A stretch of 46,136 nt of DNA from Verrucomicrobiia bacterium. GTDB taxonomy: Bacteria; Verrucomicrobiota; Verrucomicrobiia; Limisphaerales; UBA11358. This document shows positions 1-46,136 of this stretch, one piece after another. The notes under the pieces were generated by a model, which saw only the letters and a program-made list of their open reading frames with translations, ran no database searches and had not been told where the DNA came from. The position numbers and the translations under genes are program-made. How positions within the stretch are numbered: the first letter of the stretch is position 1; every line of letters begins with the position of its first letter. The DNA is taken from contig JANWKE010000118.1 of the NCBI GenBank assembly GCA_025451535.1, positions 1 to 46,136 of the forward strand. The letters run 5' to 3'.

Positions 1-579
1 GCCACGAAACAATTCCGCGAAGATTTGTTTTACCGCCTGAACGTCGTCCGCATTCACATTCCACCGTTGCGTGATCGGCGTGAGGACATTCCGCTGCTCG
101 TGAACTATTTTTTGAAAAAACTGGCTCGCGACCAGCACGTACAACAACCCAAATCCGTAGCCACGAACGTCATTAAAGCATTGGAGAAGTATCACTGGCC
201 GGGCAATGTGCGTGAGTTGGAAAACGCATTGCGCCATGCGCAAGTCATGGCTAAAAGCGACGCCATTTTGTTGAGCGACCTGCCGCCGGAGATTTCCGGC
301 CAAAACCCGGGCGGCGCGTCGCTACCGCCGGCGCTGGGAACCGCCAGCGATGAAGCCGCGACCGATGCCGCAGCCATGGCGCGGCAACTGTTTCAATGGG
401 CCAAGCGCGATCCGAAATTAAAAGTCATTCCCGCGGTGGAACGCGAACTGGTCATCCAGGCACTCAAGGAGACCCATAACAATCAGGTTCATGCCGCGAA
501 ATTGCTTGGCATCACCCGCGCGACGCTGCGCAAGCGCATTGAGAAGTTCGGCATTCAACGCGAGTTGAACGTGAAGTAA
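1..579 (+). CDS. Sigma-54-dependent transcriptional activator, C-terminal part (5' end outside window)
   Basis: The frame is open from the first base, so the gene begins upstream. What is visible is the end of an AAA+ sigma-54 activator domain and a Fis-type DNA-binding domain. FREDLFYRLNV and PPLRDRREDIPLL are the usual motifs after the arginine-finger region, and WPGNVRELEN is the sensor II motif. After a linker rich in Ala and Pro, the last 45 residues contain a helix-turn-helix (NNQVHAAKLLGITRATLRKRI) of the NtrC/Fis type. Such proteins remodel RNA polymerase-sigma-54 closed complexes at enhancer-dependent promoters. The receiver or sensor domain is not in the window, so the signal cannot be told. 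It is convergent with the radical SAM gene on the other strand, 34 bases away. Family assignment is firm; the regulon is unknown. Confidence 0.95.
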   Translation, partial: ATKQFREDLFYRLNVVRIHIPPLRDRREDIPLLVNYFLKKLARDQHVQQPKSVATNVIKALEKYHWPGNVRELENALRHAQVMAKSDAILLSDLPPEISGQNPGGASLPPALGTASDEAATDAAAMARQLFQWAKRDPKLKVIPAVERELVIQALKETHNNQVHAAKLLGITRATLRKRIEKFGIQRELNVK

Positions 580-613
580 TCTGGATCCCTGCCCAAAAAC
601 CAATGACTGCCCT

Positions 614-2110
614 TCACCGTCTGCGGGCGGGAGACACCTGGAGCGAATTGGCGACGCGGCGGAAGTGGTAGCCGAGGATGGCAAGTTCGATGGCGTGCGG
701 GAACTGGCGTGGATGCCGGATGAGCGTGCCCCAGAACAGCCGCCAATAGCTCACGCGCCCCCGATGCCACACGCCGAGCACCCAGAAGGATTTCAAAAAT
801 GCAAAGATATCGGCCCGCGACAGGCGCAGGCGCGGCCCGGTCGGGCGATGGCTCTTCAGAAATGTGCGAATGCGCTGGTAGTAGTTCCGCGGCTCGTAAA
901 GTTTCCTCACCAGTTCGCGATAGCCGGATTGTAAAAATTCACGGTTCAATTTGGGCTTGAAGTTCAGGGCGGCGTCGGTGTTGTTGCCGGTACTTTCGGT
1001 TTCCAGCCGTCCTTCGCGTTTCAATCGCTGCCATAATCGCGTTTGCGGCAATGCGTTCAGCAAGCCCACCATCGCTGTCGCCACACCGGAACGTTGGATG
1101 AACTCGAACTGCCGCTTGAAGATGTCGCTCTTGTCACTGTCGAACCCGACGATGAACCCGGCCATCACCTCGAGTCCGGCGCGTTGCAGCGTCTGCACCG
1201 AAGCGACGAGATCGCGGTTCCGGTTCTGGAGTTTGTGACATTCCTCCAGCGACTCGACCGACGGCGTTTCGATGCCGACGAAAACCTTTTTGAAACCGGC
1301 CTCCACCATCAGCGAGCACAATTCCGGGTCATCGGCGAGGTTCATGGACGCCTCCGTGAGGAATCCGATGCGGGTCCGCGTGCGCCGCCGCCATTCAATC
1401 AACTCACGCAACAGCGCCTTCGTTCGCGGTTTATTGCCGATGAAATTGTCGTCCACGATGAAAACCATGTCTTTCCATCCGCGCCGGCACAGCCCGTCCA
1501 GTTCGGCAATCAATTGCGCCGGCGTTTTCATACGGGGCACGCGCCCGTTCATCACAATGATGTCGCAAAATTCGCAATCAAACGGACAGCCGCGCGAGAA
1601 TTGCACCGACATCGTCACGTAATGCCGCAAATTGATGAGGTCCCAGCGCGGCGTGGGGGTATGCGTGATGTCGGGCCGGCCGGCAGCGCGATAAAGGGGT
1701 TGCACCTGGCCGTTCCGCATGTCCGCCACTACCTGGGGCATTACCTCCTCGGCTTCACCCAGAACAAAATGTTGAATTTCCGGGAAGGCTTCGTGCCCGG
1801 TAGTGAACAGCGGCCCGCCGGCGATGACGGTCTTGTTTAACGCTGCGCACCGCGCAATAATTTCATGGACAGATTCCTTTTGCACAATCATTGCTCCCAC
1901 CATCACGTAATCAGCCCAGCGCAGATCTTCGTCCTTGAGCCGTTTCACATTGAGGTCCACCAGCTTGAGCTCCCATTCCCGGGGAAGCATGGCCGCGACC
2001 GTCATTAAGCCCAGCGGCGCCATGGCGGCCTTTTGGGAAACGAACCGCAGCGCGTGCTTGAAACTCCAAAATGTGTCGGGCGTTTTTGGGCTGACGAGAA
2101 GTATGTTCAT
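614..2110 (-). CDS. B12-binding-domain radical SAM protein
   Basis: A 498-residue protein. The N-terminal ~150 residues (MNILLVSPKTPDTFW onward) resemble a cobalamin-binding Rossmann domain with the GEAEE segment common in this class. The radical SAM domain follows, with the cluster motif C175-x3-C179-x2-C182 in RGCPFDCEFCD. Later motifs (FIVDDNFIGN, VFVGIETP) are typical of the TIM-barrel strands. The C-terminal ~120 basic residues resemble the DUF4070 region seen in HpnP/HpnJ-like enzymes. Members use a 4Fe-4S cluster, S-adenosylmethionine and cobalamin for difficult methylations or rearrangements. The N-terminal PDTFWSFKHAL is frequent in a subgroup that includes lipid and hopanoid enzymes, but no hopanoid gene lies nearby, so the substrate remains open. 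ATG start at 2110. It sits 76 bases downstream of exonuclease III on the same strand. Confidence 0.9.
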   Translation of the reverse strand: MNILLVSPKTPDTFWSFKHALRFVSQKAAMAPLGLMTVAAMLPREWELKLVDLNVKRLKDEDLRWADYVMVGAMIVQKESVHEIIARCAALNKTVIAGGPLFTTGHEAFPEIQHFVLGEAEEVMPQVVADMRNGQVQPLYRAAGRPDITHTPTPRWDLINLRHYVTMSVQFSRGCPFDCEFCDIIVMNGRVPRMKTPAQLIAELDGLCRRGWKDMVFIVDDNFIGNKPRTKALLRELIEWRRRTRTRIGFLTEASMNLADDPELCSLMVEAGFKKVFVGIETPSVESLEECHKLQNRNRDLVASVQTLQRAGLEVMAGFIVGFDSDKSDIFKRQFEFIQRSGVATAMVGLLNALPQTRLWQRLKREGRLETESTGNNTDAALNFKPKLNREFLQSGYRELVRKLYEPRNYYQRIRTFLKSHRPTGPRLRLSRADIFAFLKSFWVLGVWHRGRVSYWRLFWGTLIRHPRQFPHAIELAILGYHFRRVANSLQVSPARRR

Positions 2111-2186
2111 TAAAGTAATCTATATTCGGCAGGATGACGTTAAGCCTGATTTAATGCGGTGGCGAGCTAAATTACACATTTTTTCT

Positions 2187-2939
2187 TCACCCGATTTCGA
2201 TGCCGACGGGACAGTGGTCGGAACCTGGCACGTCCGGCCGGATGAACGCCCGCTGAAGGCGCGGGCGCAGCGATTTTGAAATGAGAAAATAATCAATGCG
2301 CCAGCCGACGTTGCGGGAACGCGCCCCGCCCATCTGGCTCCACCAGGTGTAATGTCCCCCGCCCTTTTCAAATTCGCGGAAGGTGTCGAGGAATCCGGCC
2401 CTCACAAAGGCACTAAATCCGGCGCGTTCCTCCGGCGTAAACCCGTGGTTGTGGACATTGGCCTTCGGGTTGGCCAGGTCAATCTCGCTGTGCGCGACGT
2501 TGAGGTCACCACAGAAAATCACCGGCTTCTTCTTCTCCAACTTCTTCAGGTAACTCAAAAAGTCGCGGTCCCACTTCTGTCGGTAAGTCAATCGCGACAA
2601 ATCGCGTTTGGCATTAGGCACATAGACATTCACCAGAAAAAAATCCACGAATTCGGCGGCCAACACGCGCCCTTCCTTGTCATGCTCAGCCATATCGATG
2701 TGGGGGATAACATTCAGCGGGCGGGTTTTGGTAAAAATCACCGTGCCGGAATAACCTTTCTTTTCCGCCGGGTTCCAATACGTCGTATAGTTCGCCGGCC
2801 AGAGTTGTTCGACGTCATTCGGGCCGCATTTCGTTTCCTGAAGACAAAGCACGTCAGGCTTCTCCGCCGCGAAATAGTCGAGGAAATTTTTCTTCAACAC
2901 GGCGCGCAAGCCGTTCACATTCCAGGAAATCAGTTTCAT
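2187..2939 (-). CDS. xth: Exodeoxyribonuclease III (AP endonuclease)
   Basis: A 250-residue EEP-superfamily nuclease. The N-terminus MKLISWNVNGLRA with LCLQETKC (metal-binding Glu), the central GDLNVAHSEIDL segment (Asp/Asn active site) and the C-terminal GSDHCPVGIEI (catalytic Asp-His) are all present. It cleaves DNA 5' of abasic sites and removes 3' blocking groups in base-excision repair. An upstream in-frame extension of 28 residues reads into low-complexity repeat DNA. The ATG at 2939 matches the family N-terminus exactly and was chosen. Length is normal for the family. No strong Shine-Dalgarno is visible. Its upstream spacer is repetitive, see 2944-3065. Confidence 0.96.
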   Translation of the reverse strand: MKLISWNVNGLRAVLKKNFLDYFAAEKPDVLCLQETKCGPNDVEQLWPANYTTYWNPAEKKGYSGTVIFTKTRPLNVIPHIDMAEHDKEGRVLAAEFVDFFLVNVYVPNAKRDLSRLTYRQKWDRDFLSYLKKLEKKKPVIFCGDLNVAHSEIDLANPKANVHNHGFTPEERAGFSAFVRAGFLDTFREFEKGGGHYTWWSQMGGARSRNVGWRIDYFLISKSLRPRLQRAFIRPDVPGSDHCPVGIEIG

Positions 2940-2943
2940 GCGC

Positions 2944-3065
2944 CAAAGAATAAACCACGGATGAACATGGATAAATACAGATTTGCTGTTCGTCTTAATC
3001 TTAATCGCAATCTTAATCATCATCGCCGTGGAAATTCAGATTACGACTAAGAGAAAGATTAAGAG
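2944..3065. repeat. Dispersed-type intergenic repeat, imperfect inverted repeat
   Basis: The spacer between exonuclease III and the Fe-S carrier holds low-complexity text. First comes an ACCACGGATGAACATGG-type stretch. Then tandem TCTTAATC/GCAATCTTAATC words (about 2994-3020) recur in inverted form around 3041-3063 (GATTACGAC, AAGATTAAGA). I know such text as short dispersed intergenic repeats in environmental genomes. That it is multi-copy here is inference from this window alone. Confidence 0.45.
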
Positions 3066-3116
3066 GTCCGGCGCGTTGACGTTGACGCCAGCGACGGTTA
3101 ACTTGTTGGGCGACGA

Positions 3117-3500
3117 ATGATTGCACGAACGCCTCAAACCCAGTCCGCGCAGCCGAATTTCCGGGTTGGTGATGAACGGCTGGTCAAACTCACGCCCAGC
3201 GCGGCACAAAAAGTGTCGGCATTGTTGACAAAACAGGGCCGGCCCAAAGGTGTGCTGCGCGTCGCGGTGGTCGGTGGCGGTTGCTCCGGTTTGCAATACA
3301 AAATGGATTTGCAGGATAACCCGGCCAATCGGGACATCCTGGTCGAAAGCGGTGGCGTGCGCGTCGTGGTGGACCCCAAAAGCGCGCTCTATGTAACAGG
3401 CAGCGAGCTGGATTACCTCGACACGCTGGACGGTGGGTTCAAGGTGAAAAATCCCAACGCCGCGACATCCTGTTCCTGCGGCGAAAGTTTCAGCGCATGA
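3117..3500 (+). CDS. A-type iron-sulfur carrier (IscA/ErpA/HesB family)
   Basis: A 127-residue protein, most of it one HesB/IscA domain (residues ~21-127). The three conserved cysteines are present: C56 in VGGGCSGLQY and C119/C121 in the C-terminal SCSCGESF. A-type carriers bind a 2Fe-2S or 4Fe-4S cluster and hand it to apo-targets. The first 20 residues are a non-conserved extension, so a slightly later start cannot be excluded. The next gene on the same strand encodes an HscB-like J-domain co-chaperone, which supports a role in Fe-S maturation. Whether it is IscA, SufA or ErpA by function cannot be decided. No IscS, IscU, HscA or ferredoxin gene is in the window. Confidence 0.94.
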   Translation: MIARTPQTQSAQPNFRVGDERLVKLTPSAAQKVSALLTKQGRPKGVLRVAVVGGGCSGLQYKMDLQDNPANRDILVESGGVRVVVDPKSALYVTGSELDYLDTLDGGFKVKNPNAATSCSCGESFSA

Positions 3501-3518
3501 TAATCAGTCCCCAGTTTT

Positions 3519-3586
3519 CAGTTTACAGTTCACAGTCAAGGACCATGGCGGGCGGCAGCGGATTCCCGACTGTGGACTGATGACTG
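3519..3586. repeat. Imperfect inverted repeat in the iscA-hscB spacer
   Basis: Two 19-base arms, 3519-3537 and 3568-3586, are inverted copies of one another at 15 of 19 positions (CACAGTC / GACTGTG cores), separated by a 30-base GC-rich loop. The arms are built from CAGTTTTCAGTTT-like words, a common type of dispersed intergenic repeat. The right arm contains an ATG (3580) in frame with the downstream gene. This is one reason to place the true start at 3598. Confidence 0.5.
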
Positions 3587-3597
3587 TGGGCTCTTCC

Positions 3598-4206
3598 ATG
3601 ACCGACTATTTTGCCCTGCTCGATGAACCGCGCCGGCCCTGGCTCAAGCCGGAAGCACTCAAATCAAGATTCCTGGCACTGGCCGCTGAAATACATCCCG
3701 ACAAACAACGCGGTGCGGGTGAAACGGAAAAACTCGCGGCCAACCGGCGATATGCCGAACTAAACGCCGCGTACCGTTGCCTCGCCGAACCCAAATCCCG
3801 GTTGTTGCATTTGCTGGAGCTGGAGCTCGGCGCGAAGCCCGCGGACATCCAGCAAATTCCACCGGTGCTCGCCGACTTGTTTGCCGAAGTGGCAACGACC
3901 TGCCGGGACGCCGACGAGTTCCTCACTGAAAGAGGCAAGGTGGCTTCACCCTTGCTGCAAGTCCAATTGTTTGAACGGGCGCAGGAATGGGTGGAGCAGT
4001 TGCGAACCTTGCAAACCAGGCTCGCCCGGCTGCACGACAAGCTGGTGGAAGAATTAAAATCGCTCGATGCTTTGTGGTCAGCAAAACCCCAATCCGGTGA
4101 ACGAACAATCTTGTTGAACCGGCTGGAGGAGCTTTATCGTTTGTTCGGCTATTTCAACCGCTGGAACAGCCAGGTTCAGGAACGAATCGTCCAATTGTCG
4201 CTGTGA
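3598..4206 (+). CDS. hscB: HscB-like J-domain co-chaperone
   Basis: 202 residues from the ATG at 3598 (MTDYFALLDEP). The N-terminal J domain carries the HPD motif at residues 33-35 (AEIHPDK), which stimulates Hsp70 ATPase. The C-terminal half is all-helical (about residues 80-200), as in the HscB three-helix bundle that binds the scaffold IscU. Length is a little above the ~171 residues of E. coli HscB. A start at 3580 would add six residues read from repeat DNA and was rejected. It lies downstream of an A-type Fe-S carrier. The last four bases overlap the GTG of the next gene, so the two are probably translated together. The partner HscA is not in the window. Confidence 0.85.
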   Translation: MTDYFALLDEPRRPWLKPEALKSRFLALAAEIHPDKQRGAGETEKLAANRRYAELNAAYRCLAEPKSRLLHLLELELGAKPADIQQIPPVLADLFAEVATTCRDADEFLTERGKVASPLLQVQLFERAQEWVEQLRTLQTRLARLHDKLVEELKSLDALWSAKPQSGERTILLNRLEELYRLFGYFNRWNSQVQERIVQLSL

Positions 4207-4907
4207 AAACCACAATCCCTCTGGTGGCCTGTGCGTGGTTAATGGCTACAGGCTCAATCGGTTGGACCCGTGAAATTTGGCAGGATGCACTGAGCCGAAT
4301 GCCGTTGGGGACCAATACGACGGAATTGAACCGGACGAACTGCGTATCGCTGATGTTGGACGCGTTTCAGTCAAACGCCGTCGTGAAAGCGATCATTTTC
4401 ATGCCGGGCGCCACGGACGAATTATATTTTTTCCGCCGGGCGCAGGCGAAACTGACCAATGCCAGTCCGTCATTGTGGGACGCGGTTGAGGCGCTGACCA
4501 ACCAAACCTATATCCAAGCCATATTCCAACCGCCGCTGCTGTTGCTGCGCACCACCGAAGACGCGTCAAATGTCATCGCGGTTATAAAAAGCAGATCCAC
4601 TGCGACAAAATTACAAACCAGATCCATTCCTGACCGGGTTGAATTTAACGACGCCGGTTGGGATGATGTCCGGGCGGTGTTAGGCAAAAAATTGAGTGTC
4701 GGTTTGCGGCCATTTTCAGACACACCGGATTCCTGGCATTTTTACCGCCACAATTTTGCAGCTTGCGGGGTCACTGAATGGGAAATGCTCGAAACCATTG
4801 CCCTGGCAGACAAAACGAAATTTGCCGTCCACTGGTGGACGGTGGATTTTCAAATTGACCGGCGCGGCGGCGCCGTGCCGGAAATTAAAAATCTCCGTGT
4901 CCCTTAA
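4203..4907 (+). CDS. Exported protein of unknown function
   Basis: A 234-residue protein with a probable signal peptide (MKTTIPLVACAWLMATGSIGW). The GTG start overlaps the TGA of hscB in a GTGA junction, which suggests translational coupling. The mature part has mixed alpha/beta character with no motif I recognise. A segment near residues 60-70 (VVKAIIFMPGATDELYFF) and two cysteines are the only notable marks. Its 3' end overlaps the 3' end of glgB on the other strand by four bases. A link to Fe-S maturation is not supported beyond the position. Function unknown. Confidence 0.8.
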   Translation: MKTTIPLVACAWLMATGSIGWTREIWQDALSRMPLGTNTTELNRTNCVSLMLDAFQSNAVVKAIIFMPGATDELYFFRRAQAKLTNASPSLWDAVEALTNQTYIQAIFQPPLLLLRTTEDASNVIAVIKSRSTATKLQTRSIPDRVEFNDAGWDDVRAVLGKKLSVGLRPFSDTPDSWHFYRHNFAACGVTEWEMLETIALADKTKFAVHWWTVDFQIDRRGGAVPEIKNLRVP

Positions 4908-7102
4908 GTTTCAGGCTGAAAAACCAGAGCACTCAACGGCGGGAGGCGGAATTCCGCCGAGCAGGGCTGGCTGTGGCACGGAATGTTTCCTGCCATGACA
5001 CCGCCGAGATTTCCCTGATTGCCGCCGCCATAAACAGCGGCATCACTGTTCAGCCTTTCACGCCATTGACCGGCACGCGGCAGACCAATGCGGTATTTCT
5101 CCCGCAGCACGGGGGTAAGGTTCAGGATTACCGCCAGTTGGTTGGACCCGTCAGTCGTCTGGCGGACGAAGGAAAGAACGCTGTTGTCGCGATCCGCGCA
5201 ATCAATCCAATAAAAGCCGCCGTGGTCGTAATCGGACTGCCAAAGCCCGGGAGCCGCCACATAGCACTGGTTCAAATCCGCAACGAATTTCTGCAGGCCG
5301 CGATGATACGGGCCGGCATCAAGCAGCCACCAGTCCAGCTGACCGTTTTCATTCCACTCGGCGCGCTGGCCGAATTCGCCGCCCATGAACAGGAGTTTTT
5401 TGCCGGGGAACAGCCACTGATACGCAATGAGCGCGCGGAGATTCGCGAACTTTTGCCAGTCATCACCCAGCATCCGGCCAATCAATGAGCCCTTGCCGTG
5501 CACGACCTCGTCGTGCGAAAGCGGCAGGATGAAATTCTCATGATGATGATACAACATCGCGAAGGTGAGATCATTTTGATGATATTTCCGGTGAATGGGT
5601 TCGTGGCTGAAATAGCCGAGCGTGTCGTGCATCCAGCCCATGTTCCATTTGAAGGAAAAACCGAGACCGCCGAGATACGGTGGCCGGGTGACGAGCGGCC
5701 AGGCGGTGGATTCCTCGGCAATCGTCATCACGCCAGGAAATTCCGTGTAGGTGAGGTGGTTGAATTTTTTCAGGAATTCAATCGCCTCAATGTTTTCGCG
5801 CCCGCCGAATTGATTAGGAATCCATTCGCCCTCCTTGCGTGAGTAATCCAGGTAAAGCATGGAGGCCACAGCGTCCACGCGCAAACCGTCCACGTGGAAG
5901 CGGTCGCACCAGAACAACGCGTTGGCGACGAGAAAATTGTTCACCTCATGGCGGCCGTAATTGAAAATCAGCGTGCCCCAATCCTGGTGCGCGCCCTTGC
6001 GCGGGTCCTCGTGCTCGTAGAGCGCCGTGCCGTCAAAACGCGCCAATGCCCAATCATCGCGCGGGAAATGCGCCGGCACCCAGTCAATGATGATGCCGAT
6101 GCCCGCCAGGTGCAGGGCATTGATGAGAAACTGAAAATCGTCCGGCGTGCCGTAGCGGCTGGTCGGCGCGTAAAAACCGGTCACCTGATAACCCCACGAT
6201 GGATAAAAAGCATGTTCGGCCGGTGGCAATAGTTCGACATGCGTGAAACCCATGCGCTTGACATATTCCGCCAGCGGAGCAGCGAGTTCGCGGTAACTGA
6301 ACGATTCCGTCGGCGATTTTTTCCGCCAGGAACCGGGGTGCACTTCGTAAATGCTCACCGGCGAACGGAGCGGCGCCTGCTCCCGGCGACGTTTCAGCCA
6401 GGCGCCGTCTGTCCATTTGAATTTGCGGGTGTCCCAGACAATAGCGGCGTTTTTCGGCGGCACCTCGAAGAAAAAGCCGAAGGGATCGGTGTTCAATTTG
6501 ATGCTTCCGTGTGCGTCGCGGATTTCAAACTTGTAATGCGCACCTTCGCCGACACCGGGAACAAAAATTTCCCAGACCCCCGACGCGCCCAGCAGTCGCA
6601 TCGGGTGAAAACGGCCGTCCCAATGGTTGAAATCGCCGACGACGCTGACGCGCTGCGCGTTCGGGGCCCAAACGGCAAAGCTGACGCCGTGAATGCCGTC
6701 AATGACGCGCAATTGCGCACCGAGTTTTTCGTAAATGCGCCGCTCGTCACCCTTGCCAAACAGGAACAAATCGGATTCGCCCAGCGTCGGGAGAAAGGAA
6801 AATGCGTCGCGCGTCCGGCGTGTCTGGCCTTGATGCGTGGTGACGACCAAATCGTAGGCATAGACCTTGTTGGCCGACCGGGTGACGCCTTCAAAAATGT
6901 CCGTGTCGGGAAGCCGCGTAAGCTCGAACTTCGGCTTAGCCTTCTCGTGGACGGGCTGGATTTCGATTTTGGCAGCGTCAGGCAGGAGCGCGCGAACGAC
7001 GAGTCCCGACCCATCGCCCAGCGGATGCATGCCCAGCAGGGTGTGCGGCGATTGATGTTTCAGCTCGACCAGGCTGCGAAGCTCGTCCCGAGTCAGTATC
7101 AT
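4904..7102 (-). CDS. glgB: 1,4-alpha-glucan branching enzyme
   Basis: A 732-residue GH13 enzyme that transfers alpha-1,4-glucan segments to make alpha-1,6 branches in glycogen. Domain order is N1 (residues ~1-115), CBM48 (~130-225, with AVWAPNAQRVSVVGDFN), the catalytic barrel (~245-620) and a C-terminal beta domain. Catalytic residues line up with the E. coli enzyme at identical spacing: nucleophile D410 (DGLRVDA), acid/base E463 (IAEEST) and D531 (LSHDEVVHGKGS). Length is typical. ATG start at 7102. No glgA, glgC or glgP lies beside it, so it is a lone glycogen gene here. It overlaps the convergent unknown gene by four bases. Confidence 0.98.
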   Translation of the reverse strand: MILTRDELRSLVELKHQSPHTLLGMHPLGDGSGLVVRALLPDAAKIEIQPVHEKAKPKFELTRLPDTDIFEGVTRSANKVYAYDLVVTTHQGQTRRTRDAFSFLPTLGESDLFLFGKGDERRIYEKLGAQLRVIDGIHGVSFAVWAPNAQRVSVVGDFNHWDGRFHPMRLLGASGVWEIFVPGVGEGAHYKFEIRDAHGSIKLNTDPFGFFFEVPPKNAAIVWDTRKFKWTDGAWLKRRREQAPLRSPVSIYEVHPGSWRKKSPTESFSYRELAAPLAEYVKRMGFTHVELLPPAEHAFYPSWGYQVTGFYAPTSRYGTPDDFQFLINALHLAGIGIIIDWVPAHFPRDDWALARFDGTALYEHEDPRKGAHQDWGTLIFNYGRHEVNNFLVANALFWCDRFHVDGLRVDAVASMLYLDYSRKEGEWIPNQFGGRENIEAIEFLKKFNHLTYTEFPGVMTIAEESTAWPLVTRPPYLGGLGFSFKWNMGWMHDTLGYFSHEPIHRKYHQNDLTFAMLYHHHENFILPLSHDEVVHGKGSLIGRMLGDDWQKFANLRALIAYQWLFPGKKLLFMGGEFGQRAEWNENGQLDWWLLDAGPYHRGLQKFVADLNQCYVAAPGLWQSDYDHGGFYWIDCADRDNSVLSFVRQTTDGSNQLAVILNLTPVLREKYRIGLPRAGQWRERLNSDAAVYGGGNQGNLGGVMAGNIPCHSQPCSAEFRLPPLSALVFQPET

Positions 7103-7189
7103 GTGGGGCCAATTTAACAGAGATTCAAGAAAACGGCAGTAAAAACCAGCGTGGCAACGCGGGTGAATTCGTCTTCTTTGCTCCCGACT

Positions 7190-8365
7190 TTATCGATCCG
7201 TCGGCGGCGTCAAAATCTGCAACAGCCACCCGGCATCAGCAACACTGAACGGCCATGCGAATGCGGACGCGCCGGCGGATGTTGGGAATTTGAGGTGTTT
7301 CACCGCCTGAACATAAACCCGCACACGGTTTGTCTCGCCGGCCAGGAGGGCGGCGTAGGCGTTGCCCGCCTCAATCCATCCGTGGTCAATCTGTTCCGGA
7401 TTGGCCGTCCAGTCCGGCCGGGCGCCGCCATGCCAGCGGGCGTCGACAACAGCCATCGCTGCCCGGGCCCGCGGGTCGGTCGGCGGCAGTACCCCAAACA
7501 AACACGGCCACGCCTGCGCCTGGGTGTCAGGATACCAGTTGTTCAGGTCGGTGGGCGGGCGGCGGCCATTTTCAAATTTTGCGATCAGAAAAAGCTTCGC
7601 CCGCGGATCGTAAAGCTCCTGTAAAATTCCCGCCTGAACCCGGCTGGCGGCTTTTTGGTAAAAAGTCGAACGTTCCGGGTTGTTAAAAACGTCCTGCTCC
7701 AACTCAGCCAGCGCGTGCAAACCGGCGAACACCTCGCTGTTATCTTCGAGGTATTCCACCCGATAGTCGCTTTTCGCCCGGCACAGTCCATCGGACTGCT
7801 GCAACTTCAGAAGCACTTCCGCCAGGTTTTCCACCTGCTGTTTTCGCTGCGGCGTATCAAACGTCGTGGCGGGAACTCCGGCGCGGTGAGCGGCCCAAAG
7901 CACAGAGAAAAAGGTGGCGACGGCGCTATCGGTCGCATCATTGTAATGGCAAAGCAGGCGTTCGCCCGGCTTGACGCAAGTAGTTTCGCCACCGCCATCC
8001 GCATGATAAAAGTGATCGTCGGGAACGCCATCCGGGGCGCTTTGCAGGTTGAGATGGGCGAAGTACCAACCAATCCAAAGTTCAGCCACCCGGATGCATC
8101 CCGGCGCCCGGGTTTGCAGCAATCCCAGCATGCCGAGATTCGCAGAGTAAGGGCTGACACGATAGTATGGCGTGCCACCGGGCCCCGTAGCTGCCACGCC
8201 ATTTCCGATTCTCAGTCCGCCATAACCCGGCAGGCCGGCTTGGGAGTACTGCTGGCCGGCAATCCAATGCGCGAGCAAGGCGGCATCCGGTGGGAAAGCA
8301 GCTTCGGCACACGAGACGCGCCAGGACAAGGCAATGTAGAAGAGGAATATGGGCACCCGCTGCAT
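7190..8365 (-). CDS. Exported protein, possibly alpha/alpha-toroid carbohydrate-active
   Basis: 391 residues beginning with a signal peptide (MQRVPIFLFYIALSWRVSCAEA). The mature part is rich in Trp, Tyr, His and Leu. It shows successive helical segments with aromatic residues (ELWIGWYFAHLN, ATFFSVLWAAHRAG, NSEVFAGLHALAELE, NNWYPDTQAQAWP). That pattern recalls six-hairpin (alpha/alpha) glycosidases, and acidic residues are abundant, but I cannot name a family or a catalytic pair. The upstream neighbour is coaE and the downstream neighbour is glgB, both on the same strand but separated by 67 and 87 bases. Glycoside-hydrolase-like fold is inference. Confidence 0.75.
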   Translation of the reverse strand: MQRVPIFLFYIALSWRVSCAEAAFPPDAALLAHWIAGQQYSQAGLPGYGGLRIGNGVAATGPGGTPYYRVSPYSANLGMLGLLQTRAPGCIRVAELWIGWYFAHLNLQSAPDGVPDDHFYHADGGGETTCVKPGERLLCHYNDATDSAVATFFSVLWAAHRAGVPATTFDTPQRKQQVENLAEVLLKLQQSDGLCRAKSDYRVEYLEDNSEVFAGLHALAELEQDVFNNPERSTFYQKAASRVQAGILQELYDPRAKLFLIAKFENGRRPPTDLNNWYPDTQAQAWPCLFGVLPPTDPRARAAMAVVDARWHGGARPDWTANPEQIDHGWIEAGNAYAALLAGETNRVRVYVQAVKHLKFPTSAGASAFAWPFSVADAGWLLQILTPPTDR

Positions 8366-8432
8366 GGCGGTTGACAGTCGGAAGTTAATGGAAAAACGTC
8401 AAGCGCATTACGTCGGGCCAGTGAGGTCAGCC

Positions 8433-9023
8433 TTACCGGCCAAGGCCGGCAAGCATACGGTCAATCTGCTGCGAGTGATTCTGGAGATCACCTTCAGTCC
8501 AAATCACATAATCAGAGCGCGCGATTTTTTCCTCGACCGGCATTTGGGCAGTAATGCGCTGTTCGACTTGCCTGGGCGTCCAGCCGCGCTCCAAAAGTCT
8601 TCCCCGCTGGGTCGCCGCCGAACAGGCGACACAGATGGTTTTGTCGAAACGCGATTCGGCCTTCGTTTCAAATAGCAAGGGAATCACGACCACGGCCAGT
8701 TTGCAGCCTTCCCCGCGCCAGGTTTCAATTTGTGCGAGCCAGCGCTCCTGGATGCGCGGGTGGAGGATGGTTTCAAGCTGCTTGCGGGCGGCGGGGTCCG
8801 CAAACACAATTTGCGCCAGTTCATCGCGGCGCAATTGGCCACCGGGGGCGACAACGTGCCCGCCAAAAACCGTCAGGATTTCCGCCAAAGCCGGCTGGCC
8901 TGGTTCAACCAACTGGTGCGCCAGTTCGTCTGTATCCACGACTTGCGCGCCGCGTTCGCGGAGGAACCGGGCGGCGCTGGATTTGCCCATCCCGATGCCA
9001 CCGGTTAAACCAAAAGTTTTCAT
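8433..9023 (-). CDS. coaE: Dephospho-CoA kinase
   Basis: A 196-residue P-loop kinase that phosphorylates the 3'-hydroxyl of dephospho-CoA in the last step of CoA synthesis. The Walker A motif GGIGMGKS is at residues 8-15. VDTDELAHQLV (residues ~34-44) is the conserved substrate-binding DxDxxxH-like segment. HPRI and a VVVIPLLFE strand follow in the usual order, with the LID region (TQRGRLLERG) after them. Length matches the family. ATG start at 9023. Its neighbours are functionally unrelated. Confidence 0.97.
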   Translation of the reverse strand: MKTFGLTGGIGMGKSSAARFLRERGAQVVDTDELAHQLVEPGQPALAEILTVFGGHVVAPGGQLRRDELAQIVFADPAARKQLETILHPRIQERWLAQIETWRGEGCKLAVVVIPLLFETKAESRFDKTICVACSAATQRGRLLERGWTPRQVEQRITAQMPVEEKIARSDYVIWTEGDLQNHSQQIDRMLAGLGR

Positions 9024-9080
9024 TCCGAGACGGCGCTGATTAGCGGCGCCGGTTCATGGTCGGATCGGAATTTTTTGAAA

Positions 9081-12000
9081 TCAAGGCGCAACCGCGCGAT
9101 AGAATTGCGTCTGGTTGGTTTCGTTGGCTGGCAGTGGAATATTGATGGACCCGCCGGAGGCTTCGTTGGTGGAAATGTTCTGCCAATGGACCAGGTCAGT
9201 TGAAGCCTGGATGACGTAGGGTTGACCACTCTGTCCCGTTAAATTCATGGATAATCCGCCGCCCGGCCGCAACCGCAATTCGAGTTGCGCCGGCGCCGCG
9301 CTGCTTGAACTGTTTCCGATCGGCAGGTTCACGTCGTCAAGGAACGCGGCGTCCATGCCCAGACTGATGGTCAGGTCTTTGGCATAAGTCCATTCCAGCG
9401 TGTGCGTGCCGTTGGCCAGCGGGAAGGTGTAATTCGCCCAGCCGACCTCCCCCGACCACTGCGCGACCAGATTCGTATCCATGTAGAAACTCAGAATGTC
9501 AAAATTCGGTTCCGAACTGACTTTGAAGTCAAAAGAGCCGGTACCATTGGTAAAGGTGCCGGTGAGGATCAAGGAACTGGTCTGGTTGTTGGTAATGACA
9601 CCGGAACGGGCGGCATATTGTCCCACGTCAACTACATTGGACTGCACCAACCAGGGCGCGTCTCCGGCAGTTGTCCAGGGGAGATGCGACAAGTTTCCGG
9701 ATTCAAATCCGTCGGTAAACTGCTTCTGCACAAAGTTGGCGGTAATGTTCAAGTCGCTTCCCACCATGACCGAATCTGGATTGTTCGGCGAACTCACGCC
9801 GCCACTCCAGGCGCTAAACTGGTCATTGTGGTCCGGAACGGCCGTCAGCACCACCGTGGTGCCATTGGCAAAATCCGCCGAGGTCGACGGCAGAAGCACG
9901 ATGCCGCCCAGTGCGTTGGTGGTCAATAATTGAACCGTTCCCCCTCCGGAGCTGTTCGCCGTCAGATGATAGACCGTTTGCGGGGTAAATAAGTAACTCA
10001 AGGAAATGGTGCCGGACATGCCATTAAAACCGTCCAAGAGGATGTGGTACGTCTGCCCGGACCGGACCGCCTGGGAAATGTAACTGAAACCGCCGGGCGC
10101 ACCACTGTAAGCTATAGCGTTGTCAACAATCGTGGTGAGATTGGCGACGTTGGTACCGGTGTAAAGGCCCAGGATCGTGTTAAACGTGGAATTGGTCGTG
10201 TTCAGCGTCAGCACACCGTCCGAGGGCGGGGTGAAAGTCCACCAGAGAGATTTACCGCCGGGATTGCCGGCGGGATTGGGCTCGCCGACTTCCTTGCTGG
10301 CAGTGGTGTTGGTGGCCGAGGCCGTGCCCGATGTGCCACTTAAAGCAATGGCGTTGACAAAAAAGTCATTGGCGGGCGGCTGGACCAAATAATTCACTTC
10401 GACGGTTGCGGTCGGGGAAATATTGCCCGCCTGGTCCACGGCGCTGGCCTTTACGACATTCAGGCCCGGCTGCAACGGCGCCAGGGCCGCCCAATTGGTT
10501 GTCCCGAGGGCTGTCAACTGGGAACCATTAGCGGTCACAAAAACCTGGCTGACACCGCTGGGGTTCACTCCCGAATCGGAAGCCGCACCCGAGACACCGA
10601 GGATCGGGCTAAATACTGTCAGACCACTTTGCGGACTGGAGATAAACACCACGGGCGCATTCGTGTCGGGCTGGCCACCCGGCACCACGTTCAAAGCGAC
10701 AGTACCCAGCGCGTTCGAACTCGCGCTGGCAACGGCAATGTAATAGGTCGTGCCTGCTTGCGCATTGAAAGTCAGTTGCGCCGGTTTATACAATGTCAAA
10801 GTACTGTTCGTCGCCACCACCGCTTGGAGACCGGTCAAAGTGCCGCCGGTATAGACGGCCACGACGTTATCCACCTTGCTGCCGATGGTGTTCATGAACA
10901 CGTTGGTATTGGCCGTGGGCATCCAGGACCACCAGACCGAGGCGGCGTCATTCCTATCCCCGTCGTGTTTCGGTTCGTTGGCCTCAAGTGTGGCAAACCG
11001 GTTGTTCTCGACATAGGCGCCGCCACTCGCAGGAATCACGGTTGCATTGGTAAAATTGTCGTTCGGCGGCGGGCCGACGACGGAATAATTGACCACTAAA
11101 TTGGTGATCCCAATTTCGCCGGGCGCCGTGGCCGTGACCGTCATGGTCAGCGGATCGGCAGCGGCCGGCACCGACAGGGAGGCCGCGTAGATCGCCTGGG
11201 TACTGTTGTAGGTGAAAGTTAAATTGGCGATGGAAGCCCCCAGGCTATTGGTAACTGCCGCCGTGACGGTAGCGTTGGTAACGGCGAAAATGTCATTGAC
11301 GGTCACCGAAATCGGCTGGGCTGTGGCCTGCAGGAGGGCCGAACCCGATGGTGGATTTATGCTTATTTGCAGGATTCCCGTACGCTTTCCAATCAAAGCG
11401 CCAATCAAATTTTGTCCATTCGGCGTACCCCAGCCGGTGCAGAGATCATAACCCGCGACGGCATAAAATTTACCGGGGCTGTTGGGACTGGTGTTATTGC
11501 CCGTCGTAATGTCATGAAAAGCGGAGGCGTAACCCGAGCCTTTGCCAATCGCGTAAATGGCCGGGTTGAGGAAACCTAGAGGCGGATTACCATTGGCGTT
11601 AGCCTGTTGATTGACCAATGCTGCAAAGGCCGCCCACAAGGGCGCCGCGCAACTGGTGCCGCCGGTGCCTGGATACTGCAAACCATTGTCCGCAATGACG
11701 TAAATATTATCCGCCGTAAAGGCCACATCCGGAACATTCCGCATGGTTGTGGATCCCTGATTGGCTGACATATTGATGCCTTGCTGCCAGGCGGGGATCG
11801 GATAGAGGGTGCTGATTCCGCCACCAGTCCCAATGCCAGCTCCGGCAGCACCGTATTCATTACCCCAATTCCAAACTGTTTCCGAGACATAAGCCCCGTT
11901 AGGTCCGGTGGTCGTCAAGGTCGTTCCGCCAACCAGAGTGACATTGGTACCGTCTTCGTATTGAAATATTCCCGGATAGTACGCGTCTTCGTCCCCGGAA

Positions 12001-13088
12001 GCCTGGAAAAAGGACTGTCCCTGCGCGGCAAATTCCTGATAGAACTGGGCATATTGCGGACTGTCGCCGATCAACCAGGAAGAGCTGATTTGCTTGGCCG
12101 AGTTGTCAAGAGCTATGCGTGCCAGCATGTCACCATCGTACGCTGTGGTGTCGCTGGGAGTTTCATAGACGATAATTTTAGACAACCCTGGGGCCATGGA
12201 ATTGACCATCTCAATATCGAGGGCCACTTCCACATTGGCGCCGTCGCCGACCATCGGCGCGGGCTCGTATCCTTCGACAGGCACCCGCTGCAGCGGAATG
12301 GTGGGCAACCCGGCCAACGCCACGTATCGGGCAATGTCCGCATCGAAGTAATCATTGCATTCAAAAAGGGCGACCGTTTGACCCGTGCCGGTGAGCGACA
12401 CACCCGGAGCGTAAGCATCCCGGAAATCGTACCCGAAATAAGAGCCGGAACCGTCAGGCGCGGAACCGGTCAACGACTGGTTTGCCAGAGCGGAACCGCC
12501 CGAAGGTCTCTGAATGAAAAGAGGGCGTGGCAGAACATAGTTATTCAGGCCGTTAATATCCAAAACCGGCAACGCCGACGGAACCGACGGCTCGACATCC
12601 GGCGCGTAAAAGTTGCGATTTTCCGTTGGGTGGCGATAAAGACGCATCGTGACGTGAAAAGCCTTTTGAATGTCCGACACGGCTCCATCGACGTCCACCA
12701 ACATGCGGTTTGAAAAGGTGCCGGTCACGGCCAGACCATTCGCGTTCGCGAAGGCGATAACCGCCTGATAATCCTGTTCCGACGGGCCGAACATTTCCGT
12801 GAATTGTTCCGGCGTGAGATAATGGTGGTAATTGGGGCTGGCCGGATCATAAAGTTGCTGCAGCAGAGTGGCCAGCGCGGCCTGATTGCGCAGGGGCAAT
12901 CCGATAGCCAGGTGCAGGCGCTGCGTTCCCGTTACGTTGCTGACCGGTTGCAGATTCAGTCTGGCAATGACGTCCAAGGCATGACTGGGTAATGGCTTCA
13001 ACCCCGCCGCGTGAACCAATCCGGCGGACAGGCAAAACAATACCGTACCCACCGCCACGGGCAACCTCCTGAAAAATTTGTTCTTCAT
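9081..13088 (-). CDS. Large secreted S53 family (sedolisin/kumamolisin) peptidase
   Basis: 1335 residues with a signal peptide (to about A28). A pro-kumamolisin activation domain covers ~residues 35-185 (YHHYLTPEQFTEMFGPS). The serine-carboxyl peptidase core covers ~215-565: E287 and D291 in VEVALDIEM, oxyanion Asp366 in QASGDED and nucleophile Ser479 in GGTSCAAPLWAA. A calcium site lies near D526 (FHDITTG) and in the following GYDLCTGWG segment. The ~770 residues after the core hold beta-rich modules: two PPC-like domains (NDNFTNATVI and NDFFVNAIAL), an Ig-like domain between them, an InlB-B-like repeat (FSAWSGG), a lectin-like segment and a C-terminal YVIQASTDLVHW...FYRAVAP module shared with neighbours. 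An endopeptidase acting outside the cell is likely. Last of four exported-protein genes, 68 bases after the previous one. Confidence 0.93.
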   Translation of the reverse strand: MKNKFFRRLPVAVGTVLFCLSAGLVHAAGLKPLPSHALDVIARLNLQPVSNVTGTQRLHLAIGLPLRNQAALATLLQQLYDPASPNYHHYLTPEQFTEMFGPSEQDYQAVIAFANANGLAVTGTFSNRMLVDVDGAVSDIQKAFHVTMRLYRHPTENRNFYAPDVEPSVPSALPVLDINGLNNYVLPRPLFIQRPSGGSALANQSLTGSAPDGSGSYFGYDFRDAYAPGVSLTGTGQTVALFECNDYFDADIARYVALAGLPTIPLQRVPVEGYEPAPMVGDGANVEVALDIEMVNSMAPGLSKIIVYETPSDTTAYDGDMLARIALDNSAKQISSSWLIGDSPQYAQFYQEFAAQGQSFFQASGDEDAYYPGIFQYEDGTNVTLVGGTTLTTTGPNGAYVSETVWNWGNEYGAAGAGIGTGGGISTLYPIPAWQQGINMSANQGSTTMRNVPDVAFTADNIYVIADNGLQYPGTGGTSCAAPLWAAFAALVNQQANANGNPPLGFLNPAIYAIGKGSGYASAFHDITTGNNTSPNSPGKFYAVAGYDLCTGWGTPNGQNLIGALIGKRTGILQISINPPSGSALLQATAQPISVTVNDIFAVTNATVTAAVTNSLGASIANLTFTYNSTQAIYAASLSVPAAADPLTMTVTATAPGEIGITNLVVNYSVVGPPPNDNFTNATVIPASGGAYVENNRFATLEANEPKHDGDRNDAASVWWSWMPTANTNVFMNTIGSKVDNVVAVYTGGTLTGLQAVVATNSTLTLYKPAQLTFNAQAGTTYYIAVASASSNALGTVALNVVPGGQPDTNAPVVFISSPQSGLTVFSPILGVSGAASDSGVNPSGVSQVFVTANGSQLTALGTTNWAALAPLQPGLNVVKASAVDQAGNISPTATVEVNYLVQPPANDFFVNAIALSGTSGTASATNTTASKEVGEPNPAGNPGGKSLWWTFTPPSDGVLTLNTTNSTFNTILGLYTGTNVANLTTIVDNAIAYSGAPGGFSYISQAVRSGQTYHILLDGFNGMSGTISLSYLFTPQTVYHLTANSSGGGTVQLLTTNALGGIVLLPSTSADFANGTTVVLTAVPDHNDQFSAWSGGVSSPNNPDSVMVGSDLNITANFVQKQFTDGFESGNLSHLPWTTAGDAPWLVQSNVVDVGQYAARSGVITNNQTSSLILTGTFTNGTGSFDFKVSSEPNFDILSFYMDTNLVAQWSGEVGWANYTFPLANGTHTLEWTYAKDLTISLGMDAAFLDDVNLPIGNSSSSAAPAQLELRLRPGGGLSMNLTGQSGQPYVIQASTDLVHWQNISTNEASGGSINIPLPANETNQTQFYRAVAP

Positions 13089-13156
13089 AGGCTCAAGTTT
13101 TCAAATGGCCGCAGCCAGGTGCAATCTCATGTTCGCTTCTCCATTCATGAGCCGGG

Positions 13157-16100
13157 TCACGGATGGCTCACCCGGTAAAACCGCTGGCTGGAGACTGCGT
13201 TGGTGTCCCAGACCGTGACCGTGATATTCGTGGATGCCGTATTGGTATAGTGCAACAACGGCAGCCAGTTGGTGCCCAATAAACTCAGGGTGTACTGGAC
13301 CTGATAAGGCAGGTTCGTTTGCGCCAGCCAGGTAATGGCGAACTTCCTCGCCGGCGGCGGGGTCTGAACCAGCGAACCCGTCAGGACCACGGGTACAGTG
13401 TTGAACGGACTGGGATCAAGACCGTTTGGAATTCCATTGCCGTTCGAATCAATGACCAGGCTGTAACGCGCCGCGCGATTGACTGCGACGGTCTGGCCGT
13501 TGACGATGACATCCACCGAACTATTCGGGCCGGCAAAGCTACCGACCCAGCGTAAATGGCCGCCGAGTTTGCCGTTCAAAACCTCTTCCGCTTCCTGCGG
13601 AACCTGTCCACTCCCGCCGTTGGCAATCACGTAATAAGACTGTCCGTTGAGAAGATTGTTGGTCTCCACTTCCAGTTGCGGGATGCCGTTGCTGCTTAAA
13701 ACCGTGATGGCGGGTGGAAGCTTCGCCGCGGCATAATAGATGACCAGGTTCGGGTCGGTTTGCAGCATCTCCTCCAGGTTGGTGACCTGTGACAAATCGA
13801 GCAGGTCAACATACAAGGCATTACTCACGCTCGCGCCGCTGAAATAGAACAGCGGCGGGAAAGAAGCAACGCCCTGCGGCGACAATATCAATTGACCCAG
13901 AGCCACATTATTCGAATAACCGGCCACGACCGCCCCAAAATCCTGCCCCGACCACAGGTAATCCACTTCCGCCCCGTTGTATGCGTTGCCGGTGATGGCG
14001 GTCCCCAGCAAATCACCGGTCGCCGGCTTGACCGGCAGGTTGAAACCATTCGCGCAAGTCAGCCGGTTGTTGGCGGAACCGCCCGAATCGTAAAGCGCAT
14101 TGGTCAGGTTGAAATTAAACTGATTCCCGACCGACAGCGTGGAGTTGTCCAGTTTCAGGAAGCCGCCGGTGAAATCCATATCCGCGCCGGAGGTGATGCC
14201 GGCATTTTCTATTTTGCCGCTGGAGGTGGTCACAAAGTATCCGCCCGGAGCAGTCTGGCTCCCCCCGCTTTGATAGAAAACGCTGTTGATCATCTCACGG
14301 CCGCCGACACTAATGGTGCCGTTGTTGACAAACGCGGCGTAGTTCGTTGGCCCGTCACTCCCGAAATAGGCGTCCTGGGGAATGGAGAGTGATCCGCTGT
14401 TGGTGAAATACAGGAGGTACGGTGCGAGCCCGCGGTTCCAATTCTGAAGATGGGGGCCGGAAAGGTTAAGCGCCCCTTGCAAGGTCAGGCTCTGGCCGTT
14501 GAACAGGAAAATATCCACCACGTTCATGGAATCGCTGACCACTGCATTGGTCTGCAAAATCAAATCCTGAACCGTCACCGGTACGAAGGCGGACAGTGCG
14601 GTCGCGTCCAGCATCATCACATGAAAGTCCATTTCGGTGATGTTGGTGAACACATTGTTGGTGAGGACGGGAGGGGAATTGCTGGCCGCGGTATTCGTGA
14701 CGTAATAATAATTGGTAAAGACCGTGAACAGGCCGTTGGTCCAAACAGCGCTCCAGGCGAATAAATTCCCGTGCATCGCCGGCAGGGGTGTCGTGTTCAC
14801 GAGATTGGTCACGTTCAGATTGCCCGCGAACGAACCGAGGTTAAAATTTAAATTCTGGCATGAGATAACCGCGCCGGTGCTGCCCAGGAAGTTGTTGGCC
14901 TGTATGGCAATCTCCGCTCCCGCACTGGTCATGGTCGTCTGAGTCAGGTCCAAATTGGTGGCATTAATGATAATTCGGCCGGGCAAATTAGTCACGTCCC
15001 CGCCAACGGGGTCCCGCACCAGATCGTCAACAAAGGCACCATAACCGGCATACAAGGCCTGGACGACGGCGTTGGAAAAAGTCGTGTCGAAAAAAAAGTT
15101 GGTGGGGGGCGGTCCGAGGCCCAAAGCACCGGCGGCGAAAGTTCCCTGGTCCAGCCGGGACAAAATATAATTGGCCGGACGGTAAGTCGGGTCGGTACAG
15201 GGAGACTGGGGATTGTCACCTATGTTTGCGGACAAATTCAGCGCCAACCCCCGGTTGGTCAATGCCCCCAAAGTGTCCTCCAGATAAACCGTGCCCCCGG
15301 GCGAACTCAGTTTCACGGTAACGGTTCGGAACAGATTTGAAATGTTGTCGCTGTTGGCGATATACCTGTCATCCGGAATGATGTTGGGGTCGCTGACAGC
15401 GACAAAGACCGCCTGCCGGAAGATCTTGGAAGGTATATTGGTCGTGATCGTTTGCTGGGTAATATTCGTATAAACAATATTGGTGTAACTGGCCACCATG
15501 TTCGTCGAATCTGCCAGGCTGGGGGCGAATCCGATTTGGGCTCCTCCATTCAAAAGGCCGCACAATCCGTCCAAATAGAAAATCGGCGATATGCTCACGA
15601 TGCCATTCCAGATCGCCGAACTGTCGAAGGCATAGGGAGTTGTGCTGAACGGAAACGTGTTGGTTTGCTTCCAATCCTCGTCGTAGATGGCCGTGTCCGG
15701 CACAAAATTCGTCGGGGTACTGGGGCTGCCTTGCGGCGCAATCGAGATAATCTGCAACGTACTCCGCCTCAAATTAACGTTCGCGCCGTTCAACACGATT
15801 TCGCCGCCGGCGCCGCTGATGAGCGTGCCTTTATTCATGATATTCGTGGCCGAGATCAACAAATAGCTCCCTAAAGAAGTCAGATAGTTTGGATTGGCAA
15901 TTGACCCATCATTCGCCCGGATGGTCCCGCGATTGTCATTGAAGAAACTGGCGGACATCCCGCGGCTGCTTGGGTTGCCGCCGGTGGACGGTCCATAATC
16001 GAATTCCCACCCCACCGAGCCGGTCATGGTGCCTACATTCGTGTAGTTGAGGGTATGAGCAGTCTGGTACGGAAGGGTAGTGGTGGAGATGTTCCAGGTA

Positions 16101-16294
16101 CCGGAATTATAAAAATTCGTCGCGTCCACATTGGGCGGAGTTCCGTTGATCGTAGTGGTGTTGATGTAGATCGAATCCGTACCCTTCACCACCAATGGAA
16201 ACAACATCAATCCGGCCAACAGCGGCGCCATCCGGTTGCGCAGCACCATTCTGTTTCCCATTTGGCTGATCGACTTGAAGAAATCTAAATTCAT
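13157..16294 (-). CDS. Large exported Thr/Asn-rich surface protein (beta-helix-like)
   Basis: About 1045 residues from the ATG at 16294. A TTG at 16312 would overlap the upstream TGA as TTGA and add six residues, and either start is possible. A basic segment followed by MAPLLAGLMLFPLVVKG acts as signal peptide. The body is rich in Asn, Thr, Gly and Ser, with repeated short beta motifs (NNGTISVGG, TNSGSLSIP, NLDLTQTTMTSAG, GAEIVLNGANVN) as in adhesins or autotransporter passengers of beta-helix type. No catalytic motif was found. The C-terminal ~60 residues (YQVQYTLSLLGTNW...FYRVSHP) match the module in neighbouring exported proteins. There is no visible C-terminal beta-barrel, so classical type V secretion is not supported. 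Function unknown. Confidence 0.85.
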   Translation of the reverse strand: MNLDFFKSISQMGNRMVLRNRMAPLLAGLMLFPLVVKGTDSIYINTTTINGTPPNVDATNFYNSGTWNISTTTLPYQTAHTLNYTNVGTMTGSVGWEFDYGPSTGGNPSSRGMSASFFNDNRGTIRANDGSIANPNYLTSLGSYLLISATNIMNKGTLISGAGGEIVLNGANVNLRRSTLQIISIAPQGSPSTPTNFVPDTAIYDEDWKQTNTFPFSTTPYAFDSSAIWNGIVSISPIFYLDGLCGLLNGGAQIGFAPSLADSTNMVASYTNIVYTNITQQTITTNIPSKIFRQAVFVAVSDPNIIPDDRYIANSDNISNLFRTVTVKLSSPGGTVYLEDTLGALTNRGLALNLSANIGDNPQSPCTDPTYRPANYILSRLDQGTFAAGALGLGPPPTNFFFDTTFSNAVVQALYAGYGAFVDDLVRDPVGGDVTNLPGRIIINATNLDLTQTTMTSAGAEIAIQANNFLGSTGAVISCQNLNFNLGSFAGNLNVTNLVNTTPLPAMHGNLFAWSAVWTNGLFTVFTNYYYVTNTAASNSPPVLTNNVFTNITEMDFHVMMLDATALSAFVPVTVQDLILQTNAVVSDSMNVVDIFLFNGQSLTLQGALNLSGPHLQNWNRGLAPYLLYFTNSGSLSIPQDAYFGSDGPTNYAAFVNNGTISVGGREMINSVFYQSGGSQTAPGGYFVTTSSGKIENAGITSGADMDFTGGFLKLDNSTLSVGNQFNFNLTNALYDSGGSANNRLTCANGFNLPVKPATGDLLGTAITGNAYNGAEVDYLWSGQDFGAVVAGYSNNVALGQLILSPQGVASFPPLFYFSGASVSNALYVDLLDLSQVTNLEEMLQTDPNLVIYYAAAKLPPAITVLSSNGIPQLEVETNNLLNGQSYYVIANGGSGQVPQEAEEVLNGKLGGHLRWVGSFAGPNSSVDVIVNGQTVAVNRAARYSLVIDSNGNGIPNGLDPSPFNTVPVVLTGSLVQTPPPARKFAITWLAQTNLPYQVQYTLSLLGTNWLPLLHYTNTASTNITVTVWDTNAVSSQRFYRVSHP

Positions 16295-16308
16295 TTGATA
16301 CTCACTAT

Positions 16309-18762
16309 TCAATTAATCGTAAGTGAATAAGTTGTATCCACCACATTGGTTGACGGAACGGTGGAATCGCTCATTTGGACCACGATGTTATCGAACGTTC
16401 CGCTTTGCGTCGGTGTACCTGAAATAACCCCTCCCGAGTTCAAAGTCAAACCTGGTGGCAGTCCCGCGGAAATGGGCGCGAGCGCCCAGGAATAAGGCGG
16501 CTGGCCGCCGGTGGCCGTGAACGTGACGCTGTAAGCGGTGCCGACAGTGCCATTGGGTAAATTCGGTGGTGGCGGGGAAACCTGGAAAAACGCCTCGGCG
16601 GCCAGAGTGGCCATGCTGGTACCGTTGGGATAAACAATCGGCGCGTTGGTCGTCCCATCATACGAAGCCCAGTTAAGCGTGGACAAGCCAAGAGAGTTTT
16701 GCGGCCCCGTCAGAAAACTTGGGGCGCTGTTCTGATAAACCGGTCCCGCCGAGTTAAAGATGATGCTGATATTTGTCGAGGTCGTGGGATCAATGATTCC
16801 CGGCCCGGCCAAATTGGGGCCGCGGCTGTCAATGAAGTTAGGCTGGCTGTCAGCGATTTCGGATCCTCCGAGGATGCTATTCCCGGAGCCGGCGAGCAAA
16901 CTCTGCGCCCCAAAGAGGATATCCGGCCTTGTCACCACGCGTTGGAACGTCCTTGTGACATACTGATGGTTGGTAATGACCACCATGGAGTATTGGTTGG
17001 TTATGGCCTGCCGGAATTGTCCGTTTTGATAGTCGTAATTGTCATCCGATACGCGGATGAATTGCATTCGGCCAATACCCTGGTAATCGGCAATTGCGTT
17101 GGTCACCAGCGTGCAGGGTTGCACGACAAAGGTGTAATTGGTGAAATAGGAAATAAGATTCTGGGCAAAACTTTGACCGTTCACATTCGTAGCCCCGACG
17201 ATGGTATTTGTTACGATGTTCACATTGGTCTGAAGGGTCTGAATAATATTGGGTCCACAGCTGCCATTCGTAATAATGAAGTAGTCTCCCGAAACCACAT
17301 TGGATTGGAACGCCTGGTAGGTGACATTGGTCACAAATGGGGATCCGGCTGGCGCACCAACCAGCGGGCCCACGCTGACAGTCTGGAGGGCAAATGCGGT
17401 ATTGGGATAAGTTTTGTTGGTGACTACGTTGCCAAAAGTGTATTGAAAAAACTCCACGATATTGGCCACCTGATTGGTCACCACCACCAGCGCGGCCGGC
17501 GCACCCGCAGGACTGCCAACGTAATTGGTGAAATAGGCAATCACATTCGGCGAAACCACATTGCTGAAGTAGTTGGTCACGAGACCGAACGTCAAACCCG
17601 GAAACAATGCTTGCAGCGTGGCCGGATTATTGGTCAGTGATATGGCCACCAGGGCGTTGTAGTTGGACGTGAAAAGCAATTGGGGGTTGTTGAAATTGGT
17701 GCTGAAAAGAACACTCCCGCCCGCCGGTTGCTCCAGATAAGCGGGTGCCGGGTCAAAAATATTGTTCGTGCTGAGCAGGTAGCGCAATCCGGCCACGTCG
17801 TCCCGCGTCAATCCCGTGTAGAAACCGCCATTGGCCAGGAACCCTTCCCCGGGAGGAGCCCCGGAAGCAACCGATGGATTGTTGATTAACGGGTCAACCG
17901 GAATTTCAAGCGCATCCGCGATCGGCGGCGCTAACGGCGGCGGTGGGCCGCAGGTTTCATAAATGTAATAAGAATAAAGCTCGGCGTTGACGTAGGGCGA
18001 ATATTGATAGTTGGTCAGCGACGATGGGACGATGTCAAAGTTTCTGGGAATGACCCAGTAATCAATGCCATTGGCGATGCCAATGCCACCGGTTGCGACA
18101 CAAGTAGCACCCGCAGGCACAAAACGACTCAATAGTCCCCAGGTGTAGCGCACCGAGTCAGCCAGTCCTAATTGCTCCAACATCATAGCCATGGTGATCG
18201 ATTTTAAATCGGTCAATCCCAGGGCCTGCGCCTGATAATTGATGCCTGCCGAGTTCAAGGGAAACTCGGACAAATTCATACTGTATTTATCAACGCCGTT
18301 TGCAGGAGTCAAAGCCACGGAAGGACCGTTGAAAACACCGTTCGTCCCGCCCGTCAGAATACCAGAACTTGTGCCGGCCACGAACAAGGGAGTATTCGTC
18401 TGGCCATTCAGAACGCCATTTAAAGTTTCCATCGCCTGTTCCACCGCCGTCTCGCCATCTGAACCAAACCAGACAAAATCCGGATCGAACGTGTAATACA
18501 TTATCGGGTTATTATACCGGTATCCTTCCGCGATGTTCTTGGGTCCAAAAGCGTGCGAAGTGGTGCCAATAAACGGCGGCGCACCGCCATTGGGCAGCGG
18601 GTCGTAACCAAGGTCCGTTACCTGCCAATTATCCTCCACCGTGCCACCGGTGGTCCCGGCGGACCCCACGGGGCCCAACAATGAAAACGCCCAGGCCGAT
18701 TGGAGACCCAATGCCAGACAACCAATCCACAAACTATATTTTATCAATCGCCTCATACTCAT
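16309..18762 (-). CDS. Exported protein with C-terminal putative-Ig domain
   Basis: 817 residues, signal peptide MSMRRLIKYSLWIGCLALGLQ and a few residues beyond. The N-terminal half has YYTFDPDFVWFG and, near residue 310, LTRDDVAGLRYLL, which resembles the end of matrixin-type metalloprotease domains. I found no HExxH zinc motif, so an inactive or different domain is more likely. The middle ~350 residues are extremely rich in Asn, Val, Thr and Tyr (VVTNQ, FTNYV repeats). The last ~90 residues are a He_PIG-type putative Ig domain (GTVGTAYSVTFTATGGQPPY...GLPPGLTL...GVISGTP). Only one base separates its ATG from the TGA of the preceding gene, so the two belong to one transcript. It lacks the FYR C-terminal module of its neighbours. 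Confidence 0.87.
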   Translation of the reverse strand: MSMRRLIKYSLWIGCLALGLQSAWAFSLLGPVGSAGTTGGTVEDNWQVTDLGYDPLPNGGAPPFIGTTSHAFGPKNIAEGYRYNNPIMYYTFDPDFVWFGSDGETAVEQAMETLNGVLNGQTNTPLFVAGTSSGILTGGTNGVFNGPSVALTPANGVDKYSMNLSEFPLNSAGINYQAQALGLTDLKSITMAMMLEQLGLADSVRYTWGLLSRFVPAGATCVATGGIGIANGIDYWVIPRNFDIVPSSLTNYQYSPYVNAELYSYYIYETCGPPPPLAPPIADALEIPVDPLINNPSVASGAPPGEGFLANGGFYTGLTRDDVAGLRYLLSTNNIFDPAPAYLEQPAGGSVLFSTNFNNPQLLFTSNYNALVAISLTNNPATLQALFPGLTFGLVTNYFSNVVSPNVIAYFTNYVGSPAGAPAALVVVTNQVANIVEFFQYTFGNVVTNKTYPNTAFALQTVSVGPLVGAPAGSPFVTNVTYQAFQSNVVSGDYFIITNGSCGPNIIQTLQTNVNIVTNTIVGATNVNGQSFAQNLISYFTNYTFVVQPCTLVTNAIADYQGIGRMQFIRVSDDNYDYQNGQFRQAITNQYSMVVITNHQYVTRTFQRVVTRPDILFGAQSLLAGSGNSILGGSEIADSQPNFIDSRGPNLAGPGIIDPTTSTNISIIFNSAGPVYQNSAPSFLTGPQNSLGLSTLNWASYDGTTNAPIVYPNGTSMATLAAEAFFQVSPPPPNLPNGTVGTAYSVTFTATGGQPPYSWALAPISAGLPPGLTLNSGGVISGTPTQSGTFDNIVVQMSDSTVPSTNVVDTTYSLTIN

Positions 18763-18763
18763 T

Positions 18764-20743
18764 TCACTGGCGCAGGAGCATCACGCGGTAATAGCCTGCG
18801 GAACTCCTGCCGACAAAGATTGAATCACTGGTTCCCGCCGCGAATCGCGGCGAACCCCAATTGGTCCACGTACCCAGGCTCGTTGTGGCCTGCACCTGGT
18901 AAGTGAAGCCGGGCTGGGTGTTCCAACTGAGGAACAGACCTTCCGGCGTGTTGCTCAACGCCGTGCGGAGCCACGTGCCGGGATCCATCGGATTGCCGCC
19001 GCTCAGGAACACCTGCAGGAGGCTCAAACCCCCGGGCGCCAGCGGCGCGTTCACATTGGTTGGCCAGTTGACAAAATTGTATCCGTAATATTCCTCCATC
19101 CATTCAAACGGGATGCCGTAATAGTTGGCCCCGCTCCACGTCGTGCCGCTGGTCGAGGGCGACAGCGGCGCGTGGCGGCCATCCATGGTGACGTAATCCA
19201 CCCGGAAGGAATGGGTGCTGCTGGCGGTCAAACCGTTTGCGGACGTCATCATCCACACATTGCTGGTGGTCAACACCGTCGGGGTGGACGCGCCGTCCAG
19301 GTAAAGTTCGTAATTGGAAACTGCCAGGCCCGTCACCGGCGGCCACGACACAACCAATTGAGGCTGATAAGCGTTACTGACCACGACAAACGGCGCATAG
19401 ACAAACGGCGCCGGCAGCGGCTCCAATGGCTGCTGGGTATTGAGGAAACGTTGCGCGAGCAAATCAAAGCTGTATTGCAAACCAGTAAAGCCGCTCCAAA
19501 CCACCAAAAACTGACTGGCCCCATCCGAGGCGATCACCGGTTGGATTTGCTTGCTGACCGTCAAACTGGTTGGCGGGTTGACTTCGAACTGGCTGCCTGT
19601 AGTCGAGCCATCTCCCCGCAGGAATTGTCCATAAATCCCTTGCTGCGGCGTCAAGCTCGTCCAGATAATCAAGTAATCCGTTCCCAGCGAGCTGATCCGC
19701 GACCCGTATTGATCCCCGTAAAGATACGAATTGACTCGTACCACCGTGCCGCCCGCGCCGGCACTCGAAAACGAGCGGGCATATATATCCAGACCGTTGC
19801 CATACGGGCTGGTCATGTCACGCGCGGCCCAGGTCACCATGAACCCTCCGTCCGAGCCGACGGCCATCGCCGGATTGGCACAGGGATTGAAATCCGAGTT
19901 GACAAGGAATTCGCTCCCTTGCGCGTTGCCGCTGCCGTCGTAAAGCCGGGCATAAATATCCACGCTGGGATAGGACATCTGGCCGGGCGTCTGCAGACCT
20001 GAACTTGGCGCGGCGACAGCGCGTTCCTGCTCGGACACCCACGCAACCGCAAATCCGCCGTTAGCCAGCGCTGCCACCGTCGGCGTGCGCTGATTGTAGG
20101 ATGTAAACTGGTTGATCAAAAATTCGCCAGTGAGCGGCGTGCCCGTCGGCGAGAAAACCCGGCCATAAACGTCCTGCAAACTGCTGGAACCCACTTCATC
20201 GAAACTGGCCCAGACGATGACGACGTTGCCGTTAGTCAAGGTGGCAACCGCGGGAGTGATTTGGAAATTGTTGGTAAACGTATTGACCATGACATCGCTG
20301 GTCAACCAGGTATGGTTTGAGCCGAGGAACCGAGCGTAAATGTGCTGGGATGCTGCCGGCCCGCCTTGCCAGACAAAGGCCGCACCGCCGCCCGGCAACA
20401 AGGTTAGCCGTGGATTCTCCTGGTCGCCGTCACCCTGTACATTGACGCGGAAGGAGCTGCCCGATCCGGAAAGGGTGCTGTTGAGCAGCATCGCGCTCAC
20501 CCCCCAACCGTCACCATCGGTGATGTTGTCCTGCCAGACAACAAAACCACCGCCGGAAGTCACTGCCACATCGGAATGAACCTGATCACCGGGCAGGGAA
20601 CCAACGATGACGTATTCACTTCCATTAGTGGTGTAGTAATTCGTCTGGCCCCAGACCACGGCCGGAAGCGCGAGCATCCATCCCCAGCAAAGGCAAACGA
20701 CAGTCTGGCGCCTGAAAAACCCCGATTGGATGGCCATACTCAT
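18764..20743 (-). CDS. Exported beta-propeller-like repeat protein
   Basis: 659 residues with a signal peptide (to about G32). Residues ~45-430 contain about seven repeats of 50-60 residues. Each has a GGFVVWQ/GGFAVAWV/GGFMVTWA-like strand and a DIYARLYDGSG.../...EFLVN segment, the pattern expected for a beta-propeller. A fibronectin-III-like segment (LAVSNYELYLDGAS) follows. The protein ends with the C-terminal module YQVQATTSLGTWTNW...YYRVMLL. No catalytic residues are evident; binding or display at the cell surface is the best guess. First gene of the four-gene block of exported proteins. The upstream spacer carries a perfect dyad at 20802-20820. Confidence 0.87.
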   Translation of the reverse strand: MSMAIQSGFFRRQTVVCLCWGWMLALPAVVWGQTNYYTTNGSEYVIVGSLPGDQVHSDVAVTSGGGFVVWQDNITDGDGWGVSAMLLNSTLSGSGSSFRVNVQGDGDQENPRLTLLPGGGAAFVWQGGPAASQHIYARFLGSNHTWLTSDVMVNTFTNNFQITPAVATLTNGNVVIVWASFDEVGSSSLQDVYGRVFSPTGTPLTGEFLINQFTSYNQRTPTVAALANGGFAVAWVSEQERAVAAPSSGLQTPGQMSYPSVDIYARLYDGSGNAQGSEFLVNSDFNPCANPAMAVGSDGGFMVTWAARDMTSPYGNGLDIYARSFSSAGAGGTVVRVNSYLYGDQYGSRISSLGTDYLIIWTSLTPQQGIYGQFLRGDGSTTGSQFEVNPPTSLTVSKQIQPVIASDGASQFLVVWSGFTGLQYSFDLLAQRFLNTQQPLEPLPAPFVYAPFVVVSNAYQPQLVVSWPPVTGLAVSNYELYLDGASTPTVLTTSNVWMMTSANGLTASSTHSFRVDYVTMDGRHAPLSPSTSGTTWSGANYYGIPFEWMEEYYGYNFVNWPTNVNAPLAPGGLSLLQVFLSGGNPMDPGTWLRTALSNTPEGLFLSWNTQPGFTYQVQATTSLGTWTNWGSPRFAAGTSDSIFVGRSSAGYYRVMLLRQ

Positions 20744-20764
20744 GATGTGAATCTATTGCGAGCC

Positions 20765-20802
20765 ACTAGTATTTGTCTGTCAGTTGGGATACGACTAGTA
20801 TT
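20765..20802. repeat. Direct repeat upstream of the exported-protein block
   Basis: The nine-base word ACTAGTATT occurs at 20765-20773 and again at 20794-20802, 29 bases apart. The second copy abuts the 8-bp dyad at 20802-20820. Spacing close to three helical turns would place both on one face of the DNA, so paired regulator sites are possible, but no known consensus was recognised. Confidence 0.4.
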
Positions 20803-20820
20803 GTAGTGTTTGACACTACA
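20802..20820. promoter_or_regulatory. Perfect 8-bp dyad, candidate operator
   Basis: TGTAGTGT and ACACTACA are perfect inverted copies separated by a three-base TTG spacer. The site lies 59 bases upstream of the ATG at 20743, in the promoter-size gap ahead of the four exported-protein genes. Size and position suit a dimeric repressor operator. It has no U-tract, so it is not terminator-like. The regulator is unknown. Confidence 0.45.
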
Positions 20821-20918
20821 GAAGGCAGTCTGGCAGCTGAACAACAAGGGCATAATTAATTTGTCCCATTCTAAACAGGCGCATTGGTTTTGTCCAAAAA
20901 TTACTTCGGCATAACCCG

Positions 20919-20947
20919 TCCGGTGCGGTTCGAGCCCCGCCACCGGA
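20919..20947 (+). other. tRNA minihelix-like hairpin
   Basis: TCCGGTG (20919-20925) pairs perfectly with CACCGGA (20941-20947), a seven-base stem like a tRNA acceptor stem. Between them lies CGGTTCGAGCCCCGC, which has the TTCGAGC loop signature of a T-arm. No D-arm or anticodon arm and no second acceptor strand are found upstream, so it is not a tRNA gene. On the plus strand it is followed by AATAATTTTT, so weak terminator activity is possible. It could be a tRNA remnant or attachment-site scar, or a chance hairpin. Confidence 0.4.
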
Positions 20948-20984
20948 AATAATTTTTCAAATCTGTTTCGCAATTTCATTTTTC

Positions 20985-21869
20985 CTAGATCAAAACCGCC
21001 TGACATTCATGCGCCTCTTCCCCCAGCGCCGCCAGCAGCGTCTTGAAACCCCAGCGCCGATACAGCTCACGCAAACAACCGGCGTCCGCCGGCTTTTCCG
21101 CCAGCGCCGCCGGCGAAAATGTGCAAGGCAAATCCTCACGCAACCGCACCAACTCCCGGTTGCGCCGCACAGCGTCCCCGGCTGCCTGCAAGTTCGCGCG
21201 AAGTTTCTCCGACTTTACTTCGCCGAGCCGTTCATACAGAACACGAACCGACCCAAACTGGCTCAGCAACTCCGCGGCGGTTTTTGGGCCGATCCCGGGC
21301 ACCCCGGGGATATTGTCCACGCTGTCGCCGGTCAGACTCAACCAGTCCACCATTTGCGACGGTTGCACGCCTGCTTTCATACGGACCTGTTCGTCGGTCC
21401 AAATGGTTTCGGTCTTGTCGTTTGGATTCAGCAACCCGATTTGCCCGGACACCAATTGCATGAAATCCTTGTCGGAACTGGCAATGACCACCGCCATGCC
21501 GGCCTCGGTCGCCCGCCGCGCCAGACAGGCAATGTAATCGTCCGCCTCCACACCTTCGCGGCAGAACGAGGCAATCCCTGCCGCCTTCAAATAACTGACT
21601 ATTTCATCCAGTTGCGGTCTTAAATCTTCCGGCATTTCCGGACGTTGCGCCTTGTATTCAGGCAGCGCCGCCAAACGTTCCGCATTCAGTCCCCCATCCC
21701 AAACCACGATTAAATGGGTCGGCTCCACGGCCGCGCGCATCTTCGCCAGCATTTTAACAAAGCCGTAAATGGCATTGGTGGGCTGACCGGTCGGCGAGCG
21801 CAAATGGCGAATCGCGTGGAAGGCGCGATAAGCATAGGCGTGTCCGTCAACAATCAGCAACCGATCCAT
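20985..21869 (-). CDS. Stand-alone 5'-3' exonuclease / flap nuclease (PolA N-terminal type)
   Basis: 294 residues matching the 5'-nuclease domain of DNA polymerase I without the polymerase part. Metal-binding acidic residues are visible in LLIVDGHAYAYRAFHA (Asp8), VVWDGG, EGVEADDYIA and VVIASSDKDFMQL. The H3TH segment GDSVDNIPGVPGIGPKTAAELL binds duplex DNA. Such proteins remove RNA primers and 5' flaps. PolA itself may be elsewhere. The gene follows the secretin operon on the same strand after an 85-base gap, so it is probably separate. ATG start at 21869. Identity as a 5'-nuclease is firm; the physiological role relative to PolA is not. Confidence 0.94.
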   Translation of the reverse strand: MDRLLIVDGHAYAYRAFHAIRHLRSPTGQPTNAIYGFVKMLAKMRAAVEPTHLIVVWDGGLNAERLAALPEYKAQRPEMPEDLRPQLDEIVSYLKAAGIASFCREGVEADDYIACLARRATEAGMAVVIASSDKDFMQLVSGQIGLLNPNDKTETIWTDEQVRMKAGVQPSQMVDWLSLTGDSVDNIPGVPGIGPKTAAELLSQFGSVRVLYERLGEVKSEKLRANLQAAGDAVRRNRELVRLREDLPCTFSPAALAEKPADAGCLRELYRRWGFKTLLAALGEEAHECQAVLI

Positions 21870-21954
21870 AAATTCTTCCGGCTTTCAAGGTTTACCCCTT
21901 GTCCTACAATTGCTTTCTCTGCACGGGTGGCACCGACCTTAAACCGAATCAAGC

Positions 21955-22605
21955 TTATTGCGGGGGCAGTGTTATTTTTTTGTCGGTTTCGCTCATCTGC
22001 CCGGCTCCCGGCGGCTGCGGCGGAATGCTGCTTTGCGCAAAGGGCAGTTCATCATCCGAATGAACGCGATTGCCGGCGGGATCCACAATGGTGGTCGTGA
22101 CAAAAATCATCAGGTTTCTTTTTACGGCAGACTTGGTTTGACTTTGAAAAAGACGGCCGAGTATCGGCAAATCGCCTATCACCGGCACCTTGTCCTTTTC
22201 GGTCTGGGTCGTGGAAGTAATCAATCCGCCCAGAACCACTGTCTGGCCATCCCAAACATTGACCGTGGTAATCACCTGCCGCACGGTAAACTGCGGCAAA
22301 ATGACAGGCAATTGCACCACATTAAGTCCACCGGTAACATTGGCAATGTTTGGCACGATCCCGTAGCCGTTGAATTCAGTCAGGGACGGAATCAGGGTCA
22401 GGTTGATGGTGTATCCATCCGATAAAACATACGGTACCACGTCCAGCAAGGGCCCGGTTTCCAGCAGTTGGGTATTAGGGGTGATCGCGGAGACGCCGGG
22501 GCTGAAGGTGTTGACCTGCGCGTAAACCATTTCAGCCCAGCCCATGGTGATCAACACTCCCGTCGCCAGCGCCAGTTTGAAAATTTTGTTATGATACGTT
22601 TTCAT
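21955..22605 (-). CDS. Secretin C-terminal half, separate polypeptide with its own signal peptide
   Basis: 216 residues. The first ~29 (MKTYHNKIFKLALATGVLIT through MVYAQ) look like a signal peptide with an AxA-type end. The mature part starts near VNTFSPG and contains the core secretin signature: ETGPLLDVVPYVLSDGYTINLTLIPS, then VWDGQTVVLGGLI, then VPVIGDLPILGRLFQS and NLMIFVTTTIVDPAGN. That is the last third of a GspD/PilQ beta-barrel domain. It directly continues the protein encoded upstream (22629-24905), which stops just where this one begins. The two frames differ, and the 23-base gap has a stop codon. A Pro/Gln-rich tail follows the barrel. A two-chain secretin is the literal reading; a recent split of a single gene is the alternative. 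Confidence 0.88.
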   Translation of the reverse strand: MKTYHNKIFKLALATGVLITMGWAEMVYAQVNTFSPGVSAITPNTQLLETGPLLDVVPYVLSDGYTINLTLIPSLTEFNGYGIVPNIANVTGGLNVVQLPVILPQFTVRQVITTVNVWDGQTVVLGGLITSTTQTEKDKVPVIGDLPILGRLFQSQTKSAVKRNLMIFVTTTIVDPAGNRVHSDDELPFAQSSIPPQPPGAGQMSETDKKITLPPQ

Positions 22606-22628
22606 TTTTCGTTGCTTAAAAAGTGTCT

Positions 22629-24905
22629 TTAAGGTGTGCCGGTGGTGGTGGTGGTGGCCGCCGAACCTTGCTGGAAGCTGAAGCCGGTGATGACCGATAT
22701 GATTTGTGTCGCCCGCATCTCGGTCTGTCGGCCGCTGGTGGTGGTAACCTCCGGCTCGGCCAACTCCTCCGTACCCAGGCGCTGCTCCAAAGCATGGAGC
22801 ACAACCTGGAAGTTGGGATTGGTCAAAATCCCCGTGATACTGGCAATGGCCGGAAGACTTCCATTATTGAGGCCGCTCGTCAGACTTTGCACCGTGGTCG
22901 GGACCGTAGTGCCATTAAAAGCGTTGCCGGGAAACGTTCCCCCGGGATTGGCCGGTGAAACCGGCACCGTGACCGACCCGGCGTTGCCAGCCGTTCCTTG
23001 GACGGAATTCCCAATATTGAACTGACCCAAATACCAGTCAAAACCCAGCCCGACGTTGTCGTCCTGTTCCACCTCAACGAACCGGGCCTTGATATGAACT
23101 TCGGGAGCCACCTGGTTCAACGCCTGAATGGCGCTCTCAATGGTGTCCAGGTCCTGCATCGTGGCCCGAACAAACAGCAACCCCAACCGGTCGTTGAAGA
23201 AAATGCTTTTCGGCGGAAATAAATTGACTCCCAGGGTCGAGAAAAAGCTCCGCGCTGACGAGCTGACACTTACCATGTCGTTGGTGCGGGTCACGAAATT
23301 CAATCCACCGCCGCCATTTTGACCCCCGCCGCCGCCGCCGCCACCACCACCACCACCCCCGCCGCCGCCGCCGCCTTGTCCGCCAGAGACCCCCCCCGGT
23401 GAAGCATTGACCACCGCAAGCAGTCCGACCGTTGTACTATTGTTGCCACCTCCGCTACTGCCGCCGCCGCCGCCGCTGCTGCTGCCGCCGCCGCCGCCAC
23501 TGCCACTGCCACTGCCGCTGCTGCTGTTGTTGTTGACGAAAACCAGCGATCCCACACTTTCCAAACCTTGCACGAAAGTGTTTGGATCTATTCTAAATGT
23601 TCGCGAGTAAAGCTGGGGCGAACGCGGTCCCTTGGCCGAGAAAACAACGGCATAATCATTGATGGAATATTCAATGGGATGGTCCGCAACCTGGACAATT
23701 GCGTCCAGCGCATCTGCCATTCGCACATCATTGAGTGCCGGGTTGATCCTGACAATGACGGAATTGATGTCCACCGCTTCTCCCCCAACCGTCGGCGTCG
23801 TGTTATTAATTGGCAGACCGGTCGCCGGATCAATACCACCACCACCACCACCGGCAGAACCGGGTCCGCTGTCAGGCCCGTTTGCGCCGGGTCCGCCAAA
23901 CGGAGAACCAACGCCGCCGGTCGGAGTGGTGGTGGCTACCGATGCGGAATTGTCCGTGTTGGGATTAATCAGAAAGTTGATGCCCACCTTGTCCGGGTCG
24001 CGCTCTTTGGCCTGTTCGCTCAGGTTGCGAACGACTTCGCTCAACGGCAGACCATCGTAAAACACCTGGTTGAGGTGGATGCGGTTCAGCTTGCTCATAA
24101 TCGCCTCGCGTCCGGGGCCGGTATGAATGAGATTGGTCGTGGCATAAGGATTGGGCACCGGCATCTGCACATTGTTTCGGATGGGAGATTCCCAGGCCTT
24201 GTTCACTTGCACGATGCGGGTATCATTATCGCTCGTGTGCATTCGCTCCGAACGGGCATAAATACCCTGTTTGACCAGACTCAAATAATAAAAAGCGCCC
24301 TGGTTCAGCGGATCCAGCTTCAACGCCTGCTGCAACTTGGCTTCCGCCTCTTCAAACTTGCCCATTTCATAAAGCAGCTTGCCATCCCGCACCAGGGTGC
24401 CAGCTTCCGTCTTGTCGTTGGCAATCAAGGGAACCTCCTGGAGGGTTGCGTCGTCAGGTACTTTCCCGCGCAAGGTGGCAATCATCCGATCGTTTTGCTT
24501 CTTAAAAGCCAAGGCGGCGGGATTTTGGGGGTCCACTTTTAAAACCCGGTTGATCTGGATGTCGGCTTCCCGCAAATTCCCCTGACGCTGCGCTTCGCGA
24601 GCCAGTTCCAGCCTCACGGACACGAGTCCCGAAATCGTTTGCGCACTTTCATCAGGAATCCCCGAACCAATCAACTGCACCAGCGCGTAAGCATCCTCGT
24701 AAAGTCTGGAGGCCACCACCAGATCGCCGTGCGCGGCGGCATCCTTGGCCTGCACCAGCTTCTGGCGCAGCACCACGGTGTTGGCCTGGCGCAGGACCGC
24801 TTCGCTCACGGCCATGTCGGTGGGGCTGTTGGTCTGGGCCGGGGACATCAAAGTGCCGGCCAATATCAGAATGAAGCCGAGTGAAACAGAAACTGCTTTT
24901 CTCAT
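22629..24905 (-). CDS. Secretin N-terminal part with TPR region, Amuc_1098-like
   Basis: 758 residues with a signal peptide (MRKAVSVSLGFILILAGTLM). Residues ~40-230 are helical and TPR-like (FEEAEAKLQQALKLDPLNQGAFYYLSLV). A periplasmic N-domain follows (IHLNQVFYDGLPLSEVVRNLSEQA). After it come a Gly-rich loop with IDPATGLP, a second N-domain (VRINPALNDVRMADALDAIVQVA), a long Gly/Ser low-complexity insertion and a third N-domain (FFNDRLGLLFVRATMQDLDTIESAIQ). The beta-barrel begins at VHIKARFVEVEQDD and ends abruptly after VITGFSFQQ and a Thr-rich tail. It lacks the VPVIGDLPILGRLF signature, which is on the next gene. The TPR-secretin combination is the outer-membrane protein type found in Verrucomicrobiota at the Amuc_1098 position. 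Last component of the PilM operon. Confidence 0.9.
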   Translation of the reverse strand: MRKAVSVSLGFILILAGTLMSPAQTNSPTDMAVSEAVLRQANTVVLRQKLVQAKDAAAHGDLVVASRLYEDAYALVQLIGSGIPDESAQTISGLVSVRLELAREAQRQGNLREADIQINRVLKVDPQNPAALAFKKQNDRMIATLRGKVPDDATLQEVPLIANDKTEAGTLVRDGKLLYEMGKFEEAEAKLQQALKLDPLNQGAFYYLSLVKQGIYARSERMHTSDNDTRIVQVNKAWESPIRNNVQMPVPNPYATTNLIHTGPGREAIMSKLNRIHLNQVFYDGLPLSEVVRNLSEQAKERDPDKVGINFLINPNTDNSASVATTTPTGGVGSPFGGPGANGPDSGPGSAGGGGGGIDPATGLPINNTTPTVGGEAVDINSVIVRINPALNDVRMADALDAIVQVADHPIEYSINDYAVVFSAKGPRSPQLYSRTFRIDPNTFVQGLESVGSLVFVNNNSSSGSGSGSGGGGGSSSGGGGGSSGGGNNSTTVGLLAVVNASPGGVSGGQGGGGGGGGGGGGGGGGGGQNGGGGLNFVTRTNDMVSVSSSARSFFSTLGVNLFPPKSIFFNDRLGLLFVRATMQDLDTIESAIQALNQVAPEVHIKARFVEVEQDDNVGLGFDWYLGQFNIGNSVQGTAGNAGSVTVPVSPANPGGTFPGNAFNGTTVPTTVQSLTSGLNNGSLPAIASITGILTNPNFQVVLHALEQRLGTEELAEPEVTTTSGRQTEMRATQIISVITGFSFQQGSAATTTTTGTP
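23322..23375. repeat. Trinucleotide tract encoding 18 consecutive Gly in the secretin
   Basis: Eighteen glycine codons (complement of ACC, CCC and GCC triplets) lie in a row inside the secretin N-terminal gene. A wider Gly/Ser zone extends to about 23533. The tract is between two N-domains and so probably forms a flexible loop. Triplet slippage here would change loop length but keep the frame. Confidence 0.85.
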
Positions 24906-24966
24906 GGATGAATTCAGGTTTGCCGGTATCAGTGCTGCTCAATACCGGCGTCGTTGCGGACAAATG

Positions 24967-25761
24967 TCATTTGGAACTATAAATTAACGTTGTCTTTTTC
25001 TGGTTCGATTTTGCGGATAATACCACCTCGTTCTGGTTGATGGCAACGATAATGTAATCGTCACCCGCAAATTTAAGATCGTCGCCCACACGTTGGTCCT
25101 CCCAATTTTTTCCCTCGGGACCGTATTTCAAATCCGTCATGTAACCATCCAACCGGCGGAAAGGTTTGCTTTTGGATAACACCGCCCGTTCGCCGGAATC
25201 CGTCAAACGCAGAATCAGTTGGGTTGGATTCCCGGGCGGCCCGTTGACCGAGATAACGGTGAAGGCATCATTCTTATCCCCGACGGAAGCATAATGCTGC
25301 CGCCTGGCTCGCTGCCACGCCGCCGCCGCCGCCTGACGCTCAACCTCAATGACGTACCGCGCCCCGAACTGGTTGGTCTCCACCGAAGACAGGGTCAGGG
25401 TAAAATAGAGCGGTGTGATTCTGGTAATCCTGGCAGCCTGCGGGCCGACTTCATTACCGCTTTCAATCTTGATGGGAGTGCCGTTCACCGACTTTTGCCA
25501 TTCGACCGGATTGAAAAGCCGGTTGGTCGTCTCAAAGTTGAGCTGGTAGGGCAATTGCAGGCGCTGCATCGCATTACTCTGTGCCGTCAAATCCAGTGGC
25601 GGCAGGGGCCGGACCGGATGGGAAATGATTCCGTTGCGGGTGTCATCCAGCACCGTGCGGTCGTGCAAAATCAGGAACGGCAAAAACACCATGGCCCCGA
25701 CCAGGCCGAGCAACACGACTCCCAGCAGAATCTTTTCGTAATGTTTTTTCAGGAAATCCAT
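24967..25761 (-). CDS. Single-pass inner-membrane protein at the Amuc_1099 position
   Basis: 264 residues from the ATG at 25761 (MDFLKKHYEKILLGVVLLGL). An earlier in-frame start would run into the previous gene. One transmembrane helix (residues ~9-28) is followed by a periplasmic domain of mixed beta structure, without a family motif known to me. Only four bases separate it from the upstream stop, and a 61-base gap precedes the secretin gene. Position between an Amuc_1100-like protein and a TPR-secretin corresponds to Amuc_1099 of Akkermansia. A GspC/PilP-like bridging role between inner membrane and secretin is plausible but inferred only from position and topology. Confidence 0.82.
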   Translation of the reverse strand: MDFLKKHYEKILLGVVLLGLVGAMVFLPFLILHDRTVLDDTRNGIISHPVRPLPPLDLTAQSNAMQRLQLPYQLNFETTNRLFNPVEWQKSVNGTPIKIESGNEVGPQAARITRITPLYFTLTLSSVETNQFGARYVIEVERQAAAAAWQRARRQHYASVGDKNDAFTVISVNGPPGNPTQLILRLTDSGERAVLSKSKPFRRLDGYMTDLKYGPEGKNWEDQRVGDDLKFAGDDYIIVAINQNEVVLSAKSNQKKTTLIYSSK

Positions 25762-25765
25762 GCGC

Positions 25766-26725
25766 TCAATTGCCCGGCAGTAGTTTGATGATCTCGACAT
25801 CCAGGGTGATGCTCAATAGCTGTTCGTCGAGCACCGTTTGCAATCCTCCCCTGCCGGCGGAGGACGTGCCGGCCGGCGCGGACGGCCGGCCATACGGTAT
25901 TGGCCGCCCATACGGCGACGCCGGTTGATCCGGCGAGCCCATGAGCGGCGCGCCGGGAGACGAGGATCCGGTCGCCATTCCCGCCGCCGGTTGCACGTTG
26001 ATGCCTTTGACGATGAACCCATGCGGCGACGACGCGAAACGGGACAAGACACCGGCCAAATCCTGGCTGAAACAGCGAAAAGTCACTTCATAAGGCATGA
26101 ACACGGCGAGATTATTCGTCACTGCCAGTTCATTGAGATAATCCGCCTGCGGGCCGCCGGCGTCATCCTGCGAAACCGCCACGCGACGAACGCCGTCCAA
26201 AGAATTGATTTTGGCCGCAAAAAGAACTTCACAGAGCGCCCTTACTTCGCCGAGCTGTTGAGCCAGCGAACCCAGGCTGCCCGGCGCGAACTTCACCATC
26301 GTCCGCTCCGCTTCAAACGAGAAACCGTATTGCGGCGGCAATGTGACACTGGCATTGTCCGCCTCGACTTGCAGTTGATTGATAGTATGGTCGCGCGCCG
26401 CCGCGAACTCGGCATCCGCCACCACGCCATTCGTCGGGTTGGGAATGGGGGCAATCGGCTGAAAATACTGTTCCGTTTGCTGAATCCACCCGCGGAGTTG
26501 CTGCTCCTGGGCGCGGGCAATTTCGATATTATTGACCGTGTCGTTGCCGGGTGAGGGGTTTTGACTGTGTAAATGCTGCAACGTGGCGTACGTTTGATTC
26601 AACGCGTCCAGCGCCGCGTTGTTGCGTTGCCAGTTTTGAAAATCATAGACCCCCGCCGCCGCCAGCAATCCCACGGCGATGACGGCGCCGATGAAAAAAA
26701 ATAGATTTCTCTTAATCCAGGCCAT
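25766..26725 (-). CDS. PilO-type membrane protein, Amuc_1100-like
   Basis: 319 residues. A short basic N-terminus is followed by one transmembrane helix (FFFIGAVIAVGLLAAAGVY) and a helical coil (~30-95). A periplasmic alpha/beta domain ends in a Gly/Pro-rich linker and a last beta strand (LSITLDVEIIKLLPG). The layout (one TM, coil, MPYEVTFRCFSQDLAGVLSRF strand-helix, GFIVKGINVQP, proline-rich insert, final strand) and the length agree with Akkermansia Amuc_1100 (317 residues), which has a PilO-like fold. One base separates its ATG from the TAG of pilM. PilO proteins pair with PilN and link PilM to the secretin. Direct sequence identity to Amuc_1100 looks low, so the assignment rests on architecture and gene order. 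Confidence 0.82.
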   Translation of the reverse strand: MAWIKRNLFFFIGAVIAVGLLAAAGVYDFQNWQRNNAALDALNQTYATLQHLHSQNPSPGNDTVNNIEIARAQEQQLRGWIQQTEQYFQPIAPIPNPTNGVVADAEFAAARDHTINQLQVEADNASVTLPPQYGFSFEAERTMVKFAPGSLGSLAQQLGEVRALCEVLFAAKINSLDGVRRVAVSQDDAGGPQADYLNELAVTNNLAVFMPYEVTFRCFSQDLAGVLSRFASSPHGFIVKGINVQPAAGMATGSSSPGAPLMGSPDQPASPYGRPIPYGRPSAPAGTSSAGRGGLQTVLDEQLLSITLDVEIIKLLPGN

Positions 26726-26726
26726 G

Positions 26727-28547
26727 CTACAGGTTCAATGGTTTTTTCAGCACCGCCGTAATTCCAAAAGTGAACGTCCCCGAAGCGTCCTCCGCATTGA
26801 TCTGGCCGACCAGCTGGGTGGCCTTGGGATCAAAATACGGACTGGCTTGTAATTCATTCTCCAACGTGTAGGCAATGTCACTGTTCGCCGCCGGGTCCAC
26901 CGAAGACAAACTGACCGCACGGCAAACCAGGGTGATGGCACCCACTTGATTGGTTTGGGCCGACCCCGTATTCGCCGCACCTGGTCCTGATGCGGCACCA
27001 TTATTGTAAACCGTTGGCGGTCCTCCGGCCGACGGCAGCCGCCCCGGCGTGTTGGCCGACTCCAGTGGCGCCATGCTGGTCAACTGCTCGATCCAGATGC
27101 CGGCCTGGACACCCTGCCTCTCCACAGACAACTTTTTCTGAACGTCATTCTCGGCACGAATGAGGACTTGTCTCAGGTCGGCCAGCACATCGCCCCAATA
27201 ATACCGATCATTCATCCACGCGGCGACTTGATCAGCCTCCTGCCTGGTCGTACCGACTTCACCGTAAATTTTGTTGAACCGGTCGAACTTTTCCTGCATT
27301 TGCTGGACTTCCGGTTTGAGCCGGTCGAGTTCGGTTTCCTTCGACTTGGCCAGGCTTTCAAAGAGGTATCCCACTGCAAACGCGACTGCCACCAGACTGA
27401 ACACGGTCGCGGTAAAATACGGTTTCTTTTCGTTGAAGGTGCGCCAGCGCAGCGTGCTTTCCGGCATCAGATTCATCTCCACCGGGCAATTCGCCAGATT
27501 ACGCAGACCCAGCCCGACGACTTCGCCCAGGGAATGCGCCACGCGCGCCAGTTCCTCCAAATTCACCGCGGGATCAATCTGCACGTTGCGGAACGGATTG
27601 AAGTACTCCACCGGCGCGTTCAGTTTTTCGGCGAAAAATTGCGCCGTATACGGCATGATGGAAGCGCCCCCGGCCAGAAAGAGCCGCTGCGGCGCGGCGC
27701 CGCCCATCTGGCCGCGGTAAAATTGAATCGTCTGGTTGACCTGAATGTGCAGCTTCGTCATGAATTGCCGGGCAATCTTGGAAATGGCCGCCTGATTCGG
27801 ATTCTCCGGCTCTTCATACGCGCCCCCGAGGCTGACGAAGCCCTCGGCAATTTTGATCTGTTCGGCAACTTCAAACCTCAACTTCGCTTCGTTGGCGAAA
27901 TCCTGGGTGATGGAATTTGCGCCGAGGCTGATACTGCGGGAAAAAACCTTGCCCTTTTCAAAAAAAAGCAGGTTGCTCGTCTTGGCGCCGATGTCCAGCA
28001 ACATCGTGCAGTCCTCCAAATCACCGTAGTTGTAGCGAAACGCGTTGCATAGCGCCGCCGGCGACACGTCGCACAATTGCAACCGCAACTTCGCCTCCTC
28101 GGCGATGCGAAACAATCCCTCGACGATCTCGGACTTGATCGCCACCAGCAATACTTCCAGTTCGCCCGTTGAACTGGAACCGAGAATCTGATAGTCCCAG
28201 ACGACTTCCGCCAGCGGGAAGGGCACATTTTGTTGCGCCTCGTACTGGATGATTTGCGTCACCTTGCCCGCGTCGACCGGCGGGAGTTTAACAAATTTGG
28301 AAAAAACCTGAAAGCCCGGCGCACAGACGTTGATGTTCCGCGCCACCGCGCCAATTTCCGCCAGCGTCTCCCGCAGCACCTTAAGCAGGACCGTCTCCCG
28401 CGTGGCTTCCGCCGCCCCGTCCGGTCCCAGCGATTTCAACTTGAATTCCTTCAAGCATAAAATACCGGCTTCGTTGATTTCAAAGGTCGCCAGTTTGAGG
28501 CTGCCGGCCCCAAAATCCACCGCCAAAAATGACTTTGCGTTCAGCAT
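26727..28547 (-). CDS. pilM: PilM-PilN fusion, type IV pilus / type II secretion assembly protein
   Basis: 606 residues from the ATG at 28547 (MLNAKSFLAVDFGAGSLKLA). Residues 1-370 are a PilM-type actin-fold ATPase: DFGAGSLK (phosphate 1), LLDIGAKTSNLLFFEKG (phosphate 2) and RLFLAGGASIMP (adenosine site). A single transmembrane helix near 390-410 (FTATVFSLVAVAFAVGYLFE) is followed by a coiled coil (ETELDRLKPEVQQMQEKFDR) and a PilN-like periplasmic domain to the end. The cytoplasmic sequence MNLMPES before the helix corresponds to the PilN N-terminus that binds PilM. Having both in one chain is therefore a fusion. First gene of an operon with near-zero spacing to the next gene; an AT-rich divergent spacer precedes it. 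Confidence 0.92.
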   Translation of the reverse strand: MLNAKSFLAVDFGAGSLKLATFEINEAGILCLKEFKLKSLGPDGAAEATRETVLLKVLRETLAEIGAVARNINVCAPGFQVFSKFVKLPPVDAGKVTQIIQYEAQQNVPFPLAEVVWDYQILGSSSTGELEVLLVAIKSEIVEGLFRIAEEAKLRLQLCDVSPAALCNAFRYNYGDLEDCTMLLDIGAKTSNLLFFEKGKVFSRSISLGANSITQDFANEAKLRFEVAEQIKIAEGFVSLGGAYEEPENPNQAAISKIARQFMTKLHIQVNQTIQFYRGQMGGAAPQRLFLAGGASIMPYTAQFFAEKLNAPVEYFNPFRNVQIDPAVNLEELARVAHSLGEVVGLGLRNLANCPVEMNLMPESTLRWRTFNEKKPYFTATVFSLVAVAFAVGYLFESLAKSKETELDRLKPEVQQMQEKFDRFNKIYGEVGTTRQEADQVAAWMNDRYYWGDVLADLRQVLIRAENDVQKKLSVERQGVQAGIWIEQLTSMAPLESANTPGRLPSAGGPPTVYNNGAASGPGAANTGSAQTNQVGAITLVCRAVSLSSVDPAANSDIAYTLENELQASPYFDPKATQLVGQINAEDASGTFTFGITAVLKKPLNL

Positions 28548-28766
28548 TGCTGTGTTTGCGCCATGCGCTGCCGACAAAAGACGCGTGAACTCTTATTTGT
28601 TTAGTTTATAAGTGCAGCCCGTGTTGCTTACTGTAAATTTTTTGGACGGTCAAATATAAAACTTGGAAAAATCTCCGTGTAAATCCTGCAATTAAACATT
28701 GCGTCCCGCCTTCAGCTTTGGCTTTATCCCATCGTGTCTGGACAAACGTCGGTCAACGCACTAATC
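28548..28766. promoter_or_regulatory. AT-rich divergent spacer, likely promoters for pilM operon and acyP
   Basis: This 219-base gap between the minus-strand pilM operon and the plus-strand acylphosphatase gene is markedly richer in A and T than the flanks. TATAAA-like words occur on both strands (TTATAAAC on the minus strand near 28610, AATATAAAAC on the plus strand near 28655). No convincing -35 partner at standard spacing was found, so exact promoters are not called. Nothing coding was seen. Confidence 0.4.
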
Positions 28767-29045
28767 ATGAAGCGTTGTCGCATGTGCATTATTTACTCAG
28801 GTCAGGTACAAGGTGTCGGGTTTCGGTATACGACGAAAGCCGTGGCCGCCGGTTTTGAAGTGGCCGGCACGGTGCGCAACCTCCCGGACGGTCGCGTGGA
28901 ACTGGTCGCCGAAGGCGCACCAGCGGAACTGGAGGCCTTTCGCACCGCCATTCGCGACGCCGGACTTTCCGGACTTATCCGTGACGAAAAGGCCACGTGG
29001 AGCGACGCGCAAAATGAACTACATGGATTCGAGATTGTTCGATAG
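28767..29045 (+). CDS. acyP: Acylphosphatase
   Basis: 92 residues from the ATG at 28767, the usual size. The signature YSGQVQGVGFRY carries catalytic Arg20, and Asn38 lies in AGTVRNLPDGRVELVAEG, the second active-site segment. The enzyme hydrolyses acyl phosphates such as 1,3-bisphosphoglycerate and carbamoyl phosphate. A GTG 33 bases upstream would add a non-conserved leader and is less likely. The next gene begins seven bases after the stop, so the two probably share a transcript. Confidence 0.95.
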   Translation: MKRCRMCIIYSGQVQGVGFRYTTKAVAAGFEVAGTVRNLPDGRVELVAEGAPAELEAFRTAIRDAGLSGLIRDEKATWSDAQNELHGFEIVR

Positions 29046-29051
29046 ACGCAA

Positions 29052-29774
29052 ATGAAATTCGCCATCATCGCAGACATTCACGGCAACCTGGAGGCGTTCC
29101 GCACGGTCCTGGCGGACGCCGAACAACAGAAGCCCACGCATTACGTCTGCCTCGGCGACGTCGTCGGTTACAATGCGAATCCCAAGGAATGCCTTGATAT
29201 CGTCCGCAACATGGACATTCCCTGCGTGAAGGGCAATCACGATGAATATTGCTCCACCGACGACCATCTGGAAGGTTTCAATCCCAATGCCGCCGAAGCC
29301 GTCCGCTGGACGCGCGCCCAGCTTTCCAACGAGGAACGCCAGTGGCTCCGCGACTTGAAATACACGAAATTGGTCCACAACTTTACCATCGTCCACGCCA
29401 CGCTCGACGCCCCCCAGCGTTGGGGTTACGTCTTTGACAAGCTCGCCGCTGCCGCCAGCTTCCCCTACCAGAACACGCAACTCTGTTTCTTCGGCCACAC
29501 TCACGTGCCCGTCGCCTTTATGCGCGATACCGTTGTCCGCGGCGGCACCTATTCCAAATTCAAAATTGATCCGGCCAAAAAATACTTCATCAACGTCGGC
29601 GCCGTCGGCCAGCCGCGTGATAACAATCCCAAGGCCGCCTACGTCATTTACGACGCGGACGCCGGCACCATCGAACTGCGCCGGCTGGAATATGACATCG
29701 CCTCCGCCCAGAAAAAAATCCGCGCCGCCGGCCTGCCCGAACGCCTCGCCGAACGTCTGGAAGTGGGAAGATAG
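29052..29774 (+). CDS. Calcineurin-like metallophosphoesterase (YfcE/MJ0936 type)
   Basis: 240 residues with the complete di-metal set: D8 and H10 in IIADIHGN, D36 in CLGDVVGYN, N62-H63-D64 in GNHDEY, His in IVHATLD, and FGHTHVP. The first half is the alpha/beta sandwich of small cytosolic phosphodiesterases (family YfcE / MJ0936). FINVGAVGQPRD is the family's closing motif. Substrate unknown; related proteins cleave phosphodiesters of cyclic nucleotides or other small molecules. Seven bases downstream of acyP. Its stop lies five bases before the left arm of the inverted repeat at 29779. Confidence 0.93.
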   Translation: MKFAIIADIHGNLEAFRTVLADAEQQKPTHYVCLGDVVGYNANPKECLDIVRNMDIPCVKGNHDEYCSTDDHLEGFNPNAAEAVRWTRAQLSNEERQWLRDLKYTKLVHNFTIVHATLDAPQRWGYVFDKLAAAASFPYQNTQLCFFGHTHVPVAFMRDTVVRGGTYSKFKIDPAKKYFINVGAVGQPRDNNPKAAYVIYDADAGTIELRRLEYDIASAQKKIRAAGLPERLAERLEVGR

Positions 29775-29778
29775 CATG

Positions 29779-30183
29779 AAGGTAGAATGAAGAATGCGGA
29801 ATTCAGAAAAAGACCTGGCTGCGCGCTCAAAAAGTTTTGCCCGCCGAATCATTCGGCTTTATGTTGCTTTGCCGAAAGAAACGGTCGCCCAGGTTCCCGG
29901 TAAACAAGCATTGCGGTCGGGAACTTCGGTTGGAGCAAATCATCGCGAAGCCAGTCGTGCCCGCTCCAAAGCGGAATTCATTTCAAAAGTCGGCGATTGC
30001 CTCAAAGAAGCCGACGAAACTGCCTATTGGTTGGAACTGTTGGCGGATGAAGAAATTGTGTCGAGAAAACGGCTGGAGCCGTTATTGCAGGAAACCAACG
30101 GGTTGATTTCCATACTCGTAACCATTTCAAAGAAGGCGCGCGGTGACTGATTTTTCTACATTCTGCATTCTTACTTCTGCCTT
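29779..30183 (+). mobile_element. Candidate IVS-like element: four-helix-bundle gene between terminal inverted repeats
   Basis: Arms 29779-29806 and 30156-30183 are 28 bases each and inverted copies at 22 of 28 positions. Core words are AGAATGCGGAA on the left and its complement-like TTCTGCATTCTT on the right. Between them lies only one gene, of the 23S rRNA intervening-sequence family. IVS elements in rRNA have exactly this layout, with complementary ends and an internal four-helix-bundle ORF. Here the flanks are protein genes and no rRNA is present. The right arm reaches the TTG start of the downstream glycosyltransferase. Mobility is inference; target duplication was not evident. Confidence 0.5.
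29794..30150 (+). CDS. Four-helix-bundle protein, 23S rRNA IVS family
   Basis: 118 residues, entirely helical. The sequence SKSFARRIIRLYVALPKE...VPGKQALRSGTSVGANHREASRARSKAEFISKVGDCLKEADETAYWLELL is characteristic of the S23/IVP family (also related to Avd of diversity-generating retroelements). SGTSVGAN and the ETAYWLELL helix are its most conserved parts. These proteins form homopentamers in known structures. A role in nucleic-acid binding is suggested for some, but the function of free-standing copies is not established. Its ATG lies inside the left inverted-repeat arm. No reverse transcriptase or variable repeat is nearby, so a DGR is unlikely. Confidence 0.92.
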   Translation: MRNSEKDLAARSKSFARRIIRLYVALPKETVAQVPGKQALRSGTSVGANHREASRARSKAEFISKVGDCLKEADETAYWLELLADEEIVSRKRLEPLLQETNGLISILVTISKKARGD

Positions 30184-31199
30184 TGAAAATTCTCATTCTT
30201 AAACCCAGCTCGCTGGGCGATGTGGTCCAGGCGCTGCCGGTTCTGCGTCTGCTCAAGCGTCACCTGCCGGCCAGCCAAATCTTCTGGTGGATTGATTCCA
30301 ACCTCGCGCCCTTGCTTGAAAACGACCCGGACCTGACCGGTATCGTCGGGTTTGAGCGCCGGCGCTGGGCGGCACCCCGGCACTGGCCGGAAATGTTCCA
30401 CAGCGTCCGCTGGCTGCGCCCACAAAATTTCGACTGGGTGATCGACCTCCAATGCCTGGCGCGCAGCGGCGCGTTCGCGTGGCTGGCCAACGGGCAATTT
30501 CTCATGGGCCTCGATGAAGTCCGTGAAGGCGCGCGTGGTTTTTACGACCAGGCCGTCCGCCGTGCGTCGTTTCACACGCACGCCGTGGATTGGTATCTGG
30601 CCGTGCTGCCGCACCTCGGCATACCCGTTCACAACCATTTCCCATGGCTGCCCGAACGCCCGGAAATTGCTCGCACGGTCAGATCGAAATGGCAAACCGG
30701 CAATGCGCGCTGGATCGCGCTTCAGCCCGGCGCACGCTGGCCGAATAAACGCTGGCCCGTCGAATACTTCGCCGAACTCGTCCGGTTCCTGGCCAAAAGG
30801 TTTCCCGACGCGCGTTTTGCCATCCTGGGGAGCAAGGACGACAAATTGCTCGGCGGATTTATTTCGCGCGTTGAACCGGAACGTTGTTTTAATTTGTGCG
30901 GCCAGACCTCATTGCCGGAAATGGTCGAATGGCTGCGGCTCTGCGACTTGATGATCACCAACGACACCGGTCCCATGCATGTGGCCGCCGCTCTGGGCAA
31001 ACCGCTGGTTGCGCTCTTTGGCCCCACGGAACCGCGCCGCACCGGTCCGTATGGCCAACTCAACAGTGTGCTGCGAATTGATCTGCCCTGCTCGCCTTGC
31101 CTTAAATCGCGTTGCCACTACGAGAAACCGAACGAATGTCTGAACGCGCTTTCACCCGCGACGGTTTTTGAGTTCGCGCGCAAAAAACTTCAGGATTAA
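30183..31199 (+). CDS. Family 9 glycosyltransferase (heptosyltransferase type)
   Basis: 338 residues. MKILILKPSSLGDVVQALPVLRLL is the N-terminal GT9 signature. The C-terminal Rossmann half has IALQPGARWPNKRWP, FAILGSKDD and TNDTGPMHVAAALGKPLVALFGPTEPRRTGP, the ADP-heptose binding region. LPCSPCLKSRC near the end is a typical family cysteine cluster. It adds heptose or a related sugar to a lipopolysaccharide core at the inner membrane's cytoplasmic face. The acceptor is unknown. The start is TTG at 30183, at the edge of the inverted repeat; no better start is available. The next gene starts about 40 bases downstream. Confidence 0.93.
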   Translation: MKILILKPSSLGDVVQALPVLRLLKRHLPASQIFWWIDSNLAPLLENDPDLTGIVGFERRRWAAPRHWPEMFHSVRWLRPQNFDWVIDLQCLARSGAFAWLANGQFLMGLDEVREGARGFYDQAVRRASFHTHAVDWYLAVLPHLGIPVHNHFPWLPERPEIARTVRSKWQTGNARWIALQPGARWPNKRWPVEYFAELVRFLAKRFPDARFAILGSKDDKLLGGFISRVEPERCFNLCGQTSLPEMVEWLRLCDLMITNDTGPMHVAAALGKPLVALFGPTEPRRTGPYGQLNSVLRIDLPCSPCLKSRCHYEKPNECLNALSPATVFEFARKKLQD

Positions 31200-31205
31200 G
31201 CAGGC

Positions 31206-31253
31206 TTGCGCTTTAACCGGTTCGCGTTAGGCTCGCCACCGGTGAGCACTTCC
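31206..31253 (+). promoter_or_regulatory. Conserved upstream block of sigma gene 1
   Basis: The 48 bases around the GTG at 31242 share ordered words with 38108-38155 upstream of the second sigma gene: TTGCGCTTT, GCGTTAG, GGCTCG and GGTGAGCACTTC. The TTG-to-GTG distance is 36 versus 37 bases. This is either a shared promoter/leader or leftover homology from duplication. The gaps between the words differ, so it is not a simple copy. Confidence 0.5.
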
Positions 31254-32015
31254 ACCCCAGCGACACCGCCGGGAACCACTTCGCCGGGGAATCAGGCATC
31301 CCAACGGTCTGTGTTTGTCACCACCCACTGGTCTGTGGTGCTGACCGCGGCGCGCAGCGACACCACCCGTGCCCGGGCCGCGCTCGAAAATCTTTGCCAG
31401 ACCTATTGGCATCCCCTCTACGCCTATGTGCGGCGGCGCGGTTACTCGCCCGAAGACGCCCAGGACCTCACGCAGGAATTTTTCGCGCGATTGCTGGAGC
31501 GCAATGCCGTCGCCACGGTCGCGCCGGAGAAAGGCCGGTTCCGCTCCTTCCTGTTGGCCAGCCTGAACCATTTTTTGGCCGACGAGTGGGACAAGGCGCG
31601 CGCGCAAAAACGCGGTGGCGGCAAAGTGATCCCACTCGACCTGCAAAGTGCCGAGACGCGGCTGGGCGAAATCCCGGTGGAGAATTTCACGCCGGAAAAG
31701 GCGTTTGCCCACCGCTGGGCCATCACGTTGCTCGAACAGGTTTACCAACGGCTGGGCGAGGAGTACCGAGCGCAGGACAAAGCGGTGTTGTTCGATGCGT
31801 TGCGCGCCACGCTGGCCGGGAAAAGCAATGCCGCGCCTTACGCCGGGCTCGCCCGGCAATTGAACATGAACGAAGGCGCGGTGAAAGTGGCCGTGTACCG
31901 GCTGCGCCAGCGTTACCGCGCCTTGCTGCGCGAGACTATTGCCGATACCGTGTCGAGTCCGGATGAAGTGGAGGACGAACTGCGCTATTTGTTCCGGACG
32001 CTGGCTGGAACATGA
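31242..32015 (+). CDS. ECF-like sigma factor, kinase-associated (copy 1)
   Basis: 257 residues from the GTG at 31242. The paralogue at 38145 starts at the same GTGAGCACTTC and has the same length, which supports this start. Region 2 contains LCQTYWHPLYAYVRRRGYSPEDAQDLTQEFFARLLERN (core binding and -10 recognition). Region 4 is in the C-terminal third, with a helix-turn-helix (LARQLNMNEGAVKVAVYRLRQRYRALLRETI). The N-terminal FVTTHWSVVLTAARSDTTRA is typical of a Planctomycetes/Verrucomicrobia group encoded beside Ser/Thr kinases. The gene is followed by a zinc-ribbon kinase, so phosphorylation of the sigma factor or a partner is likely (inference). It recruits RNA polymerase to a specific promoter set; targets unknown. 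Confidence 0.92.
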   Translation: MSTSTPATPPGTTSPGNQASQRSVFVTTHWSVVLTAARSDTTRARAALENLCQTYWHPLYAYVRRRGYSPEDAQDLTQEFFARLLERNAVATVAPEKGRFRSFLLASLNHFLADEWDKARAQKRGGGKVIPLDLQSAETRLGEIPVENFTPEKAFAHRWAITLLEQVYQRLGEEYRAQDKAVLFDALRATLAGKSNAAPYAGLARQLNMNEGAVKVAVYRLRQRYRALLRETIADTVSSPDEVEDELRYLFRTLAGT

Positions 32016-32051
32016 AACGTGATTCGTGAATCCATGCGCAATCACGTTTCA
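32013..32051. repeat. Perfect 12-bp inverted repeat starting at the sigma 1 stop codon
   Basis: TGAAACGTGATT (32013-32024) and AATCACGTTTCA (32040-32051) are perfect inverted copies with a 15-base loop. The left arm begins with the TGA stop of the sigma gene. TCACGTTTCACG words continue to about 32066. No U-tract follows, so a rho-independent terminator is not clear. It may attenuate read-through to the kinase or be a dispersed repeat. Confidence 0.55.
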
Positions 32052-32120
32052 CGTTTCACGCATCACGATTTGCTGTAACCTTTGGCCAATTCCTCCTTTG
32101 TATGTGGTGAAGGCAGAATC

Positions 32121-35100
32121 ATGGCCGACGAAAAAACATGTCCGCATTGTGGCAAACCGGTACCACCCACGGCGCTGGGCGGCATTTGCCCCGAATGCAT
32201 GTTGAAGGCGGGTCTCGCGACCCAAACGGAGGGACCGGGTGGCACCGGCCCGCATGGGACCAGGGTTATACATCCTCCGCCGACGCCCGCGGAAATCGCG
32301 TCGTTGTTTCCGCAACTGGAAATCCTCGAATGCCTCGGCCGCGGCGGCATGGGCGTCGTCTACAAGGCACGCCAGCCGCGCTTGAACCGTTTTGTCGCAC
32401 TCAAAATCCTGGCGCGCGAAAAGGAACAGGATGCGCAGTTCGCCGAACGGTTCACGCGCGAAGCCCAGGCGCTCGCCCGCCTGAATCATCCGAACATCGT
32501 CACCGTCCACGATTTTGGCGAGGCGGGCGGGCATTGTTATCTCGTGATGGAATTTGTGGACGGCCTGAACCTGCGGCAATTGCTGCAAACCCGGAAGATG
32601 CCGTCGGAACAGGCGCTGACGATTGTGCCAAAAATCTGCGAGGCGCTGCAATACGCGCATGAGCAAGGCGTCGTCCACCGCGACATCAAGCCGGAGAACA
32701 TCCTGCTCGGCAAATCCGGCCGGGTGAAGATTGCGGACTTCGGCATTGCAAAGATGCTGGGCGATGAAACCGGCCAACAAACGCTCACCGGCGCCAGGGA
32801 TGCGGTAGGCACACCGCATTACATGGCGCCGGAGCAGATTGAAAAACCGCTGACCGTGGACCATCGCGCGGACATCTATTCGCTCGGGGTCGTCTTCTAC
32901 GAAATGCTCACCGGCGAACTGCCTCTGGGCCGATTCGCGCCACCGTCGAAGAAGGTTCAAATTGACGTGCGGCTCGATGAAGTGGTCTTGCACGCATTGG
33001 AAAAAGAGCCGGACCGCCGTTACCAGCAGGCCAGCCAGGTGAAGACCGCGGTGGAGACAATCGCAGCGGCTTCCGAACCCGACGCAGGCCGACGCAGGGA
33101 GGTCAAAACTGAACCGGCAGAGGGTCAGAGCCGGCCCATGCTGGCGGCGGCGGCGTTTCGTCGTGGCGCGCGCGTCGGGCTGTGGGTTTTTCTTCTGATC
33201 GTGTTCGCGGCATCGCTTATCACTTTTCTTTTGCCCACAAGTTATCTCGGCACGGCGAGGGTCGAACTGACCGGGCTTGCTCCGCAAAGTGGCAATCCAT
33301 ATTACGTTCAAACTGAGTTTCAAGTCATTGAATCCGACAGTGTGTTGGAGGGAGTTGTCGATTCGTTGAAACTCGACCAGCGATGGGGAAAGAAATTTAA
33401 CGGCGGTACGCCTCTAAACAACGCCGAAGTCATGGCGCTGATGCGGTCCCGGATTGATCTCCGTCCGATCCGCAACACCGATGTTATCGAAATCGGGTTT
33501 TTCAGTTCATCGCCGAAAGAGGCAGCGGAAATTGCCAACAAAATTGCGGAAACATATTGCGCGCTCCCTCCCGGCCATCGCGGGGCCATCATTGAACGCG
33601 CGGCGGCTCCATTCCATCCGGTCAGACCAAACGTTCCGCTCAATATTTTCATTGGGATTGTCGCCGGCAGCGTCATCGGCATTGTTGTCGGACTCGGGTT
33701 TGGGTTGTTTTCGTTTTGGCGGTTGCGCGCTGTTCAGTCCAAGGTATCACCGCCTGCCCGGAAGCCCGATCGTTTCTGGCGTTTCATCGTCATTGTTTTC
33801 GTTGTCATTCCCACACTCGGTTTGCTGGGTAACATTGCCCTTCAAAACCTCATCAAACCCCGTAATGAGATAAGTCCACCCAGCCAATCCTTTTACATTG
33901 GCCAGACCTGGTTCCCTCAAGGTGATTCGATTGAAACCACTTCGGTCGAGCGCAACGAAAATCAGATGACGGTCAAAGGCCATTACCATCTCGTCAGTCA
34001 CGACCATGCCGAACTGGCGCTTTACATCACTTCAACAAATCAAAATGTTCCCGAAGACGCCACCCAGCGGATGGAAATTTCGAAGGGACAGGGTGATTTC
34101 GAATTGATCCACTCCCATGTCGTTCCCGGGCTTCCGCATGTGGAGATGTATGCCAACGGAAAAGTTTTCGCCAGTTTGTATTTTGGCACCAAGGCCGAAG
34201 CGCTGGAAGAAAGCAAAACAAGCTGGATCACGAATGCCCAGTCCAGCCTCGGCCCGATGATCTTAAAGGTGACGGTTCAAACCAATGCAGCTTTTCTACT
34301 GGGCCAAACTAGAGACGGCGGTGAACTGGTATTAACGATCGGCAGCGGAGGATTGAGCTGGAGCAACGAATTAAAGGCCAACATGCTATTTGGCGCTGTC
34401 GTCAGGCCAGACCGCGATGAACTTCGTTTTGATGTCTCGAGCGGAACGGGTCCAACGAGTTCCACAATTCAAAACCGCATTGCGCTCGCACCGGCCAGTC
34501 GGATTCCGCGGGGTACGTGGATTTTTCATGAAGGGACGTACGGGCCCACATCCGAAAACATCGTCATCGCCGATCTTTTAACGGCAGCCGGGGAATCATT
34601 GCCTGTCTCGGTCAGCGTGCGAAAACCTGAAGCCCTCTCGCCCCAGGCACTTTCGTTCGGCCCGGTGATCGAGCGCGTGGTGCCGGATCATGATTGGTTT
34701 GATCTCGATTCCGGAACCATCATCCCGGCGGACGTGATTCCGGACCATGCCGAAGAAGCCGTCGTGGATTATTGGATCCACAAGACCGGGGCGGATTTCA
34801 AGGCAAGTGTGTCCGACCACTCTCTTCTTGCGCGTGGGTGTGGTCTGCTTGACGGGAGCGAGCAAGGAATCCAATGGGAATCGGCCACTCCTGAAACTGT
34901 CGCAGACCTGATATCGAAAGAGCGAGCTGACAAGGTGGTTGAAACGATTGGAATTCGGCCTACCGACAAGCCCCCGGCAACGTCCGCCTTTTGCACCCGC
35001 GAGGGCAGACTTGGTCTCCTGCAAATCACCGGGTTCACCGAAAACCCTCGCGGTGTGAAGATACGTTACAAACTGGTACAGCCAGCAACAACCGCACAGG

Positions 35101-37226
35101 CCGCCTCTGCCTCCGCCCTCCAATTCCGCCTGGTCCTGCCACCGGACTCAACCGCATCCGCCGAGGATGTGCTATCGGTTTCCAGACAGAACCGGTTTCA
35201 TCTCTCGCGCCGGGTCCTGCTCGACGATACCGCCATCGCCCGGGCTGGTGTGGATTTCGGCCCGGACGGACAGCGCAGGATTAAGATCCAGTTCACCGGC
35301 ACCGGGGCAAAACAGTTCGAAGCCATCACGGCGACCAACATCGGCCGCCAATTGGCGATTGTCTTTCGCAACCAGGTTCTTTCCGCGCCGGTGATTCAGT
35401 CGGTCATCCCCAACGGCCAATGCCAGGTGGATGGTTCGATGAACGCCAACGAGATCAATGAGATCGTGGATTGCTTGAATCGGACGACGACCCCAACAGC
35501 CGTGGCTTGGGCGTTTTCTCCCGGTCACGAGCGGATTCTTCCCTTCAAACCTCTTCCGGATGCCTTGCCCGGCTGGCTGGATTTGGATTCCGGGATCGTC
35601 CTGACCAATTTCTCATTGGATTTGGGAAGCCGCAGCGGATACGAATGGATTCGATCCAACGGTTTGGATGTAGTCACTGCCGAATCCGCCAAACATTTTC
35701 CAGGATTGCTGGGCCTTGATATTATTATTGCCCCGGCACCCAGCAACGGCTGGAACACCGTGACCGTCGCCGACGTGGTCAATAATTGGTCGTTGCTGCA
35801 GGAAGAACCACAACAGAAGAACTACTTTGGCGCCATGCCAGGACAATCCGACACCTTTTTCTTTCAAACCCGGGAAGGTGGAAAGGGCATTCTGCAAATT
35901 CTTGGTTTTGCCGACAATCCCCCCGGCGTAAAGATCCGCTACCGGCTGGTGCACGCAACCGGGCATGGCGAGGTCATCGATCCGACGACCGGCCTGCCAA
36001 CAGTTCACGACCGCACGGAGATTGATCCCCACACCGGCCTACCCATGGTCAACCCAAATGGTACCGGCAATGAGATTGACCCCACAACAGGCCTTCCCAT
36101 CACACCCAACCGCACTGAAATCGATCCGACCACCGGACTCCCGACGACGTCCCCGACTGCAGGTGATTCAACTGGCGCCAGCACCGCCACCGGTGGCATC
36201 GCGCCATTGAGTTATCAATGGTACTTCTCAGGCACAAATCCGCCGGCGACCGGCAATCGCATGCGCTTCGGCCCGGTGATTGAGCGATTCGTTGAGTCAT
36301 CATCCCGGCCACCTTATGACGAATACAGCTACCTTGATTTGGACACAGGCAGGTTGCTCTCGCTCGGCCAGGTGAAGCCCCCGGTGGATCCCTTTAACGT
36401 GGAACAATTCTATGACTGGCGTCAGAAATCCGGGGCGGATGTTGTGGCTCAGATCGTGAATGATTCCGATTTTCCGCGGAACTATCCGGCAAAGCTTAAG
36501 TCTGTTTTTCGCGGACTCGTGGGCTTGAATACGACGTTATTGCCAGTGGATAAAAGCACCTGGGAGAGTATGTCGCCGCAGGCCGTGGTCGCGCTGGTGG
36601 CGCCGGTCAAAGTGGATACGACCCGTTGGACGATGGCCACCACCCTGACGAACGGTCTCCCGGCAACACATTTGTTCAAAACCAGTGAAGGCGGCATGGG
36701 CCTGCTGCAAATCACCGGTTTCACCGAGCAACCGCCGGGTGTACAGATTCGCTACAAGCTGGTGCAGGCAGCCGACAGCAAGGCGCAGCCATCAGCTTCC
36801 GCACTTGAGTCTGCAGATTTAGGTGAAGCCAAGGCACGGTTGGCGGAGTTGGCAGTGGACTATTCGCCTCAGAATCCCGTGTACCTGAGGCAGCAGGCCA
36901 GGATTCAAGCTTTGGAAAAAGAAGCGAAAGAACACCCCGACGAGTCGGCTGACTTGCGGGAAGCCAAAGCGCATCTGGCGGAATTGCGCGTAGATTACTC
37001 CGAACAACATCCCGCCGTTCAAACAGTCTTGGCGCGGGTCAAAGAACTTGAACGGATGACGAAGGAAGAGCCCAACGCATCCGCCGACTTGCGGGAAGCC
37101 AAAGCCCACCTGGCAGAATTGCGCGTGGATTATAGTGAACACCACCCACTCGTTCAGAAGGCGCTTGCCAAAGTCAAAGTGTTGGAGCAAAGCAACGCGG
37201 CAACAACGAATTCAACACAACCCTGA
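32121..37226 (+). CDS. Zinc-ribbon Ser/Thr kinase with Wzz-like and SecD-head-like ectodomain
   Basis: 1701 residues from the ATG at 32121, preceded by GAAGG at good spacing. A TTG at 32082 was rejected. A zinc ribbon uses C7, C10, C23 and C26. The kinase domain spans ~67-315, with G73-x-G-G-M-G loop, K95, H186-R187-D188 and D206-F207-G208, all intact. A transmembrane helix at ~352-371 is followed by a Wzz/chain-length-determinant-like domain (~373-505: TEFQVIESDSVLEGVVDSLKLDQRW, DVIEIGFFSSSPKEAAEIANKIAETY), then two more helices (507-532, 553-573). The ectodomain has three copies of a ~140-residue domain ending GLLQITGFTENPRGVKIRYKL. Between the first two copies is a SecD-P1-head-like domain (QFTGTGAKQFEAITATNIGRQLAI). 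EIDPTTGLP repeats and three 45-residue coils close the protein. Likely a membrane receptor kinase paired with the sigma factor upstream. Confidence 0.92.
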   Translation: MADEKTCPHCGKPVPPTALGGICPECMLKAGLATQTEGPGGTGPHGTRVIHPPPTPAEIASLFPQLEILECLGRGGMGVVYKARQPRLNRFVALKILAREKEQDAQFAERFTREAQALARLNHPNIVTVHDFGEAGGHCYLVMEFVDGLNLRQLLQTRKMPSEQALTIVPKICEALQYAHEQGVVHRDIKPENILLGKSGRVKIADFGIAKMLGDETGQQTLTGARDAVGTPHYMAPEQIEKPLTVDHRADIYSLGVVFYEMLTGELPLGRFAPPSKKVQIDVRLDEVVLHALEKEPDRRYQQASQVKTAVETIAAASEPDAGRRREVKTEPAEGQSRPMLAAAAFRRGARVGLWVFLLIVFAASLITFLLPTSYLGTARVELTGLAPQSGNPYYVQTEFQVIESDSVLEGVVDSLKLDQRWGKKFNGGTPLNNAEVMALMRSRIDLRPIRNTDVIEIGFFSSSPKEAAEIANKIAETYCALPPGHRGAIIERAAAPFHPVRPNVPLNIFIGIVAGSVIGIVVGLGFGLFSFWRLRAVQSKVSPPARKPDRFWRFIVIVFVVIPTLGLLGNIALQNLIKPRNEISPPSQSFYIGQTWFPQGDSIETTSVERNENQMTVKGHYHLVSHDHAELALYITSTNQNVPEDATQRMEISKGQGDFELIHSHVVPGLPHVEMYANGKVFASLYFGTKAEALEESKTSWITNAQSSLGPMILKVTVQTNAAFLLGQTRDGGELVLTIGSGGLSWSNELKANMLFGAVVRPDRDELRFDVSSGTGPTSSTIQNRIALAPASRIPRGTWIFHEGTYGPTSENIVIADLLTAAGESLPVSVSVRKPEALSPQALSFGPVIERVVPDHDWFDLDSGTIIPADVIPDHAEEAVVDYWIHKTGADFKASVSDHSLLARGCGLLDGSEQGIQWESATPETVADLISKERADKVVETIGIRPTDKPPATSAFCTREGRLGLLQITGFTENPRGVKIRYKLVQPATTAQAASASALQFRLVLPPDSTASAEDVLSVSRQNRFHLSRRVLLDDTAIARAGVDFGPDGQRRIKIQFTGTGAKQFEAITATNIGRQLAIVFRNQVLSAPVIQSVIPNGQCQVDGSMNANEINEIVDCLNRTTTPTAVAWAFSPGHERILPFKPLPDALPGWLDLDSGIVLTNFSLDLGSRSGYEWIRSNGLDVVTAESAKHFPGLLGLDIIIAPAPSNGWNTVTVADVVNNWSLLQEEPQQKNYFGAMPGQSDTFFFQTREGGKGILQILGFADNPPGVKIRYRLVHATGHGEVIDPTTGLPTVHDRTEIDPHTGLPMVNPNGTGNEIDPTTGLPITPNRTEIDPTTGLPTTSPTAGDSTGASTATGGIAPLSYQWYFSGTNPPATGNRMRFGPVIERFVESSSRPPYDEYSYLDLDTGRLLSLGQVKPPVDPFNVEQFYDWRQKSGADVVAQIVNDSDFPRNYPAKLKSVFRGLVGLNTTLLPVDKSTWESMSPQAVVALVAPVKVDTTRWTMATTLTNGLPATHLFKTSEGGMGLLQITGFTEQPPGVQIRYKLVQAADSKAQPSASALESADLGEAKARLAELAVDYSPQNPVYLRQQARIQALEKEAKEHPDESADLREAKAHLAELRVDYSEQHPAVQTVLARVKELERMTKEEPNASADLREAKAHLAELRVDYSEHHPLVQKALAKVKVLEQSNAATTNSTQP
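34655..36774 (+). repeat. Three copies of a ~140-residue ectodomain unit in kinase 1
   Basis: Copies lie at about 34655-35090, 35544-35960 and 36267-36774. Copies one and three begin FGPVIER. All three have a DLDSG or DLDTG strand, a Trp-rich segment with GLDV or GADF, and end in GLLQITGF or GILQILGF, followed by NPPGVKIRY(K/R)LV. The SecD-like domain separates copies one and two, and the EIDPTTGLP repeats separate copies two and three. Copy two lacks the FGPVIER start. The fold is unknown to me. Confidence 0.75.
35970..36146 (+). repeat. EIDPTTGLP repeats, four units
   Basis: Four units of 15-18 residues each carry (E)(V/I)IDPxTGLP, with a short Asn/Thr/Pro linker: EVIDPTTGLP, EIDPHTGLP, EIDPTTGLP, EIDPTTGLP. 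The same IDPATGLP string occurs once in the secretin N-terminal protein of this window. Probably a flexible extracellular spacer. Confidence 0.8.
36813..37217 (+). repeat. Three 45-residue coiled-coil repeats closing kinase 1
   Basis: Units 36813-36947, 36948-37082 and 37083-37217, each exactly 45 codons, share ADLREAKAHLAELRVDYS, an HPxVQ motif and a charged coil. Units two and three are nearly identical over their first 20 residues. The LAELRVDYSxxHPxVQ pattern recalls the coil of Wzz/GumC-type chain-length proteins. Confidence 0.85.
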
Positions 37227-37337
37227 CCGGTCCACCCCCCGCTGGCGAAACACAGGCTGTCGGCAAGAAAAAGATGGTAATGCGAAGCCGGCCGGGTATT
37301 ACATCAGTTGATTGAACACCCGAAACCGACCATCCGT

Positions 37338-37556
37338 ATGAAAACCCCACTCATCGCGTTGTTTGTCACCGTCATTATTCTCCTGGCCATCTGGGATGGT
37401 GTCTGGAAACTGATTGCCCTGTGGAAGAGCGCGCGCCATGACCAACTGGCATGGTTCATCTGCCTGGCCATCTTCAACACCGTCGGCATATTGCCTATTC
37501 TCTACCTCCTGCTCTTTCAGAAGAAGGAATCCGGGTCGCCACCGGCCAGGAATTGA
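37338..37556 (+). CDS. Small two-helix membrane protein, DUF5652-like
   Basis: 72 residues from the ATG at 37338 (MKTPLIALFVTVIILLAIWD). Two transmembrane helices flank a short loop (WKLIALWKSARHDQLAWFI). The second, CLAIFNTVGILPILYLLLF, ends in a charged tail. This is the pattern of DUF5652, a family without known function. It lies between kinase 1 and the next small membrane gene, with 17 bases to the latter. Possibly an accessory of the adjacent kinase module, but this is inference from position. Confidence 0.75.
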   Translation: MKTPLIALFVTVIILLAIWDGVWKLIALWKSARHDQLAWFICLAIFNTVGILPILYLLLFQKKESGSPPARN

Positions 37557-37573
37557 GAGCCGCCATCACATTG

Positions 37574-38074
37574 ATGAAAAGAAATCTCGCGCCGGTTCTC
37601 GCGCTCGTCCTGCTCAGCGTGGGCTATATGGTTTTGATCGCCGGTTCGGCCTCGCTGTTGCCGGAACGGGTGGCCATCCATTTCGGTCTCGGCGGCGAGG
37701 TCGACCGGTGGACCAGTCGCTCCCAAACCATCGGCTTCTTTGAAGTGTTGACGGTTGTGCCGTTGATTTTTGTGGTTCTCGCCCTGGTGCTGCGCTGGTC
37801 GCCGGCCGGCGCTTTCAATCTGCCGCATCGGGATTACTGGCTGGCACCGGAGCGCCGGGCACAAACGGTCAGTCTCATCTCCCGCCAGTTGATGTGGATG
37901 GGCTGCCTCACAGTCCTGTTGCTGGCGGGAATTTATGGTTTGACGATTCTAGCCAATCGCCTGACGCCGGCGCGGCTGCCGATGAACCTGTTTCTGCCTC
38001 TGCTGGGCGGTTTTTTGGCCGGAGTGACAATCTGGAGCATTGTTTTCGTCCGGCACTTCACAAAAGTTCCGTGA
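37574..38074 (+). CDS. DUF1648-type membrane protein
   Basis: 166 residues from the ATG at 37574. Four hydrophobic stretches are visible (near residues 5-25, 55-75, 105-125, 135-158). The segment LPERVAIHFGLGGEVDRWTSRSQ matches the DUF1648 motif, found alone or in SdpI-like immunity and sensor proteins. No other enzymatic motif is seen. An SdpI-type role in toxin immunity or signal sensing would be inference. Positioned after the DUF5652-like gene and 70 bases before sigma copy 2, inside the double sigma/kinase region. Confidence 0.82.
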   Translation: MKRNLAPVLALVLLSVGYMVLIAGSASLLPERVAIHFGLGGEVDRWTSRSQTIGFFEVLTVVPLIFVVLALVLRWSPAGAFNLPHRDYWLAPERRAQTVSLISRQLMWMGCLTVLLLAGIYGLTILANRLTPARLPMNLFLPLLGGFLAGVTIWSIVFVRHFTKVP

Positions 38075-38107
38075 CCTTTGGCGCTCAGGCAGCCGTTCGT
38101 CTCTCGC

Positions 38108-38155
38108 TTGCGCTTTTGCCGCGTTAGTCTAGGCTCGGTCGTTGGTGAGCACTTC
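38108..38155 (+). promoter_or_regulatory. Conserved upstream block of sigma gene 2
   Basis: Counterpart of 31206-31253: TTGCGCTTT, GCGTTAG, GGCTCG and GGTGAGCACTTC occur in the same order, with the TTG word 37 bases before the GTG at 38145. The internal gaps differ between copies. If functional, it could allow one sigma factor to recognise both genes. No standard -35/-10 pair was seen. Confidence 0.5.
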
Positions 38156-38918
38156 AAACCCAGCTACGCCGCCGGAAACCGCTTCACCTGAAAATAATGC
38201 TTCCCGGCAACCGGCGTTTGTCACCACCCACTGGTCGGTCGTGCTGACGGCTGGCCGCAGCGACACCACCCGCGCCGGGGCCGCGCTGGAGAAACTCTGC
38301 CAGACCTACTGGTATCCGCTTTACGCCTACGTTCGACGGCGCGGGCAATCACCGGAGAATGCCCAGGATTTGACGCAGGCTTTTTTTACGCGCCTGCTGG
38401 AACGCAACTGGGTCGGACAGGCGGACCAGCAAAAAGGGCGTTTCCGCTCCTTCCTGCTGTCAGCCATGAACCATTTTCTGGCCGACGAGTGGGACAAGGC
38501 CCGGGCACAAAAACGCGGCGGCGGCCTCGCCCCCCTGCCCTTGGAGTTTGACGCGGCGGAAACCCGCTATAGCCATGAACCGGCCGACAACGTCACCCCG
38601 GAACACAGTTACGAACGGCGTTGGGCTTTGACCCTGCTCGATACGGTCCTGCAGCGGTTGCAGTCGGAATACAAACAGGAAGGGCGAGGTGAACTTTTTG
38701 CCGCGTTACATCCTTGTCTCGTGGGTGACCGGGGCTCCCAGCCTTATGCCGATCTCGCCGTGAAATTGGGTGTCAGCGAAGGCACTGTGAAGTCCGCTGT
38801 CCATCGTCTGCGCCAGCGGTATCGCCAGTTGTTGCGCGACGAAATCGCGCAAACGGTGGCCGAACCCGGCGAAGTGGACGAGGAATTACGGCATTTGTTT
38901 GCCGTATTGGGAAGCTGA
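38145..38918 (+). CDS. ECF-like sigma factor, kinase-associated (copy 2)
   Basis: 257 residues from the GTG at 38145, exactly the length of copy 1. FVTTHWSVVLTAGRSDTTRAGAALEKLCQTYWYPLYAYVRRRGQSPENAQDLTQ covers the N-terminal block and region 2. VKLGVSEGTVKSAVHRLRQRYRQLLRDEI is the region 4 helix-turn-helix. The two copies are near identical in the N-terminal third and at FRSFLL.A.NHFLADEWDKARAQKRGGG, and more divergent in the middle and in region 4. They may therefore read different promoters. The kinase gene follows, after a SHOCT lipoprotein. Role as for copy 1: promoter selection under probable kinase control (inference). Confidence 0.92.
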   Translation: MSTSNPATPPETASPENNASRQPAFVTTHWSVVLTAGRSDTTRAGAALEKLCQTYWYPLYAYVRRRGQSPENAQDLTQAFFTRLLERNWVGQADQQKGRFRSFLLSAMNHFLADEWDKARAQKRGGGLAPLPLEFDAAETRYSHEPADNVTPEHSYERRWALTLLDTVLQRLQSEYKQEGRGELFAALHPCLVGDRGSQPYADLAVKLGVSEGTVKSAVHRLRQRYRQLLRDEIAQTVAEPGEVDEELRHLFAVLGS

Positions 38919-39025
38919 CAGCGCTTTTTGGGTGCAACCTTTCGCCACCGTTTCCTAAGTAATAGTTGGAAGAACCGATGGTCAACGATTTTGAAACATT
39001 AAACCTTGAACCCAGAAGCAAATTC

Positions 39026-39280
39026 ATGAAAAAGCTATTCATTCCCTTGTTGGCCGGCCTGTTGGCCATGACTTTCCTCACCGGATGCCTGGATTTACGA
39101 CTTGGCGGCGGCACAAAAAGTGACACAACAAACACGGATCAACATCCCATCGTAGGCCAACAAATGGTCGCCCCCACCCTTGGCCAGCAATTGATTGATC
39201 TGCAGAAGGCCAGGGAAGCCGGCGCGATTTCGGACCAGGAATATCAAGAGCAAAGGGCCAAACTCCTCGGAACCAAATAA
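39026..39280 (+). CDS. Lipoprotein with C-terminal SHOCT domain
   Basis: 84 residues from the ATG at 39026 (MKKLFIPLLAGLLAMTFLTGC). The lipobox LTGC predicts lipid attachment at Cys21. After a disordered Thr/Asn stretch, the last ~30 residues (LIDLQKAREAGAISDQEYQEQRAKLL) are a SHOCT-type two-helix domain, a short oligomerisation module. An in-frame ATG 60 bases earlier would bury the signal peptide and was rejected. It sits between sigma copy 2 and kinase 2, so it may belong to the signalling module. Function unknown. Confidence 0.82.
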   Translation: MKKLFIPLLAGLLAMTFLTGCLDLRLGGGTKSDTTNTDQHPIVGQQMVAPTLGQQLIDLQKAREAGAISDQEYQEQRAKLLGTK

Positions 39281-39313
39281 ATCCATCGACGGCACAAACC
39301 CGCCCTGACCAAT

Positions 39314-42300
39314 ATGGAAACACAGAGAATCTGCCCGAATTGTCGAAAGCCGCTACCGCCGGACGTGCCCCTCGGGCTGTGCCCGGAATGCCTCATCAAG
39401 TCCGGCTTTCCCACCGAGAGCGGAAGCGTGTCGGGCGAAACTGCGGGCGCGCGGTTTGTGCCGCCATCGGTCGGGGAGATCGCCCAGCTTTTCCCGCAAC
39501 TTGAAATCCTTCGTCTGATCGGCAAGGGTGGCATGGGGGCGGTCTATAAGGCGCGGCAACCGGCACTGGACCGCTTTGTGGCGCTAAAGGTCCTGCCGCC
39601 GGCGGTGGCCACCGATCCCGGCTTTGCCGAGCGGTTCAACCGCGAAGCTCGTGCCCTCGCCCGCCTGAACCACCCCAACATCGTGGCGGTGCATGACTTC
39701 GGCCAGGCCGGCCCGTTGCATTATTTGCTCATGGAATTTGTCGATGGGGCAAACCTGCGCGAGGTGGAAAGGGCCGGGGAATTGACGTCGGAACAGGCTC
39801 TGGCCATTGTGCCGCAAATTTGCGAGGCGCTCCAGTTCGCCCACAATGAAGGCATTGTCCATCGCGACATCAAACCCGAAAATCTGCTGTTGGATAAAAA
39901 AGGCCGGCTGAAAATCACCGACTTCGGCATCGCCAAGATGGTTGGCATCGGCCTTGGACCAGAAACGCTCACGGGGGCCAAGGACGTGGTGGGTACGCCC
40001 CATTACATGGCGCCCGAACAGATTGAGAAACCACAGACGGTGGACCATCGCGCGGACATTTATTCGCTGGGTGTCGTGTTTTACGAAATGCTGACCGGCG
40101 AACTGCCGCTGGGTAAATTCGCGGCACCGTCGAAGAAGGTTCAAATTGATGTGCGGCTCGACGAGGTGGTATTGCACACCCTGGAAAAGGAGCCCTCGCG
40201 CCGTTATCAGCAGATCAGCCAGGTAAAGACGGATGTGGAGACGATTGCGGGAACGGCGGGAACGGCGGGCAAGTCCGGTGCCGCGTCCTCCGCTTTCCCG
40301 TTTCCGGCGGGCCAGACCAACAGCGACAAGGCCATCCTGCCGGCGCTGCTGCTGGCGTTCCCCTTTGGCCTGTTCGGCGCCCACCGCTTTTACGTGGGAA
40401 AGACCGGGACCGCCTTTCTGCAGTTGGGCGCCCTGGCCGGATGCATCCTTTTGATTGTCGCCTGTGCTGCCGGTGCCCCCCAGCCCCTCACTGGACTTTT
40501 GCTGGGGTTTTTGATACTCGGATGCTTCATCTGGGCCGTCACTGACTGGATTCTGATCCTCTGCAAGGCCTTCACCGATGGCCAGGGAAGGAGAATGATT
40601 CAATGGCTCCACCCGCAAAACGGCCATTTGAAGACCGGAACCAGCCCGCTAACCGGTCCACCGTCAAGCCCGCCACCGGGTGGGGCCGCTCCGCCGGCCG
40701 GCACCAGTCCTCAACCACCGCCGATAGCGCCGAAACCCACATCCGCCGCCGGCACGGGCATGATTGTGGCACCGGCCGTGGGGCTCATCGTTGCGGCCAT
40801 TTGGAAGCTGTTTTCGGCGTTGATGGCCTGGTTTTTCCTGGCGGGAGTGTTTACCGACTCGTGGCTGGGGAATCTTAAGGACTTCGGCATCGGTTCCTTT
40901 TCCCATTGGGGCGCCCTGGCAGGTTTCAGCATCTTACTTTTCAAAGTTGTTCCGGCGCTGTTGATCCTCGTCGGCGCGGTCCAAATGCTGCGAGTGCGGA
41001 GTTACGCCTGGGCCCTGACCGCCGCCATTCTGTCCCTGGTGGCCTGCAGTCTGATCGGTTTGCCCATGGGTATCTGGGCGCTGATTGTGCTGGCACGCCC
41101 GGATGTGCGGGAGACGTTTGCCAACGCGGCCCGCTCCGAATCGCCAAAGATGAACCTCTGGCCATGGGCTTTAGGAACAGCATTGGTCGCGGGCCTGTTC
41201 ATTCTGATTGCGCTCGGGCTGAACCTTGCCTTCGAAACGCGGGATGTGACCGTGAACGGTACCGTTACGGATGCCGTTACCGGTCAACCCATCGCCGGTG
41301 CACGCGTGGACGACAACCGTTACGGTGCCGGCCCCAATAAGGAGCCGGCCCAGAGTTGGACCGATGCCAACGGCCACTATGAATTGAACACGCAGTATGA
41401 AGAACACACCATCGCCGCGTCGGCTTCCGGTTACGAATCCAAACTATCCACCTTGTACACCAAAACCTTTGGCTCCGAACGGAAGGTCAGCATGAATTTT
41501 CGTTTGCAGCCGGAATCCCGAATGTCTCCGCCCATTGCGGCGAGCGAGGAAAAAACCGATGGTTCATCGCCCAACGAAAGTGCAATGCAAGTACCACCTG
41601 TGCCGCCCATACCTGCGCCTCCTCCACCGGCGACATCCATGGCTACCAATACCACAGTCGCGCCGGTGTTCCCGCCGGTTCGAATCAAGGCCGGTTCGTT
41701 CAAATCCTTCGTGGATCATGACGGCAATCTGTGGTTGCCGGATCGAGGTTTTGCTGATGGTGAAACCACCGAGCGTCCTCACCTAGCGATCGTCAATACC
41801 AAAGACCCGGAGCTTTATCGTACTGAACGCTATGGCATGACTTCGTTTTCGTACCCCGTTCCCAACGGCCCATACGTGGTAAAACTGCATTTCGCCGAAA
41901 CCTACGACACCATTACCGGGCCGGGCAGGCGGGTGTTTACGCTCGTTGTCGAAGGCCGCGAATTCAAAAATTTCGATATCTGGGCCGAAGCCGGCGGTGC
42001 CCAACGCGCCTGTGTCAAAACCGTCAGTGTGGAAGTCCGTGACGGCAAATTGAACATCAACTTCATCCCCCGGGAACAAAATACCGAGATTAACGGGATT
42101 GAAATTCTGCCGGCGTCCTCTGCCGGCGCCGCTGCTGAAATGCCCCCGCCTCCGCAGGCCGCCGAAATCCCGGGCGATCCCACCCTGAACCATGAAAAAA
42201 TTATCGGCAATCTTTCAACCACGGATCCGTTTCAACAGGATTTCAACGAGATGCTCCCGCTTTCCGCCCAGGGCCGGTTCCACGTTGATAATGTCAATGG

Positions 42301-42952
42301 CCGGATTGAGATCGCCGGGTGGGACCGGAACGAGGTGGTCGTCAAGGCGCTCAAACACGGCAAGACCCAGGAGAGCATCGAAACCACCAAAATCAAAGTG
42401 GCTGCGTCGGCGGATGAAATCTCCATCCATACCGAGGGACCGCCCAATGAAACCGGCTTCCCGGAAATTTGGTCCTGGTTCAAGACCGGCGAAAACAACA
42501 AGGCGACCGTGGATTATGCCGTTCAGGTTCCCCGGCACGCCCGGCTGGCCACCATCGCCAGCGTCAATGGCCGGGTCGGGATTGACGACGTGGGTGGCGA
42601 CATCGAAGCGTCCACGGTTAATGGCACCGTGCAGGTTCAGCATGCGGCCGGCAGCCTGAAACTTTCCACCGTCAACGGCCGGATTGACGCAAAGTTGGTT
42701 TCGCTGGGCGGCGACCAATCTGTGTCACTGAGCACCGTCAACGGGGCCATTGAGGCCACCCTGCCGGCGAACGCCGATGCGGAAGTCACCGCCGACACCG
42801 TCAACGGCGGCATGAGCAGCGAATTCCCGGCGTTGGTTGTGAAAAAGGAATTTCCGTTGTCCAAGCACCTGAAAGGCGCACTCGGCAACGGCGACGCGAC
42901 AGTCAAGGCCACGACGGTCAACGGCAGTATCCGCTTTCGGCGGGCACAATGA
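39314..42952 (+). CDS. Zinc-ribbon Ser/Thr kinase with TM2, malectin and DUF4097-like ectodomain
   Basis: 1212 residues. A zinc ribbon uses C7, C10, C23 and C26. The kinase domain spans ~65-312, with G70-K-G-G-M-G, K92, H183-R184-D185 and D203-F204-G205, all catalytic residues present. A TM2-type domain (~340-420: LLAFPFGLFGAHRFYVGKTG) follows, then a Pro-rich linker and three or four helices (~480-600 and 615-640). A carboxypeptidase-regulatory-like beta-sandwich spans ~645-735 (GTVTDAVTGQPIAGARV) and a malectin-like domain ~786-935 (VVKLHFAETY...GREFKNFDI...EINGIEILP). A DUF4097-like beta-solenoid with VNG turns (STVNGTVQV, STVNGRIDA, STVNGAIEA) runs to the C-terminus. Malectin domains bind oligosaccharides, so this reads as a sugar- or glycan-sensing receptor kinase. 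The kinase is ~70% alike to that of copy 1 by eye. Confidence 0.92.
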   Translation: METQRICPNCRKPLPPDVPLGLCPECLIKSGFPTESGSVSGETAGARFVPPSVGEIAQLFPQLEILRLIGKGGMGAVYKARQPALDRFVALKVLPPAVATDPGFAERFNREARALARLNHPNIVAVHDFGQAGPLHYLLMEFVDGANLREVERAGELTSEQALAIVPQICEALQFAHNEGIVHRDIKPENLLLDKKGRLKITDFGIAKMVGIGLGPETLTGAKDVVGTPHYMAPEQIEKPQTVDHRADIYSLGVVFYEMLTGELPLGKFAAPSKKVQIDVRLDEVVLHTLEKEPSRRYQQISQVKTDVETIAGTAGTAGKSGAASSAFPFPAGQTNSDKAILPALLLAFPFGLFGAHRFYVGKTGTAFLQLGALAGCILLIVACAAGAPQPLTGLLLGFLILGCFIWAVTDWILILCKAFTDGQGRRMIQWLHPQNGHLKTGTSPLTGPPSSPPPGGAAPPAGTSPQPPPIAPKPTSAAGTGMIVAPAVGLIVAAIWKLFSALMAWFFLAGVFTDSWLGNLKDFGIGSFSHWGALAGFSILLFKVVPALLILVGAVQMLRVRSYAWALTAAILSLVACSLIGLPMGIWALIVLARPDVRETFANAARSESPKMNLWPWALGTALVAGLFILIALGLNLAFETRDVTVNGTVTDAVTGQPIAGARVDDNRYGAGPNKEPAQSWTDANGHYELNTQYEEHTIAASASGYESKLSTLYTKTFGSERKVSMNFRLQPESRMSPPIAASEEKTDGSSPNESAMQVPPVPPIPAPPPPATSMATNTTVAPVFPPVRIKAGSFKSFVDHDGNLWLPDRGFADGETTERPHLAIVNTKDPELYRTERYGMTSFSYPVPNGPYVVKLHFAETYDTITGPGRRVFTLVVEGREFKNFDIWAEAGGAQRACVKTVSVEVRDGKLNINFIPREQNTEINGIEILPASSAGAAAEMPPPPQAAEIPGDPTLNHEKIIGNLSTTDPFQQDFNEMLPLSAQGRFHVDNVNGRIEIAGWDRNEVVVKALKHGKTQESIETTKIKVAASADEISIHTEGPPNETGFPEIWSWFKTGENNKATVDYAVQVPRHARLATIASVNGRVGIDDVGGDIEASTVNGTVQVQHAAGSLKLSTVNGRIDAKLVSLGGDQSVSLSTVNGAIEATLPANADAEVTADTVNGGMSSEFPALVVKKEFPLSKHLKGALGNGDATVKATTVNGSIRFRRAQ

Positions 42953-43006
42953 CGCCCACGATTCATCACACTTGACTCGCATCCAGTGGTCCGTGATTTT
43001 TCGCCT

Positions 43007-43657
43007 GTGAAAATCGCCATCATTTTGCTTTGTCTCGCATTCGCGTTCGGCGGAATTGCCACGGCGCAGGAAATCATCATACCGACCACTCATATCGAAC
43101 TTTTTAACGGTCGGGATTTTTCGGCCTGGACGTTTTGCATGAAAGACAACGCCGATCCAAAGCAGACCTGGAACATCACCAACGGCGTCATTCGCTGCAC
43201 CGGCAAGCCAGTTGGCTATCTGCGGACAAAACAAGCTTACAGCAATTACGTCGTCACCGTCGTCTGGCGTTTCGTGAAAGTCGCGCCCAAGGCCGACAAT
43301 ACCGGCGTCCTCGTCCATATCCAGTCGCCCGACAAGGTCTGGCCCGAATGTGTTCAGGTCCAGGGGAAGTACGAACATCAAGGTGATTTGTTTCTGATGG
43401 CCGGTGCGGAATCCAGGGAACACCGGGGCATTGATGTCAACACGCCGTTACCCATGCATGGGCCGTCAGCGGAAAAAACTGTCGGCGAATGGAACACCTG
43501 CAAGGTGGTTTGCTCCGGCGATGACGTGAAAACCTGGAACAACGGCAGATTCATGAATGAAACGACCCGCTGCACCATTTCGTCCGGTTTCATTGGCATC
43601 CAAAGCGAAGGCGGCGACATTGAAATCCGCCGGATGTACCTGGAACCGTTGAAATAA
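43007..43657 (+). CDS. DUF1080 / 3-keto-disaccharide hydrolase-type exported protein
   Basis: 216 residues from the GTG at 43007 with a signal peptide (KIAIILLCLAFAFGGIATAQ). A GTG at 42986 would add seven residues. The mature part matches DUF1080, a concanavalin-like beta-jelly fold: ELFNGRDFSAWTF, NVTNGVI-like WNITNGVIRCTG, GYLRTKQAYSNYVVTVVWRF, ADNTGVLVHIQ, GEWNTCKVVCSGDDVKTWNNG and FIGIQSEGGDIEIRRMYLEPL. Family members have been shown to cleave 3-keto-glycosides and are abundant in Verrucomicrobiota and Planctomycetes. It follows kinase 2 on the same strand after 54 bases. Exact substrate unknown. Confidence 0.9.
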   Translation: MKIAIILLCLAFAFGGIATAQEIIIPTTHIELFNGRDFSAWTFCMKDNADPKQTWNITNGVIRCTGKPVGYLRTKQAYSNYVVTVVWRFVKVAPKADNTGVLVHIQSPDKVWPECVQVQGKYEHQGDLFLMAGAESREHRGIDVNTPLPMHGPSAEKTVGEWNTCKVVCSGDDVKTWNNGRFMNETTRCTISSGFIGIQSEGGDIEIRRMYLEPLK

Positions 43658-43662
43658 TTTCC

Positions 43663-43722
43663 CGTAGCGGCTTTCGGGAGAAAGCCGCCATCTTCGGCGG
43701 CGGTTTGCCAACCGCCGCTACG
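43663..43722. repeat. Twin-hairpin palindromic repeat (REP-like)
   Basis: The 60-base unit is bounded by CGTAGCGGC (43663-43671) and its exact inverse GCCGCTACG (43714-43722). Inside are two perfect 8-bp hairpins: CGGCTTTC/GAAAGCCG at 43668-43687 with loop GGGA, and CGGCGGTT/AACCGCCG at 43698-43717 with loop TGCC. It lies between two convergent genes. The CTA of its right end is the complement of the TAG stop of the Smr gene. REP-like elements can act as bidirectional transcription barriers. Confidence 0.75.
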
Positions 43723-43990
43723 CTGGCCGCAACTTCACCAGCGTCGCGCCCCAGCCGCCAAACTGCGGATGGTCGAGCGTGAAGGAAATAACCTCCGGAT
43801 GCTTTTTCAAAATCGCATGCACCGTGCGCCGCAGATTGCCGATGCCCTTGCCATGGATGATGCGTACCTGAAGGACGCCGCGTGCCTGGCATGCAGCCAG
43901 ATAATCCGGCACGAGATCCTTCATTTCGCGCGGATCGAACGTGTGCAAATCCAGCACCCCGTCAATCGGCAATTGAACCGGCTCGTCCAT
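43718..43990 (-). CDS. Small Smr-domain protein
   Basis: 90 residues from the ATG at 43990 ([20 protein letters not shown]), essentially one Smr domain. The LDLHTF segment and [20 protein letters not shown] (HGKGxG motif) and a C-terminal [10 protein letters not shown] strand are the family marks. Smr domains occur at the end of MutS2 and as stand-alone proteins, with endonuclease or RNA-binding activity. A longer in-frame reading upstream runs antisense to the GNAT gene and is not coding. MLSLQG at 44029 is a second possible start. The TAG stop lies in the REP-like repeat. Divergent from the GNAT gene. Confidence 0.9.
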
Positions 43991-44062
43991 CGCTTTTAAG
44001 TTACTGCAATCACCTTGAAGGGAAAGCATTGCTTCCCCCGTTCTGCGCAATAGCATTGCGCC

Positions 44063-44533
44063 GTGAAACCTCGAATCCGCCAGGCAAAAACCTCCGACGC
44101 AGCGTTCATCGCCGGCTGCAACTCGCGGCTGGCGCTGGAGACGGAACGGCTGCGGCTCGATCCGGCGCGCGTGGCGTCGGGTGTGGCGGCGCTGCTGAAG
44201 GATCCGGCCAGGGGTGTTTATTTCATTGCGGAGTACGACGGCGCACCCGCCGGCCAGGTGCTGGTCACTTACGAATGGAGCGACTGGCGGAACGGGAATT
44301 TCTGGTGGGTTCAAAGCGTTTATGTCGTGGAAAAATTTCGCGGCAGTGGTGTTTTTCGCGCCCTGTTTGAGCACGTTGAGGCGCTGGCCCGGTCGCGGAA
44401 GGACGTTTGCGGCCTGCGGCTTTACGTCGCTTCGCACAACGCTCGCGCACAGGAGGTTTACGCCCGGACGGGAATGAAAAAAACGAACTACCAGGTGTTC
44501 GAGACTGAATTTGTCCTCAATCCGTGCGCTTGA
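44063..44533 (+). CDS. GNAT family N-acetyltransferase
   Basis: 156 residues from a GTG start. [15 protein letters not shown] is the usual N-terminal segment. The acetyl-CoA pyrophosphate loop is [28 protein letters not shown] (motif V.....RGxGxx, with Gly and Val in the loop), and the C-terminal block is [22 protein letters not shown]. The fold and size are those of small-molecule or peptide acetyltransferases; the acceptor is unknown. Divergently transcribed from the Smr gene with a 72-base gap. The start codon GTG is the only one close to the conserved N-terminus. Confidence 0.93.
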
Positions 44534-44705
44534 TTTGCTTTTCCGCCCACGCGCGCGCCTGACGCCTGGTTTTCAATTCATCCGCCAGCGGTTTCTGGCG
44601 GATTTCGTCCCGAAACATACCCGATGCCGCGACCGAGAACCAAACAGCACTTTGACCTCCCCGGAACCGGGCGGCGCATGCCAATCCAGTATGAGAGAGG
44701 CAACC
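44517..44705 (-). pseudogene. Possible remnant of a small coding region
   Basis: The minus strand reads ASLILDWHAPPGSGEVKVLF in one frame (about 44705-44630). It then reads [20 protein letters not shown] and continues to IKR in another, from an ATG at 44618 to a stop at 44517. Both stretches have coding-like amino-acid composition, but they need a frame change near 44625. No family was recognised. The 3' end overlaps the GNAT gene. It could be a decayed small gene or chance. Confidence 0.2.
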
Positions 44706-46136
44706 TCATGGCTGGTGCAGGCGGTAAAAACCCATAGGGTCGGACAAGACGACAGGGACAACATACTCATCGCCGATCTGGATGGGCGGGTTGGATACCG
44801 GCACCCATGTGGCCGGAGACAAACCGGGCGAAGTTTCGAGCACAAAACCCTGGCTGGCGGCGGGCCAGAAGAAGAGCAGCAAATTGCCTGAAGGCGCCAG
44901 TTGAAGCGTAGGGACGGGCACCGGAATCACGGTCAGCACGGCATTGGAACTGACGGCGGTTCCAGCAACATTGCTGACCAGACAACTGAACTGGCTGCCC
45001 GAATCAGTCAACTGGACATGATTGGTGGCGTAACTTGACGAGTTGGCACCCGTGATGGGGACGCCGTTGCGACGCCAGTAATAACTGATCGGCGCGGTGC
45101 CGGAAACCGTGACACTGAAACCGGCCGTGCCCCCGGCGAAGACCGTTTGATCGGTGGGATGGCTGGTAACGAACGGCATCATGTTGGTCGCACCCAGCGT
45201 GGCAAATGCGTTGGTTACCTCCGCCTTGGAAACACCGAAAACCATGTACCAACACACACTGCGAGACTGGCCGGGACCGAGCGACCCATAATTTTCAGCC
45301 AGGTTGATCGCGATATCGTCGGAGGCTCCGCCGGGGTCCACCACCGTCAAATAGCCATAAGCGTTGGTGTTGTTAAATCCGATCGCGCTGGGCACCTGCA
45401 AACCGAAATCTGAGCCAAGACCGAGGCTGAGTCCGGTATTTGGCCCGGTGGCAACCACCAGGTCGTTGGTGAGGTTGACGGAAACGACATCATTGAGGGT
45501 GCTGTAAGTGCTGGCCGAGTCCTGATCGGGATCCGTGCTGTCCAGCGTGACGAGATTGGACAGGGTGGTTAAGCCAACATTCTGAAAGGTGTCCACGATC
45601 CTGATCGCCTTGTTGGTGGTGGCAAAGGAAATATCACGTGTAAAATGCAGGCCGGGGACGACCGTCGCGTCAATCAAGGCCCGTTGCAGATTGCCGCTGC
45701 TCAGGTTGTTTACGGTAACACTCTGGAAATTCCCGTTGGCGTAATTCATACCACCCACTCCGATGACATAATTATAGACCGGCGTGCCAGGCCACCAAAA
45801 GTCCACACCCGAGGCGCCGCCCGTACCGGCGGAATTAAATTTGCCCCCCGTGCCGGCCGCGATAAAGACGCCATTGGTATCAATGGGCAGATAGAGATAG
45901 TTGCCATTCAGGAACACCGGGCGGGAAGGAACTGTGACAAACAACGTGGCATTGGAACTGAGCACCGAACCGTAAGCATTGGTTACCAGCACCGCGTAGC
46001 TGCCCGCCTGGCTCAACTGCACATCGGCCAAAGCCAGGGTCGTATTGGTCTCTCCCAGGATGTTCGTTCCGTTGATCCGCCACTGATAGGACAAGGGTGT
46101 CCTGCCTGAGGCTACCACGTTGAAGTTGGCCGTTCC
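44706..46136 (-). CDS. Exported Ig-repeat protein, C-terminal part (5' end outside window)
   Basis: The frame is open to the window edge, giving 476 codons without a start. The first ~65 residues hold the end of an Ig-like domain (LSYQWRINGTNI...DVQLSQAGSYAVLVTNAYGS). A central ~250-residue beta-rich segment follows (YVIGVGGMNYANGNF, ALIDATVVPGLHFTRDIS, SVCWYMVFGVS). A second Ig-like domain (HPTDQTVFAGGTAGFSVTVSG...ISYYWRRNGVPITG) and the C-terminal module (LQLAPSGNLLLFFWPAASQGFVLETSPGLSPATWVPV...FYRLHQP) complete it. The module is shared with the exported proteins at 9081, 13157 and 18764. Probably a large secreted or surface-displayed protein; function unknown. Confidence 0.88.
   Translation of the reverse strand, partial: GTANFNVVASGRTPLSYQWRINGTNILGETNTTLALADVQLSQAGSYAVLVTNAYGSVLSSNATLFVTVPSRPVFLNGNYLYLPIDTNGVFIAAGTGGKFNSAGTGGASGVDFWWPGTPVYNYVIGVGGMNYANGNFQSVTVNNLSSGNLQRALIDATVVPGLHFTRDISFATTNKAIRIVDTFQNVGLTTLSNLVTLDSTDPDQDSASTYSTLNDVVSVNLTNDLVVATGPNTGLSLGLGSDFGLQVPSAIGFNNTNAYGYLTVVDPGGASDDIAINLAENYGSLGPGQSRSVCWYMVFGVSKAEVTNAFATLGATNMMPFVTSHPTDQTVFAGGTAGFSVTVSGTAPISYYWRRNGVPITGANSSSYATNHVQLTDSGSQFSCLVSNVAGTAVSSNAVLTVIPVPVPTLQLAPSGNLLLFFWPAASQGFVLETSPGLSPATWVPVSNPPIQIGDEYVVPVVLSDPMGFYRLHQP

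Follow-up and report, generated by a model that had tools for sequence, protein, structure and literature searches.

A type IV pilus secretin probably made as two chains, with a break near the Gate 1 loop, in the order Limisphaerales

Two adjacent open reading frames (ORFs) very probably encode a single type IV pilus secretin, of the PilQ (Amuc_1098) type, in the form of two chains that co-fold into a nicked protomer, with gate cassettes being swapped within the genus. They were found in the window, the 46,136-nt stretch of contig JANWKE010000118.1 (Verrucomicrobiia bacterium) that was analysed here. We observed that the two genes are conserved neighbours in a pil operon, that each has a signal peptide by sequence, that mature chain 2 and the end of chain 1 are under strong purifying selection and that the break falls at the Gate 1 loop of single-chain relatives; export, cleavage and co-assembly are inferred, without an experiment on either protein. 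Secretins have been described as rings of identical single chains.

Layout and family of the locus

The features of the locus, with the basis of each call in parentheses, are:

20985..21869, minus strand: 5′-3′ exonuclease-only protein, a frequent downstream neighbour (profile search, neighbourhood comparison)
21955..22605, minus strand: chain 2, 216 aa, signal peptide and remaining secretin domain (ORF; PF00263)
22456..22518, minus strand: mature N-terminal spacer of chain 2, 21 residues, preceding the conserved GP.LDV strand (homologue comparison)
22519..22605, minus strand: signal peptide of chain 2, 29 aa, ...VYA/Q (sequence, shifted-frame leader test, dN/dS)
22606..22628, minus strand: intergenic gap, 23 nt (ORF coordinates)
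22629..24905, minus strand: chain 1 of the split secretin (PilQ/Amuc_1098 type), 758 aa (ORF; TPR domain match; profile models)
22632..22673, minus strand: free C-terminal end of chain 1, a tail rich in Thr, QQGSAATTTTTGTP, lying where single-chain relatives have the Gate 1 tip (sequence, alignments, model)
24837..24905, minus strand: probable signal peptide of chain 1, MRKAVSVSLGFILILAGTLMSPA/Q (read from sequence, no dedicated predictor)
24967..25800, minus strand: 277-aa protein without a confident family, encoded between the secretin and Amuc_1100-like genes (profile searches, neighbourhood comparison)
25766..26725, minus strand: Amuc_1100-family-like protein, 319 aa (NF038287, E 1.6e-18, 67 bits, cut-off 180)
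26727..28577, minus strand: PilM/Amuc_1101-family-like protein, 616 aa (PF11104, 121 bits, cut-off 27; NF045709, 472 bits, cut-off 650; TIGR01175, 133.8, cut-off 133)

A sequence-only reading of this DNA had described a secretin made as two polypeptides with a signal peptide each, 23 bases apart and in differing frames; the ORFs of the window, together with the relatives described below, bear this out. Chain 1 consists of a signal peptide, a TPR region, N-terminal domains that contain a Gly-rich insert, and the secretin domain from its start as far as Gate 1, its ORF ending in ...SVITGFSFQQGSAATTTTTGTP before the stop codon. Chain 2 begins with MKTYHNKIFKLALATGVLITMGWAEMVYAQ, and secretin sequence resumes at ETGPLLDVVPYVLSDG. 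No Shine-Dalgarno-like motif was seen in the gap between them.

The criterion for the secretin domain (PF00263) was met by residues 40-175 of chain 2 (profile positions 47-169 of 169, E 2e-26, 93 bits, cut-off 27.5); chain 1 had no match to this profile at E 0.01. The GspD model extends to residue 751 of chain 1 and picks up again at residue 97 of chain 2; for the PilQ model the corresponding residues are 741 and 105. According to these profile models chain 1 therefore holds the part of the secretin domain that precedes the PF00263 stretch of chain 2. One continuous chain through the secretin domain, as a criterion of membership, is not met. With NF042912 (Amuc_1098 family, equivalog cut-off 750 bits) chain 1 scored 209.5 bits (E 8e-62), chain 2 130.4 bits and a single-chain relative (L161) 315.7 bits; judged by these scores, the split secretin is homologous to the Amuc_1098 family, below the equivalog score and not a certified equivalog. 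PilM lies upstream on the same strand, as the criterion for a type IV pilus secretin operon demands, and each of the two chains has its match in single-chain orthologues of this operon. The source genome also meets the criterion of a motor ATPase and a platform protein (13 PF00437 and 16 PF00482 matches), though these matches may also belong to T2SS-like systems.

Conservation of the split and of the second leader

Of the 251 genomes of the order that matched, at least 53, in seven families, have a split secretin with chain 2 after chain 1; the count is a lower bound because frame length was the sole criterion for the other matches in the order. Half of the named records (40/80, largely the same contigs) were split, all 80 being metagenome bins. 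We examined 100 regions, 47 from other matching genomes of the window's genus and 53 picked by hand (short-frame candidates among the matches listed, and single-chain loci of other families); owing to the hand-picked part, the 51 split loci among 98 are not a frequency. G246, G206, G199 and G203, which end at the gate, were left unclassed, and so was G277, likewise but from the listing alone. In a phylum-wide draw, made to look for the split beyond the order, 103 of 387 genomes matched. One of them (G241) is of the same genus as the window and split; apart from it and the window's own genome, none of the remaining 101 matches had an established split, as judged by frame length. The two shortest frames of this draw were inspected: one (L215) is cut by a contig end, the other (L216) runs as a single chain through the gate.

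In the window's genus 32 of 46 operon loci were split and 14 were single; the split and the second leader are conserved in relatives, a comparison that the sequence-only reading had called for. Some close relatives do have an unbroken gene that lacks the leader, which would have counted as refutation; however, they are an alternative form beside the 32 split loci and no sign of error. Since such relatives exist, the split is not required for function. PilM was upstream in 41/51 split loci (the remaining 10 being cut by contig ends) and in 43/47 single loci. The 5′-3′ exonuclease gene, present in 45/51 split and 34/47 single loci, is probably not part of the pilus system.

Over the 51 split pairs all three frame offsets occur (22/11/18), 22 pairs being in the same frame, and all three stop codons are used. 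The 50 measured gaps between the chains range from -4 to 208 nt (median 23), and 12/51 chain 2 starts have a Shine-Dalgarno-like motif. A crude three-part signal-peptide test was passed by 50/51 chain 2 N-termini, in comparison with 1/51 and 2/51 in the shifted frames of the same DNA, a difference beyond chance. The shifted-frame control was used instead of a hydrophobic stretch before the GP motif, since such a stretch is found in 18/47 single chains and the control based on it was uninformative. An A/Q cleavage site lies 21 residues before GP.LDV in 44/51 chain 2 homologues. Pooled dN/dS was 0.45 for the leader and 0.09 for mature chain 2 (nine pairs), and again 0.09 for the last 220 residues of chain 1 (eight of those nine pairs); by this estimate, mature chain 2 and the chain 1 end are under strong purifying selection.

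Could a single secretin gene have been broken by an indel, through assembly or sequencing error or in a decaying pseudogene? The single-chain orthologues of the genus would fit, as would an additional frame break within chain 1 at one split locus (L093). We regard this explanation as practically ruled out and reject it on conservation, selection and frame offsets: at least 53 genomes share the break along with the leader, in three offsets and with three stop codons, and the dN/dS of mature chain 2 and the chain 1 end is low. Hardly more credible is a joined protein produced from both ORFs by frameshifting, read-through or post-translational ligation. The short gap and the pairs in the same frame would allow it; on the other hand, all frame offsets occur, the gaps vary widely in length, and the conserved signal peptide would sit inside the product. 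Programmed frameshifting and read-through were rejected on the three frame offsets and three stop codons. Two exported chains remain the best reading, as had been proposed from the window alone, given the conserved split and leaders, the near-invariant A/Q, purifying selection and fixed adjacency in the pil operon.

Position of the break, the proposed protomer and known systems

Single-chain relatives put the break at the tip of the Gate 1 hairpin. A weak alignment to V. cholerae GspD, with 1.7 bits over the GspD stretch, has its gap opening between residues 467 and 468. The match to RcpA begins at residue 256, where, according to the available part of PMC10499894, the RcpA model resumes after the unbuilt Gate 1 tip. 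In an AlphaFold model of a single-chain relative (modest: pLDDT 65, pTM 0.34) strands 727-739 and 758-779 flank a disordered stretch, 740-757; Foldseek matched PilQ and GspD (E about 4e-16). As far as alignment and model tell, the break is at about the Gate 1 hairpin tip; this place is fixed only to within about 15-20 residues because the model is modest and the gate-loop alignment weak. The claim that the upstream gene stops inside the barrel domain stands and is refined by alignment and model: the stop would be at the hairpin tip and not at a random point.

We infer that both chains would be exported by Sec and then cut by signal peptidase I. Chain 1 would contribute the TPR region, the N-domains, the initial strands of the barrel and the first strand of Gate 1; chain 2, pairing with it on co-folding, would contribute the second Gate 1 strand and the remaining barrel. 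The product would be a ring of nicked protomers whose gate strands have no covalent join. A nicked protomer from co-folding of both chains is the most likely inference; the presence of both chains within one ring is likewise inferred and has not been shown.

The chains may instead share no barrel; chain 1 would then form a ring in the periplasm, the arrangement proposed for RhcC1, while chain 2 would act elsewhere or with another secretin. We consider this improbable, even though the genome has four further secretin-like matches and RhcC1 offers a precedent for an N-terminal-only chain (PMC3459982, in its available part). The secretin domain of chain 2 is missing its first part, and it is chain 1 that carries this part, as far as the gate; the two chains together correspond to single-chain orthologues in the same operon place, and both are under like constraint. 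AlphaFold predicted chain 2 alone poorly (mean pLDDT 56), an observation that is neutral here.

Among the literature matches listed, no report describes a break inside the secretin domain, in agreement with the earlier impression, and RhcC1/RhcC2 is the only published split secretin. In the rhizobial T3SS, RhcC2, which is of Tad origin, has the secretin domain and RhcC1 is the N-terminal remnant of another secretin (PMC3459982, available part; PMC4500985). RhcC1/RhcC2, as well as HrcIIC1/HrcIIC2 of the P. syringae T3SS-2, resemble the window in that the secretin role is spread over two genes; however, RhcC1/RhcC2 keeps the secretin domain whole, whereas here the cut is inside it and the halves are complementary. 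The criterion for that type, a second chain with a complete secretin domain of other origin, is not met, as chain 2 begins at profile position 47.

Akkermansia muciniphila PilQ (Amuc_1098) is given as one 907-residue chain in the part of PMC4960237 available. It is homologous to the window's secretin over both chains, with adjoining Amuc_1100- and Amuc_1101-like genes and the same layout of TPR and secretin; it differs from the two chains with two leaders, which score under the equivalog cut-off. The solved single-chain secretins GspD, RcpA and PilQ share the fold and the place of Gate 1; in them an unbroken loop, left unbuilt for RcpA and the T2SS secretins (PMC10499894, same part), forms the tip of Gate 1, where the window has two free ends. 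Gene fission in the type IV filament superfamily is also known from TadB/TadC (PMC6668835, from a portion of the text), but there an inner-membrane platform is cut between two T2SSF domains, and here an outer-membrane barrel is cut within a domain.

How secretin gates open is an open question, and naturally nicked and un-nicked versions in one genus offer a ready-made gating comparison. A nicked secretin would also be useful for studying the outer-membrane assembly of a split barrel, and as a comparison for how a signal peptide is gained or lost within a gene.

Gate cassettes in the genus

In windows around the gate the split/single label changes 1-2 times, versus 7-11 times in windows elsewhere. 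In the gate segment (129 columns without the loop) 11 singles form one clade (support 99/99), a group named after the cassette tree had been seen. The flank (rest of chain 1) rejects a clade of 10 of these 11 (p-AU 0.0001), and a quick tree of PilM and exonuclease, both present in 38 of 46 genus loci, rejects a clade of 9 of them (p-AU 5e-42). One cassette clade of all 14 singles was not rejected by the AU test (p 0.278); the cassette tree needs 3 changes, and for this reason we read the singles as the 11-member clade and two further single lineages. Two secretin paralogues outside the operon (L080, L081) and one locus at a contig edge (L104) were left out before tree building; two short rows were dropped later, and five rows in the flank AU test.

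Because the gate-segment clade is rejected by the rest of chain 1 and by the neighbouring genes, split and single gate cassettes have apparently been exchanged by recombination. A segment of roughly 130-200 residues, existing in split and single-chain forms, would have been swapped between lineages by homologous recombination, as inferred from the conflicting trees. One could also suppose repeated independent fission and fusion in the genus without recombination, the shared gate residues reflecting structural co-adaptation; such a course would bear on the cassette part only, and we think it unlikely but still worth keeping in mind. It is in line with few diagnostic columns around the gate and with synonymous sites that show no recent exchange among distant pairs; these sites are saturated and give no test of recombination between distant lineages, so that parallel co-adaptation cannot be fully excluded. 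Besides the rejection of the 11-single clade, it has against it that three loci (L062, L078, L079) are single yet lack most of the diagnostic gate residues. Also, synonymous change between the members of two close split pairs, L097/L098 and L053/L055, was 0.07 and 0.04 in mature chain 2 versus 0.38 and 0.20 in the chain 1 end, though most other pairs had no such contrast.

A wider proposal, for and against which we see equal grounds, is a class of secretins whose protomer consists of two chains, each exported on its own, with the nick at the tip of Gate 1, the gate strands being free to move or to be decorated independently; gate cassettes would be exchanged within the genus by homologous recombination, and in families f43 and f16 the free end would carry a chaperone domain of the Peptidase_S74 (endosialidase) type, which may release itself and would help ring assembly or serve as a plug. 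Three split chain 1 proteins of these two families (L083-L085) do terminate in a Peptidase_S74 domain, suggesting that the entrance of the pore can accommodate entire added domains.

The two ORFs and their operon

The window's PilQ-type secretin is encoded by two ORFs, chain 1 and chain 2, separated by 23 nt and read in different frames:

22629-24905, minus strand: chain 1, 758 aa, with an N-terminal probable signal peptide and TPR repeats
21955-22605, minus strand: chain 2, 216 aa, with its own leader
upstream of the secretin: a 277-aa protein, an Amuc_1100-like protein and a PilM/Amuc_1101-like protein
downstream of the secretin: a 5'-3' exonuclease

The two-ORF arrangement, second leader included, is as the sequence-only reading had described it. 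Chain 1 gave E 8e-62 against the type IV pilus outer-membrane family Amuc_1098, and was matched by the GspD model to residue 751 and by the PilQ model to residue 741; chain 2 covered Pfam Secretin from profile position 47 through the last one, 169, and positions 648-804 of the 805 of the Amuc_1098 model. As no Amuc score of the window's proteins reached the NCBIfam equivalog cut-offs, we claim homology and operon type only, not equivalence. According to the accessible part of PMC4960237, Akkermansia PilQ (Amuc_1098), the most abundant outer-membrane protein of Akkermansia, is one chain of 907 residues, whereas the window's secretin has two. With 13 T2SSE and 16 T2SSF matches, motor and platform genes are present in the window's genome; some of these may belong to other systems.

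The published split secretin, RhcC1/RhcC2, results from partial gene replacement, the secretin domain lying in RhcC2 (PMC3459982, accessible part; PMC4500985); the split also appears in the accessible parts of PMC3574062 and PMC3973906. Among the literature matches listed (titles and abstract openings), we found neither a secretin cut inside the barrel domain nor a split Verrucomicrobial PilQ, and thus no counter-example to the earlier remark that such a secretin was not known to have been described. Subscription papers and preprints were mostly outside this scope, so the absence of an earlier report is not proven.

The same genome has a second secretin, 43% identical, in a frame of 1260 codons (L002, G000:C77:18350-18847), and three further, more distant secretin matches. 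Adjoining the operon, at 13157-20743, are three consecutive large ORFs (1051, 817 and 659 aa) with no Pfam match at 1e-4. Elsewhere in the window are a protein of 1335 aa that carries a pro-kumamolisin activation domain together with a divergent InlB B-repeat domain (9081-13088) and two large Ser/Thr kinase fusions (32082-37226 and 39314-42952), one with a SecDF P1-head match, the other with malectin and carboxypeptidase-regulatory-like domains.

Distribution and authenticity of the split

With chain 2 as query, 251 of 320 genomes of the order matched at 1e-35. We classed 100 regions and the window by whether the pre-gate and post-gate parts lay in one frame: 51 were split, 49 single and one was cut by a contig end. 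Two more splits (L219, L220) came from the remaining matching genomes, so that the split, for which the sequence-only reading had proposed a comparison with relatives, is conserved in at least 53 genomes; a split PilQ-type secretin is a conserved and testable arrangement. In the window's genus (f1), 32 of 46 operon loci were split and 14 single, two further matches being left out as paralogues outside the operon. Uninterrupted, leaderless relatives, named beforehand as grounds for refutation, thus do exist, yet they stand beside the 32 split loci. Among other families of the order, all matching genomes were split in f16 (12/12), f54 (4/4) and f43 (2/2), as was the sole matching genome of each of f19, f28 and f44. 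The genome_contigs collection, mostly the same contigs as judged by length, gave 40 split loci out of 80, all 80 titled as metagenome bins (mostly Limisphaerales, Verrucomicrobia or its subdivision 3). An upstream PilM gene was present at 41 of the 51 split loci and at 43 of the 47 single ones; in the 10 split loci without it a contig end cuts inside chain 1. At L080 (G004) the secretin match lies within a frame of 1689 codons, with pil operon genes absent around it.

An origin of the split in error was rejected on four grounds: three frame offsets, three stop codons, conserved leaders and low dN/dS. Across the 51 split loci the chain-2 frame was offset by 0, 1 and 2 in 22, 11 and 18 cases, and chain 1 ended in TAA (34), TGA (11) or TAG (6). 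The median gap was 23 nt (50 measured gaps; L093 of G098 was omitted for an apparent extra frame break in its chain 1, ~350 nt upstream of chain 2). A crude signal-peptide test (charged start, hydrophobic core, AXA site) was passed by 50 of 51 chain-2 N-termini and, in shifted-frame readings of that DNA, by only 1 and 2 of 51. Chain-2 leaders are highly variable, and the A and Q of the cleavage site are invariant or nearly so (alignments of 27 and 32 rows). Mature chain 2 starts 21 residues ahead of the conserved GP.LDV motif in 44 of 51 loci; of the seven exceptions, L096 and L103 are cases where the script chose an AQ further along. In pooled data from nine close pairs, the leader had a dN/dS of 0.45 and mature chain 2 one of 0.09, a value also obtained for the final 220 residues of chain 1 (eight of the nine pairs). 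Judged from codon changes, this contrast is typical of a functional signal peptide carried by a functional protein. In the window's two nearest relatives (L035, L036) non-synonymous change in the leader nearly equals synonymous change, indicating weak constraint there.

Break site and putative nicked protomer

At the break position single-chain relatives have a Gly/Asn/Thr-rich loop without a leader. Their secretin-domain profile opened an 18-residue gap between residues 467 and 468 of V. cholerae GspD, in a low-scoring alignment stretch (1.7 bits); against RcpA its match started at residue 256, ~11 residues beyond the GP motif, and RcpA is unbuilt between P241 and Y256, at the Gate 1 tip (PMC10499894, accessible part). 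The AlphaFold2 model of L161, a single-chain relative (mean pLDDT 65; structural matches PilQ 6w6m and GspD 5zdh, E ~4e-16), has strands at 727-739 and 758-779 with a disordered stretch, 740-757, between them. Counted from the conserved GRQ and GP motifs, the chain-1 end corresponds to L161 residue 751 and the mature chain-2 start to residue 749, both within that stretch. Alignments, model and motif counting together place the predicted nick at the Gate 1 hairpin tip, within loop-alignment accuracy. The L161 model is also disordered at 433-525, probably the same place as a long Gly-rich low-complexity insert of chain 1 (window 23320-23520) ahead of the secretin domain.

We infer that both chains would be exported by Sec, that SPase I would remove both leaders and that the chains would co-fold into one nicked protomer and ring, with the gate ends left free. 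The evidence so far is gene layout, leaders recognized by sequence, selection and an approximate break site; no protein has been shown. In its sequence observations the sequence-only reading of a two-chain secretin was correct, and its interpretation is probably correct too.

Beyond the GRQ motif, chain 1 extends by 150-174 residues in L083, L084 (f43) and L085 (f16), as against 24-59 in 47 other chain-1 proteins, and these three C-termini are Pfam Peptidase_S74 (E 2e-13, 7e-12 and 4e-9). Peptidase_S74, present in 15 of 30 genomes sampled from the order, is an intramolecular chaperone known from the tail spikes of phages, in which it forms trimers and cleaves itself off; its position here is easier to reconcile with a free chain end than with an internal loop.

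State changes and proposed exchange at the gate

A tree of 98 loci without the junction required at least 12 changes between split and single states, 10 of them forced by starred branches; the f1 tree with four outgroup rows needed 8, 6 of them forced. When 46 f1 loci were scanned in 90-column segments (joined numbering), 7-10 changes were counted per segment up to residue 732, only 1-2 in six segments from 672-760 to 821-910, and 10-11 in C-terminal segments; shuffled labels gave means of 11-12. In 129 columns around the gate, loop omitted, 11 of the 14 singles formed one clade (99/99), with L062 and L078/L079 outside. That clade was rejected by chain-1 residues 60-690 (p-AU 0.0001; 10 of 11 present) and by PilM plus exonuclease (p-AU 5e-42; 9 of 11 present, quick tree). 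The flank tree and the PilM plus exonuclease tree alike made sister pairs of single L073 with split L040 and of L064 with L046; in identity L073 was nearer L040 in most flank segments and nearer the singles L063 and L071 at 700-830.

We read this as old homologous recombination that would have moved the gate region. Co-adaptation of the residues around the gate remains a rival because synonymous sites are saturated; however, most of the diagnostic residues, among them a two-residue insertion, PG, are missing from the singles L062, L078 and L079. Besides the proposed recombination, later exchange is hinted at in two close split pairs, most other pairs in the dN/dS set having no contrast in synonymous change between chain 2 and the chain-1 end. 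Synonymous change was 0.04 in mature chain 2 against 0.20 at the chain-1 end for L053/L055, and 0.07 against 0.38 for L097/L098; identity in the latter pair was 0.85-0.87 at the chain-2 start and 0.96-0.99 at +150 to +530, dipping to 0.88 past the chain-2 end.
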